A model generated the notes under the pieces. The model had not been told where the DNA came from. It was given only the letters and a program-made list of their open reading frames with translations, and searched no databases. Below are positions 1 through 64,000 of a stretch of DNA of 64,000 bases, piece by piece (position 1 is the stretch's first letter; each line of letters begins with the position of its first letter). The position numbers and the translations under genes are program-made. Location of the stretch: NCBI GenBank assembly GCA_023014365.1, contig JAEBUN010000027.1, positions 620,001 to 684,000 of the forward strand. The letters run 5' to 3'. This DNA is from Lepiota brunneoincarnata (taxonomy: Eukaryota > Basidiomycota > Agaricomycetes > Agaricales > Agaricaceae).

Positions 1-447
1 GGCTGTATGCTGTGGGAAGGTCCAGGGTTGGCAGCCAAGATTAATGGTAAGATGAATGGTGATCTATTTGCCACCATTTTGGAGGATGAACTCAAGGGGA
101 GCCTGGAGTGGTATGACAAAGAGGTGGAGGATATTGTCTTTCAACAAGATAATGATCCCAAACATAGGTGCATCAAGGCTCAAAAGTGGTTCAAAGTAGC
201 TGAAATGGAGGTTATAGTGTGGCCCCCACAATCTCCAGACCTTAATCCAATTGAACATTTGTGGACTCACCTTAAAATCAAGTTAGGGAAGTATGATACT
301 CCACCTCAGGGAATGGAAGAATTATGGGATATGACACAAAATGAATGGGATCAGATTCCAGCAGAAGTGTATCAGAATACGATAGAGAGTATGCCTGATA
401 GGGTTCAGGCTGTCTTGGATGCCAGGGGAGGGTATACAAAGTACTAA
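1..447 (+). CDS. Tc1/mariner DDE transposase, C-terminal part
   Basis: The frame is open from base 1 and stops at 447. It matches the C-terminal half of Tc1 transposases: a GCMLWEGPG segment, then QQDNDPKH with the second catalytic Asp, then SPDLNPIEHLW with the catalytic Glu. The spacing between these two residues fits DD34E. The ATG at base 7 lies inside the domain (the residues before it, Gly-Cys, belong to the conserved core), so the true start is upstream of the window. The visible part is intact. It is a different subfamily from the copy at 5024-6040, about half identical by eye. Confidence 0.9.
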   Translation, partial: GCMLWEGPGLAAKINGKMNGDLFATILEDELKGSLEWYDKEVEDIVFQQDNDPKHRCIKAQKWFKVAEMEVIVWPPQSPDLNPIEHLWTHLKIKLGKYDTPPQGMEELWDMTQNEWDQIPAEVYQNTIESMPDRVQAVLDARGGYTKY

Positions 448-685
448 AAGTGTAATTATTGGTAATTTCTTAGAGATGGACAAAACCCTTCCAATGACCT
501 TAAATGATTGTTTAATTCACTGACTTCCCAAAATGGCATATTATGTAATGATGTATGGCAGGATGATACATGAGCCATATAGGTATTCCCAATCAAAATA
601 TGAAGGGTTCATCCTTAGTAGGTGGACAGTTATTAACATATTTGTTGAAGTATAAAAATCATTGGAAGGGTTTTGTCCCTTACTG
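1..685 (+). mobile_element. Tc1/mariner element 1, right part (left end outside window)
   Basis: This is the right-hand part of a Tc1/mariner element that begins before base 1. It holds the 3' half of a transposase gene (1-447) and a right terminal repeat of about 210 bp. That repeat contains two inverted copies of a binding-site-like motif: ACAAAACCCTTCCAATG near 480 and its reverse complement near 660-678. It ends CTTACTG at 685, followed by a TA target dinucleotide at 686-687. The flanking DNA on the right is another Tc1-like gene, so this copy seems to have jumped into an older relative. Confidence 0.85.
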
Positions 686-687
686 TA

Positions 688-1878
688 GTACTCTCAAGTC
701 ATTTTTCTTCTTCAGAATGGTTATTCCCTGCAACAAACTCAGTCCAAACTGGTCTAAGCAAGAGTACTATTGAGCACATCATGAAAGAAGTTGATCAAGA
801 TGAGGAAAACAATAAAGGAGGACAATCCTCCATGCTATCTTCTCAGAATAAATAATCAATAATTGACTAAATTACTTCTGGGAAGCTGGACAATGCAGTT
901 CAAGCTGCCCAATTTATCAAGCCTATTCTTCCTACTCCTGTCATACTTCAAACAATCTGAAATATGCTTAAGAAAAATAATTTCTGGTTTGTTATTCAGA
1001 TTAATGGTCTCCTCCTAAGAGACAACACTGAATTACTCACTTCAAATCGCCTATAAGCACAAGGATTGGACAGTAGAAGTTGGAAAATGGTCTTATGCAC
1101 AGATGAAACAAAAATCAACAAGCTTGGGTCATATAAAAAGATATATAAGGGGGGAAGGACTTTCAGATAAGACTATTATTCCCTACTGTTAAGCATGAAG
1201 GTGATAGTAATATTATGGTATGGCTGGCTATGAGATGGAAAGGAGTAGGAATGCTAGTGGAGGTTGAGAGGATTATAGATATAGAGCAGTACTCTGAGAT
1301 TTTGGAGCATCAGATAGTGAACAGCTTTGAAACTGTGGAGATCAAGGAGAAAGTGTAGGTATTCTAGTAAGACAATGATCCAAAATACAAGTCTAAAAGG
1401 GCAATTGAGTGGTTTGAAGATAATAATATGCAAATTCTACTATAGCCTGCACAATCTCCTGACCCCAATTCCATTGGATACCTCTGGACATACCCAAAGA
1501 ACTGGTTGAAGGAATATGAGAAACCACCTGAGGAAATATATGAATTATGGGACAGGTTGGTGGTAAAGTGGAAGTGTCAAAAGCTTATTGAAAGCATGAC
1601 CAGAGGCTCAAGGCAGTCATCAAGGCAAAAAGAGACTACATAATGTATTAATCAATAAAATGACAGAGGATCAAAAAACTGTCCCAATGAGTTAATAGTT
1701 TAAATGCTTAATTGATCCATTACTTCTCGGACAAATCACGTGGTTTAAACGGATTCAGGATCCCAATATGCTATATTATCATCATCTATTTTCCCAAGTA
1801 TTTATGTAATCACCTTAGTCCACTATTAGCTGATCTTTCCAAATGGTGAAAACATTGGGACAGTTTTTTGACTCACTG
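688..1878 (+). pseudogene. Decayed Tc1/mariner element 2 (transposase pseudogene plus right TIR)
   Basis: Scattered frames recall a Tc1 transposase. The helix-turn-helix segment LSKSTIEHIMKEVD lies near 750-800, CTDETKIN near 1095-1120, QQDNDPKYKSK near 1370-1400, and a damaged Glu motif (SPDPNSIGYLW) near 1455-1490. Many stops and frameshifts break it. The right terminal repeat runs from about 1664 to 1878, with a CAAAAAACTGTCCCAATG-type motif and its inverse, ending CTCACTG before TA at 1879-1880. The 5' part is missing where element 1 abuts, consistent with insertion of element 1 into this one. Confidence 0.75.
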
Positions 1879-1919
1879 TATAAGACAAAGTGGGAAGGGT
1901 TTATTTATTCTAATAACCC

Positions 1920-2656
1920 TGTGAAAGGATGTAAACTGGGGTGTTAAGGGTTTGGTGATGCAAGTACAACAGTGTCCATCTGTCACTGAGGCTTCAACCC
2001 AGATTCTGTAGGTGGAATAGAGAAATCAGCTAGAAAATGAACAATTTAAATAAAACCACTCAACACATGAATTTGAGATGATATGAGAGGACAAGGGGAC
2101 ATATTCTGAATGAATTCCAATAGCTGGGATGTCAAGGTGAGGCAAAACAAAGCAAAATGAAGCAAGATAGAGAGAAAGAGAGAGAGAGAGAGAAAAGAGA
2201 ACTTTAGATGTGAGTTAAGATCATGTTAACTGAGGTCCCTACAAAATATATGCAGTATGTATACCCTAGGGACTGTGGAGCTCATGTATGCTCCGGAAAC
2301 TTTACAAAGAACACTAAAAAAGCAAGTGGAGAAGGAATAAGGATAAGGAAGAAGGAATGCACAAATAAATTGGAAAATACTAACTACTGTTCATTTAGAA
2401 TGTCCTAGATTTCCATCATATGCTATGATGCTATGGGCAGTGTTCCTCATTCATTACTGAGGGGCAGGGAATGGAGAGACAAGTCAGGAGGAGGGGGGGG
2501 ATATGTCTGATCTGAAATCATTTGATCCAATAGCTACATGTTTCTTTTTTAGGAAGTTGTTGCACTGGTGCTTCATCCAAAATTTGTTACATCCAAAAAT
2601 TGTTATGGAGAGGTGGTCTGCTTGGCTACATGAGCTGCTGAGCAGCCACCTCTACA
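1920..2656 (-). repeat. Left (3') LTR of the Gypsy element
   Basis: This repeat begins TGTGAAAG and ends CCACCTCTACA on the plus strand, giving TG...CA ends. It matches 11806-12535 over its whole length with many substitutions. It includes a GA microsatellite near 2167-2195 and a segment that reads as a 61-aa ORF in both LTRs; that ORF is judged to be an accident of LTR similarity. Confidence 0.8.
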
Positions 2657-2699
2657 TCAGCAGGGGACTTGAATATTGACTTCCCAGTCAATCCAAATT

Positions 2700-3637
2700 C
2701 TGTTGAAGAAACAGGGGGAGATTTATCAGGTAGAATGGTGGGATCAGATGTGAGGAGCTTTGATTGTAGGTAAGGTCATCAAGTTGCTCAGGGGTAGCTT
2801 TTGTGAGCTTGGTAATGGGTACAGCTCAGAGATCTCAAGGGTGATAAGGCACTAATCAAAAGGCAGCAAAATGCAGCTTGGAAATAGAGCCATCAAATTT
2901 GGAAAGGATGTATAAGCCTCCTGTGGTTTGTCATAACACTACCATAGGTCCAAAATAGCAAGTTTTTGTCTTGGCACCAATTTCTGTGTCTGCTCTTGAG
3001 TTTCTGACAAATACCAATGCTCCAGGATTGAAGTTATAGTCCTGAATCAAATTAGCAAATTTTTCATTGTATACAGACTCATATCTTGCCTTCAGAACCA
3101 TCTCCTTGACTTGTTTAAGGTTGTCCAGTCACTTCTGAAGCTAAGTAGCACAATAGGTGATGAGAGAGGTCATTGATAAAGGTTTAGAGAGTGATGGAGC
3201 TAGATAGGTTGCTTCAGCCAGGTTGAAAGGGAATAATGGTTCCACTCCATAAGCAATGTAGTATGGGGAGTATATTGTGGATTTTGGGATTGAAACTTGT
3301 TCTGCCCAAAACACTGAAGGTGCTGCACTTGTCCATCATTTTTCATCATCTCTTGCTGCTTTTACCAATGCTTCTCTAATGTCAAAATGTCTCTACTCAA
3401 CTGGGCCATTTGCTCATGAATTATATGGTGAAATCCAAATGTGATGAATCTTGTATTTGTCTGCCAAGTATTGAACTGCTTGAACAAAAGCTGAGCCATT
3501 ATCCATGACAATTTCTTCAACTGCACCCCATCTACACAATATATCCTTGAAAATAAATGCTGCAAGCAACTGAGCATTTTCCTGGTGAAACATCTGCCAC
3601 TCTGGGTATGAAGAAAGTGAGCATTGAGCATGAACAA
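2700..3637 (-). pseudogene. Gypsy integrase remnant (catalytic core and C-terminal domain)
   Basis: On the minus strand 3637-3362 is an open stretch reading LNAHFLHTQSGRCF..., then ...IYCVDGVQLKKLSWIM and a damaged FHHIIHEQMAQLSRDI. It recalls the integrase core of basidiomycete Gypsy elements. Further downstream, near 3100-2880, the frame reads NPGALVFVRNSRAD, GPMVVL and GGLYILSKFDG, the integrase C-terminal module that precedes the 3' LTR. Stops and frameshifts are frequent. The coding region is cut at 3637 by the next insertion and resumes at 6786. Confidence 0.75.
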
Positions 3638-4783
3638 TGTAAGGGCAACCTGGTTATCACATCATGTCAACTAAACAGGGGGAAACCTTAGAGAATTAAG
3701 TAAGGTTTCTCCAAGCTTATCTACACTACTTATACTACTTGCCATAAGTCCAAGTTAAGTAAACTATTCTACATAAATGGCCGTGAGGTGTCAGGGATGT
3801 CTAAAGTGGGTATGGTCAGGAATGGGCTCAGAACAGGGTCACATATGCCAGTGAGGGTTTGCATCTGCATTGGAGGGGTGTAGGAAGGAACTCCAAGCAC
3901 TGGAGTGCTGGAGGACCAAATTCTGGGCCAAAGGGGGCTGTGTTTAGGGGAAGGTAGTGAAGAGAACTCGACTCCTCAGCACGTGAAAAGTGCCGAAACG
4001 AAACTGAAACACAAACAAAACATGATCGAAACAGCTGCTAACACGAACAAACAAAGGGGCAAGTGTGGTTGGCGAAACAACCACTGGGCTTCAAAAACCA
4101 AGAAAGACAAGTTATATGTGAGAGAGCGAGAGAGAGAGGGAGAATGAGACTGAGAGGGAGTTTTAGGGTCCTATATTGACTGCCAAGCTCATAAGTGAGC
4201 TTGGAACTTTATATACAAGTAAATTATTGTACTAGCTATGTTTTCTGTACCTGAAACTGGATCGAAAAATTGAGAGATAATTATACTAGAACAAATCTGG
4301 AAAATAAGGAACATGAAACAGGAGAGATCGTGAAGTTTTCACGACTATGTTAACAGGGAAATGGGAAAACAGAATAGACAAGATGAAAGGGGTGGTATGC
4401 GAGGCTCAGAGGAGTCTATATATGGGGAGAAAACTTATGCTATGGTTCAAGTTCAGGGAAAGGAATAGAAAAGTAGTGAAAATTTATTTGTTAGGGAATG
4501 TAAGAGGTTTCAAGTGAAAGGGATATGTCGTGAAATGATAACGGCTTTGTTCAGCTGGGCGCTCCGAGTTTCTTGATCCGAGTTTGGATTTTGGGTTCCG
4601 AGTTTGGGTTCCAAGTCCTACGAGAGGTGGCATAGGGCAGCCTTTGCAGGTGTAGCTGCTTGCCCACCTCTACAGTAGGTGCACTGGAACCAAGTTGATA
4701 TTCAGGTGCCAATTGCAATTGACACCTGCACTATTTAAGTACATAGAGGCATGTGCACAGACTGGGTAGTCCAACACTACATA

Positions 4784-6389
4784 CAGTGACCCACAAAACC
4801 GTTCCAATGTTTTGTACTTTTGACTTACAGTAGTAATAGCTCAGTAAATAAAATAGCCATATTTGTGAATATATTTATAAACATAGCCAAATATGTCATA
4901 TCTGACTCTGCAAAGTTGCGTCATGTAATACTTCCAAATTAGGCAATTATGAATTTTGTAATCATTTTAAGTCATTGGAACGGTTTTGTCAATGACATAT
5001 TATACTAGGCTATCCTATTATTTCTAGTACTTAGAGTAGCCCCCCCTGGCTTTGAGTACAGCTGCTACTCTTCTAGGCATACTTTCAATTAACTTCTGAC
5101 ACTCAGAAGCTGGAATAGCATCCCACTCCTTTTCTACCCTCTGCCACAACTCCTCCATACCCTTGGGAGGAGATTCATACTCTCCCAACTTTCTCTTCAC
5201 ATATTCCCATAAGTGTTCAATGGGATTGAGGTCAGGTGACTGTGCTGGCCAGGTTAGGAGCCTAAAATGATTTTTTTGAAACCATTCTTTGGCCAGTGTA
5301 CTCTTGTGTTTGGGGTCATTATCTTGCTGAAAGATAATATCTCGGGGTTTAAGCTTGTACCACCGGAGACTCTTCTTCAAATCTTCCTCCAAAATTTGCA
5401 CAAACAACTCTGCATCCATCCTTCCATCAATCCTCACTGCATAGCCTGGGCCATCCCACAGCATACAGCCCCAAACCATCACTGATCCTCCTCCATACTT
5501 CAGAGTTCCCTTGACCAATCTTTCACTAAGCCCCTCTCCCTTCTTTTTCCATCCCCACTTCCTCCCATCTGACCCCAAACAATTAATTTTGGTCTCATCA
5601 GACCATACAACCAGCTTCCAGTCCTCCATAGTCCAATGCTGGTGTGTCAGAGCAAAATCCAGCCTAGCCCTCCTATGCTTGTCAGAGAGTAAAGGCTTTT
5701 TTTGCTTGACTACAGCCTTCATTCCTGCCTGTTTGAGATGCCTTGCTACAGTCTGTGAAGAGACTGATGTCCCAATGATGGGAGCAAGAGATTTGGCTAT
5801 ATCTACAGCAGTTTCAGCCTTGCCAGCAGAGATAAGATGGATAGCATGCCGAATATTAGTGGTAGAGAGTTTTGAAGGACGTCCTCCAAGTGATTTAGTA
5901 AGGCTGGAACAATTTTTAGAGGCTAGCCTGGATATGGTACTGCGCCCAACACCAGTAATTGCCTCAATTTTAGTATAGGAATGATGAGAATTTAGCAAAG
6001 AGAGGATGGTTTGCTTTAGAGTAGAAGATAATGGCTTCATGGTAGGTAGGGGGGTTGAGAATGATGGGACATGGCTGTCAGCACATCTATTTATATGTCA
6101 AAGACACGTGGTCACATGATCTTGTTGATTCACAATCAACGGAGTCATGTGATTGCTTGGATTAGTATTAAAAATTACTATTGACAAAACCGTTCCAATG
6201 ACTTAAAATGATTACAAAATTCATAATTGCCTCATTTAGAAGTATTACATAACGCGACTTTGCAGGGTCAGATATGACATATTTGGCTATGTTTATAAAT
6301 ATATTCACAAATTTAGCTATTTTATTTACTGAGCTATTACTACTTTAAGTCAAAAGTACAAAACATTGGAACGGTTTTGTGGGTCACTG
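4784..6389 (-). mobile_element. Intact Tc1/mariner element with long terminal inverted repeats
   Basis: Both ends read CAGTGACCCACAAAACCG inward and are flanked by TA (4782-4783 and 6390-6391). The terminal inverted repeats are about 210 bp (4784-4993 and 6181-6389). Each carries an outer ACAAAACCGTTCCAATG and an inner copy of the same motif in reverse, so four similar sites occur in total, reminiscent of IR/DR-type Tc1 elements. The transposase ORF is uninterrupted. The element sits inside the insertion at 3638-6785 and is therefore one of the youngest events here. Confidence 0.93.
5024..6040 (-). CDS. Tc1/mariner DD34E transposase, intact
   Basis: This 338-aa protein is the usual size for Tc1 transposases. 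The N-terminus has paired helix-turn-helix features (SYTKIEAITGVGRSTISRL near residues 21-40, then GGRPSKLS), followed by a second DNA-binding module. The catalytic triad is visible: Asp in VVWSDETKIN, Asp in QQDNDPKH, and Glu in PDLNPIEHLW. The last two are separated by 34 residues. The start ATG at 6040 lies just inside the right terminal repeat and no in-frame stop interrupts the gene. It should act in the nucleus by cut-and-paste transposition at TA. Whether it is expressed cannot be seen. Confidence 0.95.
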   Translation of the reverse strand: MKPLSSTLKQTILSLLNSHHSYTKIEAITGVGRSTISRLASKNCSSLTKSLGGRPSKLSTTNIRHAIHLISAGKAETAVDIAKSLAPIIGTSVSSQTVARHLKQAGMKAVVKQKKPLLSDKHRRARLDFALTHQHWTMEDWKLVVWSDETKINCLGSDGRKWGWKKKGEGLSERLVKGTLKYGGGSVMVWGCMLWDGPGYAVRIDGRMDAELFVQILEEDLKKSLRWYKLKPRDIIFQQDNDPKHKSTLAKEWFQKNHFRLLTWPAQSPDLNPIEHLWEYVKRKLGEYESPPKGMEELWQRVEKEWDAIPASECQKLIESMPRRVAAVLKARGGYSKY

Positions 6390-6613
6390 TACATAGACTA
6401 CTAGAATTAATATGTGCACACAATACACGACAATGTTAGTTAATACAATTGTTTGCTAGATCAGGCTTGGGGACAGGGGCAGCTGAAGGCTAAGGCTGGG
6501 CTTGGTCATTGGGCATTGGCTAGAGAAGCTGAGCCTGGATGCCAACCACAGACCTCTAGACATACCTTGTGTAAGGAGGAGCATCACCACAAGTCCCCTT
6601 ACAGGCTGGGGAT

Positions 6614-6760
6614 GAGATTTCCGAATGCAGGAAGGCAGGGAATCGGATTTCCGCGCATATAAGAAAGCTGGGGATTGGGTTTCTGAACATAGAGAGGCAG
6701 GAAATCAGATTTCCAAGTGCTAAGAGGCAGGAAATTGGATTTCTGAATTTGAGGTTGTGA
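6614..6760. repeat. Short imperfect minisatellite (GGATTTCCG-type units)
   Basis: About five imperfect copies of a unit built on (G)GATTTC(C/T)GAA...GGCAGG follow each other at irregular 24-40 bp spacing. The reverse complement of the same array occurs at about 15010-15130 in the related LTR-like copy, so the array belongs to that repeat family. Confidence 0.6.
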
Positions 6761-6785
6761 ACAGTGACCTAAAGTTCCCTTTACA

Positions 6786-8038
6786 AACAATGTATCAGAA
6801 CCCATTTGACTTCAGCATGAACATAGTGTCAATGTAGGCTTTTCAGAAAAGTGAGAGGAATGTACCCTACTGCAATATGTGAAGTGTCAATGCCTAAAAT
6901 GACTTCTTTGCCAGAGAGATAGTCAATAGATCAAATTGCTGGTAAATTTCAAGTGATTTCCTTCAATTCTTCCATAGCAGCCAATTGTTCTGGTCCAAAT
7001 ATGGACTTTGCACCTTTTTGAGTGAGATCCATGAGTGGGCAAGCAACAGTAGTGAAATTTCAAATAAAAATGCAAATTGTCCCCACAGTTCCAAGAAAAC
7101 AACAAACTTTGGTCAGATTTCAACATATAGGCCAATTCAAGACCTTCTGGATGCAAGAGGGATCAGGGAGGTGTCCTTCATATGTGCAGAGATGGCCTAG
7201 AACAATGGCAGAAGGGATACAAATGTGGAATTTTGCAGCAGAAAAGGTTCCTCCAGCATGTTTGACCTATTGAAAAACCCTGTTGACATTTTGTAAATGT
7301 TCCCAGATGAACCTATGGATGCCTGGGGTCTCAGGGATTGTCTTGAAGCCTCCATCAATGGTTTCATATCATGTTGGGGGTCCTTTGACAGGCACATCAT
7401 CAACAAAAGGTACTGCAACCTCTGGAATCTCCTTCAGTAAGAGGAAAGTGAGGTCTCCATGTTGTATTTGCATCAAATTTGTGTATCCCATTGGAATAGA
7501 GGTGAGCCAAAATGTTCCTAAAGGTATTTGGAAGGTAGTGAGGTCCCAAGATTCAATTGCCAAGGCCCTCTGGTCATATCCAACAAAAAGATTGAAAACT
7601 CCATAGCAACCATGTCCACCAAATGCTTCTGCATACTGTTCAACATGGGGAGGGACTCCACTGTCTTTGATTAAGAGTGTATTGAGGGGTTGAAGGTCAT
7701 GTACAATCCTGAGAGATTTTCCATCCTTCTTCAAAACACAGAACTACCATGACCTGTAAGATGAGCTGGATGGTTCATAGACTTCTATAGTAACTTTGGA
7801 TTTGATAATTTTTATAACTTCATGAAAAATGCCAGGAGAGATAGGGATGTTTTTGAGGACCCATGAAACATGTTCAATCATTGGGATTACCACTGGGTCA
7901 AAATAGTCAGATGAAAACTTGCCCTTTTCTTCTTTATTCCATGCAAATCTAAGCTCCTGGAGTTTGATAAGGTGGTGCACCAATTTTTCTTCTTCAGGCC
8001 ACAGAAATCCATCTTTATTAACTTCCATCTTGCCTCAT
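6786..8038 (-). pseudogene. Gypsy pol remnant: reverse transcriptase and start of RNase H
   Basis: The minus strand from 8028 reads NKDGFLWPEEEKLVHH, PGIFHEVIKIIKSK and YEPSSSSYRS, then (7734-7369) KKDGKSLRIVHDLQPLN, DSGVPPHVEQYAEAFGG, GYDQRALAIESWDLTTF, IPMGYTNLMQIQHGD and a damaged catalytic motif PFVDDVPVKGPPT. Further left, LTQKGAKSIFGPEQ and DYLSGKEVILGIDTSH mark the connection and the RNase H start. This is a textbook basidiomycete Gypsy pol. Frameshifts near 7740 and 7200 make it non-functional. Confidence 0.85.
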
Positions 8039-8430
8039 TGTTATCAGAATTCTGTATCAGAAGGACGGTTATGTTTAACTTACTCTCTCATGTCAAATGT
8101 CACTATGAAACAATCAGTAGTGTACATCAGAAGGCCTATATTTAGCTTATGCCTCATTGTCTTATCTCTGACTCATAAATACTTGGGTCCATCCACTTAT
8201 AGTAGGAGCATAGCCACACTTAGTATTATATAAGGATACAGTACATTACTATGTATCCTTATCTTAGTGTTATACAGTTCTTGCCTCCTATACCTCTTTG
8301 CCCTTAAACTGGCTGGACTATAGTGCTCCATTGTCTCTAAGTCACACCTAGTAGGACAAGACCAAGTCTGTATTGACATCTTGCCTCGAATGCTGTGCTA
8401 CTCAAGAGCGAATCCTTAACCCGGATAACA
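8039..8430. mobile_element. Solo LTR with CTCAT target duplication
   Basis: A 392-bp block with inverted ends TGTTATC...GGATAACA is flanked by CTCAT at 8034-8038 and 8431-8435. It splits the Gypsy pol frame: coding similarity stops on one side and resumes on the other. It includes TATATAAGG near 8228, fitting an LTR promoter. No coding region is present. Confidence 0.8.
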
Positions 8431-8435
8431 CTCAT

Positions 8436-9240
8436 TGTTCTTGAGTGTATCATATGATGGGAGTGAAGTTGGGAGGATGGAAGGGAAGTATGGGAATAGT
8501 TTTGAGTGGATCACAGGGGATGTGGTGAACAATTCTGAAATTTTTGGGAAGGGTAGTTGCAACTGGCTTGACCTTGTTAGCAACCTTCTTGTATGCAAAT
8601 ACTGAGTGATCTGGGGCCTAGGAATTTTCTTCAGGGCAAGCTAGCAAGATTTCATATATTTCTTGAGGGTTTGAAAGACTTGGGAAGTGAGCAGTAGTGA
8701 AAGCAAGAGGGGAAACCATAGAACATGAGAGGAGAGTGACTGAAATGGAAGGTAATGTACTAATTTGGGTAACTGGTGATGGCTTGACATCTCTTCAACT
8801 ATGGGCTGAATCCTCAACATTTAAAAGCCTGAGACAGGTTGGAGAGGGTATACTTGAGCCTGGATAGGTATGGTGATGACTGATTTTGTGTTAGGATTGA
8901 CTAGAGTGATTTCAGAATGGCCATTACTGAAGTGTCAAGTACTGGCTTGGGTGAGGGTGAGGAATGGTCAGCCTGGAAGCATTTCATAGGATGCCTTTTT
9001 GATGACTTGAACCTGTAGTTAGAAGTTATTGGATCCAATAGATACTTGGAGGTTTGGTAAGAGTCCAATAGTCAATTCTTGAGAGGCATTTGCAGACTTC
9101 ATGACCAGGGTATGGTCAGACCTCATTGGAAGATCAATTTTTTGCCAAATATCACATTGGGTCCCAATAGTCTGTGAGCCTTCATCAAGTATAGCATCAA
9201 AAGTGACCTTTCCTTTAATATCCAGCTGAATAGTTCATAA
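8436..9240 (-). pseudogene. Gypsy aspartic protease remnant and linker
   Basis: On the minus strand near 9230-8850, broken frames read AILDEGSQTIGTQCDIW, LPMRSDHTLVMKSANAS and YEMLPG. These match the retroviral-type aspartic protease of basidiomycete Gypsy elements, with DEGSQ as the active-site equivalent. Between 8850 and 8436 only the poorly conserved protease-RT linker is expected; nothing else was recognised there. Confidence 0.7.
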
Positions 9241-10900
9241 ATCTTCAATGTGGTTTGCCACAACAAGAGAATTAGGAGAAGGGGAAGGATGGTGATTTAA
9301 GTATGTGGCAACATGATCTTCTTTGTCCAAATAGCTTTGATCTATCTCTGCAATATTTGCTGAGGCTCCAGTAGGTGTTCTCTTGGTTGTAACTTGTTCC
9401 TTGACATGTTTTTGGACTTCTGGGGAGATAGCATACAGTTCTCTTTGAGTAAGCATCACTGTTCCTTCCATACTTCACTGAATGACTTGATTTGCAACTT
9501 TGGGATCTTCTATAGGTGTAGTGTAACAATATTGTGATGAGTTTGTGGGCTGTGAAGATGCTGGAAGAATAAGAGGGGGAGGAGATGATGTCTGGGGGCT
9601 CTGTGATGTCAAAGAATTTCCCTGGCTTGTTGGGGGTGCCCCAGATTGATTCTGCAAATGCTTGGATACGCCTGGGGCTGTCTTAGCTTTGGTGGCTTCA
9701 TTTAAGCATTTTCTGATCTCCTCAGCCTATTTTAGTGATAAAACTGTGACTGTATCCAATAAGCAAAGTTCTTCCAAGTCTTGTTTTGAAATATGCAAGG
9801 TAGAGTGAAGGAGTGACATGGAGAATGATTCTGGAGCACTGGGAGTGATTGGCTAGATGGGTATGGTGTAGCAGCCTCTAGGATATTGTTCTGCATGCTT
9901 GGTGGGTTCCCCAGTTAGTTTTGGTTCCAATTATTGATCTGTTCCATGATATTTTGTCCAAGTGCAATCCGAGGTGTGATCCAAGTACCATCAGGAAGTA
10001 TGAGTTAGTTTGAAGCATCCCATCAAGAGAGTCCTTGTTGAATATATTCTGCAGCCTTTTGGTAAGCATGAAAGAAGTGATTTAGGTCAGAACAGAACAT
10101 ACAAATAGTGGGACAAGGTTGGTGAAAGGCTGGTGGATTTGGAGCATCCATTGGAGGGTTAAAGGTCAATTTTGTGAGGAGTTGGTACCAAGTTTTCCAG
10201 CCGATCAGTCCAAAAATGCATCTGAGACCAGGAATTGTTCAATTGACATCATATCAAATACCTCTCAGGCTGGTGGTAAGATTTGGGCAAAGGGTTGGAT
10301 AAGGTGAGGTCAGAGGGGAGTAGCAGTCATGGGGTATGCTCCAGTCTTGGTTGTGGCTGAGTTTGAGGTCAGAAAAAATTGTGCAGCTTCAACAACATCT
10401 TCCATATTCCATGGTTGATGCAGGGGATGGTCTGGGTTCTTCAAATGAAGTCTTGCACCAAGTTTTTCATGAAAAGCAAGATCAAAACCACTAAATAATA
10501 GAGTATTTTGTTCCCTCTGAGATATTTCTCCTTGAGCAAAAAGCCAGTCTGAAATCATCACAAATTCATGATAATATTCTCCAAACTAGTAGTGAGATTG
10601 CATTGGCTCTCTAGTGTTTCAATCCACCAAGATTTTGAGATCAATTAGAGTGTACTTGAGCTTTTCTTCAGCACCACGATATAAAGCCAAAATATCTTGT
10701 TTGAAAGCCTCCCAATTAGTTCCTTGAGCTGTAGGAAGACTCTGCCAGATCTCATACTCCTTCTGGTCCAGGTATCCAAGTGTATTTTGTATCTTCTCCT
10801 TCTGAGAAAGTGCACAATCCTTTGCAAAAATATCATTCTTGTCAAAAAATCACTTCAGTGACAAGGGATGTCCATTAAATTGGGAAGCTCTCCACTCATG
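9241..10900 (-). pseudogene. Gypsy gag remnant
   Basis: Several minus-strand frames cover this stretch. The best is 10561-10310, WLFAQGEISQREQNTLLFSGFDLAFHEKLGARLHLKNPDHP, which resembles the retrotransposon gag of basidiomycete Gypsy elements (SxREQ...F.GF...L). A Ser/Pro-rich stretch follows at 9657-9475. The frames are disjoint, so the gene is dead. Confidence 0.6.
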
Positions 10901-11073
10901 AGGGGCAGGCATATAACACTTTGGCTGGTGAGGTGATGAATTGGAAAGATGGGAAGTGTTCAGACCTCTGGGTGCCTGCCAACTAGTAGGGATGAAGCAA
11001 GGTCAGTTAGGAGTTTGCAAGCCGATATTACTGTCATCTTAAGATTCTAGTTGGGGAAATGGGCAAGGGGGAA

Positions 11074-11545
11074 TGTTAGGGCAACCTGGGGGGGGGCCTT
11101 CGCCAGCTTAGGGGGAGCTGAGGGGACACTGCAGGGGTATCCTAAGTCTTATTAATCTGTGAGTTAAGTACAGGGCACATACCTGCAAGGGTATCCTAAG
11201 AGAATAGGATAGAGAAACCCTTGCAGGTGAAACTATGTACTGTATATATATGACTTATATAATCAATATAAGTTGAACCAAACTTGGCTGTGGTATCCGG
11301 GTGGTACACAAAGGGCAATCATGGTTGAAACCAATGCGAGGAGTGAGGGTGGCTGTCTAGGATCTACAGGAATAAAGGAAGGCAGAAGGAGGTTGAGGAA
11401 AGTGTGGAGAGTGAAGGAAAAGGTTCATCTGGTCAATGAGGGGACATCCAGGGTGTTTGGACTGTGCATAGGGCTTAGGTGTTTAAAAGGGGGAATATAC
11501 AGTGTGTTGGAAGTGTTGCTGGGGTGTTTGGGGTGTCCCCTTACA
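11074..11545. mobile_element. Solo LTR with GGGAA target duplication
   Basis: This 472-bp block starts TGTTAGGGCAACC and ends TCCCCTTACA. It is flanked by GGGAA at 11069-11073 and 11546-11550. It sits in the Gypsy 5' leader. Its ends resemble those at 3638-6785 and 14977-15399, suggesting one LTR family. Confidence 0.78.
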
Positions 11546-11805
11546 GGGAATACCAGATGACCAATTAAACTCTTGTCCAGTAGGGGCCATGTTTTGGGTA
11601 CTGTATGAGCTAATGCTTTAGGATAACTATTTGAGAGTATTTGGAGATGTTAGTGAGTTTGGCACAGTGAAATAGGCAGTAGTGTTGAAGGAGAAGTTGA
11701 TTTGGGAAAGAAGGTTATGGATGGATAAAGAAACCTCCTGAAAGAGATTCCTGTCTGGAAAAATCAGTTAAACTTGGGTTTTGAAGCCCCTATGGTAGGC
11801 TCCAC

Positions 11806-12051
11806 TTGAAAGAATATAAACTGGGGTGTTAAGGGTTTGGTGATGCAAGTGCAACAGTGTCCTTCTGTCACTGAGGCTTCAACCCAGATTCTGTAGGTGG
11901 AATAGAAAAATCAGCTAGAAAATGAACAATTTAAATAAAACCACTCAACATGTGAACTTGAGACAATATGAGACAATGAGGGGACATGTTCTGAACAAAT
12001 TCTGATAGCTGGGATATCAAGGTGAGGCAAAATGAAGTGAGATAGAAATAA

Positions 12052-12082
<31 letters not shown>

Positions 12083-12535
12083 AACTTTGGATGTGAGTTA
12101 CATAAGATCATGTTAACTGAGGTCCCTACAGAATACATGCAATATATATACCCTAGGGACTGTGACGCTTGTGTATGCTCTGAAAAATTTGCAAAGAACA
12201 TTAAAGAAGTGAGTGGAAAAGGAATAAGGATAAGGAAGAAGGAATGCACAAATGAATTGGAAAATACTAACTACTGTTCATTTAGAATGTCCTAGATTTC
12301 CATCATATGCTATGGGCAGTGTTCCCCATTCATTACTGAGGGGCAGGGAATGAAGAGACAAGTCAGGAGGAGGGGGGGGATATGTCTGATCTGAAATAAT
12401 TTGATCCACTGGCTATATGTTTCCTTTTTAGGAAGTCATTGCACTGGTGCTTCATCCAAAATTTGTTACATCCAACAATTGTTATGGAGAGGTGGTTTGC
12501 TTGGCTATGTGAGCAGCTAGGCAGCCACCTCTACA
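11806..12535 (-). repeat. Right (5') LTR of the Gypsy element
   Basis: This is the direct-repeat partner of 1920-2656, including the GA microsatellite (12051-12077). It ends CCACCTCTACA at 12535. The left boundary is within one or two bases, because the first bases (CTTGAAAG) differ from the other LTR (TGTGAAAG). Confidence 0.78.
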
Positions 12536-14284
12536 TCTGTTATGCCTATCCATACTTGCCATTGTATATTTTCTTCTTTTCTAACCCTCTCACTGAGACA
12601 GATGTAGGAGCACTTTATCCACAATGATTGACTACTGCAAATATTATCAATTGATCATTTATTTTAGACAGCAATTCACAGCACTACTTATGTATCCTAG
12701 ATGAGTTAGGTCATGTCTACACTTACTGGAATTGTTTCAATGAGACAAATGTAAAAGCAGCTCATCCACAATGATTGAAATACCACAGAATATACTATTG
12801 ACTTATTATTTATTTTACATGGCAATTCACAAGACTACTTGTCATAGATAAATCAGGTTGTATCCATATCCATTGGAATTGTCTCACTGAGACAAATGTA
12901 TTGATAGCTCATCTATAATGATTGAAATACCACAGAATATTATATTTATTTATCATTTATTTCACCCAGCAATTCACAGCACTACTTGTTGTAGATGAGC
13001 CAGATTGTGTCTAGTACCATTCAAACCACCTTATCCATACAAGTCCAAGGCAATTTTCTCCATGACAATTGGAATATTGCCTGAATTTATATTTGAATTC
13101 CTTGCATTATACACCTGTCTCATTGTCTTGTCTCCTTGCTCAGATCAACTTGTTGAGCTAGCAAGCTCATGTCAAGCTTTCCACAACATATCCCATTTAG
13201 GAATTGTTTTGTTTGTGCTTTTTTGCAGATACTGGGCATATTTTCACCCATTTATGGACATTCATTGGTAATATATATATATACTTACTAGCCTGCTGTT
13301 AGACACCTCAGTACTCATATTACAAGCTACTGAGATGAGTAGAGTTTTTCCTTATGTTTTCTGCTATGACACTTATGCTTATGGTAGACTTAGATATTCT
13401 ACAGGTTATGGGCTCTGACCCATTAAAAATTTCTAACACTTGTTACAATGTGTCATACACATAATAAACACCACAACCAATAATCTCTCTACCTCTATAC
13501 CACCTCTTGACCCCCAAGGTATGAACTAGCTCATATTCTCTAGGTGTTTCCATACTATCATATGTGGAAAAGGACTATGGTGTTGCGCTGCAAAATCATT
13601 TCATTTGTGGAATCACTAGTTAATAAAGTAACTAACTTTCCATTACTGAATAATATCAGTATATGACCATTGTCAGACACTAGGTACAAGAGATTAGAAT
13701 ACTATCAACCCTTCTGCTTGACTTGAGAGCTGAATACAAGTTGATAAGACTTTTTTGTTCTTAAGTAGAAAGTTCACTAACTTCCATTTCTTTGGATTCC
13801 TCTTAGAGGCTTTGCCTCAGAAGTATACTATTGAATTGTAGAGCTGTTTAATTGAGAAGTGAACATAGTACACATAGGGCCCATTGAATACACTGTCCAC
13901 TAGGTCTATCTAGCTTAAAGATACTTACTGTAGAAGCTTGCAAGAAGCCTGTCTTACTGAGTAGTATAAAGTTTTATTGTATTGTTTAGAAGCTGTAGTG
14001 TGCTAGGGCCCATTAGATAACACTGTCTGCTAGGCCATCTAGCTTAAGACACTTACTGCAGGAGCTTGCAAGAAGCCTGTCTGGCTGGGTAGTGTAAAGT
14101 TATAGTATTGTCAAAGAAAAAGGATGTAGTATGCTAGGGCCTATTAGAAAATGCTGTCTGCTAGGTCTATAGAGATTCACTGATTGTGGAAGCTTGCACT
14201 TTGCCTGACTTATCAATTTGTGAAGAAATTAGTTAACATATTAAATAGTAACAAATGTCAAAGTTTCCCTTATACTCAGATAGT
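12536..14284. repeat. AT-rich stretch with two tandem-repeat arrays
   Basis: Three copies of a unit of about 147 bp start near 12595, 12742 and 12889 (marked by GAGACA(A/G)ATGTA and CAATTCACA(G/A)(C/G)ACTACTT). A second array has three copies of a unit of about 130 bp starting near 13876, 14005 and 14136 (marked by AGGGCC(C/T)ATT and CT(A/G)CTAGG(T/C)). Copies differ by many substitutions. No gene was recognised. Confidence 0.7.
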
Positions 14285-14830
14285 ACAACTATTTGTCTAG
14301 GGGGAAAGCTTGGATAAACAGCCACCAACAGACTTGGAGAATATTGATTGATATTTGGAGCAAAGCCTGGATATAATACTAAAGCCTAGACCTATAGTAG
14401 AAGAAATTTGGGCAGCTGTAATTCCTATATCCAAGAGAGAGAGAATGTAATTAATCCAGGTAGTGAAAAGTGATCTCATGGTAGAGTATGGTAGGTTGGG
14501 GAGTTGGGATTAAGTATGAGAAGTAAGCACCTATATATATACATTATCCTATAGGGTCACATAATTTTATTTGCATTTATTTGATTGCATTAAACAAAAT
14601 CATATAATTATATATTAAGAATCCCAAAACCTTTCCAATATATGATAAATATTGTTTAATTCATTGACTTCCAAATATAGAATGTTATGTAATCATTACT
14701 AGATCAATTAGTAGATAAGATATAGGGGTATATCTATAGAAAATATAAGGTCTCTAGCTTTAGTATATCTAGAGCTATTCAAGAAATAGTTGAGATCTGG
14801 AGAATATTGGAAAGGTTTTGGCAGCTACTG
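14285..14830 (-). pseudogene. Tc1/mariner fragment: transposase 5' end and TIR
   Basis: A 60-aa minus-strand ORF (14479-14297) carries the Tc1 N-terminal helix-turn-helix region, ending KSVGGCLSKLSP. This corresponds to KSLGGRPSKLS in the intact copy. Upstream, 14620-14830 has a terminal-repeat pair, CCAAAACCTTTCCAATA and its inverse, ending GCTACTG before TA at 14831-14832. The catalytic part is absent, so this is a truncated copy. Confidence 0.75.
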
Positions 14831-14976
14831 TATTGTAGTTTCTGATAAATAGCATACTATGTGTAACTACACTTCAGCTCTCACATTAAGACTGAATATC
14901 ACATGTATTTCCTTTCATTTTGCCCTCTTGACCTATCTATTATGCTGAGTCATCACAATGTTGAAGAGGGAGTAGG

Positions 14977-15399
14977 TGTAAGGGGAACTCTGAGCTGCTG
15001 TCTACAATCCCAAGTCCAGAATTCCAATTCTCAGCCTTCTAGTACCATGAAATCTGAGCTCCAGCCTTTCTGCATTGAGAAATCCAATCCTCAGCCTCCC
15101 TGCATTCAGAAATCTATCCCCCAGCACCCTTATACTCAGTGTTTCCTCCTACACCCCTCCAATATAAATGCAAACCCTTACTGGCACATATAACCCTAAC
15201 CTAAGCCCATACCCAGCTATACCTACTTTAGACATTCCTGACACCTCATAGCTATCTATGTAGAGTAGATTACTCAACTGAGACCTTATGGCAGGTAGTA
15301 TACATAAGTAGTGTAAACAAACTTGGAGAAACCTTACTCAATTTTCCAAGGTTTCTCCCTGCTCAGCTGATACAATATGATAACCAGGTTGCCCTTACA
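14977..15399. mobile_element. LTR-like copy related to the insertion at 3638-6785
   Basis: The ends are TGTAAGGGGAAC and TTGCCCTTACA. About 180 bp at the left end match 6600-6785, and about 250 bp at the right end match 3638-3900, both in reverse orientation. The middle of the larger copy is missing. No target duplication is visible, so this copy is older or rearranged. Confidence 0.6.
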
Positions 15400-18300
15400 G
15401 GTCCAACTAGCTTGTTCCCTCAGCTTTTTAAGAAGATACCTGGCTTAGAGTCTCAAGGAAGGATCTTCCTGCCCTTATTACTTGCCTAGTGCACTGTGTC
15501 ATCAAGACATGCTCCTATTGGGGAAATCTGCATATTTTTCTTTTCTGGGGAGCCAGTAGCCCACCATTGTAGCCAACCTCTGGAGACCTACCACTACATC
15601 CTATAGGAGTGCCTGTTGTATACCCAAGCATATAACTTCAGTGATTCTAACTGTCTGCTGTATATCTACTGCCTCTATTGTTTCTTGACCAAGAATCCAG
15701 CTGCATTTTCTTTTCTGTAGGTAATATTCTCTTACTTACTCTCACCTATTACTAGGCTTGGTTATGGGTGAGTCCCTTCAGACATTTAGTTTGGTATCTT
15801 TGTTCACATTACTTCCCTTCACTCTTCCCTCTCAGTTTCCTACTTGTCTTATTTAGTTTGGACCAAAGGTCCCAAGCCACAGACTACTACCATGCCTGGC
15901 ATAATATATCATTTGTTTGAAATAAAATAAAAAGGGCTCAACTTTGACTGCTACTGTATAATAGCAGTCATGTGCCTGTATATGTATCAATATACATGTA
16001 TTTGAAGTTGAATTTAGTACACACAATGAAAACATTGTTTGGCATTAAATTAAATTAACAAGAATGCCAAGTGACTATATATTTAGGTGATGACAATTAC
16101 AGTGTAAATGGATGAACAAGATGAGAAATGAAAAGAATACAGCTTGGAAAGGATGATATTTCGATAGGAAGGGATGAGGATAACCCCAAAAGAAAATGGG
16201 ATCACCCAGCCGGAAGGGGTGAATTTACACAGCTTTTACACCTTGAACCCGCATCAAGTCGTGTATGGACAGACGGGGTTCAGATTCCACAATTTCCCGA
16301 GTACAAACCCACGGAATTTCCACAAAGACCGCCTGAATAATGAAAGGGCATGTCAAATGAAACCAAACTTAGCCTTGACGTTGACTCACAAACCAACATC
16401 CATAGGGAACTGATACTGGAATCACGTTCACGCTAGCTTCAGGTCGCGTACGCCCACCAACGTCGCCAAGAGCGAACTTCTTCGGCAAGTAGAAACTGTA
16501 CCTCGGGATCGTCACCAGACCCAACCGGGTGGGCCCTCTATATGAGGCGGCGGCGCGACACCACTGAACATCAGGTAACTGTCAGCGACGAACGCTGGGG
16601 CTAGCTGGTCTGACAACGGACAACACATGGTGCCTCGAGGGCTGTGAAGGCCGGACTCGTACTCCTGGGATCACGACGTCATCAGCTTATTCCTACACCA
16701 AAATCCAAAATTCACCGGATCCGATATCATAGGGGACTAGCCGATGGTCAGGAAACGGAATGAACACCGGGCGCTGTAGATTCGAGCACTGTGTTGGTCT
16801 CCATCCCCGAATGTCACGGCCTTCGTTTACTCATCAACGTCGAGGCCTACGAATCCAGACGGGTCACCTGCACTCTTCAAGTGACCGTTCGTGCTATCGG
16901 GGCAATCATGTTTTACTTCACCCAGTTCCGGCGCCAACACATTCATAATGCCAATGCCGGGTATCCGCTAACGGTTAGCACCGAAATGAATGGCCGTCCT
17001 TGAGACATTGAAAGTTAGCAAATATCACCACCCGGGCAGCTTTGCAAAAGCCTAGCGTCCTCACCATCCGCCCAAAACCAATCCCCGGAAACGACTATCC
17101 CCATAAACACGATGGGCATCACGGCGAGAGGGCAGAGGAGCGAGAGAAGATGCCATCTCGGTACCGGAACCTACGCCAGATGGATCATCCAGGTAGCCGC
17201 CGATATAGCCGTTTAAGGCTACTGGGCAGACCACACACAGGGCAAGGCACCAACATGTAGACACGCGGCCAAGTACCCTCACTCAATACTGGGCCTTGGA
17301 ACTTGCTTATTGCGTCTTGTGGCTTTGCATCCGGGTTTGTGTTGTCAGTGGCCGATCGATACCTGCCTACCTGTCGCCCAGCCCCAAGCATGCACTCCAT
17401 AGAGACATAAGCGCACAGGCGCGGCAGTGTGATCAGGGACGCATATGGCGACCGGCGGATATAGCAATGATGTCAGCAGAGTGAATGAATAATGAATACA
17501 TAAATGCAAGGACGAATAAATGGTAGAATGCCGTTAGCACTGCCAATCCCTGGTTAATGCCTAAGTCATGATCGTGTTTCCGGGACCTGATTTCCTTATC
17601 GTTGCTCCGAATGTCTTTTGTTTATGGTCATCCCTCCCACCGGAGTATTGTCAAGTGCTAGATACTAAGCAAATCAGTTGGCACTTGACCAGTCTGGCAC
17701 ATTTCAGGAGGTCTCAGGCGGTTCTCTTCGGTGACTCTGCTAGTCAGTAAGCAGCCTCATTGGTTTCAGGTCGTAAGCCGCGAGCGAACACGAGAACAAG
17801 GAAAATTAGCCCGAACAGTTCCCGGCGATCCTGCGATCGATTGATTGACTTGCAGAAGCTTGCAGGGCGGCAACTAATCTGTACAATCTGATATTGACGA
17901 AACATAAAAAAGTGACAGAGAGACAAAAAGCCGCAACGACCCAACGGGGGGCTCTGCAACGCATGTTCCTAGAAAAATTGAATGTCCTGGTCAAGAACTA
18001 GTGCCAGCCGTCGGTCTTCTGACCTTGCGTTGCAACCCTGCCACGGCGGGGACCTGGAACAGTAGCGCTCGGCCATAGTGGTGGGGCACCATGCCCTTCT
18101 ATACTACGGTCTGGATCGCCCCATCCAGCGTAAGCTTGTGATATTGCAGTTTGGAGCGGTGGTTCGCGACTCGAGGCGCTGTTCCAGTGTCCCTAAGTTT
18201 AGGAACCATTGCCCAACTTGAGATCGTATCTCACTGGTGTGCAAGTGGATAGCACCGACCAACTCGGGATAATTATCCAGTTTTTATATACACATAATAC

Positions 18301-18623
18301 AGTTTCGGGAACAGAAGGTTTGGCCAGACGCAAATAGATCGGGAGGTAGAAATGTCCTATGATAGGAGGATACTAAGTCGGGTTAAGCTAAGAGAACATA
18401 CCAGCGTATAGGAAACTATAGGAAGCCAGGATAGCATACAAAAAGCAGGGACAACGCAGAATGGAGTAAACAAGAATGATCAAAGCATGAGTAAGAGATG
18501 AATGGGGCTATGATTACATCGGCGAATCAAAAAGTGGAGCGGACCGATATGCAGACAGGAAATATTATGGTGGAAAACGAGCACGAGAGAACTCAACAGT
18601 GAAAGGAGATACTAGGGAAGTAA
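15400..18623. other. No gene recognised; composition boundary near 16.1 kb
   Basis: Until about 16.1 kb the sequence is AT-rich and CpG-poor like the transposon region. From about 16.15 kb CpG becomes frequent and AT falls. Only short overlapping ORFs occur. One minus-strand ORF (17994-17806) has a hydrophobic stretch (VVAAFCLSVTFLCFV) but no gene structure could be built around it. Confidence 0.5.
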
Positions 18624-19641
18624 TCAGTGAATCCCAAGTTCTGACAGACGATACCTCTTGGAGGCAACGTGGAAGGGAACATATCCAGACCAGAAGAGCA
18701 TGTAATCACCGTGCGCTTCTGTCCTACCCTTGAGAATCGCGGAAGTGCGCCGGTGGGACTCGACGACATCATCAGCAAAAAGGCGTAGCTGCTCGATCTT
18801 GGTACGATTATGCAACCTTGCAAGGAGAGAGACTGTGTTTTCTTGTTCTCCTGCGAGCTCTTCCTTGTAAAACGAGGTAATATCGCTGGTGGTAATGATT
18901 AGATCGCACCCTCTTGAGAGCAGGCCGAGAAGACTCACTTAACGTAGTTTATGATGATTTCTAGTTCAGGGAGGGTGTGGATATATTGTGCTACGCTAAC
19001 GGTGGGACGGAAGATGAATGTCGCATACGCCTTTGAGAGGCCCGAGAAGAGGCGAAGAAAATCCGGGTAACGTTTGGCCTCCGCAGGTAACTAGAAACTG
19101 AATGTCAGTCGTGGACAGTAGTAGATGTGGTGAAGCATACCTTCATCCCAGCAGTTAGGTGCTCGATCATCATAGCATTCATGAATGAGAACGAAGCAGT
19201 GACGATGAGATTCGAGGCGACGGGGTCGAAAAACTGGGAGGTCTCAGCGAGCAAATCGGCGATATTGTTGAGGACTTCGGAGGAATGCCGCTCGCCCCTG
19301 ATATAATTTTCGGTGAAGTCGCGAATGCCATCGGCCTGGTATTCGAAGTTGTCGTCAACACAGAGCATGAGTCCAGTATAGTAGGCGATGTAGAGTTTGA
19401 TCTCGTGAGACTGGTAAAAATAGGCCGCGTTGGAGACGAGAACGCCGACATGAAGATGTTTAGTGAGGTAGGACATGTCATAGCCACGGCGGTATGCCTC
19501 TACCCAGCACTCGCGTTCAAAGATGGCAGCACTAGCTGGATGAGGGACGTGTGCGGTCTGCTTGCATTTGGTGAGGAATTCGGTGATGACAGAGCGAACA
19601 CCGTCTTCCAGGGACTGGTTAGAGTGTTTATCGATGGCCAT
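18624..19641 (-). CDS. Trichodiene-synthase-like sesquiterpene cyclase
   Basis: Three exons join in frame: 19641-19141, 19090-18939 and 18885-18624. The introns are 50 nt (19091-19140) and 53 nt (18886-18938). The product is 304 aa. The first metal-binding motif is DDNFE (residues 96-100) and the second is NDITSFYKE (residues 218-226). The second motif appears only when the 53-nt intron is removed, because its Asn codon spans the splice, and this supports the model. The family ionises a prenyl diphosphate, normally farnesyl diphosphate, with Mg2+ to make a sesquiterpene. The NDxxSFYKE form is closest to trichodiene synthase, but the product cannot be predicted. No P450 or other cluster gene is seen nearby. 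Confidence 0.88.
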
Positions 19642-20162
19642 TGTAGAATGGAGAGGAACGTTGAGTGAACTGAAGGATTTGGCGAGTTTGAGGACAGTTT
19701 ATATAGAGCAGGTCTAGGAACGCTAGTCCCGAAAGCGACTCGACAAAGAAATGGGGATATGGATCTCCGCCGAAACATTCGAGTTTCCTGTTTGAATATA
19801 CTGTACATTGGCTGAAGAGGTCAAGTGGCCGGGTGAGTGGAGGCGAACCGACCCAGTACTGTCCGTCGAGTCGGGCACGGAGATGACGTTTGACAAATCT
19901 GGAATGAGATAACATCACGTGAAACAATGAAATTAAAAATATTTTCTTTTGTTTTAGTGCAATCGATGTGACAGTGGGCTAGGTCGCCGTAAAGTCCGGT
20001 CTCCAGAGCGATGGCAGACGGAGGATTCCAGCCTGAACTGCGCTGTGAGCGAATAGTTCCCTGTGCAAATGGCACAAAGTGCGCGAGGGATATTCGCGAC
20101 ACAATAACAGACCTTCAATCCAACCCTTGCCACAGCGCTCACTCTTCTCTCCGTGCTCCATC
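19642..20162. promoter_or_regulatory. Shared intergenic region between two divergent genes
   Basis: These 521 bases separate the start codons of the terpene synthase (minus) and the ornithine acetyltransferase (plus), so both promoters should lie here. A CT-rich stretch just before the plus-strand ATG (20118-20160) resembles fungal start regions. No specific factor site could be named. Confidence 0.5.
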
Positions 20163-21814
20163 ATGTCCAGCCTTGTTTTCAAGCGCTGGACATCCACCAT
20201 CGCTATCAAGACTACTCCTTCCAAGTCTCACCTCCATAAATCTCTCCCCACTTCCTCCTTTCCCACCGGGTATAAGCTCACCGGTCTCCACGCTGGTGTC
20301 AAAAAAAGTAAGGACACTCTCGACCTTGCGGTCGTCCTTTCAACGTCCGCGCACCCCACCTCTGCCGCCGCCTGCTTCACTCGCAATGCCTTCAAGGCCG
20401 CGCCTGTCATTGTTTCCAACGAGGTCCTGGAGAGACACTACGGCAGGGCCCGCGCTCTCGTCGTCAACAGCGGTTGCGCAAACGCCGTCACAGGCAAGCA
20501 GGGCCTTGAGGACGCGTGGTCCATGGTCAAGGCCACCTCTTCCCTCCTCCCTGCACTCTCGGACGACAGCACACAACAGGGCGGTAGTGAAAGCTTGGTC
20601 ATGTCAACGGGTGTCATCGGGCAGAACTTGCCCATCACGAAGGTCTTAGCTGGTATTCAACGCGCAGCGGAGAGCCTTGGGTCGGATTTTGCGGCCTGGG
20701 AACGCGCCGCAAAAGCTTTCATGACAACCGATACGTTCCCCAAGCTTCGCTCGCGGGTGTTCTCGATTCGTGGGGTCGAGTACAGGCTGGCAGGAATGGA
20801 TAAGGGTGCGGGCATGATACACCCTGATATGGGACCTGCGAGCACCCATTTCCCGTCAGGTCCTAGACAGCTCCATGCGACGCTGCTCGGGTGTATCATG
20901 ACTGACGCCGCAGTCTCCCCCCGCAGCCTTCAGAGCGCACTGACCTACGCAGTTGATCGGAGCTTCAACTCAATTAGTGTAGACGGCGACATGTCTACAA
21001 ATGATACGATAATCATTCTCGCAAACGGCGCGGCTGCACCGGCTGGTCCCGATGGCAATATCCAGGAGATTGATAAGGAGACGGAACGGAGAGGCATATG
21101 AGGTTTTCAAGAAGGAACTCACAGCCTTCGCGGCGGACCTCGCGCAGCTCGTCGTCCGAGATGGAGAGGGTGCAACTAAATTCGTTACTGTCACTGTCAA
21201 GGTACGCACTTTCTTTGTCTGCATTCTCCAGTGACTTGACCGAGTCGGTTCGTATCCAGGGCGCCCCGAGCTACAAAGACGCCCACGCTGTAGCATCTAA
21301 AATTTCAACTTCCGCGCTCGTCAAGACGGCATTATACGGCGAAGATGCAAAGTGGGTTCTCTTTCCGCCATGACAATAACCACGACGATTATTAATCTCC
21401 ACGGCTCCTCTTCCATTTGATCACATCAGTTGGGGTCGAATTCTCGCAGCTGCAGGCTCTGTCCCCCTCTCACCCTCCTCAATACATGCGCAACCACCGA
21501 CCATCGACCCGACCAAGGTGTCTGTGACCTTCATCCCCTCCGACGGCACGACCCCTTTACCTGTTCTTGTCAATGGTGAACCGGAGAAAGTCGATGAGAT
21601 CCGTGCGAAGGAGATCTTGAGTTTGGAAGATTTTGAGATTCTCGTGGACCTAGGAATGACAGAGTGTGTTGGTGACAACGATGGCGAAGCTCGATACTGG
21701 ACATGTGATTTCAGCTATGTGAGTATTGATTTGCTTCCCATTCAACCATCTTGTTTGGTATACCGACGAAATACACAGGAGTACGTGAGGATCAATGGTG
21801 ACTATCGAAGTTGA
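20163..21814 (+). CDS. ARG7: Glutamate N-acetyltransferase / ornithine acetyltransferase (ArgJ family), with one frameshift
   Basis: This mitochondrial enzyme of the arginine cycle moves acetyl from N-acetylornithine to glutamate. The start at 20163 gives an Arg/Lys/Ser/Thr-rich targeting-like N-terminus ([16 protein letters not shown]). Family motifs are [31 protein letters not shown] and the self-cleavage site HATLLG (Ala239-Thr240). Exons are 20163-21201, 21260-21351, 21430-21718 and 21779-21814. Joined, they give 1456 nt, one more than a multiple of three. The extra base lies near 21090-21097, where the frame jumps from KETER to [10 protein letters not shown], and no intron can explain it. 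Downstream motifs ([21 protein letters not shown], ending [10 protein letters not shown]) are all intact. Confidence 0.9.
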
Positions 21815-23376
21815 AACGCATCGACCTCAGTGCCTCCACATTATTATCTCCAGATGGAACCCTCGGCGATGAAACGGAGGGGGATGATAAAAACTGGTGT
21901 CATAAATTGATAAATGTGGACTAGGGTTATACAACCCGAAAAGATTGATTGTTATTCATTTCCACTGTAACTCATCGGAGCGTCGGCATTTGTTCTGTTT
22001 GTCATCCATCATTTCTCTCAGGAAGCGATAACGCAGGGACTGCACACCCGAGTACATCTACCAAACTCGCTTACAGCCATCTGGGGGACACGCATTTGGT
22101 CCAAACCTCGAAAGCACTAGTCCATCAGTTGGCCGTCAATGCCTGCAGTCCGGAGACGCGTCATGTTATCCCCGGCGTTGACTGACCTAGCACAGCGTGG
22201 AGTTCTAGTACTCGATGATTCGTGCATGTGATCTGCTGTATGTAAGCCCTTCAGGTTGAATTGTGGGAGAAAGCCGCTCCAGGTGGAGGCGGACACGCAC
22301 AAAGGACCGGACATCGGCGCGGTATAGATAGCGCCTGACCCTAGACAGGCTAGCGCATCATGAACATGCGAGCGGCCTGGACCGGGCTTATGTCGCCCTT
22401 CAACTACCGCAATCTATCGGAGTCACGCTCTTTATCTGAGAGACCCTCTCGTGCTCCCTCGAGCCTACCCTCCACACCATCAAGATGCCGATAGACTTGG
22501 AATGGGTGTTTGACCCAAATGACCCTCTGTGAGGCTATCGCCATATCAATATACACTCACTGACAGAACTATCCGGGGGAGACAAAATAAGGGATTCTGC
22601 TATTTTTGTGCACCACGACTCCGGCGACCGTGCAGAGGAAGGGGGAAGGCAACGGAGAACATTTCAGGGAAGAAAACATCCCTTCGTGTAGGTACAACCG
22701 ATTTACTACCCCTAAGTAACCCCTTACATATGACCGTCGAGGATGCGATATCACTGGGTCGGAACTCCTAAGTCGTGCGCACCGTGAGCCAGAAAGAACC
22801 CCTAACCTAAGATGTTCGAGAGTAACTTTCAATAGGCACAATCACCCGCAATAGATACTAAATATTCCCCCAATTGGGCTAATGACGGAAATGTAATGCA
22901 CCATCATCTAAAAAACACCTGAGAAGTATCACAGAAACCAGCTGATAGCTCCCATATGAACTGACGATCCGGGGCTCGGAAATGAGCCTTGTCTCCTTAG
23001 CCATCGTCTGATGGTGCAGAGTCTCCAGCCTACCTCGAACTTGGGGTGAATCCGTGGAGTCCGGGAGGATAGGACTGCAATGCGTGCGCAGCGTCCCCAG
23101 AAATGAATCAGATGAGAGTCTATGGGTTTAAGGCCAATGGAACATAGAAGCAGAGTCTTGAGGCTTGAAGCTTGAGGCCTTGAGGACTCGAGTTGGGCCG
23201 GTGTATGCCGTCTCTCAGCTGCTAGTTGCAAGCGGCTTGAACCTTAGCTACAACTCAAAACTATATCTCCACCCTCTAGATAAACGGCCCACATTCATCC
23301 TATACCTTCATATGATAAAGTTACTACGTGGATAGTGGGGAACATGATCCAACGAAGTCAATGTCTAATATTCCAT
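21815..23376. other. No confident gene
   Basis: Short ORFs only. One weak possibility starts at ATG 22484 (MPIDLEWVFDPNDPL) and, after a possible 48-nt intron, continues to a stop at 22771. It has no recognisable domain and is not annotated as a gene. Confidence 0.4.
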
Positions 23377-25083
23377 TTAATTCCCCTTTCGGCAATAGCG
23401 CAGCTTCGGTATTGCTTCATTGACGCCGCTCTCATCCTGTTCCCGGAGTATATACTTGATTGAATTGGCGGTGATGGTTGGTAAGAATGCTTGGTATTCT
23501 GTATCGGGTATAAAATTAGTGATCCTTCTGACAATTTGGTCCGCTGTAAACAAAAAGTGTTTCTTTAATGCATGAGAATGTTGGTGGCCACGAAGCGACT
23601 CCGGTTTCGCTGTAGAGATCGACAAACTCCTGAGAGAATGCCAATAACGCGCAGCCGTGGTAATAAGAAATGTCTGGCAGCTTTATAAATGAACTCTTCG
23701 TACAACATACGTCCGAGGCACTCACGATTGCATCCTGGTTTCGCTCGCCCGAGGGGGTGACCTCAGAGGAGATCACCGCGAACTTCACATACTGCAGCTT
23801 AGCGCATTGAGCGATGACTGGGATGATGTGGTCGCCGAAACACCATTTCCCTTCATAATAGGGAAGTACATAAAGATCCTCGATGGTAGACACATGTTGG
23901 TCCAAAGCTGAGCGATAGAACATATCGGCTAGCTGATTTGAGGACTGTTGGTCGAGTCCAACGATGTTCTTCAAGTATAACCGGGTCAGCCCAGAATAAG
24001 ATGAGAGGTATTCAATCAGGGACGGGCCAATGGAATCGGTCGATATGACCTTCCAGGCGTATCTTGCATTTGCAGAGAACTGACCAGATATCTTCGGTTG
24101 TCGATGAGTGTGAGTGCCCTCCATATGGTGGATAGCGATTGTCGATTAGTGTAAGTGACGTGAGAAAACGGAGGTGGGGTAGTGTGACGGCGTCGAGACA
24201 TGTATACCAGCTCTTGAGTCCGAGGTGTTTCAGGCGTAGTGGTGGGGCATTTCCAAGCAGGCTGTGCATGGTTGGGGTAGCTGAGTCGTTGTGCCAATGG
24301 CTTCTGTCGATATCGATGCTACTCATCTCGGGGCTCTGATGCAAGACAGGTGCCTAAACGTCTGACAATGTGCTCATGAAAGGATTCACACGAGCCCTGA
24401 GACGGCAACACGTTTGAGGCCAGCGAGACGATCCAGCCTAAGCTCAGACGCATCGAACCCGAATGACAGGTGCAGGTTAAGATAGCTGAGAGATTGGACA
24501 CGAGTGAGGCCGTTAATCACTGCGCGCTGAGTCCATTTAGGATCCTCAGACGTTGTTGCCCACCTGGGGGTAATGTCAACGAGGGTAGAGCATGTACATA
24601 CATATCCGCCACGGACCTTACGACCTGCAGATTCGACATGTTTGAAATAGCAGTCTCGAGATATGCTTTCATCCTATTCTCCGCAGCTTTCGTCTCCATC
24701 GCCCTGTCGCGTTTCCGAGCCGACATCCACACCCCATCTGTAAACATCATCTGTGCCTCTGTTGACTGAGGGTCGCGGCCGGGAGCAAGGGAACGAATCG
24801 AAAGTTCACGGATATATTGTGCCACACTGAGACTCGCTACACGAAAGCAATCGCAGCTGTGAGATGCTGGCAGACAGGCGTGGATGGGTGACATTAATGA
24901 CTATATGCGAGAGGACCAATGGATCCATTGCAGCGCTGAGCTGGTGACAGACCATACGAAGCTGTTTCCACGAGACTAACTTTCGAGGCCTGAGCCGGAA
25001 ACGCTGTGTCGAAGACGTCAAATACTCACATCATTCCCAACAGCCTGCAGCAGCTCGGTAGGCAGGGATAGAAGTCCGACCAT
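23377..25083 (-). CDS. F-box / leucine-rich-repeat-type protein
   Basis: The start at 25083 and removal of a 50-nt intron (25029-24980) give an N-terminal F-box with LPTELLQAVGND, then WKQLRMVCHQLSAAMDPL and LSHIVINV. F-box proteins link substrates to SCF ubiquitin ligases, and large families of this type are common in Agaricomycetes. Downstream frames read as irregular leucine-rich segments (LRLKHLGLKSWYTCL, LPHLRFLTSLTLIDNR, LTRLYLKNIVGLDQQ, CAKLQYVKFAVISS). They lie in several frames that imply at least three more short introns, whose borders I could not fix. The last frame ends at 23377. The 3' exon is the least certain part. Confidence 0.6.
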
Positions 25084-25527
25084 TAATTCAAGAAACTAGC
25101 TGGCCTTGGAATGTCAAAACATTAAAGAGCTCCATGTGCAAGAAACATACCGGCAAGAGCTGCGTCAGAAAACAGTGAGGCTGGCGGGGAATAATATCGG
25201 GAATGCGTTGGCCATGCCATATAGTGATGCACAGCCACCTCTGGTTCCGGCCACACATTGCTCCTAACCCTGCTCCCGCACCCCAGACCGGCACGGTTCT
25301 TCTATTTCTGGCTTTCATTTATTCCACATGCTCATTGTACAATTCCTGCTCACCTCGTTCCTCCAGGCCTTTTCATCGAAGGAATGTACTCTCTAGACAT
25401 GAGACACAAATACCGTCCTCGTCCACCTCTTAACGTATTAATGGGGTGGTCGACCAGAGAGGGCCGTCCAACGAGTATATGAGTCATAACAGAAAATGTC
25501 CTTGTGATCCACACCAAATAATTTTGA

Positions 25528-26040
25528 TTACATCATGGAGAGGTGACCAGACACCTGTCTATGATAGGGGCCACTTCCTCTTGCCAGTGAATATTGGATA
25601 ACGCCCCTCAGTTCGCTGGCTGCGGATATCTCTGTGTTACGCAGAAAATTGAGCTCTGGTCTAATGAGCTGCGTGTGTCGCAATATTATATCCACCAACG
25701 CGCTTGCGGACTTCAAGACGGTGTCTTTTGTCCCGATTACAGCACCCCTACGGATTAGCCCGAATAGATTCGCCCCGCAAAGAAATATGTGATTTTGCAA
25801 ACTACGCGGGTAATGTTTTTTGAGATATTCATCATGCATACTATTGTGATTAAGTAATTTCCTGAGTAACATGGCATAGGAGCACAGGTTTTTTGTTAAG
25901 CACATTCTCTCATGGGGATCACGCATAAGGAATAGTTGCTGTGGCGATCGTGGTTGCGCCCTCAAGGGCGCCGGAAGTATCAGTGTAGCTTTACAAGCAA
26001 CTTCTGGTTGCAAAAAAGTATAGCTGAAAGCCATAGACAA
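25528..26040 (-). CDS. Uncharacterised ORF in the duplicated unit
   Basis: A 170-aa frame without recognisable domain or signal peptide. It is basic and Leu-rich. The counterpart in unit B (about 31330-30504) is broken into several frames; the clearest surviving piece is 31264-30989 (MRAQPRSPHRLSSMRN). This argues against strong selection for the protein. It may be a chance ORF or a lost gene. Confidence 0.25.
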   Translation of the reverse strand: MSMAFSYTFLQPEVACKATLILPAPLRAQPRSPQQLFLMRDPHERMCLTKNLCSYAMLLRKLLNHNSMHDEYLKKHYPRSLQNHIFLCGANLFGLIRRGAVIGTKDTVLKSASALVDIILRHTQLIRPELNFLRNTEISAASELRGVIQYSLARGSGPYHRQVSGHLSMM

Positions 26041-27005
26041 TTATAAACCCATGAGCACTTTCAAGTGACAGGACTCTACCTAGGGCCAGATACCGGAGGG
26101 GTGTACAACAACTCGTGCTCAACGCCTACACACAAGCTATTCTCGTCAAAGCCCATTATCGAGGAGCCTCTGGGTACTTACGGGGGCAAGTGGCAGGGAG
26201 CAAGTCGACCTGATCTGACCACTCCTTTTTTTTTATCCCCTAAATACCTTTAGGACAAATGATGGATTCGCATCCGTACCTATCAAAAACCAACTCGTTG
26301 GATTACAAGAAGGTGCAGTGCAACGTATTTATTTGTGACTACCGATCCACATGAAGCCCAGTTTGTAGAAGGAAGAATGACAATTCGTCGTACCAATGTG
26401 CCCTTATCTCAACGTCGGCCCAACAGACTTAACGCAGTGCCTAACCACGCGTCGTTGGCTTGGAACATCGCCATCAGTGCTCCAATGTATGGATCTCGAG
26501 GAGAGAAAATCTAAGGTTGTTTCTCGTTTTCGGTGGCTGTGGTGTCATCGCATCCCCCTACTTCCTTTTTTTAGAATCCTGCATTTCCCTGCGCGAATGT
26601 GCCTTATTTCCGACACTCACCGCGGCTTTCCGTTTAAGCCGCGAAGCTTAGGAACCTCCCACTCAGCTCTTAGGCCACTAGAGGAACCTCGTAGGGGTTA
26701 ATTCTACTTCCAGATCCTGCCCCTTTCGTTACCTGACAACGATGGTGACCGGGAGCCCAGGTGCTCAGTAGCACTTACTGTAGGTGGAGCATTGAGTCCC
26801 AATCTATGTAACATATAACTACCCATACGCGCCGGTCGGGGTGATTCGGAAGGTGATCATAAGAGATAACAGCATGATTCTATTCTGTTTGGACAAAACA
26901 CTTGGGTGTGGTTTATTTTCCACTTAAACATACTTTAATCGTAAGCAAACACGAAACGTTCACACTAAATAGCACCCGACGAAAAATTCACAGTTCAAAT
27001 ATCGT
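26041..27005. other. Intergenic part of unit A
   Basis: No gene recognised. The segment aligns with about 31930-32860 of unit B, including the shared stretch around 26400-26650 (TGCGCGAATGTGCCTTATTT and neighbours). Confidence 0.5.
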
Positions 27006-27621
27006 TCAGAAATTCCTCCAAATCTGATTCGTATTGCCGTCCGTACACTGCCAAGTTTGCACCTGATTCGCGTTCGTAAGATCGCCATTTGGCAAGTCGA
27101 GACAGAGTCCTAAATATTACGGTGTTATGCTCAGCATACTGAACAAAGGTATGAGCCAGAGTTCTGACTGACCTCGGTTGAAAAGAGCGATACGGGCATC
27201 TGTTGTCAAAAACCATTGCTGCGCTGGAAGCGCATCGATGCACTGCCAAATCTTCATGGGTGTCCCATTGGCCGGAGCTACTTCAAGGTTAAATGATCCG
27301 ACCCCCCTTTAGTAAGCGATGACGTACTTCTGCCTGCATCAAGGCAGAAAGTGGAGTTGGCCAGACGGACTGATGTAAGGCTGAGGTTCAAGACCCACTG
27401 CTGTGCGGGCGTGCCATTGCAATCGAAGCTGAACGAGCATGAACAATCGCGGAGCACGCCTGGAGATCTTTCACGTACATCTGTACAGCAGTTCCATTTG
27501 TTCGGACGTCTCCACGCACTTCAAGGCATTTTGTGCTAGCTGTGTTAGGGTGCAGCACGGTGGAGGCTTGACCAAGAGCAGAGGAGACAAACGCAAACGC
27601 AGAGAGGTAGGAGAGCTTCAT
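27006..27621 (-). CDS. Secreted ricin-B-type (beta-trefoil) lectin, copy A1, intact
   Basis: The product starts with a signal peptide (MKLSYLSAFAFVSSALGQAS). It continues through three trefoil-like repeats: KCLEVRGDVRTNGTAVQ then NGTPAQQWVLN; FCLDAG then ANGTPMKIWQC and LPAQQWFLT; and GLCLDLPNGDLTNANQVQTW then NTNQIWRNF. The QxW repeats are the family signature and normally bind galactose-like sugars. Introns are short: 27429-27478 (50 nt), one near 27283-27330, and one near 27115-27170. The last codon is TGA at 27006. The extracellular role (defence, self-glycan binding, host contact) cannot be chosen from sequence. Confidence 0.85.
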
Positions 27622-28299
27622 AGCGAGCAGTAGTGACTAGTCGTCGCTTTAGAAGCTGAGTGGGAACTTCGTCAAGAGGCGCAATTGCAACGAGCGCCCC
27701 CGCAAAATGGCTCCCTATTTATACCCCTCAGCCCCCCAAATTGACCAACCCACAAGTGAGGCTCACTCGCACGTGCCCTCCACCCCAACTCCCCGCATGA
27801 CACCAGTAGAGGGGGGCTCAAGCGCCGACCGACGCGGTACTGGAGCTTGAGTAATCTGATCATCAAGGAAGCAGGAAGCCCAACGTATCACAGGGTACAT
27901 ACCCCCTTACCTGTGGTCCGGGGTCCAGCGTTCGAGACTCCAGCTTACGGCTCTCTCTCACACAACACTGGAATACCCCGCGACACAGTAGACTGACTCA
28001 TGGGCATTGATCCTAGGAAGCCGGGAATCGTTCAAGCTGGGAACTTCTTATGTAGGGCTTACGGTAGTGATGCGCATCCGGGCTATCATGCAATCACACC
28101 TTTGCGCTCAGAAAAATCCCCAAGGTTATCCGCGATTCCGCATGCATCTCTTTATTAGACTGAGAAAAGCGAACGATCTTCACCTCATAGGGCATTCTTG
28201 AGTGTTGTGGCGAAAGTCATACATCAGGGACAAGGAGGCCTTTCAAGGAGTTAAACGGATATAAGAAGCCAGGGCAAGATGCGTACCATTTGTTTCCCT
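27622..28299. other. Intergenic part of unit A between lectin genes
   Basis: This is the probable promoter of lectin A1, with CT/GC-rich blocks and TATTTATA near 27714 read on the plus strand. It is the counterpart of 33480-34380 in unit B, which carries an extra insertion. No other gene was recognised. Confidence 0.45.
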
Positions 28300-28908
28300 T
28301 GCAACTCTCAGAATAGTTGATCTGGATCCACTCCTGATTCTCGTTCCCATCCATACTTTGCTCGTTCTGGACCTGATTTCCGTTCGTTGAGTCACCGTAT
28401 GCCATTGCAAGCAGAGACCTATTGTTAGGAGGGGGAATCTGGGCTGGTATTACACCAATGGCTTCTGACCTAAAGCGCGATTCGGTCCTCATCTGTACAA
28501 TATACCGAGTTTGTGCGGGAAGGTTATTGAAACATCCCCGGATCTTAATTCCATTACCATCCTGATGTTATGCTGGCGGGAGATGAGCTTCGACTTTCTA
28601 CCGCGTGGAGGAATATTCACTTGACCCGGTATCTAAGTAGTATTACCTTTCCAAACCTCGGTTGAGGTTGGGCCAGATCGAGCAACAGCCCAGTCTTGTG
28701 TGATCAGGATGTTATAGCTATAGCTAAAGGATCATTGGCTGTTATATATACGCTTCGGCACAGGGGTGCCGTTGGCTAGAACTCGACCCCGATCATCCAG
28801 GCACTTGGCCCTTCCAGAGACGTTGTCCGTGAATCATGTGGTGATTCCAGAAGGGTCTCCAGAGAATATGAATGCGCCTGTGGATGTGACAGTGGGTGAG
28901 AATTTCAT
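28300..28908 (-). pseudogene. Ricin-B-type lectin copy A2, nonsense mutation
   Basis: ATG at 28908 opens MKFSPTVTSTGAFIFSG, then meets TGA at 28836-28834 after 24 codons. The copy in unit B has TCA (Ser) at the same place. Downstream the lectin frame continues (KCLDDRGRVLANGTPV), and the last exon retains LAMAYGDSTNGNQVQ and NENQEWIQI, though the expected Trp of QTWQC is altered (QNEQS). The gene is therefore probably silent or encodes only a short peptide. Confidence 0.7.
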
Positions 28909-29639
28909 GCTGATTGTGAGATAAAATAGTGAACTGCGGGCAAGTGGAAATCGGGTTGAGGATGGCATTGAAGATCCAAATTGTGTGCTGCTTCAACACC
29001 TCGTGGAGCGGGATTGGACTTTTTTACGGTGTGGAACTGTGCTTGTTCGACGTCTGACTACACCTGGGAGAGGAACACACCTCGGGCAATGCCGTGCTTC
29101 CCCTCCATGAGTATTAACGGAGTTCTGTCCGTTTCCCGTGCAGAACCCAACTGACATCCCGCGGGTTCCTGGATGGTGATTCTGAAATGGTGAGTTCAAC
29201 ACTCGAAATCATGGAATCAGACGGCGACTGTAGAAGTTCCTGTGAATGCTTGTGGGATTGACACCAAATAATGGATTATCTAATGTCTGCCAGTTTCATA
29301 CAGCCTGGAACGATATCCAAGTTTTCGGGGCGGATATACGTTCAGCAACGTTAGGATGCTGGCAAGAGGGGGTACCGAATTCAACGGTGGGATCAACCGC
29401 ACCTGATCTCGATATGGAATGTTTCACCGTTGGATAAGTTTGAGATGATTTTAAGAAACGGTGACTAGAGCCTCTGCTCCGGTCCAGCTATGAACCTGGC
29501 CCGTCAGTGCCCTTTCAAGAATGATTGTTTCAATTACACCAGTAGTTACCATGAATTGAAAATGAAAGTCAAAAGTCAGTTGCTAGAGTACAGTATTATG
29601 AGGGCCCCTGGCCCGTTGCTCAATTGCTGGAGCCCTAAA
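28909..29639. other. Intergenic part of unit A upstream of lectin A2
   Basis: No gene recognised. It aligns with 35037-35786 in unit B. The minus-strand ORFs in this interval are present in both units but show no domain. Confidence 0.4.
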
Positions 29640-29988
29640 TCAACATAACTTCACTTGAATCCACTCTTGATTCTGATTTTCACTCGAGCACTGCCGGGTC
29701 TGAACTTGATTCCAGTTCGGGAAATCTCCGTTGGTTAAATCCAAGCGCAGCCCTGTTAATCGAGAACAAAGAAAACCAGTCTGTTGTCGACCTTGGAATC
29801 GGATTTTGACAGTTTCACCTTGGTAACCAAAGCGATCCGATTATCAGTGGTGTAGTACCAGGTCTGCGCGGGGAGGTTGTCGTAACATTGCCGGATCTTC
29901 ATGCTTCGCCGTTCCCTGGACCTGGTCACCCTGAGGTCGTATCAGAGATGTGAAAATGTGTTCCTCAGTCTGACTGAGGTAGGTGAGT
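29640..29988 (-). pseudogene. Ricin-B-type lectin copy A3, 5'-truncated at the duplication junction
   Basis: Only the last exons remain: a segment matching TWYYTSDNRIALFN of copy B3, and the terminal exon with RLDLTNGDFPNWNQVQTRQC and ENQNQEWIQV. The signal peptide and first trefoil repeat are absent because unit B begins here. The Trp of the QTWQC motif is Arg. This is a broken copy left by the unequal exchange. Confidence 0.75.
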
Positions 29989-31347
29989 GAACTGCGCCAG
30001 AAAACAATGAGGTTGGCGGGGAATATCCGAATAATGTCGGGAACGCATTAGCCATGCCGTTTCGTGCTAACATCAACAGTTAGCGATGCACAGCCACCTC
30101 TGGTTCCGGCCACACATTGCTCCTAACCTGCTCCCGCACCCTAGGCCTGCGCGGTTCTTCTATTTCTGGCTTTAATTTATTCCACATGTTCATTGTACAA
30201 CTCCCGCTCAACTCGTTCCTTCAGACCTCACAGGCCTTTTCATCGACGGAATGTACCCTCTAAACACGAGACATAAGTACCGTCCTCTTCCGCCTATCAA
30301 CGAGGTGGTTGACCACAAAGGGCCGTCCAACGCGTATACGAGTCATAACAGAAATATTCCTCATGAACCACACCAAATAATTTTGATCACATCAGCAAGG
30401 GGTGACCAGACTGGCTTGCCTACGATAAGGGCCACTTCCTCTTGCCAGTGAATGTGAATGTTGAATAATGCTCCTCAGTTAACTGGCTACGGGGATTTCT
30501 GGGTTACACAGAGAATTGAGTTCTGGTCTCATGAACTGCTTGTGTCGAAATGGTACATCCACCAACACGCTTGCGGGCTTCAAGGTAATCAAATAAAAGA
30601 GCCCGTCCGCTCTGCAAGTTGCTAAATGTTGCGATGCCCCTCGAGTTTAGTAACAGCCCCAACCATAAGCCGCCGATTAATACAACGGGGCAGGATGCTC
30701 GAAGAGTCCTGGCCAATGACATCGTCAAAAGGTAACGTGAGGAAGTGGCATTTTGAGCTCGGGCAGCGGCTTCCCGGTGTTCAAACTGAGGGAGAGCATT
30801 ACTACGTCTGAAAGGACGCCGTCGGTAGGCGGCTTCACTAAAGGGGGATGTCCAGAGAATGAGCGGGACTCGGGATAGTATTCGAGTTCAAGGGAGGAAC
30901 TACCTATTTACATGAGCTCGCCACTATTTATACTACCTACTTGATGAAGTAAGCCAGCAGGCTTACAACGTCTCCCCACCCTGCGGCCTCAATACGAACT
31001 TCTTATTCGGTACCTTTTTTCCAGATTATCACACCGAACACACGAGCCCGAATATACCTGCGTTTTTCGCCCCGCAAAGAAACACGCGATGGTGCTAGCT
31101 ACGCGGATAACGTTTTTGAGATGGTCATCATGTTTACCACTGTGATTGGAGTGATTCCCTCTGAGTAGCATGGCATACGAGAATGGGTTTTTGGTTAAGC
31201 TCATTCTCTCAGGGGAATTACGCATAGAGGATAGTCGGTGTGGCGATCGAGGTTGCGCTCTCAACGGCCCTTTGGCCTAGAGGTATCAGTGTAGCTCTGC
31301 GAGCAACTGCCACCCGCGAATAAAGTATAGCTGAAAGCGATAGACAG

Positions 31348-31920
31348 GTGTAGAGGCTGCAGGACCGGCTATCACTCGTCACCACCTCGGAGCGCCCACA
31401 TCTAAAACTACCACAATTATCCTGACATACCTCCCCGTTCCGCTTCCATTCTCAGTTATTCAAAGGTTTTCTCTCCGTTTCCATTTCCTCCCATAAGTAC
31501 CACTGTAGAGTAAAATTTCTCCTTTCTTATAGGCCTCTATGGCTCGCAGGCCACTGCTCTCAATTTCTCTTTCATCTGTCCTAATCTCCTGATCACGTAG
31601 CCACGAAAACTTCCTTTTTTAATTCCCTGGTTCACGTTCTCTGCCCTTATCACTTTCGGGCATAGAAAAAAGATTAGTCTATCATAACTCTGCTTGTATA
31701 TAAATAATGAGGTTCGGAGACTCGTTCTCTAGCACAAAATACACAGCCCTTCCTCTCGTCTCTTTCTCGCCCTCAGTCTCTATCTCGCTATCAGCAAGAT
31801 TCCTTGATTTTTGAACCCCAGTGGTTGTTTCGTCGACCACGCTTGCACCCTTTGTTTGGACGTGGTTCGCTTCATTTCGTTTCGGCGCCTTTCACGTGCT
31901 GGAAGAGTCGATCTCTCTTC
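31348..31920 (+). mobile_element. About 575-bp insertion in unit B, probable solo LTR
   Basis: Unit A lacks this block: its sequence passes directly from GATAGACA to TATAAA(C/G)CC. In unit B, AGGT occurs on both sides, suggesting a 4-5-bp target duplication. The insert has a TATA-like TGTATATAAATAA near 31694 followed by CT-rich DNA, as in LTR promoters of filamentous fungi. It has no coding capacity. The exact ends are uncertain by a few bases. Confidence 0.55.
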
Positions 31921-32860
31921 ATAGGTATAAAGCCATGAGCGCTTCCAAATGAGGGGGCTCTGCCTAAAGCCAGATATCAGAAGGGGATGTACAATGACTT
32001 GTGCTCAGCGTCTACTACCCAAACTATCCGTCGTCAATGCCCATTGTCGAGGAGCCCCTGTGTACCTACCGAGGCGAGCGGTGCAGAGAAAGGCGAGCCT
32101 GACCTGACCACCCCCTTTTTTATCCACCAAATGACAGTTTATCGTACCAATGTGCCCTTATTCAATCTCTGCAGGCGTGGCGAGGCTGACGGCAGGTTAC
32201 ACATTTTCTCAGCGCCTAGATCGAACTAGTTCAATCCCTGCTCGCGTTACATAACATCGGCCTCAACAGACTTACGACACACCCAATGCCTAATCACGCC
32301 TCGCTGGCTTGGACCATCGCCATCAGTGCTCTGATATATGAACCTCGAGAGAAATCCTAAGTTACTTCTCGTTTTCGGCGGCCGTGGAGGCATCCCACCC
32401 CTTACTTCACCTTTTAGAATCCGTGGATCCTGCGCGAATGTGCCTTATTTCCGACACCCACTGCGGCTTTCCATTTAGGCTGCGGCACTTAGGTTTTTCC
32501 ACTCAACTCTTAGGCCACCAGAGGGACGTCGTAGGGATATTCCGCACTCACAATTCATTTTTTCTCGATGCTGCCCCTTTCGTTACCTACAACGATGGTA
32601 ATTAGGAGCCCAGATACTGAGTAACACTTACCGCAGGTTGAAGCATTGAGTCCAAATTTATCTTAGGCGAGGTGTAGTTACTCGTCCGCGCCGTTCGGGG
32701 TGTCCTGAAGGTGTCGTGCGAGATGACGGCACGATTCTATTCGGGCTGGACAAAACAGTTGGGTGAACCACCTTACACTCAAGCATACTTTCGTAAAAAG
32801 CAAACACAAAAGGTTCATTCTACAGAGCACTCGACGAAAATTCCACAATTCAAATATCAT

Positions 32861-33479
32861 TCAGAAATTCCTCCAAATCTGATTCGCATTGCCGGCTGTA
32901 CACTCCCAAGTTTGCACCTGATTCGTGTTCGTAAGATCGCCATTTGGCAAGTCGAGACAGAGCCCTAAATATTACGGTATTATACTCAGCATATTGAACA
33001 AACGTATGGGCCAGAGTTCTGACTGACCTCGGTTGAAAAGAGCGATACGAGCATCTGTTGTCAAAAACCATTGCTGTGCTGGAAGCGCATCGAAACACTG
33101 CCAAATCTTCATGGGTGTCCCATTGGCCGGAGCTACTTCGAGGTTAATGATCCGATCCCCTTTTTTTAGTAAGCGATGACGTACTTGCGCCTGCATCGAG
33201 GCAGAAAGTGGAATTGGCCAGACGGACTGATGTAAGGCCGAGGTTCAGGACCCACTGCTGTGCGGGTGTGCCATTGCAATCGAAGCTGAACGAGCATGAG
33301 TAATTATGGAGCATGTCTGGAGATCTTTCACGTACATCTGTACAGCGGTCCCATTTGTTCGGACGTCTCCACGCACTTCAAGGCATTTTGTGCTAGCTGT
33401 GTTAGGGTGCAGCACGGTGGAGGCTTGACCGAGAACAGAAGGAGACAAAGGCGAATGCAGAGAGGTAAGCGAGCTTCAT
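32861..33479 (-). pseudogene. Ricin-B-type lectin copy B1, frameshift in signal peptide
   Basis: The sequence is nearly the same as A1, from the ATG at 33479 to the final WRNF-equivalent exon ending TGA at 32863-32861. An extra base near 33439-33440 (AGAACAGAAGGAG against AGAGCAGAGGAG in A1) shifts the frame inside the signal peptide. The trefoil repeats (KCLEVRGDVRTNG, ANGTPMKIWQC, LPAQQWFLT) are otherwise preserved. The break may be real or a sequencing error. Confidence 0.7.
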
Positions 33480-34059
33480 AGTGAGTAGTAGTGACTAGTC
33501 CGTCGCTTTAGAAGCTGGGTGGGGACTTTGTCAAGAGGCGCGATTGCAACAAGCACCCCGCGAAATCGCTCCCTATTTATACCGCTCAGCCCCTCAAATT
33601 GACGAACCCATAAGTGAGGCTCACTCGCACGGGCCCTTGCGCCTCAACCCCCCACATAATATCAGGAGAGAGGCTCGAGCGCCGACCGATACGGCACTGG
33701 AACTTGAGTAATCTGATCATCAAAAGAAGCGGGAGGCTCAGCGTATCACGCGGTGTATACTCTCGTACTCATGGCCCGAGGTCCAGCGTTCGAGACTCCA
33801 GCTTATGGTGCTCTCTCACACAACACCGGAGTATGCCGCGACACAATAGGCTGACTCACGGGCATTGATCCTACTTAGAAGTTAGGAAGCTTGGAATCAT
33901 TCAAGCTGGACTTCTTATGCAGGGCTTACGGTAGTGATGTGGTACATCTGTACTCATAAGTATCCTCGGGACTATCCGTGATTCCGCATACATCTCTTTA
34001 TTGGACTCAGAAAAGTGAACGGCCTTCACCTCATGGTGCATGGGGGTCATACATCAGGG

Positions 34060-34350
34060 ACAACCACTCGAAATCAGCTTCGGACTGCTCAGTCGACCCT
34101 ACCAATCGCCCAGGCCAGGCGGTTCCTTCCCTCTACCCCTCGGAATGGCGGCAGCCATTCCTCACTTCGCCTCCTTGGCTGGAGATCCTCAGCCCTCACG
34201 AGGCCATCTCCCCGTTGGTCACGTGACAGTTCAGAGCCTCACACCTGCCGGACCTTCGCAACCCGAATTATCGCCCCGCGAAGCAGAAACTTATACATCA
34301 GAATTATTAGCAATCTCTTTTTTTTCACCGACGACTAATTATGGAACATA
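34060..34350. mobile_element. About 290-bp insertion in unit B of unknown type
   Basis: Unit A reads ACATCAGGGACAAGGAGGCC. Unit B has the same flanks separated by about 290 extra bases that end in a T-rich stretch and GGGCCG. No terminal repeats or tRNA-like promoter boxes could be recognised, so the class is open. Confidence 0.4.
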
Positions 34351-34478
34351 GGGCCGAGGCCTTTCAGGGAGTTAAGCGGTTTTCAACAGATTAAGGCAAG
34401 ATGCGTACCATTTGCTTTTCCTTGCAACTCTTAGAGCAGTCAACCTGGACCCGCTCCTGATTCTCGTTCCCATGTACA

Positions 34479-35036
34479 TCACCAGTTCTGGACCTGATTG
34501 CCGTCCGTTGAGTCACCGTACGCCAATGCACGCAGAGACCTATTGTTAGGAGGAGGAACCTGAGCTAGTATTTCACCGATGGCTTCTGACCTTGTCGTTG
34601 TAAAGTCAATTCGGTCTTCATCAGTACAATATACCGAATTCGTGCGGGGGGTTATCGAAACATCGCCGGATCTTAATTCCAATGCTATCCTGGCGTTCTG
34701 GGCCGGGGGATGAGCTTTGCATTTTTACCGCATGGCGAAATATTCACTTGCCTCGGTATCTAAGCAGCACGTGCGTTTCTAAACCTTGGTCGCGGCCGGG
34801 CTAGATCGAGTAAAACCCCAGTCTTGTGTGATCGGGGTGTTATAGCTATAGCTAAAGCATCATTGGTTGTTATAAATACCCTTCTGTCCAGGGGCGCCGT
34901 TGGCTAGAACTTGACCTCGATCATCCAGGCACTTGGCCTTTCCAGAGACGTTGTCCGTGAATGATGTGGTGATTCCGGAAGGGTCTCCAGAGAATATGAA
35001 TGCGACTGTGGATGCCACGGTGGGTGAGAATTTCAT
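34479..35036 (-). pseudogene. Ricin-B-type lectin copy B2, premature stop in last repeat
   Basis: Copy B2 starts MKFSPTVASTVAFIFSG at 35036 and reads through the codon that is TGA in copy A2. The first repeat has KCLDDRGQVLANG. In the last repeat the frame reads DSTDGNQVQNW and then TGA at 34481-34479, where A2 continues for about 40 residues and family members have QC. The third trefoil repeat is therefore truncated. Confidence 0.65.
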
Positions 35037-35786
35037 GCTGGTTGTGAGGTAAAGTAGCGAACTCCAAACAAGTGGAAATCGGGTTGAGGATGGCGTTAAG
35101 GATCCAAATTGTGTGCTGCTTTAACACCTCGTGGAGCGGGATTGGACCTGTTTTATGGCGTGGAACCGTACTTGTTCCATGTCTGACTACACCTGGGAGA
35201 GGACCACGCCTCGGCCAGTGCCGTGCTTCCCCCGCACGAGCACCAATGTAGTTTTGCTCGTTTCCCATGCAGAACCTGAGTGACGTCCCGCGGGTTCCCG
35301 GATGGTGAATCTAAAATGGTGAGTTTAATATTCGAAATTATGGAATCAGACAGCGACCGTCGAAGCTCCTGCGAATGCTTGTAGGATTGGCACCGAGTAA
35401 CGGATTATCGCCTCATCTGGCTTCTGCAAGTTTCATGCAGCCCGGAACGATATCCCAGTTTTCGGGACGGATATACATTCAGCAACATTAGGAACGCCTA
35501 GGGAGGAGGGTAGCCGAATTCAACGGCGAGGATCAACCGCGCCTGATCTCCATACAGAGTGCTTTGGTTCAATCGGGGGTTATCACCATCGGATAAGGTT
35601 GAGATGATTTAAAGGAACCGTGACTAGAACCTCTGCCCCGATCCGTGGGAGAGGCTCTGAATCCGGCCCGTTAATGGCTTTCAAGAATGATTGTCTCATG
35701 AGTTGCAAATTAAAGTCGCAAGTCAGTTCTTACAGTACAGCACTGTATTACGATGGTCTCTGGTCCGTTGTCCACTCTAGCAAATT

Positions 35787-36470
35787 CTAAATCAACATAA
35801 GTTCACATTGAATCCACTCTTGATTCCGATTTCCACTCAAACACTGCCAGGTCTGAACTTGATTCCCGTTTGAGAAATCTCCGTTGGTCAAATCCAAGCA
35901 CAGCCCTGTTGACAAATGTACAAAGAAAATCAGTCTGCTGTTGACCTTGGAATCAGATTGCAACAGTTTCACCTTTATTAAACAAAGCGATCCGATTATC
36001 ACTGGTGTAGTACCAGGTCTGTGCGGGGAGGTTGTCATAATACTCCCAGATCTTCATGCTTACGCCGTTCCCTGGACCTGGTCGCCGTGAGGTCGTATCA
36101 GAGATGTGAAAATGCGGTCATAGGTAACGGAAGATGTACTAGAGCCCTGCGTCCAAGCAGAATGTACTGTTCCTCAGTCTGACTGAGGTAGGCGAGTTTC
36201 GCGTAAAGCTCCAATCCTGTGCTTTGGGGCCGTTGCAATCATAACTGGTATGCCGTGGTAAGTATGTACCTTGAGGAACCAAGATTGATCCAGACGGCTG
36301 ACATCTGCACAGGGCGTTCCGTTGGCGAGCACGGCTCCCTTGACGTCGAGACACTTGAGTCTACCGCACGCTGAGCCTGTTGGGTCGTGCGTGATTTCCG
36401 TGATGTACTGTGCGGCTTGCGTCAAGGCGAGGGCGATCATGGAGAAGGATAATGCCGTAGAGGACTTCAT
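35787..36470 (-). CDS. Secreted ricin-B-type (beta-trefoil) lectin, copy B3, intact
   Basis: It starts at 36470 with a signal peptide (MKSSTALSFSMIALALTQAA). The first repeat has KCLDVKGAVLANGTP and, after an intron, YDCNGPKAQDWSFT. The second has FCLDAG, then MKIWEYYDNLPAQTWYYT. The third, after an intron at about 35905-35972, has GLCLDLTNGDFSNGNQ, VQTWQC and NRNQEWIQ. It ends at 35787. All three QxW-type repeats are present. It is one of two intact lectins among six copies and the more divergent of the two. Confidence 0.82.
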
Positions 36471-39067
36471 CGTTATAGCGAAAACCTTGAGTGAATCTGG
36501 TTGGACGTCGGGATGCGGGCGAGGGAAGGCTGCCAGAGACCTTTTATTCATTGCATTCCCTGAGGGGCGTTGGTTAAGACGGGCATCTCATAGCGTGTCT
36601 CAGCACTGCAGACGATCGAAAGCAATGAATAGGGGGATTCCCGCCCCACTTCGGCCTTATTTTAGGGTACGATTCAGGTAGGCTCGATGCGTCAGGGGTG
36701 CGTGGCAATGAAAAACACTGTCAAGGCGCAGGGACGAGTTGTGGCTGGGATTGTTTAACAGCGGAAACCAGCCACAGTGAAAGATGTCGCTTGTGTGCCG
36801 AGCACCTGTACACCCCTTTGCACTGCTTTTTATCCACGGAATATCATCTATTCTTAGTGCCCTAGCGCACAGGTGTGCGAAATTTAAGAGGATGAAACTG
36901 GTGGGAGGCGATGGCGAATCTTCCTACAGCGACGGGTTTTTCCAGTGAAGCCAATTTGATGAATATTGGCACCTAGAGATGCTAGGTCTTGAGGTGAGCA
37001 ATATAGGAGGGTGATCGTGTGAGTGAGTGAGAAGTTCTTTAAATTGCGCCACGCACCCTACACAGTATCTGTGCGTAAACAAGGTGATATCAGTGTCTTC
37101 GGGAGGCGGGAACACGTTTCTGATCTGTCTCCACCCAGGATATCTGCTGTTTTGTGGGTCACAATGACAATTTGGGTCGCTTAAGTTTTTGGCAGGGAGG
37201 CGTCGATCAGGCGACGCGTGGAGGCGGGGAGGGTAGCACCATGCTAAGTCGGATACAATCCCCATCGGTCACAGCCAAGTTGGTCCCACACGCGCGTCAA
37301 AATGAGCAGATATGGAGGGTTCTACTTCTATGTATCCAGCACATCTAGTTCTGGAAGCCGTTGTAGTGTGGTTATAAGACGCGAAGTGGCGCTTCGGGAG
37401 GGTCTAGTCGGGCTCTAGACGGATGGACAAAGCTACATATCTTATCACTCTGGGCATGGGAAATGGTTGGGACATGAGACGCTGGTAGAACGGATATTCA
37501 CGGGCAGTCCTGTGTCGGTGGATCCCGGGTTTGTAAGCGAGCGTCAATGCGGAGGTAGAAGCTGTGACATAAGCAAGGAGGGGTTCAACCGATAGATCCA
37601 CGTCAGCGCGCCATATGTAGAATAGAAAAAGAGGGTGTTATCTCATTTGGGCGGGGTGACAGACGTATCAAACGGTGATTTTTAGCAACCCAACAGATAT
37701 GATTCTACGATTATCTTGGAATTGATACGTGGCAGATAACTAGCGGGCGGTCGTACGTAAGAGCTATTTGCTGGCATGTTGGTATCCCGATGGTATCCTC
37801 ATGTTGCGGCCCACAGGTGCCAATTTACGTACAAGGGAAGCCCCAAGAACGGTCGAGAAACGGGGGAAATTACAATACTTACCACTAAAGAATGAATGGC
37901 AGTACGGTGATTGGTGATATTGATGGCCAGCAGGAATGGATCATGATGTGATAATGGGCGAGTGTTGAAGGCGATCTTATCGCCGGAGATGAAAGAAGGC
38001 GACGGACATGAGCTTGGAACTTTGAGAGACAGAGGCAAGGATGACGCATGGGCAGGAGCGGTGATATGGTCAGGGAGTGAAGGTCCGGCAGGGCTTGTGA
38101 GCCTTGTCGGCCTATTGTTTACAAGGTACTCGGATGGTATGGGGAGGGAGCGAATTAGAGTTAGGCTAGTATAGATTAGATTATGGATAGAGTACTCGAG
38201 TTGTGATAGATTGAATGTCCAATGCTCTTTGCGTAAGTACAACAAGGCGAGTGAAAATTTTCGGGGATGTGAATTGGGGGTGTGGGACCGAGGACCGGGT
38301 CAGGCTAGGTTGCGAACCTGAGATACTGGCACGGTGGGAAGTTGGGGCGCACAGGCGCTATGTGACGTGGGACTTGGAGACGACAAGAGGGTTGATTGAT
38401 GATGGTCTTGATGTCAAGAAGGGGGATGGTGGTGGTAGAAGAAATATCACAGAGATATGACGGGGAAAGAGGTCACCTCGGGGACGATGACAGCGGAGAT
38501 TGGATGGCTGTGAGCTCAGCGATCCGGCGCGAGCTGAGGGCGACGATGGTGCTTGATCGGATCACTCTCTTTTTCACATTATGTGGTACGAATACTTATT
38601 ACTACCAGGTTAGCCACGCACCTGTGGATGGGAATCTACTATGCGCAGGCCACAGTGGGCGGTGGTGCCCAAGTAATCCAGGTTCGCGCAAGACAAAAGG
38701 GCCGATAGAGCCCTGAGTGCAGAACACTGAGCTCCGATTGTCGGAGTGTGAAATGTTATCTATTAGAAAGAGAATAAACATGATTGGCTGGCGGTTGTTA
38801 TCAGCCGTTTATCAGCCCTCTCTTTCTCCCCCTTCCAGGTCTACCCCGCTTTCTTCTCGACCACTACCTCACCGTCCTCAACGACGCTCTCCCCTCCTGC
38901 CCCCGCTGCTCTCCACAGCACTGAGACTACGTACATTCTGTGTGTTCATATTCATCCTCTCCTTCCTCCGCTTGCTCATCGCGCCCCACAGTGACTGACT
39001 AATACTGCCTCAAGGCCACCGCCGTGCTACACTTTACCACTTCAAACACTTCTATCCATCATATAAA
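36471..39067. other. Intergenic region between lectin B3 and the GATA repressor gene
   Basis: No gene recognised in about 2.6 kb. The last 250 bases hold a long CT-rich tract (38818-38960) typical of fungal core promoters and a group of GATA motifs listed separately. Confidence 0.5.
38756..38814. promoter_or_regulatory. GATA-factor sites upstream of the siderophore repressor gene
   Basis: TTATCT (AGATAA on the minus strand) lies at 38756-38761. Two TTATCA (TGATAA) sites follow at 38799-38804 and 38809-38814, exactly 10 bp apart, about 260 bp before the start codon. GATA repressors of iron uptake bind HGATAA sites, so autoregulation is possible. Confidence 0.45.
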
Positions 39068-42000
39068 ATGTCGCCTGTCGTCCTTGAGACTCCTGTCATC
39101 AGCATGCACAGTGCTTCCGTGGCTTCCGTGACACGCATTCAACAGTTTCCCAACGCACAACAGGACCAACCTGCTACCCCGTCCACAGAGACGCGTTCAG
39201 GTACCGCTCCCTTCATGCGTGTTCTCTTCTGTATCTGTCTCACTACAAGTCATAGGTACTTCGGAAGACTTAATTGTCGGCTCCAATGTCCTTGCCCCCG
39301 GCCGTTCCCCTTGTATGAACTGTGGCACGACTGCCACTCCTCTCTGGAGGCGAGACGCTGACGGCAATCCCGTCTGCAACGCCTGTGGTGAGCTTTCTTC
39401 TTGACCTTCCCCTTGTTTCATCTTTCCCCCGCTCCGAGTCAAAAGAGCCTCATCAATCGCATCCACGTCATACACGTGTCGATGAGTGCACATACCGCGC
39501 GATCTACACTGGTCTGGCTGCCCCCTCTCCTCTCGTTTCTAATCATCTCGGTTTTTGTGTTTCGTCTCTGTCATCTCCCCCCCAACCCTCCATCTTCATC
39601 TTATACGCTTGCATGCCCCCAGTACGCATTGCAAACACGCGTTTTTTGGACGTCACTTTCTTCGAGCCCTACCTGTCATATCAGTGCCGTACCAGCGTTA
39701 TCAGTCAGCCTAGTATGACGATCTCCCATTGACGATGTCTATGATTGGATTACGGGTTTCAGACTCGTGGCTGAACCCTCGCTTTACTGGTGCCCCGTCC
39801 TTGCGACATACCACCATCTTCTACTTATTTTACCCATACAAAGCCTTGTATCCATCAGCGGACGCATCGACACCAACATGGATGCGAAAGACTCACCAGC
39901 TGACGGTCGCCTGCCCACCTCCCCCCGATTCCCACCCCATTCCCCCCATCTTCCTCCCCATCCTCCTTCTAGATCTATCTTTCCGTCTCGAGCCGTAGAC
40001 TTACCCCCTTATTTCCCAAATTCAGGACTCTATCAAAAAACACGACACATGCCCCGTCCCGCCAACCTCGGTCGAACCCCGCCCCCCGCGTCGAATGCCT
40101 CAGCAACCGGCACTGCCGCTTCAAACAATGCTCAAACCGTGTCCACTCCCAACGCTCAGACACTCGCACCTAATACCGCGACCTCTGCCAACACAGCCTC
40201 GAGCACCGCCATACCCCCAAGTAACAAAGCTGCTGGAGTACCCAAAGCTTCGTCAGCATCAACTCAGAAGTCTCAAATTGGTGGCACCTGTCCTGGTGAT
40301 GGTCGTTGCGATGGAACTGGGGGCACATCCGCGTGCTCGGGCTGCCCGACATACAACAACGCTCTTGCTGCTGGCAGAGTGGGTCTTGAGGCACCAGCTG
40401 ACCCAGCTTCGCCTAATGCTGACCCAGCTTCTCCCAAGGCTCCCGCCGATGCGGCCTCTCCTACCGCAAACGAAAGCGATGCAAGCGTAAGCGCAACAGC
40501 CGCAAAGAGGCCAAGAGCCGCTGTCGGTGCTTTGAGCTGCGCGAACTGCGCGACGAGCACAACCCCCCTGTGGAGAAGGGACGACGTGGGCAACAACATT
40601 TGCAATGCGTGTGGTGAGTGCCTATCTTTTTATGTTTGAGGTTCTTGCTACTTTTTTTTTTTGGGTGGATGACGTTTCTTCTTGACTCGGGTGTTTGATG
40701 ACTTCGCTGTCTAATGGGGCACCGCCGAGGCTTCTGTCCTCGTGGCAGATTTCCTACTCCTCGTGTTGGCTTATTTCAGGGTTTGGTGCTTCAGCTAAGG
40801 GTATTTGTGCTACTCTTTGCTGCCGATACCCCGGTGCCGCTGATGCGGGATGCAACCAACCTCGTGATAAACAGCCGACATAGGTTGTTTTCTTATCAGA
40901 TATCAGAGCCCCCATCTTCCGCAATCACTTCGTTCCGTTCGCTTGTGTCTCATTCCCAAGTATGACGTAGACGTTGCCGGGGACCCCGTTACAATTTTCT
41001 TTCGGACCCTTCGGCTTTCAGCTCAATTTGGGGGGTTGCTTTACGCTGTCGATTCCCGTGCTAAACTTGACACCCTTGTCTTATCTGATAAATAGGACTG
41101 TACTTCAAATTGCATGGCACCCATCGGCCTAACTCGATGAAGAAGACCGTCATCAAGCGCCGGAAACGCGTTCCTGCCGCCCCTGGTGCAAGCGGGGGTG
41201 GTGCATCTGCTCGTATGTCAGATCAGGCCGCCGCTGAGGCCCTCGTTGCTGTCGGTCGTCTTGCTGCAGGCAATGGGGGTAACGGAGAGGAGAGCGATAT
41301 AGAGTCACAAGAACCCAAGAGGAAACGCGCGAAACGCGGAAAGAACACTCGTCCCCTGGACAAGGACGATGACGTAGTTATGGATGGAGCAGAGGACAGC
41401 GAGGGCCACGCCAGCTCATCTCAACGGCGGAAGCGGAATGCCTGGGATGGGCGTTCAGTATCACCCCAAAACCGCGCGCCCTCGAGGAGCGATTACTTGA
41501 ACCGTGGACCTAACGCCACGGGCCCTTTTGCGCCTACCGGTTCCCCACACAGCGGGTTTGAAATTCCTCCCCTCGCAGCCCTCAGCAATTCCAGTGCTGC
41601 TGCTGCCGCCGCCGCCTTCCTCAATGCTCAGTCGAGTTACTTGCGTTCTGGATCCAATGCTCCGAGTCGGACCCACTCTCCTCTTGGCCATGGTGCCGCT
41701 GGCTACGGCTTACCTCCTGGCGCGCCTCCTTTCTACCCTGCCGACATCAATATGATCAATTTCAGCTTGGCGATGGGCAGCTTGGTTGGGATCCCGACCC
41801 TCTCCGATTTGGAGAGGCACTATATCGAGCTTGGAGAGCACCGAAGGAGGATGGAGGAAGTGTTGGACCGTACTGATAGGATCATGGCAGGTATGAAGAG
41901 AGGTATTGACGAGATGCGTAATGTTCTTGCACAGCACCAGGCCAATGTCATCGCCGCCGCCCAACCAACCGTTCCCGCCCAGGAACACCAACCTCAGGAG

Positions 42001-42153
42001 CATCAGGAACCGCAAACCCACCGTGAGGAACCCCCTCAATCCCAACCTCAGCCACCTGTGATGCATTCCGAGGCCTCGCCCTCGGCTCCAAGTGACCAGG
42101 AACGCACTCGTGAGAGTGTATGGCCCATCGTCGAGGAGCCGGCCCGTGACTGA
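39068..42153 (+). CDS. sreA: Iron-responsive GATA repressor of siderophore genes (SREA/URBS1/Fep1 family)
   Basis: Exons 39068-39200, 39256-39387, 40026-40613 and 41096-42153 join in frame to 636 aa. Two GATA zinc fingers of the form CX2CX17CX2C lie at residues 64-88 and 260-284. Between them is a Cys-rich box, [12 protein letters not shown]...ACSGC (Cys177, 183, 192, 195; CX5CX8CX2C), which is diagnostic for this iron-sensing family. The second finger continues [11 protein letters not shown] and the basic KRRKRV. The C-terminus has an acidic and basic region, Ala/Ser/Pro-rich stretches, and a coiled coil near [16 protein letters not shown]. Known members act in the nucleus and repress siderophore and iron-uptake genes in iron-replete cells. 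Introns 2 and 3 (638 and 482 nt) are unusually long and interrupt both fingers at the same codon. Confidence 0.93.
40893..41091. promoter_or_regulatory. Two ATCWGATAA-type sites inside intron 3 of the GATA repressor gene
   Basis: TTATCAGAT at 40893-40901 (ATCTGATAA on the minus strand) and ATCTGATAA at 41083-41091 on the plus strand both match the extended site reported for SRE/Urbs1/Fep1-type repressors. Both lie in the 482-nt intron 3, and the second is only 4 bases before the acceptor AG. Confidence 0.5.
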
Positions 42154-44347
42154 TGTTGCTTACCGCCTTCTGCCGCTGATGGACGTTTTATCTTCCCTTA
42201 TCTCCCGTGCACATTTTAATTCATTCCTTGTTCACCTATCGTCCCCGTGGCGATGATATCCCAGTGATCTCCCTTTTTTTTCTTTTAATATTGGTCTTTG
42301 GTTATACTGATGGATATGCTATTATATGGTCTTCGATTCTACCTTGTTGGCTGATTGTTGTCTAGTCCTCTCATCCATTACTTCCCGTTCCGCTCGCGTT
42401 TTTTCAAGTGGAGGATCGTTCGCAAAAGGACGGATTCTCTAGCGGATCCCAGTTCATTGCACACTTTCGTGTGTATTCATTCACACGTATTTATTTCTCG
42501 TACGCCCTCCCTTTAGTACTTTCCCCAGTTTTTTTACTATATGTCCCATGCTTTCGATCTTGACTTTTATGTTTGCGTTCTCGTATTCTCCAGCCTCGCG
42601 TTACTGTCTCACCTAGTTTTAGATACCTCAACTTACATTCCTACCCCGCACCCCCTCTCTCTCCCCCTCCTTTCATCCGCTACTCCGTTGTATGCGATGA
42701 TGTTCCCTTCCCAATTTTTATATTGATACTCTACGTATTGTGTCTCGAGGTTGTGTAGAACACACTTCCGGTTAATGTATACTTGGTGCTCTGTAGTTAT
42801 GTTGCAGGGTATCTGGTCCTTTTCTGTAACTTGGGCGATCGGTGATGGAGCAAGCCCTCTGTCTTTGGACCAATTTGCAACCGCAATGCCTGACAAGGCG
42901 ACGCTGCACAAATTGTCATCTGAGCGCTTGAGAAGTTGAAGATAAATGCAGACATGACGGAGCGTTCCAATGTTTTGCCATGCCCGTTTCTCCCCGATCC
43001 CGCCGTCAACCCCTACTGGATGTCGTGGCTTCTCAAGTGAACACCCTTATAGACCCATGGACCCGTTCCCCACCTCCACCCAGCTCGGGATTTGGTTTTA
43101 TCGTAAAAGTACCATCAATAACATCAATTAGATCAGACTCCTACAATAATGTCTCGGCCAGTCGCTCTCCGAGTCCAGTCGTAATGCCCTAGCAGAGGTT
43201 AGTCCAAGCAAAATTCCCAGAGAAGGAAAGCGACAGCATCCCCTCCAAATCCGATCCGACATGCCGCTAGACCCGCAAGCTCTGCGATTGATATGCTTTC
43301 TCATCACTGGCCCGCCGAGATCATTTGACACACTCTCACTCCCAGGACATTCACCACGACCCATCGGAGTCCAGAAAACGGGAGTTGACAATTTCACCGA
43401 TAACTTAAAACTTCCCTGGCACATGTCGAGGGCCAAACCGAGTTGTTTTACCCTGAGGCCGCATTATCGCGTGTTCCAGGTCCCAACCATCCTGCCACTC
43501 TGTCTACCCCTGCATTTTCCCCTACGCGGGGACCCGAGCACGGCGAAATCTCACGCATATGATGGAAACCATTCTTGGCACGTCTATTGGACTCCCTGAA
43601 CGTTAAGAATGGCGGCCGGCGTCGAGTATAGGATGGCGAAAAACCCGGATCACATGGTGAAGTCTGCCAAGTACTCGAAACTCCCAATGGCATACAGGGA
43701 CCAAGTAAAACGGAGAGCCCGCCGATCAGAGCATGCGAGAGTAGGTGATGATCTTGAATAATATTGCTGGCTACTCCTCTCCTGAACAATCCCTTCGCAG
43801 TCTGACGCAGTAGAATCTTCCAACAGTATTTTGAGTGTTTTTCCAACCCGAAGGGGCCCACGCCAACTTCGTCGCTAGTTGTACTGCCTTCTGGCCCTCG
43901 ATGCGTGCTCCTTTCAGCCTGCTACACGGCTGATGCTTTATCATCAGTTTTTAAAGCTTGCGAAGAACATACAAGGGGGCTATATGAACGACGGTATGTT
44001 CTTCTGAGGAATAGCTCTGACTTTTGCTCATGGCCATCTGCTGCAAAAGATTAAAATCATAAGTGTCAGATAGCATTTTGGGATGCCTGAGTCATGCTCA
44101 CAGCGACTCCGCCCTGCAGCCCGAGAGCTTGAGGGTCTGGCTGGGCAACACTAATCTCTTTGATGTTGGAACTGCGTTCCATCCCACCATGGTATTTTAC
44201 CGTCTGCTATCCAGCAGCCAGAAAAAAGAAAGAAGTTGAGATAAGACCCAATGTGCTCTGATGTGATCTGCACGCGTTATGTTCCCACGCGACAATTCAT
44301 GAGGGTAAGCGCTAGTTGTGTACCACAGCACTAATACTCTCAATCGG
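42154..44347. other. Intergenic region, no gene recognised
   Basis: This stretch holds the 3' region of the GATA gene, then about 2 kb of unassigned DNA with only short overlapping ORFs on both strands, none with a recognisable motif. Confidence 0.5.
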
Positions 44348-46538
44348 ATGGCATCCAATCCACCCAATGGGCCCTTCCGCGTGCCCGATGGATGGGTTCC
44401 ACCCCAGGGCACTCTGCCGAACACCCATTTCCAGCAGCCCAATCCAACCGACGTCCCTCATTTTCCACCTGACTTATGGGGCAACCCCTACAATGTACCT
44501 ACGTCCCGCTACCCGCAAGCGAAACAGCTACAACCTCCGGATCATCAGCCTAAACGACAGCCGCGCGCGCCTAGTGCCGAGTATCTCGCTACATCGCTCT
44601 CTGACAACCCCCTCGGACTTACAAACATGATCCCGGCGTGCGTCAACCTCAAATTACACTTCTCCACTCAGATTTTAATTCTTTTACAGAGAAGAGCTTG
44701 GACGCCAGCAACAGCAGAACGTCGCTTCTGCTGCTACCCCCTGGATATGGACACCCCGTTCGCTTGAAAGTGAAGACCCCTTACCGCCAGAAAGTGACGA
44801 AGACATCCCGCCGCCAGCTACATTAGACAGAACACGTACGTATAAACGTAGGAACGGGTCTGTTTCAAGGGGGGGGCAACAGGAAACCGCCGCAGATACG
44901 ACGCCCTGGGTATGGGCTCCCCGTCATCTCGAAAACGATGATCCTATCTCATCATCGGATACTGCAGCTGGATCATCGGCTCGTGCCCACGGGCCCAAGC
45001 ATCCTTCTACCATCTATACCCAGCCTGCGGCACGGCCACTCCATACACACCAACCGACAGCGCCGACCGTCTCCTCTGGCCACCCACGTCGCCACGACCG
45101 TCACCACCACGCTGAGTTGAAGTGGTATAATCACCCACCGCCCTCGTCGCAGGGCGATCATGGTCCAAGAGATAGTGATACGAGGAAGGAGCAAGAAAAA
45201 GAGGATGATGAACTTAACCACGATGGTGATTTGCAGAGGGCGGAGGACACAGAAAAGAAAATGACAGAGGCTAGGAAGGAGCTCGAAGTGAATCAAAAGG
45301 CGGAGGATTTGAGTCATAAGGAGAATGCCCTCGTGCGACGCGAGAAGGATATCAAGAATAGGGAGCATGAGTTGGCAAAGATAGAGGAGGGTGTGTGGAG
45401 GAGACAGCGTGAAGTTGGCATCGCGACGCATGGCCTGGATGACCGGGAGAGGGAGCTTACAAATTGGTGGAAGGAGCTGAAGAAGAAGGAGGAAGAGCTA
45501 GAGCACCGTCGGACAACCCTTGAGAGCTGGGAAGAAGTATTGACGAATAGAGAGCGTGAGCTGAAGGGGCGCGATCCCTGGCTGTGGGCCAAGGAGTTTG
45601 CCACAAGTGACGCGGAAACGGAAAGGGAGAAGGAGGGAGGAAAGGGGGGCGTGCTTAGGGTGGTCAAAGCCGTGCTCGAGGATAAGGAATGCTATCGAGC
45701 ATTCCTCAGCGCTACCGGTCGGAAGGCCCAGCAAATGCTGGATATTTTGGATAAGGTCAGATCATCATTACCGCCGGGAATATTGCTAACACAAGTTGAC
45801 AGCTGCTTGTTGATTACACTGGTAGGGCCACCACTAGGCGCTCATTGCTGATGGCCCTGATGCGGCTCTCAACTACATCCGGGTTGTATCCAAAATGTTT
45901 GGTCCTTCATGACATCCGGCATGAAGAGCACCCAATCACTGCGGGCCAATTCGGGGAGATCAGGCGAGGTGCATTCGGGGACCTCCCGGTTTGTCTCAAG
46001 GTCGTGAAGCTGTACCAGCGAGCGCAGATAGACCACCTTCTCAAGGTCCAGTCTTCTAGTAAGCTATGCTCATTGAGTTATTGACATCAACCCAGAGTTG
46101 TGCGAGAGAGGCTATACTCTGGAGTCACCTTGACCACCCTAATCTTCTTCCGTTCTACGGAATATATCGCCTGGGTGATTCGTATGGACGGGTTAGCTTG
46201 GTGTCACCATGGATGGAGAATGGGAATGTTTCCGATTATCTCAAGAACCACCCAAATACACCTCGTATGCCATTGGTATGTACTCACAAGTGTACGAATG
46301 ACCGCATCCACTCACAAGCCATTAACCCCAGATTCATGATATCATGCAAGGCCTCCGTCATCTTCACGGTGAAAACATTGTGCACGGTGACCTAAAAGCG
46401 GTGAGACTTCTAGACGTTTGCTCTTATACACCACTGAGTTCACAGTCGTCGCGAAGGTTAACATTCTCGTAACGTCTTCCGGTAGCGCATGTCTTGCAGA
46501 TTTCGGCCTTTCCTCTGTTATGGATGCGGACATTCTGA
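44348..46538 (+). pseudogene. Coiled-coil protein kinase gene truncated by telomeric repeats
   Basis: The gene starts MASNPPNGPFRVPDGW. Exons are 44348-44637, 44690-45755, 45803-46045, 46096-46275, 46332-46400 and from 46457. The N-terminal part is Pro/Gln-rich with two similar motifs (TPWIWTPRSLE and TPWVWAPRHLE). A long charged coiled coil (about 45180-45560) and a helical segment (FLSATGRKAQQMLDIL) follow. The kinase domain has a degenerate Gly loop (AGQFGEIRRGAF), the VCLKV lysine, REAILWSHLDHPNLLPFYGI, SPWMENGNV, the catalytic HGDLKA...NILV and DFGLSSVM. Coding then stops at GGGTTAGGGG (46539). The activation segment and the whole C-lobe beyond it are gone. This domain arrangement is an expanded Agaricomycete family. 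Confidence 0.88.
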
Positions 46539-46558
46539 GGGTTAGGGGGGTTAGGGGA
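46539..46558 (+). repeat. Telomeric tract at the host/array junction
   Basis: GGGTTAGGGGGG followed by TTAGGGG directly abuts the broken kinase gene. It marks the old chromosome end onto which all later units were added. Confidence 0.9.
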
Positions 46559-46659
46559 GGGGAGTCAATACACGAGTCGCGACGGTGGGGCGCAACGGGC
46601 TGTTGGGGTTTCCAACTGCCCACCCGTTTCGTCTTATAAAAGACTCATCAGGCGCATGA
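46559..46659 (-). mobile_element. Penelope-like unit 1: tail and hammerhead only
   Basis: About 100 bases carrying just the element 3' tail and ribozyme. Homology to the other units ends one base after the ribozyme's outer stem (GCGCA), where telomeric GGGTTAGG begins. It is the oldest insertion of the array by position. Confidence 0.85.
46590..46655 (-). ncRNA. Hammerhead ribozyme, unit 1
   Basis: The minus strand has the CTGATGA core, stem II GTCTTTTATAAGAC, GAAA, stem III CGGGT...GCCCG and the cleavage triplet GTT before GCGC. Stem I is GCGC/GCGC. Two bases of stem III differ from the other units. Confidence 0.88.
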
Positions 46660-47204
46660 GGGTTAGGAAAGGGGGCGTATAAACACGAGTCGCGACGGAG
46701 GGGCGCAACGGGTTGTTGGGGTTTCCAACTACCCACCCGTTTCGTCTTTATAAAGACTCATCAGGCGCACGATATCCGTCAGATACCTGCCGTCCAATCG
46801 ATTGTCGCCGATAGCGATCGATTGCGATTTTGATCGATAGATCAAAATCCGCGGAACGTATTTATAATCCCCCCGTTAATAACAGGTGAAAATAGGATTA
46901 AGAACTTAACTTCGAGTTTCAAAACTTACCGCGCTGACTTAGACACGCGCTTGCGTCTGGAAAAAGTCACGTGATCGTGCGACCGGTCACGTGCCATCGG
47001 GCTATGTTACCCGACAACGGAACAATCCGGGCCGGGGTAGGGCCGTCACGTGACAACGTAACAAGGTGCACTTTCGCACGGGGTCCAAGCGTGAGAACTT
47101 GTGAAACCCGGCACCGGTGACATGATTTACCGGTGGCGGTGTACTTACCTTAGATGGCTATCCTTCCCACGGGTCTGCTAGAGGACGCCCCGCCCGACCG
47201 AGCC
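46660..47204 (-). mobile_element. Penelope-like unit 2: 3' module only
   Basis: It follows GGGTTAGG (46660-46667). It contains the hammerhead, a TATAAATA-type box on the minus strand near 46860, three CACGTG boxes (46968, 46988, 47047), and ends where GGTTAGGGTTAGGG begins, at the position of the element's internal telomere-like tract. No RT gene. Confidence 0.88.
46703..46768 (-). ncRNA. Hammerhead ribozyme, unit 2
   Basis: Same core as the other copies. Stem II is extended to GTCTTTATAAAGAC, fully self-complementary. Confidence 0.92.
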
Positions 47205-47218
47205 GGTTAGGGTTAGGG
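47205..47218 (+). repeat. Telomeric tract between units 2 and 3
   Basis: GGTTAGGGTTAGGG. Confidence 0.88.
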
Positions 47219-47824
47219 AAGGGGGGACTAAAACACGAGTCGCGACGGTGGGGCGCAACGGGTTGTTGGGGTTTCCAACTACCCACCCGTTTCGTCTTAT
47301 AAAGACTCATCAGGCGCACGATATCCGTCAGATACCTGCCGTCCAATCGATTGTCGCCGATAGCGATCGATTGCGATTTTGATCGATAGATCAAAATCCG
47401 CGGAACGTATTTATAATCCCCCCGTTAATAACAGGTGAAAATAGGATTAAAAACTTAACTTCGAGTTTCAAAACTTACCGCGCTGACTTAGACGCGCGCT
47501 TGCGTCTGGGAAAAGTCACGTGATCGTGCGACCGGTCACGTGCCATCGGGCTATGTTACCCGACGACGGAACAATCCGGGCCGGGGTAGGGCCGTCACGT
47601 GACAACGTAACAAGGTGCACTTTCGCACGGGGTCCAAGCGTGAGAACTTGTGAAACCCGGCACCGGTGACATGATTTACCGGTGGCGGTGTACTTACCTT
47701 AGATGGCTATCCTTCCCACGGGTCTGCTAGAGGACGCCCCGCCCGACCGAGCCGGTTAGGTCCGGTTAGGTTCGGGTTCGGGTTAGGGGGTAACATAGTA
47801 TTAGTATGCCGCCTTCGTCGGGAG
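47219..47824 (-). mobile_element. Penelope-like unit 3: 3' module only
   Basis: Nearly identical to unit 2 but extends about 60 bases further, through the internal telomere-like tract (47753-47790), and ends at CGTCGGGAG before the next TTAGGG tract. Confidence 0.88.
47253..47317 (-). ncRNA. Hammerhead ribozyme, unit 3
   Basis: CTGATGA, stem II GTCTTTATAAGAC, GAAA, stem III CGGGT/ACCCG with inner GTTGG/CCAAC, and cleavage triplet GTT. Confidence 0.92.
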
Positions 47825-47844
47825 GGGTTAGGGTTAGGGTTAGG
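47825..47844 (+). repeat. Telomeric tract between units 3 and 4
   Basis: Three full GGGTTA repeats plus GG. Confidence 0.9.
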
Positions 47845-47879
47845 AAAGGGGGCGTATAACACACGAGTCGCGACGGAGG

Positions 47880-47945
47880 GCGCAACGGGTCGTTGGGGTT
47901 TCCAACTACCCACCCGTTTCGTCTTATAAAAGACTCATCAGGCGC
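47880..47945 (-). ncRNA. Hammerhead ribozyme, unit 4
   Basis: CTGATGA core, stem II GTCTTTTATAAGAC, GAAA, stem III CGGGT/ACCCG and GTT cleavage triplet. The inner loop differs from units 2-3 by one base (AACGACCC against AACAACCC). Confidence 0.9.
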
Positions 47946-48904
47946 ACGATGTCCGTCAGACACCTGCCGTCCAATCGATGACCGCGATAGCGGCATCGAT
48001 TGCGAACGTAATCGATCGATAACGTTCCGCGGATCGCGTTATATAATCCCCCGAATAATCGGTGAAACTTAGAGATATAACTTACTATCGGCTTACGTAA
48101 ACCTACCGTACTGACTTTAGCGCGCATGTTGGCGCTGAGAAAAGTCACGTGATCGTGCGACCGGTCACGTGCCATCGGGCTATGTTACCCGACGACGGAA
48201 CAATCCGGGCCGGGGTAGGGCCGTCACGTGACAACGTGGCAAGGTGCACTTTCGCACGGGGTCCAAGCGTGGGAAGCTTGTGAAAGCCGGCACCGGCGAC
48301 ATGAATAACCGGTGGCGGGGTACTTACCTTAGGTGGCTATCCTTCCCACGGGGCTGCTAAAGGACACCCCGCCCGAAACCGCCGGTTAGGTCCGGTTAGG
48401 TTCGGGTTAGGGGGACGCATGGTATTAGTATGCTGTCCTTGTTGGGAAGGTAAGGTAGTACTTACCGCAAAAGCGATCCGCACGGCATATAACCGGCAGA
48501 ATAGCGAGTTAACCGCCACCAGGGATCGAACTTACGTTGTTATCCGTATACGCGACCACTACTAGTTAATAGACTTAGGAAGGGGGCATAACCGCCCCCC
48601 CAGACATGGTTCCGGGTTACGCCGCACCATCACACCCAAACCGATAAAAGGCCACCTATTTAAGAACCTGTTTTCGCGTGCTGCGATCGAAGCGCAGGTC
48701 GTGCAACACCGAAGTCTTCTAACGACGGCGTCCCAGGAAGGTTACTCAAGATCAGCAAATATGGGCCGGCCGACATACGGGAATCACCCCGCAGAGGTCG
48801 GTACCCGAACGCCCAGGGATTTCCCCATTTGGGCGCCGACTTGGTACCAGTCGCCGCAGCCATTGTGCGGACAACTACGGCTGGCATGGTATACCACGTA
48901 AGCC

Positions 48905-51364
48905 TTATCTATCAACGTTGATGATCGCGAGCCACGGATCAGGCGTTTTCTCACGATGGTGTTCTACCGCCGGAGCGGAAGAAGAGGCCACGGGAGCTCG
49001 AGCTTCTTCGCGAAAGAAGTCGGTAATTAACGCCTGGCGGTCGCGCCGCGCGAGAACAGAAGCACGCCAGATTGACGTGAGGTCCATTATTTGCCGGGTT
49101 CTTTTCTTCGAAACCAGCAAACGGCGACCAAAAAGACCGAGCTTATCTAGGCGAAGGAAGGGCCCTTGCCAACCAGAGTCGACACACCAATCTTTCGCAA
49201 CCTCGGACAAGTCGGGCTCATCCTCGGTGCGATCGATCTTAGTGAAGACCTTAGTCAGCTCAGACGCTAACTTCGGGATACCTAGTTTCACCAGATCCAG
49301 GGGTAACGGTACGTTATTCCGGCCCCTGACATCCAGACGGGCGAAGACGTTCATAGCCTGCGCCCAGCCAGTCTTTATACTGTCCTCAAGTTCGTGAGCG
49401 TTGAATAAGTCCCAGGAGATGTTAAATTCGCTCTTTAAGACGAGCACGTCAGCCGCCGGCGGCGAAGACTCCCTAAGCCTCGCATCCCACCGCGCACGGT
49501 AGTTATCTCTTAACCATGCAGCTATTAACATCGGAGGATAGCCACGCGCTATGTAGATATCCGAAGCTTCTCTACAAGCCATCACGTAATCGTCAAAACG
49601 TGAAGAAAGCGTGGCGAGCCTCGACAGCTCACTGCAAAACGTCCCTTTCTTGACGTAAAGCGGGTGAAAGCTGATCCAGGGTATACGCTCAAAATGGTTC
49701 ATCGGTTTTCTATACGCCTTGTGATGGAGGCGACCGTTTGCCGTAAACAGCATCATGTCTAAGAAAACCATGTATTGGTTTGATGATGACCACGTAATGG
49801 TACAATTATCGTACTTAAGATTGTCGGCGAGGAGCCGCAAGGCATCCTCCTCGTGATACGCGTATACGAGTGCCAAACAATCGTCGATGTAGCGTCCGTA
49901 GAACGCCACGTCGGGCGACCGCAGCGCCTCACACTCCAGTTCGAAGTGAAGACCGTAGAGGTTGGCGAGATCGGGGCTTGAAGCGACCCCCATTGCCAGA
50001 CCCCTAGCCTGACGGTAGTATTTGCCCTGGAATTGTACCAGTAAGTTGTCGTCCGCTGCTCGCATGCATTCCCTAAACAGCTGCACTTTCGCTGCTGCAT
50101 GCTCGGCGTCGAAGTCAGTGTCTGCGACTTCGGGTTCCTGTTCCGCTAACCACTGCGTGTAAAAATCCTCAGCGTAGGAGTGTGCTTTTTGGACGTCCAC
50201 GTGGGGATAGAAGGCGACGACGTCACCCGAAACGAGGAAAAGACGCTTAAGCATACCGTTCTCAAACCGGAACTGCGGAAGCGACAACTTGCTTAATTTT
50301 ATCGCCAGATCTTTCGATCCGTGTATAACGTAAGGCGCCGATCTAACGATCGGTTTAAGACTTTTCGAGACATACTTCCCTGCAGGCCCTTGCGGTACGG
50401 AGTGGCACGGTAAAATCGGGCGCGCAGCTACCGGTGTCTTATGTATTTTTGGAATGACATAAAACGTGGGGACGGCCGAAGGCTCGACCGATAGCTGACT
50501 CCGCAAAAAGCGGGGAAGTTGCGATTGGATGCCGTAATCTTCAGCGATCCTCGCGATTCTCTTAATGTGCTCGTTTTTGTTATAAAGTATATTATACGCG
50601 GACTGCGCGCTAACTAATACATAATCGGTATGGTTAGACAGTAACGAGAGTGATTTCTCAACGATCCAGGCACGCGGGGCAACCGCACAACCAAGGTTCT
50701 TATCGGTGGCAACGACGACGAGCTCGTGGGACGTCAGGAAGTCGCGGAGTTTGGCCACAGGGGGAGCAAGCGCGTGCTTGTAACGGTCCCCTTCGTGTTT
50801 GTCTGTTGGCATATCAGAAATCATCTTATCGATGACCCTACGACCACACCAGACGCCGTACTCGAATACCCGATCTAGCTGGTGCATTTCGGCCCGGTTA
50901 GGCTTCGGGCACCAGTAGTCTGGATCGAAGTCGTCTTTAGCATCTTCGGCTTCTGTGGCACGGAACCACATCGACCAACGGAGACGATCGACGAAATCGT
51001 CCCACGCAGAAGTGATCAGTTCGTTCTTCTGCGCAGTCGGGAGCATATACTTCATTCCCGCACTCAGATGCATGCTTAATTCACGCGGTATATCACAGTT
51101 TATCATGTGTATTGTACTACGGTAGCGCATGGACTCTAAAACTACAATAGGAGTCCGTAGTACAATAAATCTGTACGCGTGTTGAGGAGGTACCGTCAGT
51201 AGCCAATCGGGATACGTACTTGGGCGGTCCCAAGCGAAAGGTTTCAGGCTCACCTGTGGAACGAGGGCCGCTAGCACCTCGTCCTCCCTTTCCCCCTCGT
51301 AAAAAGAATGGAAGTCGGGGCCTAACGGCCCCCCTGTCGACCTCCGCGTTTCTTGCCCTTGCCC
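48905..51364 (-). pseudogene. Penelope-like reverse transcriptase, 5'-truncated (copy 1)
   Basis: The frame is open from the telomeric junction to the stop at 48905, about 820 codons. It lacks roughly the first 385 residues of the full copy. All RT motifs are present: ATDKNLG, FYVIPKIHKTP, SGDVVAFYPHVD, GLAMGVASSPDLAN, YGRYIDD and VFLDMML. The GTG at 51277 is an internal codon, not a start. No GIY-YIG endonuclease follows the RT. No frameshift is seen, so the truncation came from incomplete synthesis or end loss, not decay. Confidence 0.9.
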
Positions 51365-51403
51365 GGGGGTTAGGGTTAGGGGGTTTAGGGTTAGGGGTTA
51401 GGG
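51365..51403 (+). repeat. Telomeric tract between units 4 and 5
   Basis: About six TTAGGG-type repeats including GGGGTTTAGGG and TTAGGGG variants; the longest tract of the array. Confidence 0.92.
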
Positions 51404-51438
51404 AAGAAGGAAATATACGACTGAGCCGGTGGACTTGG

Positions 51439-51506
51439 GCGCAACGGGGTCGTAAGTTAGTACGATCACCCACCCGTTTCGTCCTTATATCGGACTCGTC
51501 AGGCGC
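51439..51506 (-). ncRNA. Hammerhead ribozyme, unit 5 (family B)
   Basis: Core CTGACGA with stem II GTCC/GGAC in place of GTCTT/AAGAC, GAAA, stem III CGGG/CCCG with inner TCGT/ACGA, and the GTT cleavage triplet. Both strands of stems II and III changed together relative to family A. Confidence 0.92.
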
Positions 51507-51652
51507 ACGATTAGTCCATCAGACTTACCATCCGTCCAATCGGAAAGCGTTCCGGGCTTACCGATCGGGATTGCGACATTTGCTGTGCAATCCGTGGAAC
51601 AGCTTACTTAACGAAGCTAAAAATAACTCACATTTTTCACCGAGGGAATATG

Positions 51653-51689
51653 CACGTGACCACGTGATCACGCTGAGAAAAATCACGTG
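51653..51689. promoter_or_regulatory. CACGTG cluster in unit 5, upstream of truncated RT copy 1
   Basis: Three CACGTG palindromes in 37 bases. They lie on the upstream side of the RT gene at 48905-51364, as expected for a promoter supplied by the distal neighbour. Confidence 0.5.
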
Positions 51690-51784
51690 ACCGTGGGAAC
51701 TTACACGGGCGACTAACTCCGCGGAAGTCGGACTTCCCACGGGGTCGGGGAAGGGGGGACTAAAACACGAGTCGCGACGGTGGG

Positions 51785-51849
51785 GCGCAACGGGTTGTTG
51801 GGGTTTCCAACTACCCACCCGTTTCGTCTTATAAAGACTCATCAGGCGC
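51785..51849 (-). ncRNA. Hammerhead ribozyme, unit 6
   Basis: Identical core and stems to unit 3. Confidence 0.92.
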
Positions 51850-52820
51850 ACGATATCCGTCAGATACCTGCCGTCCAATCGATTGTCGCCGATAGCGATC
51901 GATTGCGATTTTGATCGATAGATCAAAATCCGCGGAACGTATTTATAATCCCCCCGTTAATAACAGGTGAAAATAGGATTAAAAACTTAACTTCGAGTTT
52001 CAAAACTTACCGCGCTGACTTAGACGCGCGCTTGCGTCTGGGAAAAGTCACGTGATCGTGCGACCGGTCACGTGCCATCGGGCTATGTTACCCGACGACG
52101 GAACAATCCGGGCCGGGGTAGGGCCGTCACGTGACAACGTAACAAGGTGCACTTTCGCACGGGGTCCAAGCGTGAGAACTTGTGAAACCCGGCACCGGCG
52201 ACATGATTTGCCGGTGGCGGTGTACTTACCTTAGATGGCTATCCTTCCCACGGGTCTGCTAGAGGACGCCCCGCCCGACCGAGCCGGTTAGGTCCGGTTA
52301 GGTTCGGGTTCGGGTTAGGGGGTAACATAGTATTAGTATGCCGCCCTCGTCGGGAAGGTAAGGTAGTACTTACCGCAAAGAACGCTCCGCACGGCATATA
52401 ACCGGCGTTTTAAAGCGAGTTAACCGCCATCAGGGGTCGAACTTACGTTGTTTACCGTTTACGCGAGAGTTACTATTCGAGAGACTTAGGAAGGGGGCAT
52501 AACCGCCCCCCCAGACATGGTTCCGGGTTACGCCGCACCATCACACCCAAACCGATAAAAGGCCACCTATTTAAAAACCTGTTTTCGCGTGCTGCGATCG
52601 AAGCGCAGGTCGTGCAACCCCGAAGTCTTCTAACAACGGGGTCCCAGGAAGGTTACTCAAGATCAGCAAATATGGGCCGGCCGACATACGGGAATCACCC
52701 CGCAGAGGTCGGTACCCGAACGCCCAGGGATTTCCCCATGTGGGCGCCGACTTGGTACCAGTCGCCGCAGCTAGGTTGTGCGGACAACTACGGCTGGCAT
52801 GGTATACCACGTAAGCCATA

Positions 52821-53307
52821 TCAATCGAAGTTCGCAATCGCGATCCACGGATCAGGCGTCTTCTCACGGTGGTGTTCTACCGCCGGAGCGGAAGAAGAGG
52901 CCACGGGAGCTCGAGCTTCGGCGAAGAAGTCGGTTATTAACGCCTGGCGGTCGCGCCGCGCGAGAACAGAAGCACGCCAAATTGACGTAAGGTCCATTAT
53001 CTGTCGGGTTCTTTTCTTCGAGACCAACAGACGGCGACCGAAGAGACCGAGTCTATCTAGGCGTAAGAAGGGTCCTTGCCAACCCGAATCTAAACACCAA
53101 TCCTTTGCACACTCCGCCAAGTCAGCCTCGGCTTCAGCACGCGGGATCTTAGTAAAGAGACGCATCAGTTCGGACGCCTTCTTAGGGATACCTAGTTTGG
53201 TCAGATCGTACGGAAGCGGTACGTTATTCCGCCCCCGAACGTCTGCACGGGCGAAGACATTCATTGCCTGCGCCCACCCAGTCTTCATACTGTCCTCAAG
53301 TTCGTGA
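52821..53307 (-). pseudogene. Penelope-like RT C-terminal fragment (copy 2)
   Basis: Residues from HELEDSMKTGWAQAMN to the C-terminal PDPWIAIANFD, nearly identical to the intact copy. The RT catalytic motifs are all missing. Upstream of 53307 the frame runs into telomeric repeats, so any start codon there would be spurious. Confidence 0.9.
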
Positions 53308-53328
53308 GGGGTTGGGTTAGGGTTAGGG
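53308..53328 (+). repeat. Telomeric tract between units 6 and 7
   Basis: GGGGTTGGGTTAGGGTTAGGG, including one TTGGG variant. Confidence 0.88.
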
Positions 53329-53603
53329 AAGAAGGAAATATACGACTGAGCCGGTGGACTTGGGCGCAACGGGGTCGTAAGTTAGTACGATCACCCACCC
53401 GTTTCGTCCTTATATCGGACTCGTCAGGCGCACGATTAGTCCATCAGACTTACCATCCGTCCAATCGGAAAACGTTCCGGGCTTACCGATCGGGATTGCG
53501 ACATTTGCTGTGCAATCCGTGGAACAGCTTACTTAACGAAGCTAAAAATAACTCACATTTTTCACCGAGGGAATATGCACGTGACCACGTGATCACGCTG
53601 AGA
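53329..53603 (-). mobile_element. Penelope-like unit 7 (family B), short 3' module
   Basis: Nearly identical to unit 5 over its length but ends about 75 bases earlier, right after CACGTGATCACGCTGAGA. Confidence 0.87.
53364..53431 (-). ncRNA. Hammerhead ribozyme, unit 7 (family B)
   Basis: Same as unit 5: CTGACGA, GTCC/GGAC stem II, GAAA, CGGG/CCCG stem III. Confidence 0.92.
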
Positions 53604-53637
53604 GGGTTAGGGGTTAGGGTTAGGGTTAGGGGTTAGG
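53604..53637 (+). repeat. Telomeric tract between units 7 and 8
   Basis: Five to six repeats, TTAGGGG and TTAGGG mixed. Confidence 0.92.
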
Positions 53638-53672
53638 AAAGGGGGCGTATAAACACGAGTCGCGACGGAGGG

Positions 53673-53737
53673 GCGCAACGGGTTGTTGGGGTTTCCAACT
53701 ACCCACCCGTTTCGTCTTATAAAGACTCATCAGGCGC
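53673..53737 (-). ncRNA. Hammerhead ribozyme, unit 8
   Basis: Minus strand: GCGC, CTGATGA, GTCTT-TAT-AAGAC, GAAA, CGGGT...GTTGG...CCAAC...ACCCG, TT, GCGC. All conserved hammerhead core bases are present. Cleavage is predicted after the second T of GTT. Confidence 0.93.
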
Positions 53738-54708
53738 ACGATATCCGTCAGATACCTGCCGTCCAATCGATTGTCGCCGATAGCGATCGATTGCGATTTT
53801 GATCGATAGATCAAAATCCGCGGAACGTATTTATAATCCCCCCGTTAATAACAGGTGAAAATAGGATTAAAAACTTAACTTCGAGTTTCAAAACTTACCG
53901 CGCTGACTTAGACGCGCGCTTGCGTCTGGGAAAAGTCACGTGATCGTGCGACCGGTCACGTGCCATCGGGCTATGTTACCCGACGACGGAACAATCCGGG
54001 CCGGGGTAGGGCCGTCACGTGACAACGTAACAAGGTGCACTTTCGCACGGGGTCCAAGCGTGAGAACTTGTGAAACCCGGCACCGGTGACATGATTTACC
54101 GGTGGCGGTGTACTTACCTTAGATGGCTATCCTTCCCACGGGTCTGCTAGAGGACGCCCCGCCCGACCGAGCCGGTTAGGTCCGGTTAGGTTCGGGTTCG
54201 GGTTAGGGGGTAACATAGTATTAGTATGCCGCCCTCGTCAGGAAGGTAAGGTAGTACTTACCGCAAAGAACGCTCCGCACGGCATATAACCGGCGTTTTA
54301 AAGCGAGTTAACCGCCATCAGGGGTCGAACTTACGTTGTTTACCGTTTACGCGAAAGTTACTATTCGAAAGACTTAGGAAGGGGGCATAACCGCCCCCCC
54401 AGACGTGGTTCCGGGTTACGCCGCACCATCACACCCAAACCGATAAAAGGCCACCTATTTAAAAACCTGTTTTCGCGTGCTGCGATCGAAGCGCAGGTCG
54501 TGCAACCCCGAAGTCTTCTAACAACGGGGTCCCAGGAAGGTTACTCAAGATCAGCAAATATGGGCCGGCCGACATACGGGAATCACCCCGCAGAGGTCGG
54601 TACCCGAACGCCCAGGGATTTCCCCATTTGGGCGCCGACTTGGTACCAGTCGCCGCAGCTAGGTTGTGCGGACAACTACGGCTGGCATGGTATACCACGT
54701 AAGCCATA

Positions 54709-57700
54709 TCAATCGAAGTTCGCAATCGCGATCCACGGATCAGGCGTTTTCTCACGGTGGTGTTCTACCGCCGGAGCGGAGGAAGAGGCCACGGGAGCTC
54801 GAGCTTCGGCGAAGAAGTCGGTTATTAACGCCTGGCGGTCGCGCCGCGCGAGAACAGAAGCACGCCAAATTGACGTAAGGTCCATTATCTGTCGGGTTCT
54901 TTTCTTCGAAACCAACAGACGGCGACCGAAGAGACCGAGTCTATCTAGGCGTAAGAAAGGTCCTTGCCAACCCGAATCTAAACACCAATCCTTTGCACAC
55001 TCCGCCAAGTCAGCCTCGGCTTCAGCACGCGGGATCTTAGTAAAGAGACGCATCAACTCAGACGCCTTCTTAGGGATACCTAGTTTGGTCAGATCGTACG
55101 GAAGCGGTACGTTATTCCGCCCCCGGACGTCTGCACGGGCGAAGACATTCATTGCCTGCGCCCACCCAGTCTTCATACTGTCCTCAAGTTCGTGAGCATT
55201 AAACATGTCCCAGGATATGTTGTATTCGCTTTTTAGCACAAGCACGCCATTCGCTGGCGGTACGGACTCCCTTAGCCGTACGTCCCAACGTGCTCGGTAG
55301 TTATCGCGAAGCCAAGCGGCGATCAACAATGGAGGGTAGCCACGCGCAATGTAGATATCCGAAGCTTCTCTACATGCCTTCACGTAATCGTCGAAACGCG
55401 AAGAAAGCGCGGCAAGCCTCGACAGCTCTGATACAAACGTCCCTTTCTTAACGTAAAGGGGGTGAAAGCTGATCCAAGGAATGCGCTCAAAGTGGTTCAT
55501 CGGTTTCCTATACGCCTTATGGTGGAGGCGACCGTTTGCCGTAAACAGCATCATGTCTAGGAACACCATGTATTGATCCGAAGATGACCACGTAATGGTA
55601 CAGTTATCGAACATTAAATTATCTCTGAGTAGCCGCAAAGCATCCTCCTCTCGATACGCATACACGAGAGCGAGACAATCGTCGATGTAGCGTCCATAGA
55701 ACGCCACGTCGGGTGACCGCAGGGCTGCGCACTCCTCCTCGAAGTGTACGCCGTAGATGTTCGCGAGATCGGGGCTCGAAGCCACACCCATCGCTAGACC
55801 ACGGGCCTGACGGTAATATTTACCCTGGAACTGTACCAGTAAGTTGTCGTCCGCTGCCCGCATGCATTCCCGTAACAGCTGTACTTTAGCTGCTGCATGC
55901 GTTGCGTCGAAGTCAGCATCTTCGACTTCCGGCTCTGACTCGGCTAACCACCGGGTGTAATATTCTTCGGCATAGGAGTGTGCCTTTTGAACATCCACAT
56001 GTGGGTAGAACGCGACAACGTCGCCCGAGACAAAGTATAGACGCTTGAGCATACCGTTCTCGAATCGGAACTGCGGTAGCGACAACTTGCTCAATTTTAT
56101 CGCCAGATCCTTAGATCCATGTATAACGTACGGCGCCGATTGGATAATCGGTTTGAGACTTTTACTTACGTACTTCCCTGCAGGCCCTTGCGGGACGGAG
56201 TGGCACGGTAGAATCGGCCGGGCAGCTACCGGTGTCTTATGTATTTTAGGAATGACATAAAACGTCGGGATCGAACTAGGTTCGACCGATAACTGACTCC
56301 GGAGGAAGCGGGGAAGCTGCGATTGAATGCCGAAATCTTCCGACAATCTCGCGATGCTCTTAATGTGGTTATTTTTATCACAAAGTATATTGTACGCCGT
56401 AACGGCGCTAACCGGTTCGTAATCTACACGGTTCGACAATAACGAGAGCGCTTTTTCAATGATCCAGGCACGCGGGGCAACTGCGCAACCAAGGTTCTTA
56501 TCGGTCGCTACTACGACGAGTTCGTGGGACGTCAAGTAGTCGCGGAGTTTGGCCACCGGGGGAGCAAGCGCGTGCTTGTAACGGTCCCCTTCGTGTTCAT
56601 CTGTCGGCATATCAGAAACCATTTTATCAATGGCCCTACGACCGCACCAGATACCATACTCAAAAACCCTATCCAACTGGTGCATCGCGACGCGGTTAGG
56701 CTTCGGCGACCAGTAGTCTGGATCAAAGTCGTCTTTAGCATCTTCGGCGTCAGTGGCTTTGAACCACATCGACCAACGGAGACGATCGACGAAATCGTCC
56801 CAAGCCGAATTGATTAGACTCACGTTCGACTTAGTCGGGAGCATATACTTCATTCCCGCACTCAGATGCATGCTGTATTCACGCGGTATATCACAGTTAA
56901 TCATGTGTATTGTGCTACGGTAACGCATGGACTCTAGAACTACTACAGGAGTCCGTAACACAATAAATCTGTACGCGTGTTGAGGGGTAACCGTCAGTAA
57001 CCAATCCGGATACGTACTGGGTCGAGACCAGTCGAAGGGTTTAGGACTAACCTTTGGAAAGAGGGCCGCATGCACCTCTTCCTCCCCTTCGCCCTCATAA
57101 AATGGGAGGAGGCGGGGGACTAGTTCCCCCTCGATCTGCCTCCGCGTTTCCCGCCCCTGCCGGCGCCTCGCTTTCGTCGGCCTCCACGATTGGACGACCC
57201 CGAGGGGGCCGCCGCTGTCGCTTCCTCCTTCGCGCGGGCTCCTGCTCCTTTCTTGGTCGCAGGGGTCTTCTGATAAGAAAGAAAGTAGATCGGGATGAGT
57301 ATGAATATCAGACGCGTGGATCGAGTACGCATTCACCTTGTCCCCTTTCTTCTCCTTGGCCTTGAGGAGAGCGGTTACCCGCTTGTCGACCATCTGCGCG
57401 ATGGACTCAGCGGTGATGGCGGGCGCGGTCGACGGGCCAGCGGCTTCATCGACCTCCATCTCAAAACTCTCCTTCAACGCCTTCTTCTTTTCCATCTTCG
57501 CCTCCTCCGCGATAATCTGATCCTCGACGAAGGCAACGGCCCGTCCGAAGATGGCGGGGACGTCTTCGAGCAGCTCGACGTACTCCCTGAGGATAGAAGG
57601 ATCCTCTCTCCATCCGATTTTCACAGGATGCCCATGCGAGTCAGCGGTGGGCGCGCCGTATCGAACGACCTGACTCTTGTGTCGGATTCGGTCAAAGACC

Positions 57701-58311
57701 TTACCGAGAGAGCCCTGGATTGCTTCCCAGAGTGGGCTCTCAGTCACCCCGGCAACGGGCGACAGAGTCAGCTGTGCCTCCAAGAAGGAGAGCTCGGCAC
57801 GCTTGTGGGCAATGCCTCTCGTCAGCTCAGCCTTTCGGTAAGCGACATCGCTCTCCGTAAACGCCGCAACAGCTTGCGGGTTCTCGGAGATATAAGACTT
57901 GGTGAACGCAAACGGCGTCCGCCTAGCCTTAAGCTCGGATGGGAACGTACCCGAGGTCTGGTGCTCCTCCAAGCGACGGAGGGACACCTTACAGGTCTCA
58001 ACCTGGCGGCGGGTTTTCATGCCCTCCACCAGGTACGGACGCAGAGCATCCCTGTAAGACCCCGGCATACATGCCAGGAGGTCGGCAAGCGATGCAGCAG
58101 CCCTAATGGGCGCGCGGCGAGCCGACCCGAGTTGTGTCTCTGACACCGAGACCTCTCCGGTCGCGGCGTCGTGGCGCAGGCCGCCAAGCGATCGGGTGAC
58201 CGCGAGGGCGACCGAGGCAGCCGGAGACGCAGCACGTACACGGGCCCGCGAGGACCCGGCAGTGCCGCCGCCAGTCGAGGATCCCGCCTTTTTGTTGTTA
58301 CGAGGGGGCAT
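54709..58311 (-). CDS. Penelope-like (Coprina-type) reverse transcriptase, full length
   Basis: 1200 aa without introns. Residues 1-80 are basic, Ser/Ala/Gly-rich. About 100-320 is helical and charged, with a likely coiled coil near 255-285 (EEAKMEKKKALKE). Residues 355-400 are Arg/Ser-rich (possible nuclear targeting). The RT core spans about 590-960: ATDKNLG (602-608), VIPKIHKTP (686-694), SGDVVAFYPHVD (762-773, first catalytic Asp), GLAMGVASSP (838-847), YIDD (875-878, catalytic pair), VFLDMM (916-921) and YRKPMNHFERIP. An alpha-rich extension of about 230 residues follows, with no GIY-YIG motif. The family is related to telomerase RT and, without a nuclease, is thought to prime on exposed telomeric 3' ends. 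Start ATG 58311 is the first after the telomeric junction. Confidence 0.93.
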   Translation of the reverse strand: MPPRNNKKAGSSTGGGTAGSSRARVRAASPAASVALAVTRSLGGLRHDAATGEVSVSETQLGSARRAPIRAAASLADLLACMPGSYRDALRPYLVEGMKTRRQVETCKVSLRRLEEHQTSGTFPSELKARRTPFAFTKSYISENPQAVAAFTESDVAYRKAELTRGIAHKRAELSFLEAQLTLSPVAGVTESPLWEAIQGSLGKVFDRIRHKSQVVRYGAPTADSHGHPVKIGWREDPSILREYVELLEDVPAIFGRAVAFVEDQIIAEEAKMEKKKALKESFEMEVDEAAGPSTAPAITAESIAQMVDKRVTALLKAKEKKGDKVNAYSIHASDIHTHPDLLSFLSEDPCDQERSRSPREGGSDSGGPLGVVQSWRPTKARRRQGRETRRQIEGELVPRLLPFYEGEGEEEVHAALFPKVSPKPFDWSRPSTYPDWLLTVTPQHAYRFIVLRTPVVVLESMRYRSTIHMINCDIPREYSMHLSAGMKYMLPTKSNVSLINSAWDDFVDRLRWSMWFKATDAEDAKDDFDPDYWSPKPNRVAMHQLDRVFEYGIWCGRRAIDKMVSDMPTDEHEGDRYKHALAPPVAKLRDYLTSHELVVVATDKNLGCAVAPRAWIIEKALSLLSNRVDYEPVSAVTAYNILCDKNNHIKSIARLSEDFGIQSQLPRFLRSQLSVEPSSIPTFYVIPKIHKTPVAARPILPCHSVPQGPAGKYVSKSLKPIIQSAPYVIHGSKDLAIKLSKLSLPQFRFENGMLKRLYFVSGDVVAFYPHVDVQKAHSYAEEYYTRWLAESEPEVEDADFDATHAAAKVQLLRECMRAADDNLLVQFQGKYYRQARGLAMGVASSPDLANIYGVHFEEECAALRSPDVAFYGRYIDDCLALVYAYREEDALRLLRDNLMFDNCTITWSSSDQYMVFLDMMLFTANGRLHHKAYRKPMNHFERIPWISFHPLYVKKGTFVSELSRLAALSSRFDDYVKACREASDIYIARGYPPLLIAAWLRDNYRARWDVRLRESVPPANGVLVLKSEYNISWDMFNAHELEDSMKTGWAQAMNVFARADVRGRNNVPLPYDLTKLGIPKKASELMRLFTKIPRAEAEADLAECAKDWCLDSGWQGPFLRLDRLGLFGRRLLVSKKRTRQIMDLTSIWRASVLARRDRQALITDFFAEARAPVASSSAPAVEHHREKTPDPWIAIANFD

Positions 58312-58358
58312 TGCGGGGGATCGGGGGAGGTCGAGAGAGTTGTTGGCTCTGAAATGTG

Positions 58359-58370
58359 TTTAGGGTTAGG
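58359..58370 (+). repeat. Telomeric tract between units 8 and 9
   Basis: TTTAGGGTTAGG, short, 48 bases upstream of the intact RT start codon. Confidence 0.85.
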
Positions 58371-58405
58371 AAAGGGGGCGTATAAACACGAGTCGCGACG
58401 GAGGG

Positions 58406-58470
58406 GCGCAACGGGTTGTTGGGGTTTCCAACTACCCACCCGTTTCGTCTTATAAAGACTCATCAGGCGC
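58406..58470 (-). ncRNA. Hammerhead ribozyme, unit 9 (in the 5' leader of the intact RT gene)
   Basis: Identical stems to unit 8. Predicted cleavage near 58409-58410 would leave an RT mRNA with about 100 bases before its ATG, including the CCCTAA-type junction. Confidence 0.92.
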
Positions 58471-58560
58471 ACGATATCCGTCAGATACCTGCCGTCCAAT
58501 CGATTGTCGCCGATAGCGATCGATTGCGATTTTGATCGATAGATCAAAATCCGCGGAACG

Positions 58561-58754
58561 TATTTATAATCCCCCCGTTAATAACAGGTGAAAATAGGAT
58601 TAAAAACTTAACTTCGAGTTTCAAAACTTACCGCGCTGACTTAGACGCGCGCTTGCGTCTGGGAAAAGTCACGTGATCGTGCGACCGGTCACGTGCCATC
58701 GGGCTATGTTACCCGACGACGGAACAATCCGGGCCGGGGTAGGGCCGTCACGTG
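58561..58754 (-). promoter_or_regulatory. Putative promoter for the intact RT gene, located in unit 9
   Basis: Three CACGTG palindromes (58670-58675, 58690-58695, 58749-58754; the outer two are TCACGTGA) precede TATAAATA on the minus strand (58568-58561). In transcription order these come before the hammerhead (58470-58406), the telomeric junction and the ATG at 58311. Spacing fits a TATA-driven start near 58530. CACGTG is the usual site of bHLH factors such as Cbf1. Confidence 0.55.
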
Positions 58755-58970
58755 ACAACGTAACAAGGTGCACTTTCGCACGGGGTCCAAGCGTGAGAAC
58801 TTGTGAAACCCGGCACCGGTGACATGATTTACCGGTGGCGGTGTACTTACCTTAGATGGCTATCCTTCCCACGGGTCTGCTAGAGGACGCCCCGCCCGAC
58901 CGAGCCGGTTAGGTCCGGTTAGGTTCGGGTTCGGAAAAGGGGAGCTCAAATACACGAGTCGCGACGGAGG

Positions 58971-59035
58971 GCGCAACGGGTTGTTGGGGTTTCCAACTAC
59001 CCACCCGTTTCGTCTTATAAAGACTCATCAGGCGC
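58971..59035 (-). ncRNA. Hammerhead ribozyme, unit 10
   Basis: Same core and stems as unit 8, although the surrounding sequence is diverged. Confidence 0.92.
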
Positions 59036-60001
59036 ACGATATCCGTCAGATACCTGCCGTCCAATCGATGGTCGCCGATAGCGATCGACTGCGATCGGTT
59101 ACTTGCGTAACGCGATCCGCGGAACGTGTATGTAATCCCCCCATCAAATGGGTGAAAATAGATTAAATACTTATCGTCGAGTTTCAAAACCGTCGCCGTG
59201 CTGACTTTGGCGCGCGCTTACGCCTGAGAAAAGTCACGTGATCGTGCGACCGGTCACGTGCCATCGGGCTATGTTACCCGACGACGGAACAATCCGGGCC
59301 GGGGTAGGGCCGTCACGTGACAACGCAACAAGGTGCACTTTCGCACGGGGTCCAAGCGTGGGAGACTTGTGAAACCCGGCACCGGGGACATGAATACCCG
59401 GTGGCGGTGTACTTACCTTAGGTGGCTTTCCTTCCCACGGGTCTGCTAGAGTACGCCCCGCCCGACCGGGACGGTTAGGTCCGGGTTAGGTCAGGGTTAG
59501 GGGTGAGCTTAGTATTAGTAAGCCGCACTCGTTGGGAAGGTAAGGTAGTACTTACCGCAAAGAACGTTCCGCACGGCATATAACCGGCGAAAGAGCGAGT
59601 TAACCGCCACCAGGGGGAGAACTTGCGTTGTTTACCGTTTGACGCGAGAGCTACTTTTCGAGAGACTTAGGAAGGAGGCATAACCGCCCCCCCAGACGTG
59701 GTTCCGGGTTACGCCGCACCATCACACCCAAACCGATAAAAGGCCACCTATTTAAAAACCTGTTTTCGCGTGCTGCGATCGAAGCGCAGGTCGTGCAACC
59801 CCGAAGTCTTCTAACAACGGGGTCCCAGGAAGGTTACTCAAGATCAGCAAATATGGGCCGGCCGACATACGGGAATCACCCCGCAGAGGTCGGTACCCGA
59901 ACGCCCAGGGATTTCCCCATTTGGGCGCCGACTTGGTACCAGTCGCCGCAGCTAGGTTGTGCGGACAACTACGGCTGGCATGGTATACCACGTAAGCCAT
60001 A

Positions 60002-62921
60002 TCAATCGAAGTTCGCAATCGCGATCCACGGATCAGGCGTCTTCTCACGATGGTGTTCTACCGCCGGAGCGGAAGAAGAGGCCACGGGAGCTCGAGCTTC
60101 TGCGAAGAAGTCGGTTATTAACGCCTGGCGGTCGCGCCGCGCGAGGACGGAAGCACGCCAGATTGACGTGAGATCCATTATCTGTCGGGTTCTTTTCTTC
60201 GAAACCAACAGACGTCGACCAAAAAGACCGAGTTTATCTAGCCGCAAAAAAGGTCCTTGCCAACCCTCGTCTAAACACCAATCCTTTGCACACTCCGCCA
60301 AGTCAGCCTCGGCTTCAGCACGCGGGATCTTAGTAAAGAGTCGCATCAGCTCAAACGCCTTCTTGGGAAGGCCTAGTTTCACAAGGTTATACGGGAGCGG
60401 GACGTTACGCTGCCCCCGCATATCGAGTCGGGCGAAGGTGTTCATAGCCTGCGCCCACCCGGTCTTAATCGCGTCCTCAAGTTCTTGAGCGTTGAACATA
60501 TCCCAGGAGACGTTGTATTCGCTTTTCAGCACGAGTACGCCATTCGCTGGCGGTACGGACTCCCTAAGCCGTACATCCCAACGTACTCGGTAGTTATCAC
60601 GGAGCCAAGCCGCGATCAACGTCGGAGGGTAGCCGCGCGCGATGTAGATATCCGAAGCTTCTCTACACGCCATCACGTAATCGTTAAAACGCGATGAGAG
60701 CGCGGCGAGCCTCGATAGCTCCGAAACGAACGTGCCTTTCTTCACGTATAACGGATGGAAGCTAATCCAGGGTATGCGCTCGAAGTGGTTCATCGGCTTC
60801 CTATACGGCTTATGTTCAAGCCGACCGTTTGCCGTAAACAGCATCATGTCAAGGAAGACCATAAATTGATCCGAAGATGACCACGTAATAGTACAGTTAT
60901 CGAATCTAAGATTGTCGCTAAGTAAGCTCAACGCGTCCTTCTCGTTATACGCATAAACGAGTGCGAGGCAATCATCGATGTAGCGACCGTAGTACGCCAC
61001 GTCAGGGGACCGGAGGGCGTCGCACTTCTCCTCGAAGTATACGCCGTAGAGGTTCGCTAGGTCGGGGCTTGACGCCACCCCCATCGCGAGCCCACGGGCC
61101 TGCCGGTAATATTTCCCTTGGAACTGCACTAATAAGTTGTCGTCCGCTGCCCGCATGCATTCCCGTAACAGCTGTACTTTAGCTGCTGCACGCGTTGCGT
61201 CGAAGTCGGTATCATCGACCTCTGGCTCGGCCTCGGCTAACCAACGGGTGTAGTACTCTTCGGCAAAGGAGTGTGCCTTTTGTACATCCACGTGGGGATA
61301 GAAAGCGACAACGTCGCCCGAGACAAAGTATAAGCGCTTAAGCATACCGTTCTCGAATCGGAACTGCGGTAGCGACAACTTGCTCAATTTTATCGCCAGG
61401 TCTTTTGAACCATGAATAACGTACGGCGCCGATTGAATGATCGGTTTGAGACTTTTGGAAACATACTTCCCTGCAGGCCCTTGCGGTACGGAGTGGCACG
61501 GTAAAATCGGCCGGGCAGCCACCGGTGTCTTATGTATTTTAGGAATGACATAAAACGTCGGGATAGAGCTAGGCTCCACCGACAGCTGACTCCGAAAGAA
61601 GCGGGGAAGTTGCGATTGAATGGCGTAATCTTCCGACATTCTCGCGATGGACTTAATATGTTCGTTTTTATTATAAAGTATATTATACGCCGTAGTGGCG
61701 CTAACCGGCTCGTAATCTACACGGTTAGATAACAACGACAATGCCTTGTCAATGATCCAGGCACGCGGGGCAACTGCGCAACCAAGGTTCTTATCGGTCG
61801 CTACTACGACGAGTTCGTGGGACGTCAAGTAGTCGCGGAGTTTGGCCACCGGGGGAGCAAGTGCGTGCTGATGACGGTCCCCCACGTGTTCGTCTGTCGG
61901 CATATCAGAAACCATTTTATCAATGGCCCTACGACCGCACCAGACACCATACTCAAATACCCTGTCCAACTGGTGCATCGCGACGCGGTTAGGCTTCGGC
62001 GACCAGTAGTCTGGATCAAAGTCGTCTTCTGCATCTTCGGCATCAGTGGCGCGAAACCACGTGGACCAACGGAGACGATCGACGAAATCGTCCCAAGCGG
62101 AGTTAATTAATTCATCACGCCGCTTAGTCGGGATCATATACTTAAGTCCCGCACTCAGATGCATCGCTATCTCACGCGGTATATCGCAGGAAATCATATG
62201 TATTGTACTACGGTAACGCATGGACTCTAGAACTACAACAGGAGTCCGTAGTACAATAAACCTGTACGCGTGTTGAGGGGTAACCGTCAGTAGCCAGTCC
62301 GGGTACGTGCTGGGGTGAGCCCAGTCGAAGGGTTTAGGACTAACCTTTGGAAAGAGGGCCGCTTGCACCTCCTCCTCCCCTTCGCCCTCGTAAAAGGGAT
62401 GAGAGCGGGGGATCAGTTCCCCCTCGTTCGCCCTCCTCTTTTCCCGCCCCTGCCGGCGCCTCGCTTGCGTCGTTGGTTGTCTTTGGGGGCCGGAGCCGCC
62501 GTGACTTCCTCCTTCGCGCGTGCGCCCGCTCCTTTCTTGGTCGCAGGGGACTTCTGTTAAGATAGAAAGTAAATCGGGGTAAGCATGAAGATCAGACGCG
62601 TGTAACGAATACGCGTTCACCTTCCCCTCTTTCTTCTCCTTGCCCTTCAGGATAGCGGCTACCCGCTTGTCGACCATTTGAGCGATCGATTCGGCGGTGA
62701 TGGTGGGAGCGGTCGACGGGCCAGCGGCTTCATCAACCTCCATCTCAAAACTCTCCTTCAGGGCCTTCTTTTTCTCCATCTTCGCCTCTTCCGCGAGTAT
62801 CTGATCGTCGACGAAAGAAACGGCCCGATCGAAGATGGCGGGAGTGTCTTCAAGAACTTCGACGAACTCCCGGAGGATAGAAGGATCCTCCCTCCATCCG
62901 AGCTGAACAGGACGCCCGTGC
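60002..62921 (-). pseudogene. Penelope-like reverse transcriptase, 5'-truncated (copy 4)
   Basis: Open from the telomeric junction. The first residues, HGRPVQLGWREDPSILREF, correspond to residue 227 onward of the full copy. The ATG at 62779 is internal. RT motifs are intact (ATDKNLG, IPKIHKTP, SGDVVAFYPHVD, GLAMGVASSPDLAN, YYGRYIDD, VFLDMML). It differs from copy 3 by scattered substitutions with no frameshift, so it was probably functional before end loss or incomplete synthesis. Confidence 0.9.
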
Positions 62922-62940
62922 TTAGGGTTAGGGTTAGGGG
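62922..62940 (+). repeat. Telomeric tract between units 10 and 11
   Basis: TTAGGGTTAGGGTTAGGGG. Confidence 0.9.
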
Positions 62941-62972
62941 AGGAGGAAATATACGACGGCGAGCGTGGACGG

Positions 62973-63037
62973 GCGCAACGGGGTCGTTAGTATTAAACGA
63001 TCCCACCCGTTTCGTCTTATAAAGACTCGTCAGGCGC
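62973..63037 (-). ncRNA. Hammerhead ribozyme, unit 11 (family C)
   Basis: Core CTGACGA, stem II GTCTT/AAGAC, GAAA, stem III CGGG/CCCG with inner TCGTT/AACGA, cleavage triplet GTT, stem I GCGC/GCGC. Confidence 0.92.
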
Positions 63038-63180
63038 ACGATTAGTCCACAGACTCTTACCTGCCCGACCAATCGGAAGACTTACACTTATCTTACCGAT
63101 CGGGAAGCACAGTGGCTGTGCATTCCGCGGAACACTTAATAATTAAAGTTATAACTCACTTATTTCACCGAGGGAAAAAT

Positions 63181-63215
63181 CACGTGCCCAGGAATCACGT
63201 GGAGAAAATCACGTG
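63181..63215. promoter_or_regulatory. CACGTG cluster in unit 11
   Basis: Three CACGTG motifs at 63181, 63196 and 63210, upstream of the truncated RT of unit 10. The surrounding sequence is little conserved with families A and B, yet the triple box is kept. Confidence 0.5.
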
Positions 63216-64000
63216 ACCGTGGGAAGAAACATCGGGCGACTAACTCCGATGGAATCGGACTTCACACGGGGTCGGGCTTACCTCAGCACATAGGTCCGAG
63301 TGCCTTCCAAAAGACTTACAGATCCGCCCTAACCGGGGTTCTCACGCTACCGTAGGAAATCGCACATGACTCCGGGCCGACAGGCCCGGGTGAGTTATTA
63401 ATAGGACATGACGTACCTATTAGCGCACACATACCAAAGTGGTTGATCTTCGCACGGTCCTAAAGAGGAAGCCCCTTCCTACGCCACCCCGAGCGAGCGC
63501 AAAGTACGGGCTCGGTTAGGTTTCGGTTAGGGTTAGGGGGGTTCCCACGGTTAGTGTGGGTCCTCTCTGATGCGAAGGTAAGATATGTGCTTACCGCAAA
63601 AGTTCCGCGTCGGGCGGCGACCGCAAAAACGGCGCCCACCACAAGGTGTGAAGTTGGGGATCTACCCTGGACTTACGGTCGATTCTCGGCCTCTCAGTAA
63701 ACGTACTTAGGGGGGACGGCCATCGGTAGGCGGGTCCCTTTCAATAGAGGTTCCTGCGGTCCGCTGCACCAGCGCTCCCTACCGATAAATGGCCACCACT
63801 TGAAATCCTGTTTTCGCGTGCCGGCTCTCGAAGTCCGGGTCGTGCAGAGCGAAGTCTTCAAACAACGCCCCCCAGGCAGGTTACCAAGATCAGTTTTTAC
63901 GGGCCCCGCCGACGTCAGTCAATCACGACCAACGCCGGTCCGCAGCAATGGCTAGGTTTCCCATAACGCCAAAGGACTTAGCCGATTGTGGACGCGCAAT

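What the first reader, a model, noticed from the sequence alone, without database searches (positions are those of the whole stretch)
46539..64000. Eleven-unit array of endonuclease-lacking Penelope-like elements separated by TTAGGG tracts
Every unit is on the minus strand with its 3' end facing inward, and eight of the ten inner boundaries plus the host junction carry short TTAGGG-type tracts. This is what repeated priming on the G-rich telomeric 3' end would leave. RT genes have all Penelope motifs but no GIY-YIG nuclease. Coprina and Athena elements are known to behave this way, but a readable stack of eleven additions with intermixed families is unusually clear and could represent transposon-assisted telomere maintenance in this fungus.
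Basis: partly seen in the sequence, partly recalled or inferred. Interest (0 to 1): 0.88.

Follow-up and report, generated by a model that had tools for sequence, protein, structure and literature searches.

The report
Retroelement stack healing a chromosome end
At the broken end of a mushroom chromosome, copies of a telomerase-like jumping gene appear to have been added one after another onto short telomere repeats; this is a very clear new case of a process already known in rotifers and other fungi.

Summary
The array is real. Window 46540-64000 holds eleven hammerhead-bearing units on the minus strand. Eight of ten inner boundaries and the host junction carry TTAGG(G). The array runs 28.6 kb past the window to the contig end (20 units). 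The units are Penelope-like elements without a detectable GIY-YIG endonuclease; the modelled RT domain matches telomerase best. Units have an intact 3' end on the inner side and usually a truncated 5' end followed by telomere repeats.

Genome-wide, 99 of the 100 listed hammerhead sites (184 in all) lie within 50 kb of a contig end and all 100 are oriented to the nearer end. All five contig ends with five or more TTAGGG repeats rest on such an element. A second contig, C83, repeats the last 168 host bases before the break, continues through the rest of the kinase gene and enters its own array 1.4 kb further out: one host locus, two differently capped ends.

Best reading: repeated telomere-primed reverse transcription, including capping of a broken end. 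The mechanism is published for rotifers and stated for fungi, so this is a new member of a known kind. A telomerase domain is encoded; replacement of telomerase is not supported.

The parts
46063..46539 (+). Last part of a host protein kinase gene, cut off inside the kinase domain at 46539
   Evidence: Pfam PF07714 match in 46063-46392 (E 1.7e-5); C83:1-168 identical to 46372-46539 and then continues with kinase exons
46540..46557 (.). Host/array junction tract GGTTAGGGGGGTTAGGGG
46558..46659 (-). Unit 1: A-type 3' end with hammerhead, 5'-truncated at reference position 112
46660..47206 (-). Unit 2: GGGTTAGG then A-type unit, 5' end at reference 551 (telomere-like tract of the terminal repeat)
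47207..47827 (-). Unit 3: TTAGGGTTAGGG then A-type unit, 5' end at reference 617
47828..51369 (-). Unit 4: telomere tract 47828-47844, diverged A-type unit (85%), RT ORF fragment 48905-51277, 5'-truncated at reference 3532
51370..51740 (-). Unit 5: telomere tract 51370-51403, short B-type unit
51741..53311 (-). Unit 6: G-rich junction 51741-51750 without TTAGGG, A-type unit truncated at reference 1567 inside the RT ORF
53312..53606 (-). Unit 7: telomere tract 53312-53328, B-type unit truncated at about 280 nt
53607..58358 (-). Unit 8: telomere tract 53607-53637, full-length A element body
   Evidence: 4733-bp unit; 99.8 and 99.9% identical to two other full-length copies on C22, 97.9% to a third
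54709..58311 (-). Unit 8 ORF, 1200 aa: Penelope-like RT, no GIY-YIG found
   Evidence: matched at 100% over its length on three further contigs, C46, C62 and C83
58359..58942 (-).
58943..62921 (-). Unit 10: A-type unit (about 89%) truncated at reference 4008; ORF 60002-62779; junction without TTAGGG of its own
62922..64000 (-). Unit 11: telomere tract 62922-62940, C-type unit (continues outside the window to about 66875)
53671..53744 (-). Hammerhead ribozyme motif of unit 8 (type-I-like); equivalents in all eleven units (46588-46662, 46701-46775, 47251-47324, 47878-47952, 51437-51513, 62971-63044 and others)
54174..54210 (-). Internal telomere-like tract of the pLTR (plus strand GGTTAGGTCCGGTTAGGTTCGGGTTCGGGTTAGGGGG) where element 5' ends cluster

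Best explanation
This is a stack of endonuclease-lacking, telomere-associated Penelope-like elements (the Coprina/Athena kind) on a once-broken chromosome end of an Agaricales mushroom. Proposed cycle: (1) the element is transcribed toward the centromere from its pLTR. (2) The RNA 3' end carries a hammerhead ribozyme followed about 40 nt later by a short CCTAACC tail. (3) The tail pairs with the G-rich TTAGGG 3' overhang, or with a broken end given a few repeats by telomerase, and the element's RT extends that 3' end. (4) Synthesis stops anywhere (truncated copies) or at the RNA 5' end in the telomere-like tract of the pLTR. (5) Telomerase adds TTAGGG to the new end, ready for the next round. 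Shown by sequence: the anatomy, the orientation, the junctions, the location at contig ends, and two alternative capped breakpoints in one host locus. Inferred: base pairing, primer use, the order of telomerase and RT action, ribozyme activity and the transcription start site.
Confidence: 0.87

Rival explanations
1. The stacks were built mainly by recombination or break-induced replication between chromosome ends that share a few old arrays, not by repeated new reverse transcription.
For: C22 and C37 share a run of units with nearly equal spacings (1968, 4737/4735, 588) and one junction; C46 and C53 share two junctions; three of four full-length copies on C22 are 99.7-99.9% identical, the fourth 97.8-97.9%.
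Against: Many different truncation points: the 36 mapped A-type ends that are not the internal pLTR boundary lie at about 30 positions; the five outermost units under terminal telomeres are each truncated at a different place; arrays start in different non-element sequences.
Confidence: 0.08
2. Elements insert into pre-existing telomere repeats with an endonuclease supplied in trans, like SART/TRAS or other telomere-targeted retrotransposons (recalled).
For: Telomere repeats lie on both sides of most units.
Against: Tracts are short (9-56 nt as measured, unit-end G-run included) and irregular; host DNA joins the array at the breakpoint with only a short tract between, and host sequence is lost there; no endonuclease domain found in the element proteins. 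A trans-acting endonuclease was not searched for.
Confidence: 0.03
3. Assembly artefact: repeats collapsed or joined wrongly, including the C22/C83 fork.
For: The 168-base overlap at the start of C83 looks like an assembly-graph branch; left ends lack long telomere repeats.
Against: The same anatomy occurs on many contigs with different flanks; the junctions are precise and the units are in register.
Confidence: 0.02

Closest known systems
Endonuclease-deficient Penelope-like elements of rotifers, fungi and protists (Athena, Coprina; Gladyshev and Arkhipova 2007, recalled, not held; summarised in PMC3846280, passages read)
   Same: RT without GIY-YIG; confined largely to chromosome ends; priming on exposed termini or breaks; telomere repeats added to truncated 5' ends; fungi stated to have only this subclass
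   Different: Here a specific Agaricales family with an exactly mapped break in a host gene and its unbroken counterpart in the same assembly; family identity with Coprina not tested
Terminons of Adineta vaga (PMC6431247, passages read)
   Same: Hammerhead at the 3' end followed by reverse-complement telomeric repeat; head-to-tail arrays; 5' truncation by short telomere tracts
   Different: Terminons reach 40 kb and carry accessory ORFs; these units are 4.7-5.3 kb with one long ORF
Penelope-like elements linked to telomeres in Agaricus bisporus (PMC7473861, passages read)
   Same: Closest named RT relatives (48-60% identity) are from A. bisporus, where telomere linkage is already reported
   Different: The passages read give no unit-level dissection, hammerheads or breakpoint pair; the rest of the paper was not read
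HeT-A/TART/TAHRE of Drosophila (PMC5537684, start of abstract in a search listing only)
   Same: Additions of retroelements to chromosome ends
   Different: Those are non-LTR elements in a fly without telomerase; here a telomerase domain and TTAGGG persist

Membership tests
Endonuclease-deficient telomere-associated Penelope-like elements (Athena/Coprina) | RT domain with a telomerase-like fold | tested here: met
Endonuclease-deficient telomere-associated Penelope-like elements (Athena/Coprina) | Monophyly with named Coprina or Athena RTs | not testable with these tools
   No named Coprina/Athena sequence was at hand; Agaricus and Leucoagaricus proteins are the closest named relatives listed
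Endonuclease-deficient telomere-associated Penelope-like elements (Athena/Coprina) | No GIY-YIG endonuclease | tested here: met
   0 of 3 window proteins at E up to 1 and 0 of 39 aligned proteins, two of them from the window, at E up to 0.01
Endonuclease-deficient telomere-associated Penelope-like elements (Athena/Coprina) | Location at chromosome ends, 3' end toward the centromere | tested here: met
   99 of 100 listed hammerhead sites (of 184) within 50 kb of a contig end, 100 of 100 oriented to the nearer end; contig ends stand in for chromosome ends
Endonuclease-deficient telomere-associated Penelope-like elements (Athena/Coprina) | Telomere repeats at the truncated 5' end and no target duplication | tested here: met
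   67 of 69 junction contexts have TTAGG within 45 nt; the C22/C83 pair shows loss of distal DNA rather than insertion
Penelope-like elements in general | Terminal direct repeats (pLTR) with hammerhead ribozyme | tested here: met
   580-nt pLTRs 99.5% identical; hammerhead core intact in 8 of 8 distinct copies; Rfam lists 8 hammerhead matches in the window array, all below the gathering cut-off (best 35.6 against 48.5)
Terminons | Giant size with accessory ORFs | tested here: not met
   4733-bp spacing and one 1200-aa ORF in the full-length unit
Telomerase replacement system of the Drosophila HeT-A type | Loss of telomerase and of simple telomere repeats | tested here: not met

The most novel reading that the evidence does not exclude
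The element works as a two-ended telomere adaptor. Its RNA carries a telomere-complementary 3' tail beside a hammerhead, and its RNA 5' end lies in a telomere-like tract of the pLTR, so a complete copy ends in a ready-made seed for telomerase and for the next copy. The fungus in effect uses it to heal broken chromosome ends, with C22 and C83 being two states of one end in different nuclei or cells of the sequenced culture.
Probability: 0.3. Interest if true: 0.75.

Novelty: new member of a known kind. Interest (0 to 1): 0.5.

Why it matters
Penelope-like and telomerase RTs share ancestry, and how an endonuclease-free retroelement uses chromosome ends bears on how telomerase arose. This genome offers a readable record: one host locus in two states with capped breaks 1.4 kb apart, dozens of different junctions, and five telomeres each resting on a truncated unit. 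It makes chromosome-end healing by these elements directly testable in a mushroom.

Tried and rejected
Insertion into internal sites with target duplication: rejected for the array, since C83 shows the host sequence lost beyond the C22 break. Eleven independent additions: rejected, since one boundary is the internal pLTR boundary of a full-length element (14 matches in the fetched loci share it, some loci overlapping). All TTAGGG tracts as boundaries: rejected, since internal tracts recur at fixed positions. Rfam's type III hammerhead placement was set aside for a type-I-like reading that uses the whole conserved core; covariation is slight (one compensated pair of 13, 79 of 500 shuffles as high), so the ribozyme rests on core conservation. 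The hammerhead rules, the Penelope motif resemblance and the SART/TRAS comparison are recalled. The profile search of the PDB by sequence gave no telomerase or Penelope match. RT phylogeny with Coprina/Athena was not possible. Three founding papers are not held. No Penelope structure was among the 50 rows shown by either fold search.

Literature: no paper describing such arrays in this fungus was seen in eight library searches (listings, with passages of three papers).

Full report
What is there. The window is C22:620001-684000 of a 55.6-Mb, 95-contig assembly. The nearest named match to a window gene (ArgJ, 78%) is Agaricus bisporus, and most other named matches listed are Agaricales by my recall of the names, so the host is probably an Agaricales mushroom of unknown species. 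From 46540 on, the DNA is a stack of related units on the minus strand: eleven in the window and twenty up to the contig end at 712570. Three types occur. A is the reference, with a 4733-bp body plus a pLTR; B is short; C is about 69% identical to A in the RT region.

Unit anatomy. Mapped to the full-length A copy, A-type units begin within a few bases of reference position 1 on the inner side and end at variable positions on the outer side: 112, 551, 617, 3532, 1567, 4008, 1941, 1529, 2220 and so on. The inner end is the RNA 3' end. It holds a hammerhead motif (GCGC-CUGANGA-GUCY...RGAC-GAAA-CGGG...CCCG-UU^GCGC on the minus strand). The core and stems I and III are invariant in 8 of 8 distinct copies, and stem II has one compensated pair. 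Rfam lists eight hammerhead type III matches in the window array, all below the gathering score, best E 0.00019. About 40 nt beyond the predicted cleavage site the unit meets the telomere tract in a fixed register (TTAGG|AAAGG for the commonest form), as if the RNA tail itself carried CCTAAC.

Junctions. Over all fetched loci there are 69 distinct 100-nt junction contexts; 67 have TTAGG and 58 have TTAGGG within 45 nt. Distinct here means any base difference: the set includes some internal pLTR boundaries, host junctions, interstitial copies and near-duplicates, and in a few the TTAGG belongs to the preceding pLTR. After stripping tracts, 5' ends could be mapped for 49 of 66 contexts of 140 nt. 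Of 40 A-type 5' ends, 4 are the internal pLTR boundary and 10 fall in 536-590, against 0.46 expected if uniform over the unit; the other 26 lie between 76 and 4008. That peak lies in the telomere-like tract of the pLTR. It fits a common RNA 5' end, because both full-length copies and solo pLTRs stop there; resection back to the tract, or recombination in it, is not excluded. The loci were partly chosen by a 3'-end search, so the sample is not random.

Genome-wide. The hammerhead pattern occurs 184 times (129 forward, 55 reverse), of which 100, up to contig C53, were listed; 41 sites of the B/C spelling are listed separately for the whole genome. Of the 100, 99 lie within 50 kb of a contig end and all 100 are on the strand expected for the nearer end. 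The 50-kb margins make up 1.7 of 15.8 Mb in those 17 contigs. In the list, C83:1653 is nearer the left end but oriented to the right; that contig begins in host DNA. Exceptions to array location are one interstitial copy of about 550 bp on C5 with two telomere units at its 3' end and two short copies between non-element sequences near the ends of C7 and C8. Runs of five TTAGGG repeats occur only at the right ends of C16, C20, C45, C62 and C79, and all five rest directly on a truncated element. Runs of four occur 42 times, all on nine element-bearing contigs, one of them 19 nt from the end of C37, which I did not read. No left end has them, which I cannot explain beyond trimming of contig ends.

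The break. C83:1-168 is identical to window 46372-46539. C22 then turns into TTAGGG and unit 1, while C83 goes on with the kinase gene. Pfam kinase matches lie before the break (46063-46392), across it in C83 (L092:20-319) and after it (L092:361-570, followed by a stop); the 50 codons 46391-46540 alone match nothing. C83's own array starts near C83:1571, about 1 kb past that stop, with GGGTTAGGG and a B unit. The two host stretches tested are present once in the assembly apart from the shared 168 bases and weaker paralogues or repeats, and so is another stretch 4-7 kb upstream. So one locus has two capped ends 1.4 kb apart, consistent with terminal loss and capping. Whether the two states belong to two nuclei or to a mixed culture cannot be told here. 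Of eleven other array starts looked at, seven join non-element DNA by TTAGGG (C20, C37, C42, C45, C46, C53, C78), two by G-rich sequence without TTAGGG (C16, C35), and two (C62, C79) were cut inside element sequence and are uninformative.

Interpretation. The simplest account is telomere-primed reverse transcription with telomerase topping up each new end, used both on telomeres and on a broken end. PMC3846280 (passages read) already states that endonuclease-deficient elements prime on exposed chromosome termini or breaks and receive telomere repeats on truncated 5' ends. PMC6431247 (passages) describes hammerhead plus telomere-complementary tails in rotifers. PMC7473861 (passages) reports telomere-linked Penelope-like elements in A. 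bisporus. The finding is therefore a fine example of a known kind. What seems to add something is the broken/unbroken pair and the 5'-end peak in the pLTR tract. A telomerase RNA-binding domain is encoded, though the gene's integrity was not checked, so a role in place of telomerase is not supported; an accessory role is open. At least four junctions recur at other places (C22/C37, C46/C53 twice, C71 in tandem), so copying or exchange between ends also shapes the stacks.

Noticed in passing
L071 (C5:158000-160500), positions about 770-1322: A solo pLTR-length copy sits 159 kb inside C5 between non-element sequences, with two telomere units at its 3' end: perhaps an internal break patched by the same machinery.
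   Followed up: partly
C42:289947-290137 and copies on C71, C45, C89, C21, C83, C73: The sequence just inside the C42 array is repeated at 97-100% identity on six other contigs, within 12 kb of an end in the five whose length is known (C89 not known); it may be a subtelomeric gene family (A. bisporus var. burnettii has subtelomeric RecQ helicases, PMC7473861).
   Followed up: partly
all left contig ends of G000: Long TTAGGG runs occur only in forward orientation (29 and 42 matches forward, 0 reverse), although left ends carry element arrays.
   Followed up: no
C22:686879-694573 and C37:348158-355850: Two contigs share a run of units with almost the same spacing and one identical junction, suggesting exchange or copying between chromosome ends.
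   Followed up: partly
L052 (C35) and L071 (C5): A similar non-element sequence flanks the C35 array start and the interstitial C5 copy, so a repeat may be a recurrent capture site.
   Followed up: no
window 5024-6040: Open reading frame of 338 aa on the minus strand that by eye resembles a Tc1/mariner-type transposase (recalled motif, not tested).
   Followed up: no
window 12588-13021 and 13875-14167: Tandem repeats with periods 147 and 128 in the host part of the window.
   Followed up: no
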